IMG/VR virus record: IMGVR_UViG_3300009684_001322
Span: 1-35,096 of that record
Length of the DNA stretch: 35,096 bases
Source of the DNA: a virus
Strand: one strand, 5' to 3'
Part shown: in pieces, positions 1 to 35,096 of the stretch
Layout: the number at the start of each line of letters is the position of its first letter
Position numbering within the stretch: position 1 is the stretch's first letter
Made by a program: the position numbers and the translations under genes
Notes under the pieces: model-generated
The model's database searches: none
The model's input: the letters and a program-made list of their open reading frames with translations, nothing else
What the model was told of the DNA's origin: nothing

Positions 1-27
1 AAAGACCCTACAACAAGCAGGGCCTTT
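1..27 (-). terminator. Rho-independent terminator, minus strand
   Basis: On the minus strand AAAGGCCCT pairs with AGGGTCTTT (nine pairs, one G-U) around a 9-nt loop, ending in TTT at the window edge. It lies ten bases after the stop of the minus-strand gene at 37-336 and would end that transcript. Any further T-tract lies outside the window. Confidence 0.6.
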
Positions 28-36
28 GTGCTGTGT

Positions 37-336
37 TTAACTGCAACAAAATGCATTAGCATTAATTAACGCATTATCTTCTATATACTTTAACACTGTA
101 TAAAAATGCTCACGCGGGCTAGTATCCTGTAACATAATATTATTGTGTAATACACTAGCGTCTAATGTGCTATTGAACACACATAATGCAGCAACATTAT
201 GTGCAATGTCGTCTGCGTACATTTTAAACAAATCGATGTCATTATCTGTGGGGTCAAAATAGCCGCAAACAGTATTAATGAGAGGCAGCATTAACTTGTT
301 AATTGCTACAGCATGGGCTCGAGTTACTTTACGCAT
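37..336 (-). CDS. Small hypothetical early protein, paralogue of the gene at 758-1054
   Basis: The 99-aa product has no family I recognise. It is clearly homologous along its whole length to the 98-aa product of 758-1054: both share HAVAINKLM near residue 8, FKM-ADDI-HN in the middle and REHFYTVLKYIEDN near the C-terminus, with roughly two-thirds identical residues. It is soluble and probably helical, with no signal peptide or membrane segment. It is read from a consensus sigma70 promoter (360-388) divergent from the one serving the neighbouring plus-strand genes, and a terminator hairpin follows its stop. The weak AGAAAG before the ATG is a plausible ribosome site. Strong host-type promoters suggest early expression. 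Function unknown. Confidence 0.8.
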   Translation of the reverse strand: MRKVTRAHAVAINKLMLPLINTVCGYFDPTDNDIDLFKMYADDIAHNVAALCVFNSTLDASVLHNNIMLQDTSPREHFYTVLKYIEDNALINANAFCCS

Positions 337-359
337 TGTTTACTTTCTGTTAAAAATGT

Positions 360-388
360 ATTATACAACACTTTTGCCACTTTGTCAA
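360..388 (-). promoter_or_regulatory. Consensus sigma70 promoter for 37-336
   Basis: Read on the minus strand this is TTGACA, a 17-nt spacer, then TATAAT: a perfect match to the sigma70 consensus. The -10 box lies about 24 nt before the ATG at 336. It faces away from the plus-strand promoter at 425-453. Confidence 0.9.
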
Positions 389-424
389 TCCCCCTACACT
401 ATGACCGTGTATATAAAGCCACAC

Positions 425-453
425 TTGACGGCACTCCAAAACGGTGTTACAAT
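425..453 (+). promoter_or_regulatory. Sigma70 promoter for 479-1054
   Basis: TTGACG, a 17-nt spacer and TACAAT lie 25 nt before the ATG at 479. The match to sigma70 is near consensus. With the opposing promoter at 360-388 it forms a compact divergent early control region. Confidence 0.8.
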
Positions 454-478
454 ACACTTACACTACAAAGGAGCTGAC

Positions 479-739
479 ATGTTTGCACAAGCAGTTAATA
501 CACTTGCTAAAGCCAAGTTAATGTACAATAAAAAAACGGAACTATATAAGATTATAGTTGCCTTTAATGTACATACAAAACAAAATGATAATGGAGATAC
601 TGTACATGTATTTCCTACACAAAAAAAATGTGATTATGTTAGCGGTGATATAGTATATAAAACATTGCAAAAAGATAAAGAACGTATTGTACAAATTGTA
701 AAACAACAATTGCGTACAAATAATATTGAGTTTGTTTAA
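479..739 (+). CDS. Hypothetical protein, 86 aa
   Basis: The start at 479 is chosen because AAAGGAG lies six bases before the ATG and the promoter at 425-453 ends just upstream. The open frame continues further upstream to 278, but that would place the start before the promoter. The product is lysine-rich, with a charged C-terminal helix (KDKERIVQIVKQQLR). No family is recognised. It is followed after 18 bases by the paralogue gene at 758 and is probably co-transcribed with it. Its origin is phage early region; its function is unknown. Confidence 0.7.
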   Translation: MFAQAVNTLAKAKLMYNKKTELYKIIVAFNVHTKQNDNGDTVHVFPTQKKCDYVSGDIVYKTLQKDKERIVQIVKQQLRTNNIEFV

Positions 740-757
740 TTTTAAAAAGGAACCAAA

Positions 758-1054
758 ATGAGCAAGCAAATGACACAACATGCAGTAGCTATTAATAAGT
801 TAATGATCCCACTTGTTAATACTGTAGCGTTTTATGATGAAAATGAAACGGACTTTATTATGTTTAAAATGTGTGCAGATGATATTACTCATAATGCTGC
901 TGCACTACAAGTGTTTAATAATACTCTAAATGCTGCACAGTTGCATGATAATATTATGCGGCAGGATACATTACCCAGAGAACACTTTTATACAGTATTA
1001 AAGTATATAGAGGATAATAAGTTAATCCCCGCTCGTCAATACGCTTGTAGTTAA
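758..1054 (+). CDS. Small hypothetical early protein, paralogue of the gene at 37-336
   Basis: The 98-aa product aligns end to end with the product of 37-336 and shares the blocks HAVAINKLM and REHFYTVLKYIEDN. A good ribosome site (AAAAGGAA) lies six bases before the ATG. It is the second gene of a short early operon behind 479-739. The copies flank the divergent promoter pair on opposite strands, so they arose by duplication with inversion or by independent capture. Transcription runs into a long hairpin that begins five bases after the stop. Function unknown. Confidence 0.8.
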   Translation: MSKQMTQHAVAINKLMIPLVNTVAFYDENETDFIMFKMCADDITHNAAALQVFNNTLNAAQLHDNIMRQDTLPREHFYTVLKYIEDNKLIPARQYACS

Positions 1055-1058
1055 ACAC

Positions 1059-1166
1059 GAACCTTTTACTACAGAGAAACCGACCGATAATATTATCTCA
1101 TAATGCGTATAGAGGCCGCAAACGCATTATCAGATCAATAAGTCGATTCTACGTAGTAAAAGGTTC
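1059..1166. repeat. Long nested inverted repeat (probable RNA structure)
   Basis: A perfect 14-bp inverted repeat (GAACCTTTTACTAC at 1059-1072 with its complement at 1153-1166) encloses a second perfect 9-bp stem (1100-1108 with 1122-1130) and a short CGAC/GTCG pairing between them. It would fold on either strand. On the plus strand it follows the gene at 758-1054 almost directly and could stabilise or end that transcript. On the minus strand it lies just beyond the terminator at 1167-1199. Confidence 0.7.
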
Positions 1167-1199
1167 AAAAAGATAATAGGACCCATTTGAGTCCTATTA
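1167..1199 (-). terminator. Rho-independent terminator, minus strand
   Basis: On the minus strand a perfect 9-bp stem (TAATAGGAC/GTCCTATTA, 8-nt loop) is followed by TCTTTTT. This is a good intrinsic terminator for the minus-strand transcript carrying the nuclease gene and tRNA at 1440-2146. On the plus strand there is no T-tract. Confidence 0.7.
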
Positions 1200-1439
1200 A
1201 TCAGTGGATTATCTCCGCGAGTTTCAGGATAATCCCCCGATCAGCTGGTTCCTGCGTAAGTTAATACACTAGCCTCGACCACCGGAAGGGTACGGTCACT
1301 GATTCAACGCAACTAACGTGGATCTACGATTCCTACTCAGCACAGCAAGGAGATATACTCGGGCTTCCGGCCCCTCTTCTCATCGGTTATGCTTATCATT
1401 GCGTTTACGGTTTATACTCTATATACACTATATACACTA
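1200..1439 (-). ncRNA. Possible structured RNA or long tRNA trailer
   Basis: This 240-base stretch has no credible reading frame and is richer in G and C than its neighbours. It contains several possible stems: GGATTAT/ATAATCC near 1205-1235, an eight-base pairing with one mismatch between about 1254-1261 and 1310-1317, a GACC/GGTC stem inside that, and GGGC/GCCC near 1361-1374. It lies between a tRNA and a terminator on the minus strand, so it would be transcribed as the tRNA's 3' trailer. I do not recognise a known RNA family. Confidence is low. Confidence 0.3.
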
Positions 1440-1516
1440 TGGTGGGTTGGGTGGGATTCTAACCCACGATCAATGCTTTATGAGAACACTGCTTTAGGAC
1501 ACTAAGCTACCAACCC
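1440..1516 (-). tRNA. tRNA with CAT anticodon (Met or Ile2), CCA encoded
   Basis: The 77-nt minus-strand sequence folds as a cloverleaf: a 7-bp acceptor stem GGGTTGG/CCAACCC, a D stem GCTT/AAGC, a wobble-containing anticodon stem with loop CTCATAA (anticodon CAT), a T stem GTGGG/CCCAC with loop TTAGAAT, discriminator A and an encoded CCA end. The G1-C72 pair argues against initiator tRNA. It is elongator Met, or an Ile tRNA needing lysidine at C34; the sequence does not decide. Its first 15 bases overlap the 3' end of the nuclease gene at 1502-2146. Confidence 0.9.
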
Positions 1517-2146
1517 TCTAAAACTACCCGTACGGATTTGTTTTATTTCCTTAGCTTTTATTATACACAACTTATAAGGGAAGTGCAACCACTTGGCCCG
1601 ATCACGGTCGGTTTCGTAACCTTTAACTTCTACGTATATGTCCAGACTGGGAATATAAAAGTCCGGGAAGTATGCGTGTTCATTATCATTCCATATATAG
1701 GGAAACCCTTGTTCAACCTTTTTCGGCGCTAATCCTTCAACAGTTGCCCATTTATAAAAGTCAACTTCCCATTGCCCTTGTAGTTTAACTCCGTCAACTA
1801 TGATTTGTTTGGTTCGTCCTCGGTTACTGCTGGTATATGCTGCGGGGTTTTTCAGTACAGCCCGTTTCATAGAGTCGGATAATTTCTTTTTTGATTCTTC
1901 AGTATGAGTTAGAGTTCCATTTCTAATTTTAGTTGCTAATCCTTTAGCCCTAGATTCGGAAGTCTGTTTTGGTTCCTGTCTTCCTTCATCCTTTGCTTTT
2001 GAATATTGATTTCTTCCTTGTTTGCCTAACATGCCGTATGATGCTTTAACTACTATAGCCTGTGGATTATGCTTACAGCGAAGTTCGTGCTGCTGTTTTG
2101 AGCGTGTGCTATTAATTTCCTTACTACAGTATATACAGTGATTCAT
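1502..2146 (-). CDS. Homing-type endonuclease, PD-(D/E)XK domain
   Basis: The 214-aa protein has a short N-terminal zinc-finger-like segment (C4, C7, H20, C24, H26), a lysine/serine-rich middle resembling the NUMOD-type DNA-binding segments of homing endonucleases (about residues 60-95), and a C-terminal nuclease domain. The nuclease signature is P161-D162, a ten-residue gap, then E173-V-K175. Such genes cleave DNA lacking the element and spread by repair; they act in the infected cell. The last codons read through the 5' end of the adjacent tRNA, and the TAG stop is supplied by the tRNA's D arm. No Shine-Dalgarno site is visible before the ATG. A sigma70-like promoter lies upstream (2196-2225). 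The class is well supported; target and activity are not known. Confidence 0.8.
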   Translation of the reverse strand: MNHCIYCSKEINSTRSKQQHELRCKHNPQAIVVKASYGMLGKQGRNQYSKAKDEGRQEPKQTSESRAKGLATKIRNGTLTHTEESKKKLSDSMKRAVLKNPAAYTSSNRGRTKQIIVDGVKLQGQWEVDFYKWATVEGLAPKKVEQGFPYIWNDNEHAYFPDFYIPSLDIYVEVKGYETDRDRAKWLHFPYKLCIIKAKEIKQIRTGSFRGLVA

Positions 2147-2167
2147 ATAGTTATTTATTATCTAGAG

Positions 2168-2189
2168 TGGAGTCCAATGCTCTAACCAA
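2168..2189 (-). pseudogene. tRNA relic (D loop to anticodon)
   Basis: On the minus strand, 22 bases read like the middle of a tRNA: D-loop GGTTAGAGC, A26, then a stem 5' strand and loop start ending in CTCCA, which would be a CCA (Trp) anticodon. The acceptor and D-stem 5' halves and everything after position 36 are missing. It sits directly behind a promoter, as a tRNA gene would. It may be the remains of a tRNA broken by the arrival of the nuclease gene. Confidence 0.4.
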
Positions 2190-2195
2190 GTACTT

Positions 2196-2225
2196 ATTAT
2201 ACAGTGAGCACCCCTCAGCGAGCAA
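2196..2225 (-). promoter_or_regulatory. Sigma70-like promoter for nuclease gene and tRNA
   Basis: On the minus strand: TTGCTC, 18 nt, TATAAT. It points into the tRNA relic, the endonuclease gene and the intact tRNA. Confidence 0.6.
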
Positions 2226-2616
2226 TTGACTATGTGGCAAATTACTCACAGAAAAGGAGCAAAACTCCACAAATTCTTGGGGATTTCCTACCAAATTTCC
2301 TGGTTTCACGGTGGGGTTCTGCGTTTTTTAGGGTAGATTTAGAATGGAGCACTGTGGGGTTTGGAGGCTATCGTAAAATGGTTTTCACCTCAAACCTCAG
2401 TAATACCCCTGCCCTCCCCAATAAATCTCAACCTTTCACTGCGTCCAGAGGACCCTTAAAGGGGACCCCTACAGCGGGGTATTTGTGTATAGTGTATATA
2501 GTTCACGCACACAGCTAATCTCTTATAGTGCTACAGCGGGGTATTTGTATACAGTGGAAATGTATGTTTGTCAAGTTGATTGTTCTGTACGTGTAAGTGA
2601 TCTTATACTATGTACT
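2226..2616. other. Intergenic stretch without a supported gene
   Basis: An open frame crosses 2204-2518 on the plus strand, but it starts inside the opposing promoter, has no ribosome site and its translation has no protein-like pattern. The stretch contains the direct repeat listed at 2469-2548 and a TATACT hexamer (2604-2609) that could be the -10 of a promoter for the gene at 2617. Nothing else is recognisable. Confidence 0.5.
2469..2548 (+). repeat. 18-bp direct repeat, two copies
   Basis: CTACAGCGGGGTATTTGT occurs at 2469-2486 and again at 2531-2548, 62 bp apart. Each copy runs into TA-rich sequence (TATAGTGTATA, TATACAGTG). It could be a regulatory site or a duplication scar. Confidence 0.75.
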
Positions 2617-3177
2617 ATGAACAAACATCAACGGATACTTCAAGACATAGCTCATGCTCACTTACCTGAGTATGCTCTTCCCGGGCAATTAAGCACTATA
2701 TTAGCCAATTGGCGTCATTACAATGTAGAGCATATAGTGGAAGTGGCCATGTGTAGGGTAGGGGAATATGAGTTTGTTGATGAAAACCATTATGACAATA
2801 GTGATTTCAGTGACACCAAAACGGGCACATGTAGACGTCATGATCGCACAGCAGTAATTGGTAACATACTCAGTCGAAAGACTCTCACGCCCAAAGCTGG
2901 GGATATACGTGCAGTGATATACAATGAGTTCCGTGAGGAATTAGATTATTTCTTTTTACCCAAAGCTCATTGGGAGGATCTACGCGAGTATGGGGAAAGT
3001 AACCAGCATCTATTACGCACCAAGTACAATGAGAACACGGGTAGATATAGTAAGTGGGAAAAGTTCAGGGTCAGTAGTTTCAAGGATCTAGCCTCAAAGC
3101 CCAGTACCATTAGTAGCATTGGATCTTATGCTGCCTTAGATAGCCCAAAGAATGTGTTATTCTCGTGGGCGTCTTAG
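2617..3177 (+). CDS. Hypothetical phage protein, possibly nuclease-like
   Basis: The start at 2617 (186 aa) is preferred; the frame is open further upstream, but that part is low-complexity and not protein-like. The middle has the pattern NSDFSDTKTGTCRR (about residues 61-74), followed by KAGDIRAVIYN and YFFLPKAHW. This arrangement recalls a group of uncharacterised phage and bacterial proteins. The acidic-x-acidic-x-Lys spacing (D63, D66, K68) resembles a restriction-fold active site, but I cannot confirm that. It ends ten bases from the convergent glycosyltransferase gene, with no terminator between. A role as a freestanding nuclease would fit the neighbouring homing element. This is a guess. 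Confidence 0.65.
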   Translation: MNKHQRILQDIAHAHLPEYALPGQLSTILANWRHYNVEHIVEVAMCRVGEYEFVDENHYDNSDFSDTKTGTCRRHDRTAVIGNILSRKTLTPKAGDIRAVIYNEFREELDYFFLPKAHWEDLREYGESNQHLLRTKYNENTGRYSKWEKFRVSSFKDLASKPSTISSIGSYAALDSPKNVLFSWAS

Positions 3178-3187
3178 ACAGTGTACA

Positions 3188-3946
3188 TTAGCTCTGGGCA
3201 GTAATACTTTTTTGCCATTGTGAGGGTTCTGTGTTGTTCAGCCACTGCCATGTTGTGCCAAACGTTGGGCTCCAGTTCAGATGATGCAAGGGTATAAAGT
3301 ATTTGTCATCGCCTATTTTCAGTAGATCAACCATGTTAGCAAACACTGAGTTAGTCATAACTATGCTCTGAGCGCCTTCAATAATTTTAAGCCAATCAAA
3401 TATATAGCCATCTGAGTCTATGTTTATTATATCCCAATCTGGGGGTACAATACTAGTATCAAAGGGTACAGTATGTTGACTGCTGGTCAAGTGGGTGACT
3501 ATATAGTTGGGATTTTTAACTTTTTTATCGTAGAGGGTCTGTTCTCTCTCGGGGTCACGTGTAATACATTCGTTCAAGCGCCATTTGTCCAGAAACGGCA
3601 CGCCCGCCTTGGTATATTTGTATTGATCAAACGTAGTGAATTGGAAGTAGGGTTCTTCAGCAAATTCAGGGTGTCCGGTCAGTGAATTGTACAAGCACAG
3701 TATCTCGTCGCATTTAAAATTCTTCAAACGTTGCATGGGGATATCGTAGAAGAAAGCTCCGGAATCTTGGGGCACGGGTATCCATTTGATCCAGGGCACG
3801 TAGTGGTTCATTTGTTCCACCCACGTATCGGTTATGGGCCAGAAAATGTCGTAGCCCTGTTCTCGATAATGTAGTGCAATGGGTAGGGCCAGTACTATAT
3901 CGCCCAGCCCTCTAGTTTGGATGATGCCTAATTTTTTGTTGGTCAT
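3188..3946 (-). CDS. GT9-like (heptosyltransferase-type) glycosyltransferase
   Basis: The 252-aa protein opens with KLGIIQTRGLGDIVLALPIA, the N-terminal Rossmann motif of GT-B enzymes related to ADP-heptose:LPS heptosyltransferases. A second nucleotide-sugar-like segment follows in the C-terminal half (IIEGAQSIVMTNSVFANMVD, with the TNS position typical of the family). It is shorter than bacterial heptosyltransferases (about 320-350 aa), as phage versions often are. Likely reaction: transfer of a sugar to a surface glycan, nucleotide or protein in the host cytoplasm. Acceptor unknown. It is alone on the minus strand, convergent with 2617-3177 and divergent from the late gene at 4036. AAGGA lies about 11 bases before the start. 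Confidence 0.75.
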   Translation of the reverse strand: MTNKKLGIIQTRGLGDIVLALPIALHYREQGYDIFWPITDTWVEQMNHYVPWIKWIPVPQDSGAFFYDIPMQRLKNFKCDEILCLYNSLTGHPEFAEEPYFQFTTFDQYKYTKAGVPFLDKWRLNECITRDPEREQTLYDKKVKNPNYIVTHLTSSQHTVPFDTSIVPPDWDIINIDSDGYIFDWLKIIEGAQSIVMTNSVFANMVDLLKIGDDKYFIPLHHLNWSPTFGTTWQWLNNTEPSQWQKSITAQS

Positions 3947-4022
3947 TGATGGTATGTTCCTTGGTTGTAGTTGGTTATCAACATATTTAATATTATACTA
4001 TAACCGGGATAAGAAATCTAGA

Positions 4023-4030
4023 TATAAATA
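4023..4030 (+). promoter_or_regulatory. T4-type late promoter (TATAAATA), start codon 5 nt away
   Basis: The exact T4 late box TATAAATA ends five bases before the ATG at 4036. T4-type late transcription starts a few bases after the box, which puts the 5' end at or next to the start codon. Confidence 0.85.
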
Positions 4031-4035
4031 CTGAT

Positions 4036-5268
4036 ATGTCACTACCAACCACTTCAGGAACCCTAGCATTAAGTTCTGATTTCAATGCTATTCAAAGTAT
4101 CGCTGCTGATATAAGAAGTATAGGTCAGAATGGTTATGGGATCAGCGTGGTCAGCCCCACAATAACCGGCAGTATAATCAGTGCAGATCAAGCCAATACT
4201 TTGTTAAGGAATGTGGGTAGTGTGTACACACACATCAGTAATTTGGTCACCAGTACCAACACTGTGTCCAACATATCCACTAGTAGTAATGTGATCAAGG
4301 CTGTGTTTTACAATCAAATCAAGGCCATGGTGGATTATTGTTTGATCAATAGATATACCTGTCATCCCAATCAATTTCAACACACTGGCGAAAGCACCAT
4401 TGTGTATTCAGTCAATACCAGTAGCACACGCACCTCGGCCTGGGGTGCCAATGGTACCAGTATCATAACTCACCAGGTCAGAGCTGCTTGGTCCACGGCT
4501 CTAATTGCACGATATTATTTCAACAATGGTAATTATATTGCTTGGTCGCCCAGTTATGAAGGCAGTGGAGCCAATGACCTTGATATTGAGTGGGCCAATT
4601 GGCTCAACTATATTGCCAGCACACCTGATCAACAGTTCAAATATTATCGTAGTAATTTTGTATCGGGCAGCACAGTGACTCGAAATTACTCCAGTGGTAC
4701 CCTGCGTATCAGTGTGGTAGCTGTGAAATCCGCTGAGGAAAATATTGTGGATTTTACAATAACGTATCAAAACACGCAGACCACTGCCACCACCAGCACC
4801 ACCGCCTCTAACACTGCAAGCAACATTGTTGTCATTGGTCCTTTCGTCACTGGCCCGGGTGGTAATACCTCTGGCCCCCCAACACCACCTCCACCAGTAG
4901 ATCCAGTACAAGTGGCCCTTGATGCAGCGTATGCAGCTAATAAAGATCTAGTTAGACAACAGTTTAGAACGTGGTATATAACAGTTTTATTACATTTAGA
5001 TCCTGCTACATTTGACGGTCCTTTAATTACTGGTCCGGTCGAAGGTGCTGCATTTGCCCAATATTGGTACGATAACTATGTTCCGGCCCCTACGCCAGTA
5101 AATTTGGCTGCAAGCAACGCCCCTGCTGCTACCGCTATAGCAGATGCTGCCATCGCTGCTGCCACCGCTGCTGCCGCCGCTGCTGCCGCCGCCGCCGCCG
5201 CTGCTGCTGCTGCTGCCGAGGCTGCTGCAAACGATTACGCCAACATCACCAACAGTGGTGGTGCATAA
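4036..5268 (+). CDS. Structural/appendage protein with poly-alanine tail
   Basis: The 410-aa protein is rich in Ser, Thr, Asn and Ala in its first 270 residues, as in phage fibre or neck-appendage proteins. A proline hinge (GPPTPPPPVDP, about residues 282-292) links it to a helical C-terminal region, which ends in 17 consecutive alanines (residues 378-394) within an alanine-rich stretch. There is no signal peptide. It is read from an exact late promoter with an apparently leaderless start and is followed after 12 bases by another large structural gene. Virion surface location is inferred from composition and neighbours. I do not recognise a named family. Confidence 0.7.
   Translation: MSLPTTSGTLALSSDFNAIQSIAADIRSIGQNGYGISVVSPTITGSIISADQANTLLRNVGSVYTHISNLVTSTNTVSNISTSSNVIKAVFYNQIKAMVDYCLINRYTCHPNQFQHTGESTIVYSVNTSSTRTSAWGANGTSIITHQVRAAWSTALIARYYFNNGNYIAWSPSYEGSGANDLDIEWANWLNYIASTPDQQFKYYRSNFVSGSTVTRNYSSGTLRISVVAVKSAEENIVDFTITYQNTQTTATTSTTASNTASNIVVIGPFVTGPGGNTSGPPTPPPPVDPVQVALDAAYAANKDLVRQQFRTWYITVLLHLDPATFDGPLITGPVEGAAFAQYWYDNYVPAPTPVNLAASNAPAATAIADAAIAAATAAAAAAAAAAAAAAAAAEAAANDYANITNSGGA
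5167..5217 (+). repeat. GCN trinucleotide tract (17 alanine codons)
   Basis: Seventeen consecutive alanine codons, all GCT or GCC, occur in the 3' part of the gene at 4036. This is the most GC-rich short tract in the window and is prone to slippage. Confidence 0.95.
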
Positions 5269-5280
5269 TAAGGATCAATA

Positions 5281-7506
5281 ATGGCAACTCAAGTAGCTGT
5301 AAACATAAAAATAAAAAGTGCTGTCGGTGCAACAAATTCCACTGCTTCTATATATTGTCCACCACCTGCTGTGGTTGCCACTACATTGACTCTTGACGGA
5401 GCAACATTAACAGCACCTGTGGCTAATTATGGTGTGTTAAGAGTATCTACCCCGGTAACGTTTGTTTCTTCTCCAAGAGATGAATCTGATATACAAAATT
5501 TAATATTATACAATGACGGTGGAACCACTATTACTCTAACCAGTTTTGATTTTACATGTTCATTGGTAAAAAGCCGTGTTATTATTCCAAAATTTTATGG
5601 AACAGTGGCTCAAAGTCTCATCAGTGGTACAAATGTCACTTTGTTAGCGGGTACAACTGCATCATTTCTAATTTCCTATACAGCAATTGCACCCGGTGAA
5701 TATATCAACAGCCTTGTGTTCTTTTCCAATGCACAAAATCCTGAATATCAAGTCAATACGTATCAAAGTATCAGCAATGATGAAAACATTGTGGCATCGA
5801 ACAGTACATTTGTCACATATACTACAATTTTGGGTCAAACCAATTCAACTGATATCATACTTAATAAACGTACGAATGGGGTAACATATACTGGTACAAA
5901 TTTAACATTTAATACCAGTATATCGGGTGATCCCGGCTGGTCAGTGACCACAGGCACAGTCAATACTATTCATATAGTTTGGAATCCTGACCTAGTAAAC
6001 AATAACACAGGCACATACCGGTCTACTTTAACAGTGTCGGTATCAGAATCGGGTCAATTTTTAGGAACCAAAACTATAACAAATATCAGCTATGTTGACA
6101 TTGATTATTTAAAATATAACAATCTAGCCAGTTGGGTCAGTCCCGCTTCGAGTTATAATAGTATTATTGGAATGAGTCTTGATACTATCAATGATCAACG
6201 TATATTAACCATTGGAGTTGGTATGGGGGGAGATTATGCCTCTCGATATGACCAAGGAGGTTATAACCTAGTTGATGTAAATAATTTGAGTTATAGAGCA
6301 AGAAGTTCCAATCTTAAATTCCCGTATTGGGCCAATGTTTGGAGTTTTGTGTTAACCGAATATAGTTATACCTACCTAAGTGGGTCACTTGACAACGATA
6401 TTGTTCCGAATTATATTAGAAAAACCACTGAGGGTTATAATTACGAGCAATATTTTGGATATGAGCAAAGTCCGGGATATAAATCTATGTTTATTGTTAA
6501 TCATGATGGACGAGGTAATATAACCATAGCGTTAAACAATCTAAGAGAACTCAGTGGAAATGCAGAATTTGATGCTACCTTAAAAAATTTAACCAGAGCA
6601 TTATACTATTATTCTAATTCGGATATCAACGGCCGGTATTCTCAATTAAACTCAGGACCCCTAGGTGATGGTACAAGAACACTATTGTTTAGAGGATTTG
6701 ATAGTCTAGTACCAACTTTGTCTTCATCACTGCCCACGATTGTTCCAAATGGAGTAACTGTGGATTCATCATCGTGGGCATTTAATAATAATAGCCCCGC
6801 ACTCGATTATTATGAACTGACCTCCACAACCACAAATGATTATAATCTTGGTCCTGGCAGATGTACGTTTGAGTTTACCTTCAAGTCTACTAACTATTTT
6901 GCTCAAAACCCAGGTGGACATTTTTCTGTGGTTGTACGTTGTAATAATGCTGCAATTGCCAATGGTTATGTTCAAGGTCAAGGTATGATTATTGGTAATG
7001 TGAGTGCCGCTCCAACGCCCGTAACTCCACCACTACCGCCCGGTGTACCATTTAATCCTAACCCAGTGTATCCATCTACACAAATTGAATCATTCTGGGC
7101 CGGTATCGTATCGCATGACTTCGATACCACTATATATTATGGGAACACATTGTTAGCTAACACAAATGGTGCCAATCCAGTGTTGGTTGATGGGGTTGAA
7201 TATAAATTTATTGTAACAAGTGAAATATCAGCATCCCTTAAGAGTTACACTGGCTACACGATATTACAGGGTACCACAGTGGTTTATAACCAACCATTAG
7301 TGTATGATTACAATATATATTACAACCCTACAAAATCTGGAATTGTAATAGCTCATGTGTTTGAAAATGCCACTGCTTCTGCTTGGTCAGTTGCTGTCAG
7401 TAACAAAGTCATTACATGGGCACCGATTAGAACTGTGAGTATGCTGCCAACGGCTGTTATAACTACCGCAACAGCTATCGTGACCTTACCAACAAATATT
7501 TTATAA
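5281..7506 (+). CDS. Large structural protein, probable tail fibre or appendage
   Basis: The 741-aa protein is rich in Ser, Thr, Asn and Tyr, with alternating hydrophobic patterns typical of beta-sandwich fibre modules. A proline-rich linker (PVTPPLPPGVPFNP, about residues 579-592) separates the long N-terminal part from a C-terminal domain resembling a ligand-binding sandwich. An AAGGA ribosome site lies about nine bases before the ATG. It is probably co-transcribed with 4036-5268 from the late promoter at 4023. No specific family is recognised. Its position before the modification cassette and its composition suggest a virion surface role. Confidence 0.7.
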   Translation: MATQVAVNIKIKSAVGATNSTASIYCPPPAVVATTLTLDGATLTAPVANYGVLRVSTPVTFVSSPRDESDIQNLILYNDGGTTITLTSFDFTCSLVKSRVIIPKFYGTVAQSLISGTNVTLLAGTTASFLISYTAIAPGEYINSLVFFSNAQNPEYQVNTYQSISNDENIVASNSTFVTYTTILGQTNSTDIILNKRTNGVTYTGTNLTFNTSISGDPGWSVTTGTVNTIHIVWNPDLVNNNTGTYRSTLTVSVSESGQFLGTKTITNISYVDIDYLKYNNLASWVSPASSYNSIIGMSLDTINDQRILTIGVGMGGDYASRYDQGGYNLVDVNNLSYRARSSNLKFPYWANVWSFVLTEYSYTYLSGSLDNDIVPNYIRKTTEGYNYEQYFGYEQSPGYKSMFIVNHDGRGNITIALNNLRELSGNAEFDATLKNLTRALYYYSNSDINGRYSQLNSGPLGDGTRTLLFRGFDSLVPTLSSSLPTIVPNGVTVDSSSWAFNNNSPALDYYELTSTTTNDYNLGPGRCTFEFTFKSTNYFAQNPGGHFSVVVRCNNAAIANGYVQGQGMIIGNVSAAPTPVTPPLPPGVPFNPNPVYPSTQIESFWAGIVSHDFDTTIYYGNTLLANTNGANPVLVDGVEYKFIVTSEISASLKSYTGYTILQGTTVVYNQPLVYDYNIYYNPTKSGIVIAHVFENATASAWSVAVSNKVITWAPIRTVSMLPTAVITTATAIVTLPTNIL

Positions 7507-7547
7507 TATTTTAGACATCATTAACTGCTAGGATAATTAGTAGTATA

Positions 7548-10500
7548 ATGTTCGAACACCTCTATCAACTCTCACCAAAAAAAGTCGCAGCCATAACATG
7601 GACTGGCGATCCTTTACACTACGATTTTCAATTGTTTGGATTGGGCAAAGGGCATAAGGAATTTTGGGTAATAAACCCCAACAATAATATTCCAGAGCAA
7701 TGGGATACTGATTTAAAGTTTTATGTAGATACAATTCCTGATACAAGGAAATGTGTAATACTTAGCTATCAGGGAGAATGGATAGTTAAGATATTTAAAC
7801 AAGATTGGTATCCATATCACGGGTATGAACAGGTTGAAATTGTTAAACCCAAAATAATCTGGTCCTACAATTCAGATGTTGATAAACAAATTACGTTTGA
7901 AGATAACCCCTACGGACTATATCAACCGAGTCCATGGGAAAAGAACTACCAGTTAATATGGTACATGGATCCTAGATTTAATCCATTAGATGAGGATGTT
8001 TGGGTATTCAGCTGTCAACTAGTTGAGGGGGATATATTAGGTACTAAACACATGGGATATATAATTCCAGATATAGAAGTATCTTTCAATGATGTATTAC
8101 CTGACCTCGGTGTTGATGTCAATGAATGCTGTCCACCTTATTGGGATTTGATCTACGAGTGTGCATATGATTTAGATAATAAACATATATCCTCTGCTGA
8201 TAAAAGATTATGGGTGATTAAATTTAAACCCATGTGGGGAGCTCCTAAAGATTGGAAATGGATAGGCACAATTAGTCCAGAATATACTGTGATACTCAAT
8301 CCAAACTTACCGCCCATGGCCTATGATATAGATTATGTTATCCCCTGGCATGATTTTAAATTTGAACATGTGTGGATGTTGGATCAAAAACATTTATTGA
8401 ATGGTGAAGATGATTTATGGGCATTTACCTTACAAGTATCCACTGAACTTGATGGGTCTAAGATAATTGATTATGTCAGTCCCAAAATTGAAATAACCTA
8501 TAATACAAACTTACCGCCCATGACCTATGATATAGATTATGTTATCCCCTGGCATGATTTTAAATTTGAACATGTGTGGATGATAGACCGTAAGCATTTA
8601 TTAAATGGTGAAGATGATATATGGGCATTTACCTTACAAGTATCCACTGAACTTGACGGGTCTAAGATAATTGATTATGTTAGTCCCAAAATTGAAATAA
8701 CCTATAATCCTAATTTACCCAAATTAAGTTATGATATAGATTATGTTATCCCTTGGCATGATTTTAAATATGAACATGTATGGATGTTGGATCGCAAACA
8801 CCTACAAAATGGTGAAGATGATATATGGGCATTTACCTTACAAGTATCCACTGAACTTGACGGGTCTAAGATAATTGATTATGTCAGTCCAATTATCAAA
8901 ATAACCTATAATCCTAATTTACCCAAATTAAGTTATGATATAGATTATGTTATCCCTTGGCATGATTTTAAATATGAACATGTATGGATGTTGGATCGAT
9001 CTATAACTAATCAAACTAATATTTGGGCGTTAAGTGCAACAGCCATTGATGATACAGCAGGAGTAAAACAAATTGATACATTATTACCTAACATTGCCAA
9101 ACAGTTAGATGTTATTTTTATTAGTTACTATGAATTAAATGCTGAAGATAATTGGCAACGTGTATTAGAAAAAGCACCTTGGGCCAAACGAGTAGATAGA
9201 GTTACTGGTATATTTGAAGCACATAAGGCAGCGGCTAAATTAGCCAAGTCTGACATGTTCTATGTAGTTGATGGAGATGCATACTTATTGGATGATTGGC
9301 AATTTGATTTCCAACCAAATATATTTGATAGAGATTGCACCTATGTTTGGAATAGTATAAATCCGGTTAATGGTTTGACTTATGGTTTCGGAGGTGTTAA
9401 GCTGTTTAGCAAGTCGAAGATACAATATCTTAAATCATGGGGTACTGACCTAACATTAAGTGTATCAAAAAAGTTAAAAGTAATCAATAAAATTAGCAAC
9501 ATTACTAAATTTAACACTTCTGATTGTGCCACATGGAGAACCGCATTTAGAGAATGTGCCAAGTTATCTAAAAAAGAAGATGCAGAATCTAACAAACGAT
9601 TGCAAGCATGGTTAAATCCAGATGTCACAGCTGAATATTATAAATGGGCAAAATTAGGAGCAGAGCAAGGTAACAAATATGCGTTGAGCCAAGAACCGAT
9701 CAGTAATATCAACGATTACAATTGGTTAAATCAACAATTTAAAATTGCTATAAAACAGTCCAATACATTTTGTATACTGCCCTGGATACATTTTTACGCA
9801 AACCCAGATGGAGATGTACTACCTTGCTGTATTGGAGATTATACCAAACCGTTAGGTAATGTACAGCAAAATTCAATTAGTGAAATATGGAACAATGATC
9901 GATATAAGTCAATGCGATTAAAAATGTTAACAGGTAAAAAATGTGATGAATGTAGTGCTTGTTATCAAAATGAAAATGCAAATGTGCATAGTTTTAGACA
10001 ATCATCGAATGCCTCGTATCTTTCAGAATCTATAAATTTAGTACATGACACAAACCAGGATGGATCTTTGGAAACAATGGAATTAAAATATCTTGACATA
10101 CGATGGAGCAACATCTGTAATTTCAAATGTCGAAGCTGTTCTAGTACATATAGTTCTAGTTGGGCCACTGAAGATAACAAGCAAGGCAAAAATAAAAAAG
10201 TTTTTATTTTTTCAGGAGGAAAAAATAATGATTTATTATTTGATCAGCTTAGACCTCATATAACCGGAATTAAAGAAATTTACTTTGCTGGTGGCGAACC
10301 TTTATTAATGGACAAACATTACGAAATACTTGAATATTTGATTAATACCGGAAATACAAATATAAAAATTAGATATAATTCTAATTTAAGTTCGTTGACC
10401 TTTAAAAATTTATCAGTAATTAAGTTATGGAAAGAGTTTTCCAATATTCATTTAAACGTAAGTTTAGATAGTTGGGGCAGTCGAGCTGAATACATTCGAG

Positions 10501-10988
10501 AAGGTACCGATTGGCCAACTATCGTACAAAATATTAAAAAAGTTAAAGAATCATGCCCTCATATATTCATAGGTATTTCATCTGTGATATCTGTGTTCAA
10601 TGTTTATACAATTCCAGAATTTATAGATTATATGATTGAAAACAATTTTGTTGATGACACAACCAACGTAACGTTTTATAATATTATTAATCCAAATTTT
10701 TACAGTTTTAACATTATTAATGCTGACATTAAAAATAATATTAAAGATAAGTTATTAGATAAAATTAAAACTATGGATTTACTATCAGATAGTAACTATA
10801 GCATGATAAAAAATCAAATAAAAAACGTAATAAGTCAGTTAGATTCATCGTCGGTTAATGAAATTGCACAACAAGAATTTAAAGAAAACACGGAATACTA
10901 TGATACCATTAGGAATAAAAAATTTATAGATACGTTCCCAGAACTTGCAGAATTTTATACAAACATAAAAATAATAAAGGCACAATAA
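7548..10988 (+). CDS. Repeat-domain / glycosyltransferase / twitch radical-SAM fusion
   Basis: The 1146-aa protein has three parts. Residues 1-485 include a 68-residue unit repeated three times plus a partial fourth (from about residue 259), each with DIDYVIPWHDFK and WAFTLQVST. Residues about 515-620 resemble a phage glycosyltransferase domain, with the metal/nucleotide-sugar motif D575-G-D577 in FYVVDGDAYLL. Residues about 735-1140 form a radical-SAM enzyme: an N-terminal cysteine-rich twitch/SPASM-like segment (C742, C760, C761 and a later CDECSACY), the cluster motif C857-x3-C861-x2-C864 and the SAM-contact motif GGE at 915-917. Such enzymes generate a 5'-deoxyadenosyl radical for peptide or small-molecule modification. 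The next gene, also radical-SAM, starts immediately after its stop. Substrate unknown; a protein or peptide that is both glycosylated and radically modified is inferred only. Confidence 0.85.
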   Translation: MFEHLYQLSPKKVAAITWTGDPLHYDFQLFGLGKGHKEFWVINPNNNIPEQWDTDLKFYVDTIPDTRKCVILSYQGEWIVKIFKQDWYPYHGYEQVEIVKPKIIWSYNSDVDKQITFEDNPYGLYQPSPWEKNYQLIWYMDPRFNPLDEDVWVFSCQLVEGDILGTKHMGYIIPDIEVSFNDVLPDLGVDVNECCPPYWDLIYECAYDLDNKHISSADKRLWVIKFKPMWGAPKDWKWIGTISPEYTVILNPNLPPMAYDIDYVIPWHDFKFEHVWMLDQKHLLNGEDDLWAFTLQVSTELDGSKIIDYVSPKIEITYNTNLPPMTYDIDYVIPWHDFKFEHVWMIDRKHLLNGEDDIWAFTLQVSTELDGSKIIDYVSPKIEITYNPNLPKLSYDIDYVIPWHDFKYEHVWMLDRKHLQNGEDDIWAFTLQVSTELDGSKIIDYVSPIIKITYNPNLPKLSYDIDYVIPWHDFKYEHVWMLDRSITNQTNIWALSATAIDDTAGVKQIDTLLPNIAKQLDVIFISYYELNAEDNWQRVLEKAPWAKRVDRVTGIFEAHKAAAKLAKSDMFYVVDGDAYLLDDWQFDFQPNIFDRDCTYVWNSINPVNGLTYGFGGVKLFSKSKIQYLKSWGTDLTLSVSKKLKVINKISNITKFNTSDCATWRTAFRECAKLSKKEDAESNKRLQAWLNPDVTAEYYKWAKLGAEQGNKYALSQEPISNINDYNWLNQQFKIAIKQSNTFCILPWIHFYANPDGDVLPCCIGDYTKPLGNVQQNSISEIWNNDRYKSMRLKMLTGKKCDECSACYQNENANVHSFRQSSNASYLSESINLVHDTNQDGSLETMELKYLDIRWSNICNFKCRSCSSTYSSSWATEDNKQGKNKKVFIFSGGKNNDLLFDQLRPHITGIKEIYFAGGEPLLMDKHYEILEYLINTGNTNIKIRYNSNLSSLTFKNLSVIKLWKEFSNIHLNVSLDSWGSRAEYIREGTDWPTIVQNIKKVKESCPHIFIGISSVISVFNVYTIPEFIDYMIENNFVDDTTNVTFYNIINPNFYSFNIINADIKNNIKDKLLDKIKTMDLLSDSNYSMIKNQIKNVISQLDSSSVNEIAQQEFKENTEYYDTIRNKKFIDTFPELAEFYTNIKIIKAQ
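8322..8996 (+). repeat. 204-bp tandem repeat (68 codons), 3.3 copies
   Basis: Units begin at 8322, 8526, 8730 and 8934 with exact 204-bp spacing. They are nearly identical in DNA sequence, and the fourth copy diverges after about 63 bp. The repeat lies in the N-terminal half of the radical-SAM fusion gene, and copy number could change by recombination. Confidence 0.9.
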
Positions 10989-12371
10989 ATGGACAATGCA
11001 CAACACCGAATTAAAACCGTTATATCTATTGTAAACGAAACAAGCCCAACATTTTGTTTAGCTAAATGGCATCATGTTACTTTATATTTACAAACAGGTG
11101 AAACACATAGTTGTTATCATCCTGCACCACACACAATAAATTTAGAAGAACTCAAAGATAATCCCAGTGCATTGCATAATACTTCTCATAAGAAGTTAGA
11201 ACGTAAAGAGATGTTAGAGGGTGTTAAAACCAAAGGATGCCAATATTGTTGGAATATTGAATCAATGGGCCCTGACTATGTCAGTGACAGGCATATTAAG
11301 ACTGCTAGTATATTCACCGAAGAACGATACAAACAAGCTGTAACGGGCCCATGGGATCAAAATATAAATCCAGAATATGTAGAAATTAGTTTTGGTAATG
11401 AATGTAATTTCAAATGCGGATATTGTCATCCCAAGGCCAGCAGTAGATTTTATAATGAAATCAAACAGTTTGGTCCTGTTACCACTGTAAAGAATCATCG
11501 TTGTGATATTGATTGGATGAACTTATATGAAAGAGAAGAAAAAAATCCTTATGTTGATGCTTGGTGGCAATGGTGGCCAGAACTGCGTAAAACATTATCT
11601 ATTCTACGTATAACGGGCGGCGAACCATTGATGCACACCAGCACATGGAAATTATTAGATAGTCTTGAAAAAGACCCAATGCCTAATCTTGAATTGAATA
11701 TCAATAGTAACTTGGGAGTTAAATCTAGATTAGTAGATAAAATGATTGAGTCAATTAACTCTCTCACAGCATCTAACAGTATTAAGAGATTTAAATTGTA
11801 CACTAGTATCGATACTTGGGGTCCACGAGCGGAATATGTTAGAACTGGACTTGATTTAATATTATGGGAACGTAACTTTGATGCATATCTTAAAGAAACC
11901 GGACAACCTATAAGTTTTATGATTACCTTTAATATTTTATGTGTAACAACATTTAAACAATTATTGGTTAAAATACTAGAGTGGCGAAGAATATATAATC
12001 CATATAACAAAACTGATCAACCACAAATGGTTAGGTTTGATACACCGTACTTAAAAGAACCATTGCAATACGATATGAATATTCTACCCAAAGACGAGTT
12101 TATGCCATACATGCATGATAGTTTAAAATTTATGGAAGACAATTTAGATGACTCTAATCCCAACAAGTTTTCATCCGTGGAGTTTGAAAAGTTTAGAAGA
12201 GTGGTCGATTATATGGCAACAACTACGTATGATGATGATAAGCTAGATGAAGGACGTAAGGATTTCTATAATTGGTTTAATGAATTAGATACACGAAGGG
12301 GCACTGATTTTTTAAATACATTTCCGGAAATGATAAATTTTCATAATATATGCAAGGATTTAAATGACTAA
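10989..12371 (+). CDS. Twitch-domain radical-SAM protein
   Basis: The 460-aa protein shows the radical-SAM cluster motif C139-x3-C143-x2-C146 (ECNFKCGYC) and the SAM motif GGEP from residue 210. Cysteines before the core (FCLAKWHH, SCYHPAP and GCQYCW) form a twitch/SPASM-like auxiliary-cluster segment, here N-terminal as in the preceding fusion protein. It begins directly after the stop of 7548-10988 and overlaps the next gene by eight bases, so the four genes form one operon. It likely catalyses a radical modification of a peptide or glycan in the infected cell. The two radical-SAM domains share the SLDSWG/SIDTWG-RAEY region, indicating a paralogous pair. Confidence 0.85.
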   Translation: MDNAQHRIKTVISIVNETSPTFCLAKWHHVTLYLQTGETHSCYHPAPHTINLEELKDNPSALHNTSHKKLERKEMLEGVKTKGCQYCWNIESMGPDYVSDRHIKTASIFTEERYKQAVTGPWDQNINPEYVEISFGNECNFKCGYCHPKASSRFYNEIKQFGPVTTVKNHRCDIDWMNLYEREEKNPYVDAWWQWWPELRKTLSILRITGGEPLMHTSTWKLLDSLEKDPMPNLELNINSNLGVKSRLVDKMIESINSLTASNSIKRFKLYTSIDTWGPRAEYVRTGLDLILWERNFDAYLKETGQPISFMITFNILCVTTFKQLLVKILEWRRIYNPYNKTDQPQMVRFDTPYLKEPLQYDMNILPKDEFMPYMHDSLKFMEDNLDDSNPNKFSSVEFEKFRRVVDYMATTTYDDDKLDEGRKDFYNWFNELDTRRGTDFLNTFPEMINFHNICKDLND

Positions 12372-13653
12372 GAAATTGAATTTTGTCTATGAATGGATTG
12401 GTCCACGCGGCCCTATCACTAATAATAGAGTACCTACAATGATTGATCTAGTTGATCAATACGTGATGGATCCCCCTAACACTATACGTTGGGATTTCCA
12501 TCATATACCACATTGTTATACTCAATTTAAATCTAACTGTAATATTATACCAGCCTGCACATTACCAACTGATGTATTTTTATATGAAATAAATTTTGGG
12601 AATTATAATTATAGAGATATATTACATATGTTTCATATCAATGACGGATTGTTAGATCACAACAATATAACCCCTGAAATTATATCTCGTGTAAAAAATA
12701 AAGAAGCATTTATTTTAATCACTATATTACATGAAAGCTTTCTCGATGATGTATTTTTACAGTCAATGAAACACTATTTTGATTACAAACAAATTCCATT
12801 ATCACAAATTATATACATTTCACATTGTGCCAATGGGCAAGAAATTTATATTGATCACTGTGCTAGACATAGTATAGCACCTGAAATGCACATGGAGTAT
12901 ATTCCAACTACACGAATTGATAGAACTGATATTGATGTTAATAAACCATTAACAACATATGAGCCTGGAAGTAGAAATAAAACATTTTTATGTTTTAATA
13001 GGCGATACCATTCGCATAGGTTAATATTTTTTATGATGATGGAAAAACGTAAATTATTAGCTGACTTTTATATGAGTATGGCAAAGACGCAACCGGGATC
13101 AGGTCAATCGTTTACTACTACTATATCGCACTTAGTTCACAATCATCCACAATATAATTTTACCATTGAGGACATTGCTAGGTGTGAATCAACATTGCCT
13201 TTGGTATTAGACAAACCTGATTTTGAATTGTATCCTATGGAGTCAAGCCCCGATGATTTAGAAACATTTTATAAAAACTCTTTAATTAATATCATTACTG
13301 AAACTTTCTTTTTTAATAAAATAATTCATGTGACTGAAAAGACATTTAAACCAATTGCACAGTTACAACCATTTATTATAATTGCATCTCCGGGCAGTTT
13401 ACAACATATAAGAGATATGGGATTCAAAACGTTTAGTGAGTTTTGGGATGAAAGTTATGATCAAGAAACTGACCATGAGGTTAGATTTAATAAAATATTT
13501 GATCTAGTTGAACTCATAAGCAAGTGGTCTGAAGAGCAAAAAATTGAATTCTCATACAAGGTTAAAGACATACTTGAATATAATGCCGAACATTTATACA
13601 GTATGAAAAATATAGAATTGGATAAAATCGTAGAAAAATATGGAGTACTATAA
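12364..13653 (+). CDS. Glycosyltransferase-like protein
   Basis: The 429-aa protein has a C-terminal half resembling the nucleotide-sugar end of GT-B enzymes: NRRYHSHRL, then TEKTFKPIAQLQPFI, SPGSLQHIRDMGFKTF and a conserved acidic DQETDHEVRFNKI. These blocks recur in the next gene (SEKGYKPIVCVRPFI, FLEQVRELGFETF, LELDHNKRANMI), so the two are paralogues. The start overlaps the previous stop by eight bases, pointing to translational coupling. It is cytoplasmic, without signal or membrane segments. Sugar and acceptor are unknown; its place in the radical-SAM operon suggests the same pathway. Confidence 0.6.
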   Translation: MTKKLNFVYEWIGPRGPITNNRVPTMIDLVDQYVMDPPNTIRWDFHHIPHCYTQFKSNCNIIPACTLPTDVFLYEINFGNYNYRDILHMFHINDGLLDHNNITPEIISRVKNKEAFILITILHESFLDDVFLQSMKHYFDYKQIPLSQIIYISHCANGQEIYIDHCARHSIAPEMHMEYIPTTRIDRTDIDVNKPLTTYEPGSRNKTFLCFNRRYHSHRLIFFMMMEKRKLLADFYMSMAKTQPGSGQSFTTTISHLVHNHPQYNFTIEDIARCESTLPLVLDKPDFELYPMESSPDDLETFYKNSLINIITETFFFNKIIHVTEKTFKPIAQLQPFIIIASPGSLQHIRDMGFKTFSEFWDESYDQETDHEVRFNKIFDLVELISKWSEEQKIEFSYKVKDILEYNAEHLYSMKNIELDKIVEKYGVL

Positions 13654-14813
13654 TGATTTACAACAGAAGCGGACAATTTTATCATTTAACTTATAAAGCT
13701 ACACATTTTAAATCATTAAGCGATTGGAAATCTGATGTTGATGTAATTTATCATTATCATCCCTACCACGGCGGCACAATAGTGAATGCATTCGATGATA
13801 TTCATTGGGAGCATTTACGCTCTGAGCCTACAGCAAAATTCTTATATGAAAATTGTAATGAAACTTTTACATGTGAATTAGCAGAACAGATTAAAAATTT
13901 AATTGATCTAAAACAAATTCCTACCAGTAAAATGTTTATGCTGGTCATGGATGAAGTTCATAAATCATTTCTTGAAGATAGATTAAACGAATTAAACATA
14001 CGTGGTATTACAATTGGAATTTATAATATAGGGCTAGTGAATTCGAAATTATTAATTAATGATCGATTAATTACAAAGAAATTTAGTGCATTAAGTAGAC
14101 GTTATGTAAATTGGCGATTACATCTATATGCTAGGTTAGCTGAAAGAAATTTATTAAAAGATTTTATATATAGTTTTTATAATATTCACCCATATGGTGA
14201 AGTAATTCATTTTGATAAAGATCGTATGCTAGAAGACTTACATAAAACTAATTTTGGATCAATAGGGCATGATGTGTTACAATGGATGGATAATATTCCA
14301 TATAAATTAAAAAAAAATGTTCTTTTAAATGCTTGGGATGATGAAACATATAGAACTGTATTTTCTGCAGATATTCATGTGTTAGTAGAAACACATTATG
14401 ATTTTTATTATGCACCAACAGGTCCGGATAATATATATCATAGAAAATTAGCACCAAGTTTTATGTCAGAAAAAGGATATAAACCAATTGTGTGTGTTAG
14501 GCCATTTATTGCATTTTCTACTCCTTATTTTTTAGAACAAGTTAGAGAATTAGGCTTTGAAACGTTTAGTCCGTATATTAATGAAGCGTATGATTTAGAA
14601 CTTGATCATAATAAACGAGCAAATATGATTGTTGCAGAAATTGAACGTATATCTAATTTGCCAACTGATAAATATCAACAGTTGGTTAAAGATTGTAATG
14701 CAATTGCAGAGCGTAACAAGGCATTGTTTGTTGCTAAACAATCGGACACTCAATACAATCAAAACTTTGATTTTCTAATTGATCATTGTAACATGTTGCA
14801 TATTATTCACTAA
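13653..14813 (+). CDS. Glycosyltransferase-like protein, paralogue of 12364-13653
   Basis: The 386-aa protein begins on the last base of the previous stop codon (TAATG), so translation is probably coupled. Its C-terminal half repeats the blocks seen in the preceding protein: an arginine-rich LSRRYVNWRL, then SEKGYKPIVCVRPFI and VRELGFETFSPYINEAYD. The N-terminal halves differ more, as expected if they bind different acceptors. No transmembrane segment is seen. It closes the four-gene cassette; a new sigma70 promoter follows at 14828. The glycosyltransferase assignment rests on fold-like motifs and is tentative. Confidence 0.6.
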   Translation: MIYNRSGQFYHLTYKATHFKSLSDWKSDVDVIYHYHPYHGGTIVNAFDDIHWEHLRSEPTAKFLYENCNETFTCELAEQIKNLIDLKQIPTSKMFMLVMDEVHKSFLEDRLNELNIRGITIGIYNIGLVNSKLLINDRLITKKFSALSRRYVNWRLHLYARLAERNLLKDFIYSFYNIHPYGEVIHFDKDRMLEDLHKTNFGSIGHDVLQWMDNIPYKLKKNVLLNAWDDETYRTVFSADIHVLVETHYDFYYAPTGPDNIYHRKLAPSFMSEKGYKPIVCVRPFIAFSTPYFLEQVRELGFETFSPYINEAYDLELDHNKRANMIVAEIERISNLPTDKYQQLVKDCNAIAERNKALFVAKQSDTQYNQNFDFLIDHCNMLHIIH

Positions 14814-14827
14814 CTCAGTCAAACTTG

Positions 14828-14856
14828 TTGTTTTTTACCTGCCTTGACGGTATAAT
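14828..14856 (+). promoter_or_regulatory. Sigma70 promoter for the cell-wall hydrolase gene
   Basis: TTGTTT, a 17-nt spacer and an exact TATAAT precede the hydrolase start by about 48 nt, leaving a leader with a strong ribosome site. Confidence 0.7.
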
Positions 14857-14904
14857 AGTCGTTGTAGCATAACTATTTTACCATCAACGAAAAAGGAGGT
14901 CACT

Positions 14905-15480
14905 ATGACTGAATTAACATTAGACAAGGTATACGCACCTGAAGTTTCTAAAACAGCACTATCCGCAGTAACATTTGCATTAATGGTACTGGCACTGATA
15001 ACATCAGTGTTTATGCTCAATTGGGTTGTGCTCGATAAGCTCGACAAATATACACCCGTTGAGAGCTCTCAAATCACTTCAGCCTTGCGAGAAAGACAAC
15101 TAGGGTGTCTATCCAAAAATATTTACTATGAAGCAGGCAACGAGTCATTTGAGGGGAGAGTTGCCGTCGCGCAGGTAACAATAAACCGTGTAAAAAGCGG
15201 GCAGTTTCCGGATGATATTTGCAAAACAATCTATCAACGCAATGTCTTTTATGAAAAGGTTATATGCCAGTTTTCTTGGACGTGTGATAGAGATTCAAGT
15301 ATGCGACCACCTAACAATGCCAGCTACAGAGAAAGCGAGGAAGTGGCCAAGAAAGTTCTCCTAGAAGGCTTCCGTTTACCTAGTTTAGACAAAGCACTGT
15401 ATTATCATGCTTCGTATATATCGCCGGGATGGAAACGTAAACGTATTATACAAATTGGTCAACATATATTTTATGAATAA
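14905..15480 (+). CDS. SleB-type cell-wall hydrolase with N-terminal membrane anchor
   Basis: The 191-aa protein carries the SleB/hydrolase_2 pattern: LSKNIYYEAGNESFEGRVAV with the presumed catalytic glutamate E76, then VAQVTINRV, CQFSWTCD, YYHASYISPGW and a C-terminal GQHIFYE. The family cuts peptidoglycan as a lytic transglycosylase or amidase. One hydrophobic segment at about residues 20-42 would act as a signal anchor, placing the domain in the periplasm. A perfect AAGGAGGT lies before the ATG and a sigma70 promoter at 14828. With the membrane protein that follows it is a candidate lysis module, though expression from a host-type promoter would be early for a lysin. Confidence 0.9.
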   Translation: MTELTLDKVYAPEVSKTALSAVTFALMVLALITSVFMLNWVVLDKLDKYTPVESSQITSALRERQLGCLSKNIYYEAGNESFEGRVAVAQVTINRVKSGQFPDDICKTIYQRNVFYEKVICQFSWTCDRDSSMRPPNNASYRESEEVAKKVLLEGFRLPSLDKALYYHASYISPGWKRKRIIQIGQHIFYE

Positions 15481-15516
15481 ATTACATATCACATTTTTTA
15501 CAAACAAGGACTTAAA

Positions 15517-15837
15517 ATGAAATTCTTTGGATATATCACTAGCGCAGTTGATTTTGTTTATACATTCTTTAAAGATCACCTAGGGCATATTAGTGCTCAT
15601 ACACTAGGTTGGATTACTATTGTGCTACTACACTTTGCATCCGTACCTACACTACTTGCAATGATCCTAGCACAAAGCGACAAACTACCTCCTTACGATC
15701 TTATGTTGTTTGTTTGGGCGGCACTGACTACATTGTTCTTTAAGAGTCTAATTGAAAAGAACTTCTTGTATGTTTCTACAATCTGCTTAGGATTTATTGG
15801 TCAAGTAGTGATGTTGGGAATGATTGTGTTCAAGTAA
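15517..15837 (+). CDS. Small membrane protein with three helices (holin candidate)
   Basis: The 106-aa protein has three predicted hydrophobic helices (about residues 30-50, 62-78 and 82-104) and a short charged N-terminal region with FFKDHLGHISAHT. An AAGGAC ribosome site precedes the ATG. It is 36 bases downstream of the cell-wall hydrolase. Size, three-helix topology and position fit a class I holin, but I do not recognise a holin family, and other small phage membrane proteins look alike. A late promoter for the next gene overlaps its stop codon. Confidence 0.7.
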   Translation: MKFFGYITSAVDFVYTFFKDHLGHISAHTLGWITIVLLHFASVPTLLAMILAQSDKLPPYDLMLFVWAALTTLFFKSLIEKNFLYVSTICLGFIGQVVMLGMIVFK

Positions 15838-15845
15838 TATAAATA
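15838..15845 (+). promoter_or_regulatory. T4-type late promoter, start codon 5 nt away
   Basis: An exact TATAAATA overlaps the stop of the preceding gene and ends five bases before the ATG at 15851. The spacing is the same as at 4023. Confidence 0.85.
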
Positions 15846-15850
15846 CTTGA

Positions 15851-16144
15851 ATGCGAGCATACGAATTTATTGATGAATCTGCGGCCTGGCGCCGTAAAGC
15901 AGGTAAAAGCAAATCCGGCGGCCTAAATGCCAAAGGAGTTGCTTCTTACCGTAGAGAGAACCCGGGTAGCAAATTGCAAACAGCGGTGACCACTAAACCT
16001 AGTAAGTTAAAAGCCGGTAGCAAAGCAGCCAACCGCCGTAAATCATTCTGTGCTAGAATGGGCGGAGTTGATGGTCCTATGAAGAAACCCAATGGTGACC
16101 CTACTAGAAAAGCCCTTGCACTAAAAAAGTGGAATTGCGAATGA
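15851..16144 (+). CDS. Basic capsid-targeted protein, DUF6321-like
   Basis: The 97-aa protein is strongly basic after the N-terminal MRAYEFIDESA. That N-terminus resembles the capsid-targeting sequence of T4 internal head proteins (start MKTYQEF), and I-D-E|S fits the (I/L)-x-E| cut site of the T4 prohead protease. The remainder (KSKSGGLNAKGVASYRREN, then RRKSFCARMGGVDGPMK and TRKALALKKW) matches, from memory, the phage family DUF6321. It probably binds DNA inside the head or on entry into the host. It is read from a leaderless-type late promoter and overlaps the next gene by ATGA. Confidence 0.75.
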   Translation: MRAYEFIDESAAWRRKAGKSKSGGLNAKGVASYRRENPGSKLQTAVTTKPSKLKAGSKAANRRKSFCARMGGVDGPMKKPNGDPTRKALALKKWNCE

Positions 16145-16392
16145 AGATCACAGAACTATTGTCCGAAAAGAAATTAGCACACCCAACTAGCAGCGATTGT
16201 TCAGTTGGGCATTCTAGATTAAGCAATGTTCGATACAGCCAATGTGTTAGTCTCGGCCTGCTCAAACACGATACTGGCCACACTGATGGCACAGGTAAAC
16301 AGGGCGTTGCAGGTAGCGGCAAGGCATTAAACGGCCACAAAGCTAAAAGCGTAAAGTACGGCGGCGCAGTTAAAGATTACAGCGGCAAGTAA
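16141..16392 (+). CDS. Small capsid-targeted hypothetical protein
   Basis: The start at 16141 overlaps the preceding TGA stop (ATGA); a GTG four codons upstream is less likely. The 83-aa product begins MKITELLSEKK, again a capsid-targeting-like start with a possible L-S-E|K cut site. The rest is rich in Gly, His, Ser and Lys, with TDGTGKQGVAGSGKALNGHK, and basic overall. It is co-transcribed with the DUF6321-like gene. An internal head protein is inferred. It ends exactly where the convergent gene at 16393 ends. Confidence 0.65.
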   Translation: MKITELLSEKKLAHPTSSDCSVGHSRLSNVRYSQCVSLGLLKHDTGHTDGTGKQGVAGSGKALNGHKAKSVKYGGAVKDYSGK

Positions 16393-16734
16393 TTAATCTT
16401 CACCTGGCTCAAAGTGAGCCACAGCTTCTTCTAATAGTTCAATATGTGTGAGATTTAGATATTTGTTATCTAATTCGTAGAACTTTTCTTCCCCAGATTT
16501 TGAACATTCCACACCCAACATTTCCATAAGTTCAACATAGGTGATATCTTCATCTCGTAATTGACTAACCCAAATGCATGTTAGAAACATACACATAAAA
16601 ACCACACGTTCGTCATCGATCCCGTAATTGTCACACCAGGTTTCTGTTTTTTCAAGATAATATGCAATATCTTCTAATCGATCCTCTAGCTGAGCAATCC
16701 ATTCTTTTGTATGTTCTCTAGACCAATATTTCAT
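16393..16734 (-). CDS. Hypothetical acidic protein
   Basis: The 113-aa product is acidic and helical, with REHTKEWIAQLEDRLEDIAYY at the start and a conspicuous MCMFLTCIW patch in the middle. No family is recognised. Its ATG overlaps the TGA stop of the Fe-S carrier gene at 16731-17057 (ATGA), so both are read from the minus-strand late promoter at 17064-17071. Co-translation with an Fe-S carrier may mean a related role, but nothing in the sequence shows it. Confidence 0.75.
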   Translation of the reverse strand: MKYWSREHTKEWIAQLEDRLEDIAYYLEKTETWCDNYGIDDERVVFMCMFLTCIWVSQLRDEDITYVELMEMLGVECSKSGEEKFYELDNKYLNLTHIELLEEAVAHFEPGED

Positions 16735-17057
16735 ATTCTAAAACTTTCTCCACAACCACATTCTCCTTTAGAGTTAGGATTTAAAAATTCAAATCCTTCA
16801 TTAAGTCCATTACGAACCCAATCCATAGTCAAGCCATTTAGATACACTAGGCTTTTGGCATCAATCAATACCACAAAGTCAGTTTGAGCATAGTTGGTAA
16901 CACCCGTTTCAGCTGTGTATTCGTCCACATATTCCAACACATAGGCCAATCCACTACATCCTGTAGTCTTTACACCAATACGAATACCCACGCCCTTGCC
17001 ACGTTTTGCCAGATTCAGTTTAATCTTTTTAGACGCTGTGTCGGTTACGGTAATCAT
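16731..17057 (-). CDS. iscA: A-type Fe-S carrier protein (IscA/HesB family)
   Basis: The 108-aa protein has the family's three conserved cysteines at C34 (GCSGLAY), C100 and C102 (ECGCGESF), and normal family length. A-type carriers hold a nascent Fe-S cluster and pass it to apo-enzymes. Homologues occur in many marine phages. It is read from a TATAAATA late box six bases before the ATG. The plus-strand neighbour at 17086 is a second, diverged A-type carrier read from the mirror-image promoter. A phage with two radical-SAM enzymes has an evident need for Fe-S supply. Confidence 0.85.
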
Positions 17058-17063
17058 GTATGA

Positions 17064-17080
17064 TATTTATAGTATAAATA
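17064..17080. promoter_or_regulatory. Palindromic bidirectional late promoter
   Basis: TATTTATA at 17064-17071 and TATAAATA at 17073-17080 are separated by one G and form a perfect palindrome. Each half is an exact late box, one per strand. The start codons lie six bases (minus) and five bases (plus) beyond the boxes. Confidence 0.85.
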
Positions 17081-17085
17081 TTAAT

Positions 17086-17415
17086 ATGGAACAAATAAAC
17101 ATCACTGATTCTGCAATATTAAAAATTGCTGATTTATTAGCAGAAGAAAACAATCCAGAATTAAAACTACGCACATTTGTACAAGGTGGTGGATGTAGTG
17201 GATTTCAATATGGATTTACTTTTGATGAGGAACAAAATGAAGATGACTTTTTAATTAAAAAGTCCGGCCTGTCTATTTTAATAGATGCAATGAGTATGCA
17301 ATATTTAACGGGTTCTACTATTGATTATAAAGAAGAATTAAATGGATCCAGTTTTGTTATCCAAAATCCCGGAGCAACCAGTACTTGCGGATGTGGTTCA
17401 AGTTTTTCAGTTTAA
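17086..17415 (+). CDS. A-type Fe-S carrier protein (ErpA/IscA-like)
   Basis: The start at 17086 is chosen because it follows an exact late box by five bases; the frame continues upstream into the opposing gene. The 109-aa product has C37 ([11 protein letters not shown]), C101 and C103 (STCGCGSSF). The [11 protein letters not shown] context is nearer the ErpA-type than the IscA-type, so the two phage carriers are probably not recent duplicates. It probably delivers clusters to enzymes in the infected cell. The gene is monocistronic; the ligase behind it has its own promoter. Confidence 0.85.
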
Positions 17416-17431
17416 TTTGATAACAATCTAG

Positions 17432-17460
17432 TTGACAGCCTGGGTAAATCCCTGTATAAT
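17432..17460 (+). promoter_or_regulatory. Consensus sigma70 promoter for ligase/IF-1 genes
   Basis: TTGACA, a 17-nt spacer and TATAAT: a perfect consensus promoter 34 nt before the ligase ATG at 17495. Confidence 0.9.
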
Positions 17461-17494
17461 TAACGCATTACAAACACACTCTTTGAAAGTACCT

Positions 17495-18808
17495 ATGAGT
17501 AATTGCGATAGTATTATCCGAATTTTAGAAGATCATCCTAGCCGTTTAAATAAAGAAAGTATTATTGAAGCAGAAGCTCAAGCAAATAATACAGAATTGT
17601 TTGAAGGTATGCGTATGGCACTTGATACACTTTATACATTTGGTGTAAAAAAAGTCCCAACTCATAGCGGTCCAGATGGGCAAGGACTACCCTGGGTAGC
17701 ATTTAAAGAGCTGGCTCATTTGCTATACACAAGACAACTTACAGGACACAATGCCCGTGATGCTATCGAATTGGCATTGAGTGCTAGTACAGGTAACCAA
17801 TGGAATGATTGGTATCGCCGTATTCTTATTAAAGATCTACGTTGCGGTGTTAGTGAAAAGACTGTAAACAAAGTGCTCAACACATACCCAACGATCAAAC
17901 CTGTACCAGTGTTTGAATGTATGCTAGCACATGATGGTGCCAATCACGAAAAGAAGATCACAGGTAAAAAACTACTTGAACCTAAGTTAGATGGTGTCCG
18001 TGTAATCACTATTGTCAATGCAGCCAACAAGACGGCTACAATGTATAGCCGTAATGGTAAAGTGTTGGAAAACTTTGGACATATTACAAGTGCAATTGAA
18101 GCCAACATTGAACTATTTGAGCGCAGTATGGTTCTGGATGGTGAGATGGTTAGTAGCAGTTTTCAAGCACTGATGAAGCAGGTGCACCGTAAGAGCGATG
18201 CTCAAACTGATGATGCTCGTTTGATGTTGTTTGATGTATTGCCATTGAGTGAATTCCAAGCAGGACAAAGCATCATGGGTCAGAAGCGCCGCAGTAATCT
18301 GTTACGCGGTATGAAACCTGTGTTGGACAAAGTTGGCAGTATCGATATCATCCCACAGATTGAAGTTGATTTAGGTAGTTATGTTGGAGAACTGCAATTC
18401 AAACAATACAACAAGGATGCAATTGACGCAGGATTTGAAGGCATTATGATTAAAGATCTGGATGCACCTTATGTTTGTAAGCGTCATGCCAGTTGGCTCA
18501 AGATGAAGCCTTTTATTGAAGTGTCGTTGGAGGTTACAGATGTTGAAGAAGGTACAGGCAAAAATGAAGGCCGTCTTGGTGCACTGGTCTGCTCCGGAGT
18601 GGACGACGGAAAGGCTATTGTTGTCAATTGCGGTAGTGGGTTTAGCGATAGTGATCGAACTGAGTTTTGGTCTAGTCGTGATAGCCTCCCTGGTCAGATT
18701 GTGGAAGTAAGAGCAGATGCTGTTACACAAAACCAAGACGGTACTTATTCGTTGCGTTTTCCACGTTTCCTCCGTTTCCGTGGCTTTGTAGCTGGCGAAA
18801 AGATTTAA
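17495..18808 (+). CDS. ATP-dependent DNA ligase (T4 gp30-like)
   Basis: The ATG at 17495 is chosen because the only in-frame alternative (17432) lies inside the promoter. The 437-aa product has the nucleotidyl-transferase motifs in order: I at EPKLDGVRV (adenylated K164), III/IIIa-like DGEMV, IV at FEGIMIKD and V at WLKMKP, followed by an OB-fold C-terminal domain. T4 ligase is 487 aa with its lysine at 159, so length and position agree. It seals nicks during phage replication and repair. It is read from a consensus sigma70 promoter, suggesting early expression with the two small genes that follow. Confidence 0.95.
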   Translation: MSNCDSIIRILEDHPSRLNKESIIEAEAQANNTELFEGMRMALDTLYTFGVKKVPTHSGPDGQGLPWVAFKELAHLLYTRQLTGHNARDAIELALSASTGNQWNDWYRRILIKDLRCGVSEKTVNKVLNTYPTIKPVPVFECMLAHDGANHEKKITGKKLLEPKLDGVRVITIVNAANKTATMYSRNGKVLENFGHITSAIEANIELFERSMVLDGEMVSSSFQALMKQVHRKSDAQTDDARLMLFDVLPLSEFQAGQSIMGQKRRSNLLRGMKPVLDKVGSIDIIPQIEVDLGSYVGELQFKQYNKDAIDAGFEGIMIKDLDAPYVCKRHASWLKMKPFIEVSLEVTDVEEGTGKNEGRLGALVCSGVDDGKAIVVNCGSGFSDSDRTEFWSSRDSLPGQIVEVRADAVTQNQDGTYSLRFPRFLRFRGFVAGEKI

Positions 18809-18809
18809 T

Positions 18810-19052
18810 ATGGAACAACAGGCTCTTAAAGAAACACTTTATGCGGGCATTCATGCCCTTGCGTTGAATCGCCAGTATTATCTTCACAGTGGCGTAGGTA
18901 GTGATTACAGTCATTGGACTGACGAAGGTAAATTAGCTGTTGTTGAATATACTAAAGTAATGGTTGAAATGATGCTAGCTGAAGAAGAAAGATTGTTAAA
19001 TAACCGTGCCAAGGATCTAGTGATCAAAGGCCTAAAAGGAGAAACAGTTTAA
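18810..19052 (+). CDS. Hypothetical protein, 80 aa
   Basis: The gene starts one base after the ligase stop and ends directly before the IF-1 start, so it is part of the ligase operon. The product is helical and ends in a charged segment (AEEERLLNNRAKDLVIKG). No family is recognised. Translational coupling is likely because there is almost no spacing on either side. Confidence 0.75.
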   Translation: MEQQALKETLYAGIHALALNRQYYLHSGVGSDYSHWTDEGKLAVVEYTKVMVEMMLAEEERLLNNRAKDLVIKGLKGETV

Positions 19053-19271
19053 GTGAGCAAAGAAGAAGCAATAACAACAGAGGGCATAGTGGAAGAAGTT
19101 TTGCCAAATGCAATGTTCAGAGTAAAGATAGCGCAAGGGCCGACAGTGTTGGGTCACATCAGTGGCAGGATGCGTCAAAACAAAATTCAAATCCTCACAG
19201 GTGATAAAGTGCGGATTGAGCTAAGTCCATATGATATGTCAAAATGCCGAATAGTGTACCGTGAGAGATAA
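19053..19271 (+). CDS. infA: Translation initiation factor IF-1
   Basis: The 72-aa product has exactly the bacterial IF-1 length and pattern: [36 protein letters not shown], then [16 protein letters not shown]-1 is an OB-fold protein that fills the ribosomal A site and assists IF-2 and IF-3. All the blocks that align with E. coli IF-1 are intact, so it should be functional. The start is GTG, with AGGAG about 11 bases upstream. It closes the ligase operon before a strong terminator. A phage-encoded IF-1 is uncommon, and acquisition from a bacterium is likely. It may tune host ribosomes toward phage mRNAs, including the leaderless late ones; that role is inferred. Confidence 0.95.
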
Positions 19272-19293
19272 AAAAGCGCCCTAGGGCGCTTTT
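19272..19293. terminator. Bidirectional rho-independent terminator
   Basis: A self-complementary AAAAGCGCC-CTAG-GGCGCTTTT hairpin with A/T flanks serves both the ligase/IF-1 operon (plus) and the HNH gene (minus). Confidence 0.9.
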
Positions 19294-19294
19294 C

Positions 19295-19813
19295 TTATGT
19301 AAGATACGTTGCCCAACTTGGATGACGTAAATCAAACTTCATTTTCTTCCTCTTATCTATTAATTGGAAGTATGTGGGTTTAAATGGTTTGATCTTGGGA
19401 ACAATCCGTTTATCATTGCCTTTGTTAGCATTACATCTAGAACAACTACAGACGCAGTTCTCGTAAGTGGTCTTACCACCGTGACTAGTTGGTAGTACGT
19501 GATCCAATGTTGAAGTTTTGTTAGTCACAGCAATACCGCAATATTGGCAAGTGAACAAATCGCGCAGGAATACATTCTGTTTGCTAAAACGCACAGAAGT
19601 TTTCTTTTTCTGGTATTCCTTTAAGATCATAACAGCAGGCACACGGGTTTCCCAAGTTGCACTATGTACAATCCAATCTTCATACCATTCTAAAACCGTA
19701 GCTTTATCCGATACCAAATATCGTATGGATTCTTCCCACGTGATTGTACTCAGCGGAAGTAGAGAAACTGGGCTTACGTCAGCATTTAGTATTAAACAAG
19801 TAATTTTAAAATC
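19295..19813 (-). CDS. HNH endonuclease, start codon uncertain
   Basis: The HNH core is clear: LRDLFTCQYCG, TLDHVLPTSHGGKTTYEN, then CSRCNANKGN, with two zinc-binding CxxC pairs. Such nucleases are common as freestanding homing endonucleases in phages. The first conventional in-frame start is a TTG at 19717 (140 aa). The open frame, however, continues to 19813 and encodes ITCLILNADVSP and TITWEESIRYLV, which are conserved N-terminal blocks of this family. The only ATG there, at 19819, is followed at once by TGA. The gene therefore either uses a rare start such as ATT (19804) or carries a nonsense codon 2. It is read from a sigma70 promoter at 19888-19916. Confidence 0.8.
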   Translation of the reverse strand, partial: DFKITCLILNADVSPVSLLPLSTITWEESIRYLVSDKATVLEWYEDWIVHSATWETRVPAVMILKEYQKKKTSVRFSKQNVFLRDLFTCQYCGIAVTNKTSTLDHVLPTSHGGKTTYENCVCSCSRCNANKGNDKRIVPKIKPFKPTYFQLIDKRKKMKFDLRHPSWATYLT

Positions 19814-19887
19814 TCACATAATAAAGGTGTAGTTTGAGAAGCATATTAGACATGTATTTATTGAACAAATATACCACTTAGTATAAT

Positions 19888-19916
19888 ATTATAGCATAGG
19901 CTTAAAAAAGAGTCAA
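19888..19916 (-). promoter_or_regulatory. Sigma70 promoter for the HNH gene
   Basis: On the minus strand: TTGACT, a 17-nt spacer, TATAAT. It lies about 70 nt before the first HNH-family codons. Confidence 0.8.
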
Positions 19917-19937
19917 CTAAACCAGGTATACCAAAAA

Positions 19938-19968
19938 TTACCATATCATATCTAACTTAATATGGTAA
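19938..19968. repeat. Inverted repeat, possible operator or hairpin
   Basis: TTACCATAT at 19938-19946 and ATATGGTAA at 19960-19968 form a perfect 9-bp inverted repeat with a 13-nt spacer. A TATAAT (19975-19980) follows seven bases later, before the gene at 19993, and the minus-strand promoter lies on the other side. It could be a regulator site between the two genes. Confidence 0.55.
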
Positions 19969-19992
19969 ATAATCTATAATAAGGAAAATATT

Positions 19993-20295
19993 ATGGATAA
20001 ACGTATTACACTATACACATCTACAGGTACCGCTAGATATCAAAATGTTATTTTTGGCAATGTTTCCGCTACTACAAGCACAGCAATCTATTCTTCTAGA
20101 ATTTTAATTACTTCAGGCGGATCAGCAGCTACCTCAGTTGTTTATCTAGCATTTGGTACAAATACAAATGCTTCCTCATCTGGATTTGTTATGCCATCAA
20201 ATATGCCATTGGAGTTTAATTTCAACTCAGGCGATAAAGTATCAGTAATTGCCAGTGCTGGATCGGGTGTATTATCCATAGTTCCGTTAGTTTAA
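19993..20295 (+). CDS. Small beta-rich protein, possible virion decoration protein
   Basis: The 100-aa product is rich in Ser, Thr, Ala and Gly with alternating hydrophobic residues, suggesting a beta-sandwich. It has segments TSTGTARYQNVIFGNVSATT and PLEFNFNSGDKVSVIAS, a pattern seen in small phage structural proteins. An AAGGAAAA ribosome site precedes the ATG. A TATAAT 13 bases upstream may be its -10. The nuclease gene at 20297 starts right after its stop, so the two are coupled. No family is recognised. Confidence 0.7.
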   Translation: MDKRITLYTSTGTARYQNVIFGNVSATTSTAIYSSRILITSGGSAATSVVYLAFGTNTNASSSGFVMPSNMPLEFNFNSGDKVSVIASAGSGVLSIVPLV

Positions 20296-20296
20296 T

Positions 20297-21121
20297 ATGA
20301 AACAAATTCTACTTGTATTGTTACTAGCGGTATCGAATCCGGTACAAGCCTGGGAACAACGTGCTCCACAAGATCCACAAACCTGTAAAGTACATGCACC
20401 ATATGGATTCCCACAAACAGTAGGTGTACAACCAATTTGTCGCCAAGCGTATCTAGTAGGATATGATGCGGCTGCTAAACTACCAAAATATGTAACCTAC
20501 GAACTATTGCCGCAAAACGCTCTGGGATGTGTTGCCCGTACTAATGCTTTTGTGGCTGATCAAAGTGTTCCAGGTGGTGCTCGTCCGGATGACTATGCAG
20601 GTACAGGTTATGACAAAGGACACATGAGTCCAGACGGTGATCTATCATGGGATGTACAAGTAGAGTATGAAAGTTTCCTAATGACCAATATGAGTCCGCA
20701 GGCCGGATCATTAAATCGAGGCATTTGGAAGCTGTTAGAAACTAGTGTACGTGGATGGACTGTACAGCGTAATCAAAGTTATACAGTCTATGTTGGTGGT
20801 ATGTACAATGGCCAAGATCCAAAAATTGGAGCAGGGGTAATTGTTCCACATGGTTTCTATAAAATTGTAATTAATAATCAAACAAATGAAATTGCGGGAT
20901 GGGCATTCCCTCACACCAAACCATATCCTAACTTGGGTAATGATTTGACCAAGTTCCGTGTACCAGTTGGACAAATTGAAATTGCTGCCGGAGTTAAGTA
21001 TGCTTATCCTAAAGATGCCAAAGAATTACAACCCGGGCAAGAATGGCCTGTAGATTTTGGCGCATTGACTAACAGCAAGAGGCAGAAGTGTGGTACAAAT
21101 ACTTCTAACAACCAACAATGA
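20297..21121 (+). CDS. Secreted DNA/RNA non-specific endonuclease (NUC family)
   Basis: The 274-aa protein starts with a signal peptide (MKQILLVLLLAVSNPVQA, cut before W19). The NUC active site is seen as YDKGHMSPDGD with catalytic H109 (family consensus DRGH), followed by TNMSPQ and NRGIWKLLE, which supply the metal-binding Asn and conserved Glu. Family members such as Serratia nuclease degrade DNA and RNA with Mg2+. The signal peptide places it in the periplasm or outside the cell. In a phage it could break down DNA released at lysis or block incoming DNA in the periplasm; both are inferred. It is coupled to 19993-20295 and overlaps the short ORF at 21118 by ATGA. Confidence 0.9.
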   Translation: MKQILLVLLLAVSNPVQAWEQRAPQDPQTCKVHAPYGFPQTVGVQPICRQAYLVGYDAAAKLPKYVTYELLPQNALGCVARTNAFVADQSVPGGARPDDYAGTGYDKGHMSPDGDLSWDVQVEYESFLMTNMSPQAGSLNRGIWKLLETSVRGWTVQRNQSYTVYVGGMYNGQDPKIGAGVIVPHGFYKIVINNQTNEIAGWAFPHTKPYPNLGNDLTKFRVPVGQIEIAAGVKYAYPKDAKELQPGQEWPVDFGALTNSKRQKCGTNTSNNQQ

Positions 21122-21252
21122 TTATCCAGTCTATCCAGAGGATGATGGGCCCAACCGTCCTTGCAATTCTTACAATGCTGTTTAACGATATTGTTGAGGG
21201 GTTGAGTAGATTTGGATTAAGTATGATCGGTATCCCATACCCGGAAGAATAA
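21118..21252 (+). CDS. Possible small ORF, 44 aa, hydrophobic centre
   Basis: The ATG overlaps the TGA stop of the nuclease gene (ATGA). The product has a hydrophobic middle (GPTVLAILTMLF) flanked by charged ends and finishes IPYPEE. The four-base overlap is the coupling arrangement used elsewhere here and favours a real gene. It is short, lacks homology I can recognise, and could be chance. Confidence 0.4.
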   Translation: MIIQSIQRMMGPTVLAILTMLFNDIVEGLSRFGLSMIGIPYPEE

Positions 21253-21384
21253 CCCTTACCTTAGGGACCGTTGTCGTCACGGGGGCGAGCTTGCTTGCCC
21301 GGGCGTCCGAGTTGTGCCGTAAGCACCGGGTGTAATTACACTGCTGCGCCTTAATAAAGTCAGCGCCGCATAAAGTAAGCGGCA
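21253..21384 (+). ncRNA. GC-rich structured element, candidate RNA
   Basis: This segment is visibly richer in G and C than the surrounding DNA and holds several closely spaced stems: CCCT/AGGG at the left end, an eight-pair GGGCGAGC/GCTTGCCC hairpin, GTGC/GCAC, the palindrome GTGTAATTACAC, and a seven-pair hairpin with one mismatch around TTAATAAAG. There is no T-tract and no credible reading frame. It ends just before a late-promoter-like box. No known RNA family is recognised; it may be an RNA, a processing site or a DNA-level signal. Confidence 0.35.
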
Positions 21385-21392
21385 ACTAAATA
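21385..21392 (+). promoter_or_regulatory. Variant late promoter, start codon 5 nt away
   Basis: ACTAAATA resembles the TATAAATA box (six of eight) and ends five bases before the ATG at 21398, the same spacing as the exact boxes. Confidence 0.55.
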
Positions 21393-21397
21393 ACACT

Positions 21398-22183
21398 ATG
21401 CGAGCACTTGAATTTATTGTAGAAGCAGTTAGCGGAAACTACCTATATCACGGAGTACCTGATGGTAAAACTGTATCTGCCATATTAAAAAGTGGATTTA
21501 TTAAGCCGCAAGGAGTATTCGATTTTGATCGTAATCCTGATGATGATAGTGAAGAAGCCAATCCGGATGTTATTAGTCTAACTAGAGATCAACGATTAAG
21601 ATTCCCCTACGGAGGAGGAGTTGCTCAGTTTGTTGTTGATAAAGATGCACTAACTCAAGCAGGCATTATTGCTAAACCTAAAGTTGGTATAGGATATGGT
21701 AGAACAGAATCCGAAGAACGAGTTTATAAACCTATTCCTGTAAAAGCGCCATATGTTGTTGCTGTACAATATGATCCAAAATTAAAAGTGCCGCCTGCAA
21801 TCGTCACTCACTTTAAAGAATTGGGTGTTAAAATAGAGCCTTGGAGATCATTTGCTGAACCTAAAACAACTGAACCTAATGCACCTAAAGAAATACCTCC
21901 TGCCAAAAAATATACTGATCCAAAAAAATTAGAACTTAAGACAGACAACTACACCAATACATGGACTATAGCATATCGTAATACTCCTACCTCAGGTAGT
22001 ATTATACAACCATATTATATGATTGACAATGAGGCCGTTGTTAAAAAAGCCTATGCTGCTATTAAAGATAGAATTTCTAAAAATTTGAGTTTTGATGATC
22101 TATTACCACAAAATCAGTATGGTAAAAATTGGTCAAAGGGCAGCTACGAGATTAAACCCGGCGATCGAGGATATAAAACATAA
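21398..22183 (+). CDS. Capsid-targeted ADP-ribosyltransferase-like protein
   Basis: The 261-aa protein begins MRALEFIVEAV, a T4-like capsid-targeting sequence with a possible I-V-E|A prohead-protease site. Residues about 15-125 resemble a small ADP-ribosyltransferase fold: LYHG at 16-19, a strand ISLTR at 59-63 and an ExE-type motif E104-S-E106-E107. T4 packages and injects such enzymes (Alt) to modify host RNA polymerase and other proteins; this gene may be a functional counterpart. A proline-rich linker around residue 160 leads to a C-terminal part of unknown role. It is read from a late-promoter-like box with a leaderless start. The catalytic assignment rests on motifs only. Confidence 0.6.
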   Translation: MRALEFIVEAVSGNYLYHGVPDGKTVSAILKSGFIKPQGVFDFDRNPDDDSEEANPDVISLTRDQRLRFPYGGGVAQFVVDKDALTQAGIIAKPKVGIGYGRTESEERVYKPIPVKAPYVVAVQYDPKLKVPPAIVTHFKELGVKIEPWRSFAEPKTTEPNAPKEIPPAKKYTDPKKLELKTDNYTNTWTIAYRNTPTSGSIIQPYYMIDNEAVVKKAYAAIKDRISKNLSFDDLLPQNQYGKNWSKGSYEIKPGDRGYKT

Positions 22184-22187
22184 TACT

Positions 22188-23054
22188 ATGCGAGCACAAG
22201 ATTTTACTAAACCCCTTGTTGATATAAATGGGAATTCAGACATTGATGTTAATTTAGAATTGTTTGAACAGTTCCATTATAAACAAGCAGGTGTATTATT
22301 AGAAAACAATAATATAAATTCTGCTGACATTGAGTACATTAAAAATCTTTCTCATTATTCAGATGAACCAAAAGTTGGTTCAAAATTTATTCCTGTATGT
22401 CTTGCATTGTTATCAGTTGGTTTAAAAGTTTATGGGAACACCAACACAACTCCAGTTAAATTAGTTGATGTAAAGAACGAAAATGGAATGACAATATATA
22501 AATTCTCGGACGGAAGTAAGTTGCCAGATTCTCGATTACACAATTCTTCATATTATCAAACTTTCTTATTTTCTAATAATGTAAATTACGATAAATTTAG
22601 ATCAGCAATTTCTATAAAATTTAGTCTTTCATTACCTAGCGGTAAATTTGACAGCAATCTGCAGGAATCAATCAGTAAAGAAGAAATAAAAAACTTTGTA
22701 GAAATGTTTTCTAAATTCTTACCTCTAGCCATGCATTACTTAGAGTTAGATCATTTGCCTAAGATGCATTTTACATCGCATATCAAAGATACACAGCAAC
22801 CAACATTTGGTATGTATGTCAATGGTAAGCATACCCTGCATGTTGCACTGGCAGACCGTCATCCGAACGACATACTACGTACAGTGGCACACGAACTAAC
22901 ACACTATAAACAGGACTCAGAACACCAACTGAACGACCAAAGTGGCAACACAGGTAGTCCAGAAGAGAATCAAGCTAATCAAATGGCGGGCATTATCATG
23001 CGCCATTTTAATAAGAGATATCCACAGTACTTGAGTAGTAGTCCTATAACATAA
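22188..23054 (+). CDS. Zinc metallopeptidase-like protein with capsid-targeting-like start
   Basis: The ATG at 22188 is preferred over an upstream in-frame ATG because it lies four bases after the previous stop and gives MRAQDF, matching the starts of neighbouring genes. The 288-aa product carries the zinc motif H235-E-L-T-H239, followed by SPEENQAN with E259/E260 as a possible third ligand. This is the pattern of phage zincin-like peptidases. Residues 1-200 show no recognised domain. An expected prohead-protease cut site is not obvious here. It may be packaged and act on host or virion protein; the substrate is unknown. Confidence 0.7.
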   Translation: MRAQDFTKPLVDINGNSDIDVNLELFEQFHYKQAGVLLENNNINSADIEYIKNLSHYSDEPKVGSKFIPVCLALLSVGLKVYGNTNTTPVKLVDVKNENGMTIYKFSDGSKLPDSRLHNSSYYQTFLFSNNVNYDKFRSAISIKFSLSLPSGKFDSNLQESISKEEIKNFVEMFSKFLPLAMHYLELDHLPKMHFTSHIKDTQQPTFGMYVNGKHTLHVALADRHPNDILRTVAHELTHYKQDSEHQLNDQSGNTGSPEENQANQMAGIIMRHFNKRYPQYLSSSPIT

Positions 23055-23057
23055 ATA
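23050..23057 (+). promoter_or_regulatory. Near-consensus late promoter, start codon 5 nt away
   Basis: CATAAATA (seven of eight to TATAAATA) overlaps the stop of the peptidase gene and ends five bases before the ATG at 23063. Confidence 0.7.
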
Positions 23058-23062
23058 CTAGT

Positions 23063-23311
23063 ATGAGAGCACGAGAATTTACAATAAATATCCCAATCAA
23101 TATTAAAATTAATGGTGATGGTGAACCTGAAATCGACATGGGTCAAAATGACGGCCCAATTGATCCAAGTGAATTAAAACAAGATCCAGTTATGGTGCCT
23201 CCATTACAACAACAGATCGAATTACAAAAAGCTGATGTTGGAAAAATCAGTCCAATCATTAAAGATCTTACACAAGACGAAGTAGATCCAGAAACCAAGC
23301 AGTTGCCTTAG
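23063..23311 (+). CDS. Small capsid-targeting-type hypothetical protein
   Basis: The 82-aa product begins MRAREFTINIPINIKINGDG and is acidic afterwards, with VMVPPLQQQIELQKADVGK in the middle, a block I recall from small proteins of marine T4-like phages. The start matches the MRAxEF pattern of the neighbouring genes. It is read from its own late box with a five-base gap to the ATG. It could be an internal head protein or scaffold-like; function unknown. The large fibre gene follows after 25 bases with its own ribosome site. Confidence 0.7.
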   Translation: MRAREFTINIPINIKINGDGEPEIDMGQNDGPIDPSELKQDPVMVPPLQQQIELQKADVGKISPIIKDLTQDEVDPETKQLP

Positions 23312-23336
23312 AGGCGTTTGAGGGAGGAAGACCCAG

Positions 23337-25826
23337 ATGCCAATGTATAAATTATCCGGTAGTAGAATAATAACGGTCGTTGCCGAACAGTTCATCGGTG
23401 CTCCGGGTGTTCTCTTTTGGGATGAAACTACTGGCGACCTAAGATTGGGTGACGGAGTTACTCCAGGCGGCATTAGAATGTTTGCCAACTCCGAATTACT
23501 GCCAACTATAATCGGTGGTACCGGAACAACAGTTACTACTTCTGGAACAACAGTTACTATCTCTAGTAATGTTGGTGGCGGCACAATTATTAATGTTGCT
23601 GGTTCTGTACCCGATGTAAATGTTTCCCCTCCTAACAATCCTCAAACAACATTAAATGCAGCATTTTCTACTGCAATTTCAGGCACAAGTGTAATAGATA
23701 GTGCAACTGGAGATTTATGGGTTAAGGGTACTACCACATGGATTGATGCAGGCAGGGTAATAGGGTATACAGGTAGTCAAGGTAATTTAGGTTATAGTGG
23801 TAGCTTTGGATTTACTGGTAGTCGAGGTTACGCAGGTAGTGTCGGGTTCACTGGTAGTCAAGGCTATATTGGATATGTAGGTAGTCAAGGTATACAAGGA
23901 CCTGCAGGTACTTCCGTAAAAATTATAGGTAGCTTAGATTATGCATCTGAATTAAATTTAGAATATGGTCTGCTTCCTGGGACCAACCCCGGCGATGGTA
24001 TTATCATTACACAAGAAGACGGTGAACTTCATGTTTGGACTGGCCAAGGGTGGACAAATGTAGGTAAAATTCGAGGCCCGCAAGGATTTTATGGTAGTCG
24101 AGGTTACGCAGGTAGTAGTGGTTATACCGGTTCAGCAAGCACTGCTAGTGGTTATATAGGTAGTATAGGTTATACTGGATCTATTGGTTATACAGGTAGT
24201 CGAGGTTACATTGGTAGCTTTGGTTATACAGGTAGCTTTGGTTATACAGGTAGCTTTGGTTATACAGGTAGCTTTGGTTATACAGGTAGCTTTGGTTACA
24301 CAGGTAGTCAAGGTTATACTGGATCTATCGGTTATACAGGTAGTCAAGGGCATGAGGGTAGCACAGGGTATACAGGTAGTTTTGGTTATACAGGTAGTTT
24401 TGGATTTACAGGTAGTCAAGGTTATACTGGTAGTCAAGGCAACATTGGTTATACTGGTAGTCTAGGATATACTGGTAGTCTAGGATATACTGGTAGTCTA
24501 GGATATACTGGTAGTCTAGGATATATAGGTAGTACAGGTTATTGGGGTAGCTTCGGTTATACTGGTAGCTTTGGATTTACAGGTAGTTTTGGATTTACAG
24601 GTAGTCAAGGTTATACTGGTAGCTTTGGATTTACAGGTAGTCAGGGTATAGACGGATTCACAGGTAGTTTTGGATTTACAGGTAGTCGAGGTTACACAGG
24701 TAGCTCCGGATTTACAGGTAGTCAAGGTTACATTGGTTATACCGGTAGCTTTGGGTATACTGGCAGCGTTGGGTATACTGGCAGCGTTGGTTATACTGGC
24801 AGCGTTGGTTATACCGGTAGTCGAGGCGAACTAGGTTATAGTGGTAGTCGAGGCAAAGATGGTACTTCAGTTAAAATTAAAGGTGAAGTCACTAGTACAT
24901 ATTATCTATCTAATCCCTATTATGTTGACTCATTGGGATACATGGTACAGCCGTTGTATGATGGCAGCCCCCCACCAAATGGTTATATTGGTTCATTAGG
25001 TGACGGTTATATAGATGCATCGGACGGTTCTTTAATAGTCTGGACTGGTAATATTAGCGGTGCTGCGGCAGGTTGGGTAAACGTTGGAGTAATATCAGGT
25101 CCCGTAGGCCCAACAGGTAGTAGGGGGTATAGTGGTAGTATTGGTATTATTGGATTTACTGGTAGTACAGGAACCCAAGGCGCTATAGGATTTACTGGTA
25201 GTCTAGGATTTACTGGTAGTCTAGGATTTACTGGTAGTCAAGGCGTTGATGGATTTACGGGATCACGGGGATCACTAGGAGTATCGGGTGCTCAGGGGTA
25301 TTTTGGTAGTGTTGGTTTTACCGGTAGTCGAGGTGATCAAGGTTATTGGGGTAGTGCTGGTTATAATGGATCTGCTGGTTATAATGGATCTGCTGGTTAT
25401 AATGGTTCTGCTGGTTATAATGGATCTGCTGGATATAATGGTAGTGCAGGGTATTGGGGTAGTTTTGGTTTTACCGGTAGTCGAGGGTATTGGGGTAGTT
25501 TTGGTTATACTGGCAGTCAAGGTCCAGGCGCCAATCAAGATTTAAACACTACCAGTACAGTTACATTTGCTACTATAATCCTAGGACTGGGCGGAAATAT
25601 AACATTCCCAGATGGAACTACTCAATCAACTTCTCCTGCAAAAATGTATCTCAATTCCGATGTTGCTCTTGGATTAACCACTAGTGATATGAAAAATGGG
25701 GATTTTTATTATGATGATGGTTCGGGAGCAGCGCCCGGTGATCCTATCTTGCCTGTTTTATATGTCATGGTTGACACTGGTGGCGGTGTACTTAATCTCC
25801 TACAATTGTATCCGGTTGTGGCGTAA
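23337..25826 (+). CDS. Collagen-like tail fibre with Mtd-like N-terminus
   Basis: The 829-aa protein opens with a module resembling the N-terminal domain of phage tropism determinants (APGVLFWDETTGDLRLGDG). Three long Gly-X-Y tracts follow, dominated by GYTGS and GFTGS triplets (about residues 142-190, 240-515 and 590-730). They are separated by two related globular modules that start GTSVKI and contain VWTG and WVNVG. A beta-rich C-terminus ends LLQLYPVVA. Such repeats form trimeric triple helices in phage fibres. A strong GGGAGGAAG ribosome site precedes the ATG. Host-receptor contact is the likely role. DNA tandem repeats inside the gene make its length prone to change. Confidence 0.85.
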   Translation: MPMYKLSGSRIITVVAEQFIGAPGVLFWDETTGDLRLGDGVTPGGIRMFANSELLPTIIGGTGTTVTTSGTTVTISSNVGGGTIINVAGSVPDVNVSPPNNPQTTLNAAFSTAISGTSVIDSATGDLWVKGTTTWIDAGRVIGYTGSQGNLGYSGSFGFTGSRGYAGSVGFTGSQGYIGYVGSQGIQGPAGTSVKIIGSLDYASELNLEYGLLPGTNPGDGIIITQEDGELHVWTGQGWTNVGKIRGPQGFYGSRGYAGSSGYTGSASTASGYIGSIGYTGSIGYTGSRGYIGSFGYTGSFGYTGSFGYTGSFGYTGSFGYTGSQGYTGSIGYTGSQGHEGSTGYTGSFGYTGSFGFTGSQGYTGSQGNIGYTGSLGYTGSLGYTGSLGYTGSLGYIGSTGYWGSFGYTGSFGFTGSFGFTGSQGYTGSFGFTGSQGIDGFTGSFGFTGSRGYTGSSGFTGSQGYIGYTGSFGYTGSVGYTGSVGYTGSVGYTGSRGELGYSGSRGKDGTSVKIKGEVTSTYYLSNPYYVDSLGYMVQPLYDGSPPPNGYIGSLGDGYIDASDGSLIVWTGNISGAAAGWVNVGVISGPVGPTGSRGYSGSIGIIGFTGSTGTQGAIGFTGSLGFTGSLGFTGSQGVDGFTGSRGSLGVSGAQGYFGSVGFTGSRGDQGYWGSAGYNGSAGYNGSAGYNGSAGYNGSAGYNGSAGYWGSFGFTGSRGYWGSFGYTGSQGPGANQDLNTTSTVTFATIILGLGGNITFPDGTTQSTSPAKMYLNSDVALGLTTSDMKNGDFYYDDGSGAAPGDPILPVLYVMVDTGGGVLNLLQLYPVVA
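24213..24311 (+). repeat. 18-bp tandem repeat, four perfect copies plus variants
   Basis: GGTTATACAGGTAGCTTT is repeated exactly at 24222, 24240, 24258 and 24276, with a half copy before and a variant after. It encodes GYTGSF. Confidence 0.95.
24447..24518 (+). repeat. 18-bp tandem repeat, three perfect copies plus one variant
   Basis: GGATATACTGGTAGTCTA is repeated exactly at 24465, 24483 and 24501, preceded by a near copy. It encodes GYTGSL. Confidence 0.95.
25356..25445 (+). repeat. 18-bp tandem repeat, five copies
   Basis: GCTGGTTATAATGGATCT occurs at 25356, 25374, 25392 (one change), 25410 and 25428 (diverging). It encodes AGYNGS. Confidence 0.9.
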
Positions 25827-25843
25827 TAATGTAAATTTAATAA

Positions 25844-25851
25844 AATAAATA
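25844..25851 (+). promoter_or_regulatory. Late-promoter-like box for the 1790-aa fibre gene
   Basis: AATAAATA differs from TATAAATA at one base and ends seven bases before the GTG start at 25859. Confidence 0.5.
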
Positions 25852-25858
25852 TCATACT

Positions 25859-28800
25859 GTGTCTATATTCTTTTCCCCCATTCCCCCGAAAACACCGAAT
25901 CCTGCTGCTATACTAGCAGATGCATTCGCAGGAAGCCAAGACATATATATTGGCGGTGTCCCTACTGGTGTAGCATCCGTAGGTACACTTGGCAACACTT
26001 TTAATGCAGGTAAAATAGCATACGGTAGTTTTAACCCTGCAAATACATATCTTGGATTAAGTGGCATTAGCCCCATGGGCAAGGGAACTGGAACAGTTCC
26101 TGGATTAATATCAAGTGTATTATCACTGGATAATTTAACAGCAGTTGGTCAGCTCACATCATTTGTCCCCATATCTGTATACGGTGGCGCAGCAAATCCT
26201 TCTACCACTCCGTGTCCATACACTGTCACAGTGGATACATTACCCGATGGACTAAGTTTATATACTAGCGTAACGACCATAGATGTTACAGGTACAGCTC
26301 CCACACAAGACGCAACATTTCAAGTAACATTTACATTTACTGCAAGTAAATTAACAGGGTTATCTCCAGTTGTTGGAAAATTTTATGCTGTACGGGGACA
26401 GTCTAAATTATCATATAATGGTATTTGGGAATGTAAAGCTGTAACGGCAACTAGTATTACTTTAAAATACAATGCAAGTCCTGCTGCAAGCGGTGGAACA
26501 GGAATCCCAAATCAAGTATCCTGGAGTAGTACATCTTTAACCACTATTACTGATGTGGGTCAAAAAACAATACCTGATGCAGGTGGAGTTTTATCGTGGT
26601 ATAATTATACTGAGATTTTAATTGCCGGTACCCCTACTGCTCCGTTGGCAAAAAAGAGCTTTACTGTTAGATTTACCGATGCTACAGGTCAGAGTAAAAC
26701 TGAATCTTTTAATTTAGAAATCACCGGTGGTGCTCAACCTTTAGACACAGTACTAGATCCGTATAATTCAGTATTATCGCAGAATGTTGCAGTATCGTTT
26801 ACACCTGTTAGATCATTGGGAGGTACCGGTACTAAGACTTTTACTGCGCCTGGTGGCCTACCAACTGGTTTATCCATAAATTCAACTGGGGTAATATCAG
26901 GGACGCCTACCTCTGCATCAGGGTCTCAATCATATACAATACTTGTCACTGATGGTGCTGGAGCAACTTCATCTAAATTAATTACATTAGAAGTTAAAGC
27001 ACCTGCGGTAAATGTTGCGTTAGCTCAAAGTCAAGCATATTCGTATGTTCAAACAGTTCCATTTACAGAATTTAAACCAATATTAGGCACAGGCGGTATT
27101 GCTCCACTAAGTTATACAATATCACCGGATGTAATAGCGTATGGTTTAACTTTTACAACTGGTACTGTTCGAGGACCCGGAACCACAGTAACAGGCGGCG
27201 TAAAAAGTTTTGAAGTTACTGTCGCTGATTCAAATACTCCTCCGACCACTAATAAATTATCTTTTTCTTTAGAGATAACTGCATTACCGGCATTAACAGT
27301 ATCAGTTAATTCGCCAACAATTAGTTTAACTAAGAACAGTTCGGCAGGGTTGCCAACTAGCCCAATTAGTGCTAATAATGGTTATTTGAATAAAACATTT
27401 ACTGTAACGAATACTGCTACACTAGCGTCAGTTGGGCTGAGTTTTTCAAGTGCAGGTGTTCTTAGTGGTACTCCTAGTGGGTTGTTGTCGTCGACTCCCT
27501 TTATAGTAACAGTAACTGACCAAGCTCCGACACCTCAAACCAAGACTGCAACATTTACGCTGTCTATTCTGTCTGTACCATTAAACACTACATTAGCAGT
27601 TGTTGGTAGAATATCAGGTACAGTAGGTGTACCTATCACATCCGCTGCCCCAGTAACTGCATCTAATGGTGATGGCGCATACAAATATTCTATTGCACCT
27701 AATATAACTTCACAATTAGGACTAGCATTTACAACTGTAACAAATGGATCAGTTGTTGGTGGAACTATTTCTGGAACCCCTACTACTGCAACAAGTGGTG
27801 TAGCTTCTTATACTGTCACAGTCACTGATGCAGCATTGCAAACAAGTAGTACTGCATTTACTATTCAAATAGATAATCCACTTCCATTAACTGTAGGATC
27901 AATTGGAAGTAAAACATTATTACATAAAGATCCAGTAACTGCATTTACTCCGGTTTATACAACATCACCCGGATACAGTACATTAAAATATGTTATCACT
28001 GGTACAAATAATGTATTGTTGCCCACCGGACTTAATTTTAATACATCGAATGGTGAGATAACAGGTACACCGTCAACATATCTAATAACTGCTACTACTT
28101 TTTCAGTTACAGTAACTGATCAAGCAAAGCAGGTTGCAACCGGTACATTTACATTAACTGTTAATACAAGGGCAATTGTACCTACAGTTATAACACCTAA
28201 AGTATTCACAAAGTTAGTAGCGAATTCATATCAACCAGTAACTGTTACTGGTGGCTCTGAAGTATATACATATGCTATTAATCCTAGTCCAAGTTTACCA
28301 CCCAACTTGTCGTTTAGTACAGTTACTGGCGTACTTTCTGGTACAGCAGCAAGCACTAGTACATCGGGATCAAATACGTATACTGTTACTGTCACTGATT
28401 CGTTAAACACGCAAAGCATTAGTACATTTGTATTAACAGTACAGGATGCACCCGCACTTGCAACTACTTCAACGATTTCAAGTAGTACATTTTACAAAAA
28501 TGAAAGTATTGGCAGTGCAATTACTCCGGTTACTATTGTTTCTCCAGGAACCCCTCCGTTAAAGTTTGAAACATTACCTACTGACCTTGCAGCAGACACT
28601 GGATTAACGTTTAGTACCACCAATGGACAAATAAGTGGAAGCCCGTCCACAAATACAAATGGGACTAAAACATATACTATAAAAGTCACTGATGGATTAG
28701 GGCAAATTAGTAGTCAGACTTATGCATTAATAGTTACATATAGACCACTAGCAACTGCATATGCTCCACCGTCGGTGGCTCCGGTGAACATGCAGTTGAC

Positions 28801-31231
28801 TAGGGGTAAATTAATAACTTCATTTACCCCAGTAACAGCTACGTATGGTGCAGGTGGAAATAGCTTTACATTATCGCCATTAATTACATTTAATAATATT
28901 GGCGGGCTTAATTTTAATAATTCTACTGGTGAAATAAGTGGTACACCAAGTACAACATTATTAACTACAACAACATTTACTGTAACTGTTACAGATAGTG
29001 CAAATAATTCAAGTTTCAAAACTTTTAATTTATATATAAAAGAACCTCCATCGTTAACTACTACTGCAACTACTGCTAGTGTTACGTTATTACTTAATAG
29101 TAGTTTTCCATCATTTACACCAGTACTAGGTTCCGGCGGTGAAGGTACAATCAAATATACTAAACCGCCAAATCTTCCAAGTGGACTTATATTTGATCTA
29201 TCAAGTGGTGCTATTAGTGGTGTAGCTAGTATTACTTCAGCTACAACAACTTATGTAGTTACAGCTACTGATTCTTTAACAGTACCACAAACTTCTAGTA
29301 CTAGTTTCTTACTTAATGTTGTACCTAAACCTATAACTATTTCGATAGACCATCCTACAATAAATGGAACAGCTCTTCAGTATATTACTCCTATTATTCC
29401 TATAAGTGCCCAAGGGTCAGGAAATCTTACTTATGCATTAGATCGATCACTGCCATCATCACTACGATATATAAATGGAACAATTGACGAAACACCAATA
29501 GCAGGAACAGATACCACATTTACAGTAACCGTAACTGATACTTATGGGCAATCTAATAGTGGGTCATTCCGTCTACTTATAAATGAAATAACTCCAGACC
29601 CGTTAGTAGCAACTGCTGGACAAAGTATATATAGTTTAGAAATTTATTCAACTAATAATTTTCAACCAGTTACAGCAATTGGCGGTATTGCGCCATATAC
29701 CTACAGTATACTACCTACTACGCTGCCGTCTGGATTAGAGTTTGATCCTATTAGTGGACATCTATTAGGACAGGTTGATACTAAATTTTCATCAACAAAT
29801 TATGTTGTTACAGTATATGATAAAAAGCCACAATCAACCACTGCTACATTTAATTTGGAAGTTATTATACCTGTTATTGTAGCGGGTAAAGGTTATTCGG
29901 GTAGTAGAGGTTTTACAGGTAGTAGAGGTTTTACAGGTAGCTTAGGATATATAGGTAGCACAGGTTATACTGGATCAGCAAGTACCGCAACTGGATATAT
30001 TGGTAGCTTTGGGTATACTGGTAGTCAGGGGTTTACTGGCAGTCAAGGTGTAGTTGGATATTGGGGTAGCTTTGGTTATACTGGTAGCTTTGGTTATACT
30101 GGTAGTATGGCATATACTGGTAGTGTGGGATATACTGGTAGCACAGGGTACGTTGGTAGCACAGGGTATACTGGTAGTACAGGTTATTGGGGTAGTGTTG
30201 GTTACGCTGGTAGTCGAGGCTTTACTGGTAGTGTGGGCTTTAGTGGTAGTAGAGGTTTTACAGGTAGTAGAGGTATTCAGGGTATTCAGGGTGTACGTGG
30301 TGCTGACGGAATACAAGGGATAGATGGTAATGACGGTTCTCAGGGAGAACGCGGTGAACTAGGATATATAGGTAGCACGGGTTTTACTGGTAGTCTAGGG
30401 TATGTTGGTAGTCTAGGGTATACTGGTAGTATTGGATTTACTGGCAGTCAAGGCATTGATGGATTTGTAGGTAGTCAAGGTATCCCTGGTGCATATGCTG
30501 CATTGGGATATTTTGGTAGTACAGGATATACCGGCAGTGAAGGATACGCTGGATCTAAAGGTGAAAGTTCTTTTGTATATAGTGATACTGCACCGCAGGG
30601 AGGACCAGATGGACCAGTTGCAGGTGATAGATGGTTAGATGCTTTGACAGGTGCAGAATTAGTATGGACTGATGATGGCTCTAGCGCAAACTGGGTAGAA
30701 ATTGCTGCTAGTGGATTCCTTGGCCTGCAGGGAAATACCGGATACTGGGGATCCACTGGATATCGAGGTAGTGTTGGTTATTGGGGCAGTTTTGGTTATA
30801 CTGGTAGTCTAGGATATATAGGTAGCACAGGTTATACTGGTAGTGTTGGCATTAATTCTCGATCAACAATTGCTGGAACTATTGTAGCACTAGCTAATCA
30901 AAATACTGGATCAATCAATATCACTGCTTTTAAAGGATATAACCTTTATAAAATACAGACTTCTGCGGCTGCTTGGGTTAGAATTTATGCAACATCGGCT
31001 GCAAGAACAGCTGACCTATATCGATTATCAAATTTAGATCCTGCTAGCGATGCAGGAGTAATAACCGAAGTGATAACCACAATTTCACAAACAATTACGT
31101 TAACCCCAGCGGTGTTGGGATTCAACGACGAAAATCCTGTTACTAACATTATACCAATTTCAGTAACAAATTATTCTGGGGCATCAACAAGTATCACAGT
31201 AACATTGACCATGGTTCAGACTGAGGTTTAA
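25859..31231 (+). CDS. Giant fibre/adhesin: Ig-like repeats plus collagen-like tract
   Basis: The 1790-aa protein starts at a GTG seven bases after a late-promoter-like box. After an N-terminal region with FFSPIPPKTPNPAAI it carries about eleven Ig-like repeats of the He_PIG type (about residues 270-1340), each marked by a GVISGTP-like turn and a TVTVTD strand. A Gly-X-Y tract (GYTGS-type) runs from about residue 1344 to 1663, interrupted by a small module ending WTDDGSSANWVEI. A beta-rich C-terminal domain of about 120 residues ends it. Architecture and position indicate a virion surface fibre or adhesin that binds cell-surface polymers. The subtilisin-like gene follows after one base. Confidence 0.85.
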   Translation: MSIFFSPIPPKTPNPAAILADAFAGSQDIYIGGVPTGVASVGTLGNTFNAGKIAYGSFNPANTYLGLSGISPMGKGTGTVPGLISSVLSLDNLTAVGQLTSFVPISVYGGAANPSTTPCPYTVTVDTLPDGLSLYTSVTTIDVTGTAPTQDATFQVTFTFTASKLTGLSPVVGKFYAVRGQSKLSYNGIWECKAVTATSITLKYNASPAASGGTGIPNQVSWSSTSLTTITDVGQKTIPDAGGVLSWYNYTEILIAGTPTAPLAKKSFTVRFTDATGQSKTESFNLEITGGAQPLDTVLDPYNSVLSQNVAVSFTPVRSLGGTGTKTFTAPGGLPTGLSINSTGVISGTPTSASGSQSYTILVTDGAGATSSKLITLEVKAPAVNVALAQSQAYSYVQTVPFTEFKPILGTGGIAPLSYTISPDVIAYGLTFTTGTVRGPGTTVTGGVKSFEVTVADSNTPPTTNKLSFSLEITALPALTVSVNSPTISLTKNSSAGLPTSPISANNGYLNKTFTVTNTATLASVGLSFSSAGVLSGTPSGLLSSTPFIVTVTDQAPTPQTKTATFTLSILSVPLNTTLAVVGRISGTVGVPITSAAPVTASNGDGAYKYSIAPNITSQLGLAFTTVTNGSVVGGTISGTPTTATSGVASYTVTVTDAALQTSSTAFTIQIDNPLPLTVGSIGSKTLLHKDPVTAFTPVYTTSPGYSTLKYVITGTNNVLLPTGLNFNTSNGEITGTPSTYLITATTFSVTVTDQAKQVATGTFTLTVNTRAIVPTVITPKVFTKLVANSYQPVTVTGGSEVYTYAINPSPSLPPNLSFSTVTGVLSGTAASTSTSGSNTYTVTVTDSLNTQSISTFVLTVQDAPALATTSTISSSTFYKNESIGSAITPVTIVSPGTPPLKFETLPTDLAADTGLTFSTTNGQISGSPSTNTNGTKTYTIKVTDGLGQISSQTYALIVTYRPLATAYAPPSVAPVNMQLTRGKLITSFTPVTATYGAGGNSFTLSPLITFNNIGGLNFNNSTGEISGTPSTTLLTTTTFTVTVTDSANNSSFKTFNLYIKEPPSLTTTATTASVTLLLNSSFPSFTPVLGSGGEGTIKYTKPPNLPSGLIFDLSSGAISGVASITSATTTYVVTATDSLTVPQTSSTSFLLNVVPKPITISIDHPTINGTALQYITPIIPISAQGSGNLTYALDRSLPSSLRYINGTIDETPIAGTDTTFTVTVTDTYGQSNSGSFRLLINEITPDPLVATAGQSIYSLEIYSTNNFQPVTAIGGIAPYTYSILPTTLPSGLEFDPISGHLLGQVDTKFSSTNYVVTVYDKKPQSTTATFNLEVIIPVIVAGKGYSGSRGFTGSRGFTGSLGYIGSTGYTGSASTATGYIGSFGYTGSQGFTGSQGVVGYWGSFGYTGSFGYTGSMAYTGSVGYTGSTGYVGSTGYTGSTGYWGSVGYAGSRGFTGSVGFSGSRGFTGSRGIQGIQGVRGADGIQGIDGNDGSQGERGELGYIGSTGFTGSLGYVGSLGYTGSIGFTGSQGIDGFVGSQGIPGAYAALGYFGSTGYTGSEGYAGSKGESSFVYSDTAPQGGPDGPVAGDRWLDALTGAELVWTDDGSSANWVEIAASGFLGLQGNTGYWGSTGYRGSVGYWGSFGYTGSLGYIGSTGYTGSVGINSRSTIAGTIVALANQNTGSINITAFKGYNLYKIQTSAAAWVRIYATSAARTADLYRLSNLDPASDAGVITEVITTISQTITLTPAVLGFNDENPVTNIIPISVTNYSGASTSITVTLTMVQTEV

Positions 31232-31232
31232 C

Positions 31233-32978
31233 ATGGACCTATTATCAACGGATACTTCAATTTTTAATTTATTAGTACGTTCAGATGATGGTATCATAGA
31301 GTTTGACAATCAAACACTACGCGAATATGTGGTAACTTTAAAAAAATATCAAGACCTAGATGCATTTTATAACGACATGGAAACTGTCGGGGGAGATTTA
31401 TATATTCCGAACAGGCAAGTTGTGCTTTCTGACAGGCGACCTATTAGTAGAAATACTCACTATTTGTTAACTCAATTTGAAGCAGAAGAACTAAGAAAAG
31501 ATCCAAGGGTACAAGATGTTGATTTAACATATACCGAAAAAGGTTTGGAAATTAAACCAATAGCGGTGCAATATTCAAATTCGTGGAGCAAACAATTAAC
31601 TGCTGCACCTTCTTCTAAGAATTGGGCATTGTTAAGATCATTTAACGGATATACCATTTCTGGATGGGGTTCTGACGGAACCAATACCGCAGCTGGTACT
31701 ATCAATATAACCAACACAGGAAAAAATGTAGATGTGGTTATATGTGATGGACACATTACAAACAGCCATCCAGAATTTGCTGTTAATACGGATGGATCAG
31801 GCGGGAGTAGGGTAATTCAGTATAACTGGTTTCAGCACAATGTAGCTGTGAGGGGCACCGACGCAGCAGGAACTTATCTATACACTTTTCCCACTCTTGG
31901 ATATAATGATAGTGCTCACGGTACGCATATTGCAGGAGTTGTTGCAGGTAACACTCAAGGATGGGCCAGCAGTGCAAACATATACAATATAAATCCCTAT
32001 CCCAGTAACAATGATAATGCTGCCACCAATTGGTCTTATTATGTCATGGACTATATTAGGGCTTTTCATAATTCAAAACCAATCAATCCAGTTACAGGTG
32101 TAAAAAACCCAACTATTGTGAATTTAAGTTGGGAATTAACAACCTCACAAAATTTGGATAATATACCAAAGATACAATTTCAAGACGTAATATCTAACAA
32201 GCCGCCTGCGCCTGCATCTTGGAATGCGTTTAAAAATTATCTAGGGCTTATCAGCAGTACAAGCGTTATAAGTTTTGGTGTCAGGGATAGCGCATTAGAT
32301 GCAGACATAGCAGACGGATTGGCTGCTGGCATCATATTTGTTGGCGGTGCCGGTAATTATTCTATGTACAATGATGTTAGCACAGGCCTTAATTTTAACA
32401 ATGCTCTCATTACTTCTACATCTCTTTATTATTACCATCGAGGCAGCAGTCCAGCAGCCGCCGATGGGGTTATTAATGTAAGTTCAATTGATAGTACAAC
32501 AGAAGAAAAGAAAGCCGCATACAGTAATGCGGGCCCAAGAACTGACATTTTTGCACCGGGCACATTAATTGTAAGTTCTTGGTATGGTACTAGCGGCACA
32601 CCTGCTGTTGATCCAAGAAATATTGCAGGGACTACTTATCTATCAACTTACAGCGGAACCAGTGTTGCATCTGCACAAGTTGCGGGAGTATTAGCGTGTG
32701 CATTAGAAACTTATCCTAGGATGACATATACTGAAGCTAAAGAATATTTACAAGCATACGCCACTAAAGATCAACTCAGCACACCACTTCCCGGTACAGA
32801 ATTTGGACAACCCGCTATATTTTCTAATATAAATGGAATTTTAGGTGGTCCTAACTTATATTTAAAATACCCTAAAGAAAAACTAGATTACGCAGAGACT
32901 TATCCAAAGCAGAATTATAAACAACGACCAACCAGTAGTAGGACTTATCCCAGAGTCAAGCGACGATTAAAGGGATAA
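31233..32978 (+). CDS. Subtilisin-like serine protease (S8)
   Basis: The 581-aa protein shows the full S8 triad in order: D172 (VVICDGH), H229 (SAHGTHIAGVVAG) and S477 (YSGTSVASAQVAG), with the oxyanion-type Asn in VGGAGNY. Residues 1-110 resemble an inhibitor-like propeptide (YVVTLKKYQDLDAFYND). There is no signal peptide, so it acts in the cytoplasm or in the virion. It is wedged between two collagen-like fibre genes with one-base spacing upstream. Processing of fibre proteins or digestion of host surface protein are plausible jobs. A C-terminal basic tail (residues about 560-581) follows the catalytic domain. Confidence 0.9.
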   Translation: MDLLSTDTSIFNLLVRSDDGIIEFDNQTLREYVVTLKKYQDLDAFYNDMETVGGDLYIPNRQVVLSDRRPISRNTHYLLTQFEAEELRKDPRVQDVDLTYTEKGLEIKPIAVQYSNSWSKQLTAAPSSKNWALLRSFNGYTISGWGSDGTNTAAGTINITNTGKNVDVVICDGHITNSHPEFAVNTDGSGGSRVIQYNWFQHNVAVRGTDAAGTYLYTFPTLGYNDSAHGTHIAGVVAGNTQGWASSANIYNINPYPSNNDNAATNWSYYVMDYIRAFHNSKPINPVTGVKNPTIVNLSWELTTSQNLDNIPKIQFQDVISNKPPAPASWNAFKNYLGLISSTSVISFGVRDSALDADIADGLAAGIIFVGGAGNYSMYNDVSTGLNFNNALITSTSLYYYHRGSSPAAADGVINVSSIDSTTEEKKAAYSNAGPRTDIFAPGTLIVSSWYGTSGTPAVDPRNIAGTTYLSTYSGTSVASAQVAGVLACALETYPRMTYTEAKEYLQAYATKDQLSTPLPGTEFGQPAIFSNINGILGGPNLYLKYPKEKLDYAETYPKQNYKQRPTSSRTYPRVKRRLKG

Positions 32979-33031
32979 TTTAGTTAGACTCCTGAAAAAT
33001 AATTAGGGTAAATAATAGAAAACCTACTAAT

Positions 33032-34384
33032 ATGGCATTACAATTTCCTACAGAACCAGAACCAAATGAGCGTTATACCTACGGAAACCGTACTTGGAAA
33101 TGGAATACACGTTTTTGGGAAGCCGTTTCTACCACTATAGGTTATGCAGGTAGCGGTGGTTATGCAGGTAGTCAGGGTATTACTGGCTATTGGGGCAGTA
33201 AGGGATATACCGGTAGTCTAGGATATATAGGTAGCACAGGTTATACTGGTAGTACCGGTACACAGGGTATTACAGGTTATTGGGGCAGCTTTGGTTATGT
33301 GGGAAGTAAAGGATTAAGTGCTTACGAAGTAGCAGTAGCTAAAGGTTTTGTAGGAACAGAAATACAGTGGTTAGCTTCGCTGGTACCACCTACATTGGTA
33401 CCAAAACCCAATTCCGGTGTAGCTATATCTAACAACACACTAACAACAGTGTATAATACTCTAGTACCCGACAGTACCAATAGCATTGCTATTGGCGGTG
33501 CCGGTGTACTGCCTGCATCTACATGGAAAACTAAAAGCATTGTAGAAGTATTAGACACTATATTATTTCCTGACCAAGCGCCAACTTATACCTATCCTGC
33601 AATACAAATACAAAGTACATTTGCAGGTCCTAACGAAGTTGGAGTAATTTACACTCAGCAAATTACTTTACTTGTGGTTAAAAATGATGCAGGAGCACTA
33701 TCGAGATTACAAATAACTAAGAATGGCACCCCACTCATACCAACCACACCCGCCCCTTTACAAGGCGCAGCTGGAGATGTAGCAGCCCAGTTTGGCTATG
33801 CTGATCCTAATAACCCTAATTATTATTATAAAATAATATCAGTACAGGAAACTGGTATTAGTACCACATCTAGCAGTGTATCATGGAGTGGCTCTGCATT
33901 CTATGCTGCAGGCCTACCTAAACAAAATAATAAAGGAGTAACATCTACAAACTTTATTGCTGCCGGTTCATTGAATAGTGATGTTGTAACTGTTACAGGA
34001 ATTTATCCATGGTTCTGGGGCGTTTCATCAGAGGCATCCCCTTTCACCGCAGCTAGAGTTGCTAATATTATATACGAGGGCACATCAACTAAAAATTTAT
34101 CTAATGCCAGTGGAACAATTAGTATTACATTTAATGCTTATAGTCAATTCCTTTGGTTTGCGATTCCCGCAACATATGCAAATAAAACTAAATGGCTTAA
34201 TGTAGGAAATGCCACTAACACCGGTGACATTGGAACACCCGATGGCTCAATAACATCTGGATTTATGAAACGTAATGGCACAGTAAATGTAAATTCTCCT
34301 ACAGTACTTTGGTCCAGTGTATCGTACACCATTTATATAAGTCCTTCTCAACAAACCACTAACGGAGTGTATCAGTTTTATTAA
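33032..34384 (+). CDS. Collagen-like tail fibre protein
   Basis: The 450-aa protein begins with a short module (FPTEPEPNERYTYGNRTWKW) common at the start of phage fibre proteins. A Gly-X-Y tract of about 60 residues follows, then the fibre motif LSAYEVAVAKGFVGTEIQWL, then a large beta-rich C-terminal part that may be a receptor-binding or trimerising head. It shares an exact 42-bp block with the fibre genes on either side. A TAAATA hexamer lies 17 bases before the ATG, so a late promoter with a short leader is possible. Virion surface role inferred from domain order. Confidence 0.8.
   Translation: MALQFPTEPEPNERYTYGNRTWKWNTRFWEAVSTTIGYAGSGGYAGSQGITGYWGSKGYTGSLGYIGSTGYTGSTGTQGITGYWGSFGYVGSKGLSAYEVAVAKGFVGTEIQWLASLVPPTLVPKPNSGVAISNNTLTTVYNTLVPDSTNSIAIGGAGVLPASTWKTKSIVEVLDTILFPDQAPTYTYPAIQIQSTFAGPNEVGVIYTQQITLLVVKNDAGALSRLQITKNGTPLIPTTPAPLQGAAGDVAAQFGYADPNNPNYYYKIISVQETGISTTSSSVSWSGSAFYAAGLPKQNNKGVTSTNFIAAGSLNSDVVTVTGIYPWFWGVSSEASPFTAARVANIIYEGTSTKNLSNASGTISITFNAYSQFLWFAIPATYANKTKWLNVGNATNTGDIGTPDGSITSGFMKRNGTVNVNSPTVLWSSVSYTIYISPSQQTTNGVYQFY
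33212..33253 (+). repeat. 42-bp block shared by three fibre genes
   Basis: The same 42 bases occur at 30803-30844, 33212-33253 and 34632-34673, in three different genes, without a mismatch. The encoded peptide is GSLGYIGSTGYTGS. Identical synonymous codons point to recent exchange. Confidence 0.9.
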
Positions 34385-34400
34385 TTAAATATAACCGTAT

Positions 34401-35096
34401 ATGGCAATTTTATTAAATGACAATATAAAAATAGGAACAGGCTTAGCACTTGATAGTCGTTACGGCCCCTATGACAGTACCGCCACTGCTATAGCGTCAA
34501 TAACTACATCTACACGCCATCAAGGCTTACTCATCGGAGTAATATCCGGCGGAGTACTATCAGAATATTATTGGAAAAACGGAACAACCGATAGTGATCT
34601 AATCTTAAAAATAGGACCATTGGGATTTACCGGTAGTCTAGGATATATAGGTAGCACAGGTTATACTGGTAGTACAGGTTATTGGGGTAGTTTTGGATTT
34701 ACCGGTAGTCTAGGATACATAGGTAGCACAGGTTACACTGGTAGTACAGGGTATTGGGGTAGCACGGGTTATACTGGTAGTACAGGTTATTGGGGTAGTT
34801 TTGGATTTACCGGTAGTCTAGGATACATAGGTAGCACAGGTTACACTGGTAGTACAGGATATATAGGTAGCACAGGTTACACTGGTAGTACAGGGTATTG
34901 GGGCAGTGAGGGATATACTGGTAGTCTAGGATACATAGGTAGCACAGGTTACACTGGTAGTACAGGTTATTGGGGTAGCACAGGTTACACTGGTTCAGCC
35001 AGCACTGCTAGTGGATATATAGGTAGCACAGGTTATACTGGTAGTTTAGGATATACCGGTAGCACAGGTTACACTGGTTCAGCCAGCACTGCTAGT
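34401..35096 (+). CDS. Collagen-like tail fibre protein, 3' end outside window
   Basis: An open frame from the ATG at 34401 has no stop before the window end (232 codons seen). It begins with a module typical of phage fibres (LDSRYGPYDSTATAIASI, then GVLSEYYWKNGTTDSDLI). From about residue 75 it is entirely Gly-X-Y triplets (GFTGS, GYIGS, GYTGS, GYWGS), including a repeated phrase of about 34 residues. It follows 33032-34384 by 16 bases. The gene is partial here, so length and C-terminal domain are unknown. Confidence 0.85.
   Translation, partial: MAILLNDNIKIGTGLALDSRYGPYDSTATAIASITTSTRHQGLLIGVISGGVLSEYYWKNGTTDSDLILKIGPLGFTGSLGYIGSTGYTGSTGYWGSFGFTGSLGYIGSTGYTGSTGYWGSTGYTGSTGYWGSFGFTGSLGYIGSTGYTGSTGYIGSTGYTGSTGYWGSEGYTGSLGYIGSTGYTGSTGYWGSTGYTGSASTASGYIGSTGYTGSLGYTGSTGYTGSASTAS

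Follow-up and report, generated by a model that had tools for sequence, protein, structure and literature searches.

Phage islands of glycan-modification genes are already known, and radical SAM cassettes within them have been mentioned before. In pelagimyophages (PMC7029224), a host recognition cluster places fibres and many glycosyltransferases next to baseplate genes; radical SAM cassettes vary between related genomes, modification of the O-chain was proposed, and the freshwater members are reported to be without radical SAM genes. Jumbo phages carry clusters of glycosyltransferases, sugar-nucleotide enzymes and 2OG-Fe oxygenases, which were proposed to alter the host surface or to make a metabolite (PMC7824862). 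Here we analyze a cassette of radical SAM and glycosyltransferase-like genes in a 35-kb IMG/VR virus record, which is taken whole as the window and is probably a genome fragment; no baseplate core gene was identified within it. The features discussed below are as follows.

4036..5268 (+): 410-aa fibre-like protein, of a family found in 7-8 loci
5281..7506 (+): 741-aa fibre-like protein directly upstream of A, of a family with matches in 13 loci, the window among them
7548..10988 (+): A, 1146-aa fusion of a repeat region, a GT-A domain and an N-terminal-twitch radical SAM (profile match, structure model)
8298..8999 (+): 204-bp tandem repeat in A, 3.4 copies with 91% match, coding for 68-aa beta-rich repeats
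9090..9752 (+): GT-A-type domain of A (putative), residues 515-735, with conserved DGD and FRE..K
9771..9962 (+): N-terminal twitch/SPASM segment of the radical SAM part of A (PF13186)
10104..10601 (+): radical SAM core of A (PF04055; CNFKCRSC, GGEP)
10989..12371 (+): B, 460-aa twitch radical SAM, the cassette member with the highest conservation
12364..13653 (+): C, 429-aa protein of predicted GT-B fold, with NRR..HR and TEK..KP motifs
13653..14813 (+): D, 386-aa paralogue of C, retaining R, E, E, K, K of the C signature
16731..17057 (-): A-type Fe-S carrier (PF01521)
16996..17415 (+): second A-type Fe-S carrier (PF01521)
23337..25826 (+): 829-aa collagen-like tail fibre, a candidate substrate in the initial annotation
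25859..31231 (+): 1790-aa Ig/collagen fibre
33032..34384 (+): 450-aa collagen-like fibre

The initial annotation had described four coupled genes, and the open reading frames agree with it to the base: they lie on the plus strand in the order A, B, C, D, the stop of A abuts the start of B, B and C overlap by 8 bases, and C and D overlap by 1 base. Its further claims that both radical SAM parts carry an N-terminal twitch and that two of the proteins are glycosyltransferase-like paralogues also held, as the profile scores and alignments given below indicate.

The N-terminal part of A is made of beta-rich units with a tandem repeat whose copy number varies among relatives. For the glycosyltransferase part, the AlphaFold2 model has a mean pLDDT of 86.5, and residues 515-655 match GT-A-type nucleotide-sugar folds with VIA Z values of up to 10.9, a range in which nucleotidyltransferases such as IspD tie with GT-A structures. 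In the alignment, D575 and D577 of the motif D575-G-D577 are invariant, and by fold and DxD motif we assign residues 515-735 as a GT-A-type domain and putative glycosyltransferase. The best Foldseek matches of this domain include the polypeptide glycosyltransferases ppGalNAcT and SunS, all of them weak (E ~1e-3), and searches of the repeat-GT-A part by sequence against solved structures returned nothing meaningful. Residues 738-1137 score 395 bits against NCBIfam NF033640 ("twitch domain-containing radical SAM protein", N_Twi_rSAM; curated cut-off 170 bits), over nearly the full length of the model including the N-terminal twitch; the significant Pfam matches in A are SPASM (742-805) and Radical_SAM (853-1018).

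Among the related loci, GT-A and radical SAM are fused in just two, the window and L003; the latter is a record in its own right, with 6 differences in 15,947 bases. In L004, the nearest distinct relative (82-88% identity), the repeat-GT-A gene stops where the radical SAM starts in A and B follows directly; in the remaining relatives the twitch radical SAMs are genes of their own, mostly after B, and GT-A is in most of them a separate gene of ~317 aa. The fusion of repeats, glycosyltransferase and radical SAM reported in the initial annotation is thus present in A but atypical, GT-A and radical SAM being separate genes in the other loci where GT-A was found. As a general architecture it is ruled out, and the combination in one polypeptide, private to this lineage, should not be cited as evidence for one; as a lineage-specific trait it hints that the two activities may be linked.

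B scores 311 bits against NF033640, twitch included. Seven cysteines are invariant over 29 sequences, four in the twitch (C23, C42, C84, C87) and three in the CxxxCxxC motif (C139, C143, C146), and these, like the GGEP motif, are unchanged in the alignment from phages to bacteria. Given the seven invariant cysteines and GGEP, B is predicted to hold one auxiliary and one radical SAM cluster, an arrangement that the cysteine set fits. B forms a subfamily apart from other N_Twi members (tree support 100), common to phages and Bdellovibrionota. In the literature searched we found no function for the NF033640 family and nothing on N-terminal twitch radical SAMs.

C and D share 28% identity over 215 residues (BLASTP E 5e-18) and are therefore paralogues, with R219, E313, E325, K326 and K329 of the C signature also present in D. 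The AlphaFold2 model of C (mean pLDDT 78.9, the first ~80 residues being of low confidence) matches GT-B enzymes, with SenB at 5e-5 in Foldseek and VIA Z values of ~10-11 over 270-290 residues, and we regard C as a predicted GT-B-fold protein with two Rossmann-like domains. No sequence-family match was found for C in Pfam, NCBIfam or PDB profile searches, and nothing meaningful among solved structures by sequence. Its fold neighbours comprise the glycosyltransferase of phage HY126, which ranks first, T4 BGT and AGT, fucosyltransferases and others, the Z values tying across GT-B families; FUT9 and an alpha1,3-fucosyltransferase with GDP reach Z ~10. The TEK motif presumably recalls GT10, which we take as a lead only: the fold of C is comparable to that of GT10-like and other GT-B glycosyltransferases, but a Pfam or PDB profile match to GT10 is absent and many families tie in Z. 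For the most part, the viral proteins close to C in structure are uncharacterised and come from uncultured Caudovirales phages; one is annotated as a UDP-glucose/GDP-mannose dehydrogenase fusion.

The T4 alpha- and beta-glucosyltransferases among these neighbours, together with the first rank of the HY126 enzyme, raise the idea of a defence against restriction, in which phage DNA would be hypermodified by the glycosyltransferases and radical SAMs. We consider this extremely improbable, for the Z values tie with those of many other GT-B enzymes, the cassette lies in the fibre region and not in the replication region, and a thymidylate-synthase family, present once in 7 of 11 records, is absent from the window and from a 231-kb relative.

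In order to place the cassette among viruses, IMG/VR contigs were scanned with B, which gave at least 596 confirmed relatives; the best 80 of these at least 596 were kept and are 66-100% identical to B. Among these best 80, 78 loci have at least 1.2 kb of upstream sequence: in 73 of them GT-A immediately precedes B, and in five a single gene separates the two. This gene encodes ~189 aa and, in L009, where it was examined, belongs to the 2OG-Fe(II) oxygenase family. Downstream of B, in the 54 loci of the same best 80 with at least 6 kb of sequence, a GT-B gene of the C/D family is present in all 54, an additional twitch radical SAM and a small 322-aa radical SAM in 51 each, a B12-binding radical SAM in 22, an NAD-epimerase-like family (named from its sequence alone) in 29, and a UDP-glucose/GDP-mannose dehydrogenase family in 7. 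The cassette in other loci is accordingly larger than four genes, with further radical SAMs and glycosyltransferases, and we regard GT-A and B as its fixed core, the glycosyl-transfer role of GT-A being a prediction. Two small proteins, of 101 aa (52 of 65 loci) and ~115 aa (48 of 65 phage cassettes), also recur; neither was found among GenBank phages, and the lineage of the window is without their genes.

Cultured phages present another picture. The DNA of the whole cassette showed no similarity to GenBank phages, and among 50,697 GenBank phage records a protein search returned no full-length match to B, GT-A or C; searched with A (repeats, GT-A and radical SAM), B and C, only Vibrio phages K566 and K567 gave matches, which were weak and confined to the radical SAM. 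The cassette is a property of hundreds of uncultured viruses of bacteria and hardly ever occurs in cultured phages.

Purifying selection on B (dN/dS 0.04-0.06), GT-A (0.07-0.11) and an N_Twi paralogue (0.14), looser on a relative of C (0.38), argues that the cassette is not a chance assembly; these values come from pairs without saturated synonymous sites and are rough, dS exceeding 1 in several. That B is tightly and the C relative loosely constrained would suit a glycan that varies while the core reaction beneath it stays fixed. A-type Fe-S carriers occur in 8 of 12 cassette-bearing phage records, the window having two such genes, against 11 of 50,697 GenBank phage records by tblastn, a contrast that is indicative since the two counts were made by different methods; the carriers in the window could possibly supply clusters to the radical SAMs. 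The dedicated modification pathway proposed in the initial annotation is well supported by the joint presence of GT-A, B and the GT-B family in nearly all of the best 80 of at least 596 loci, and by the linkage of GT-A to twitch radical SAMs in Bdellovibrionota chromosomes.

Cellular relatives of B were sought by exact-peptide matching across 84,980 genomes. This gave 15 loci labelled mostly as Bdellovibrionota, three of them as "Proteobacteria bacterium" or "bacterium"; the phylum search put one of these three in the same phylum as the Halobacteriovoraceae locus. A profile search covering this phylum found B-type proteins (E < 1e-80) in 46 of 192 genomes. The exact-peptide scan would miss 27 of 27 of the more distant Bdellovibrionota copies, so a limitation of B to this phylum is not proven. 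In a quick maximum-likelihood tree, built without bootstrap and with long outgroup branches, the phage B sequences group in a single clade (SH-aLRT 99) inside the bacterial ones; its sisters are two sequences from Bdellovibrio MAGs. The GT-A family occurs in 11 of the 192 genomes, and 10 of these 11 also have B (hypergeometric 2.5e-6, ignoring relatedness). Since most bacterial GT-A loci adjoin twitch or small radical SAMs, and L145 (on a 936-kb contig) also has a C-family gene, the association of GT-A with radical SAMs extends beyond phages. From this sequence relationship, we hypothesize that Bdellovibrionota could be the host of these phages or the source of their genes. Genes for ABC-2 exporters, GT4 and a carbamoyltransferase lie near some Bdellovibrionota B genes, and PqqD lies near B in five bacterial loci, with two weaker profile matches in others; in L115 and L118 the operon reads B, PqqD and a small S74 chaperone protein. 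Prepilin-like and PMT-like genes were also considered as neighbours of Bdellovibrionota B and were set aside, their densities (0.89 vs 0.56 and 1.40 vs 0.56 per 100 kb) being only slightly above those of 20 control windows.

The initial annotation had named nearby fibres as candidate substrates, with comparison of gene neighbourhoods in related phages as a check. The location beside fibre genes is consistent: recurrent fibre or other virion-structural families lie just upstream in 59 of 65 loci, and most of the other six have other large fibre-like open reading frames, so that the missing genomic association which the initial annotation named as its refutation was not observed. No particular fibre family co-occurs throughout, the fibre sets being unrelated between loci; within a B subclade the upstream block of fibre, glycosyltransferase, GT-A and B is largely constant. 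In the 231-kb relative (G005) the order runs from a gp5-like hub-lysozyme and a gp6-like wedge (phrog_10646) through a 6459-aa phrog_10938 protein and fibres to two glycosyltransferase-like genes, GT-A and B, an island next to baseplate genes that by gene order corresponds to a T4-like host recognition cluster.

Fibres or other virion proteins of the phage itself could be the target, with side chains altered by the radical SAMs and sugars added by the glycosyltransferases in order to protect the fibres or tune host binding; this is the second of two main readings, and we give it a lesser, though real, chance. It would agree with the frequent adjacency and the subclade block just described, with the pairing of B with PqqD and a small S74-chaperone protein in some Bdellovibrionota, with the polypeptide glycosyltransferases among the nearest GT-A folds, and with virion glycosylation as known in mycobacteriophages (cited in PMC12619734). 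The unrelated fibre families at different loci weigh against it. So does a relative of one locus-associated fibre: it matches at 43% over 53% of the query and is present in 59 cultured phage records, in a collection of 50,697 that has no full-length match to B, GT-A or C. Moreover, the S74 family is present in only 2 of 11 phage records, and a profile of the S74 mini-protein matched phages once, in a fibre open reading frame of L018, with no relative within the phage cassettes. PqqD is found in 0 of the 11 phage records, and these lack this recognition element of a RiPP maturation system.

Bdellovibrio-type bacteria are predatory, and a broader version of the protein-directed reading is a hitherto undescribed radical-SAM/GT-A protein-modification system common to predatory Bdellovibrionota and to a large uncultured group of large tailed phages, which infect them or borrowed from them, the system placing a radical-SAM-modified glycosyl group on fibres or adhesins; in this full form we judge it unlikely. 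Several radical SAMs of twitch/SPASM type together with glycosyltransferases also resemble peptide natural-product clusters, and the cassette might instead act on a short peptide and yield a secreted product, either a small molecule or a glycopeptide, that is RiPP-like or serves as a signal. The B-PqqD-S74 operons and the frequent 101-aa and ~115-aa proteins, absent from GenBank phages, would suit such a product, and a cluster for a sugar/amino-acid secondary metabolite was proposed in jumbo cyanophages (PMC7824862). However, the phage cassette yielded neither a precursor peptide nor a recognition domain, the two small genes are missing from the lineage of the window, and glycosyltransferase and sugar-nucleotide genes dominate, so that we hold this outcome to be quite improbable.

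The explanation we favor, tentatively and as plausible rather than probable, is that the cassette encodes a glycoconjugate-modifying pathway whose product most likely sits on the envelope of the infected cell. A radical-SAM-modified glycoconjugate at the surface is more likely to be on the host envelope than on the virion fibre. An envelope glycan is favored by the co-travelling sugar genes (epimerase-like and dehydrogenase) with several glycosyltransferases; by the host-recognition-cluster position, as in pelagimyophages (PMC7029224); and by the exporter, GT4 and carbamoyltransferase genes near some Bdellovibrionota B genes. The co-occurrence counts around GT-A and B, the dehydrogenase-annotated structural relative of C, the looser constraint on the C relative and the Fe-S carriers are counted on the same side. 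The host-surface glycan that the initial annotation offered as its alternative fits these genes and the published precedents. What is observed is gene content, co-occurrence, folds, purifying selection and location; which chemistry takes place, in which order the steps run, what the acceptor is and what biological effect follows are our inferences. B and the further twitch radical SAMs would probably perform radical chemistry, such as epimerisation, dehydrogenation or the forming of C-C/C-S bonds, on a sugar or a glycosylated acceptor; sugars would be attached by GT-A and by the variable C/D enzymes of GT-B type; and the product on the envelope of the infected cell would alter its properties as a phage receptor, e.g. 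in superinfection or re-adsorption.

Against the envelope reading counts that neither an acceptor nor an exporter for the product was identified within the window. Among the window proteins scanned there is no Pfam match to the GtrA flippase or the GtrB bactoprenol glycosyltransferase of O-antigen conversion, but the window is a fragment. PqqD-type proteins usually serve peptide substrates, and since some Bdellovibrionota B genes pair with them, a peptide target is still conceivable; this pairing and the polypeptide glycosyltransferases among the weak GT-A fold matches are likewise counted against the envelope, as is the finding of no biochemistry for NF033640 in the literature searched.

With B 66-100% identical among the best 80 of at least 596 relatives and the same predicted glycosyltransferase beside it in almost all, an uncharacterised pathway appears widespread in environmental phages. 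Through its Bdellovibrionota relatives the pathway gains bacterial counterparts open to testing, and phages without a cultured member gain a hypothesis about their host. A product on the host envelope would show how these phages remodel receptors, and a product on fibres would bring radical chemistry into virion maturation; we know of no earlier case of radical SAM modification of a virion fibre. In the literature searched we met no description of the conserved GT-A and B core, of how widely it is spread or of its counterpart in Bdellovibrionota.

Among described systems, the jumbo phage surface-glycan and secondary-metabolite clusters (PMC7824862) resemble the cassette as phage clusters with glycosyltransferases and sugar-nucleotide enzymes, but the term radical SAM is absent from that paper. 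SPASM/twitch peptide maturases share a radical SAM with an auxiliary Fe-S domain, and PqqD beside some Bdellovibrionota B genes, and differ in that the twitch is N-terminal here and the phages have no PqqD. The host recognition cluster of pelagimyophages and T4-like marine phages shares fibres and glycosyltransferases beside baseplate genes and varying radical SAM cassettes; the conserved GT-A and B pair, its wide spread and its Bdellovibrionota relatives do not appear in the available portion of PMC7029224. By family, A and B both exceed the cut-off of NF033640 with the N-terminal twitch included, B representing within it a distinct subfamily with Bdellovibrionota members.

B-type radical SAM genes, relatives of the 460-aa twitch radical SAM gene of the cassette, are found in two Bdellovibrionota genomes within the following operons:

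L115:7933-10142, B-type radical SAM, PqqD-type protein and ~145-aa S74 protein
L118:7914-10116, the same arrangement

The ~145-aa protein has two parts: at the N-terminus a conserved stretch of ~40 aa (L115 version: EFNLQEIEEEVLNESIYLDVFAG), and immediately after it the S74 autoproteolytic chaperone domain; similar S74 mini-proteins occur at loci L094 and L113. The operon looks like a possible peptide-precursor arrangement.

Phage G005 carries, in the same genome as its cassette, another cluster:

L121:2564-19180, second radical-SAM/GT-A cluster

This cluster encodes a radical SAM resembling B, together with multiple twitch radical SAMs and one QueC-like PP-loop protein, and has several gene families in common with the Bdellovibrionota chromosomal clusters.

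Two small proteins recur at the phage cassette loci, as exemplified by L049:

L049:6839-7144, 101-aa protein
L049:8702-9058, ~115-aa protein

Among the 65 loci with upstream sequence, their families are present in 52 and 48, respectively. Neither had a match among GenBank phages or in PHROG, and none was seen in the lineage of the window.

Other features of the window are:

37-336 and 758-1054, opposite strands, two ~98-aa ORFs of one sequence cluster
3188-3946, minus strand, 252-aa protein
16731-17415, opposite strands, two A-type Fe-S carrier genes with overlapping ORF starts
31233-32978, Subtilase-family protease (PF00082), flanked on both sides by fibre genes

The ~98-aa ORFs, alike in sequence, lie close to the window start. 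The 252-aa protein lacks a Pfam match and belongs to a family of 14 members across related loci; judged by eye, its sequence resembles heptosyltransferase-type (GT9) proteins.
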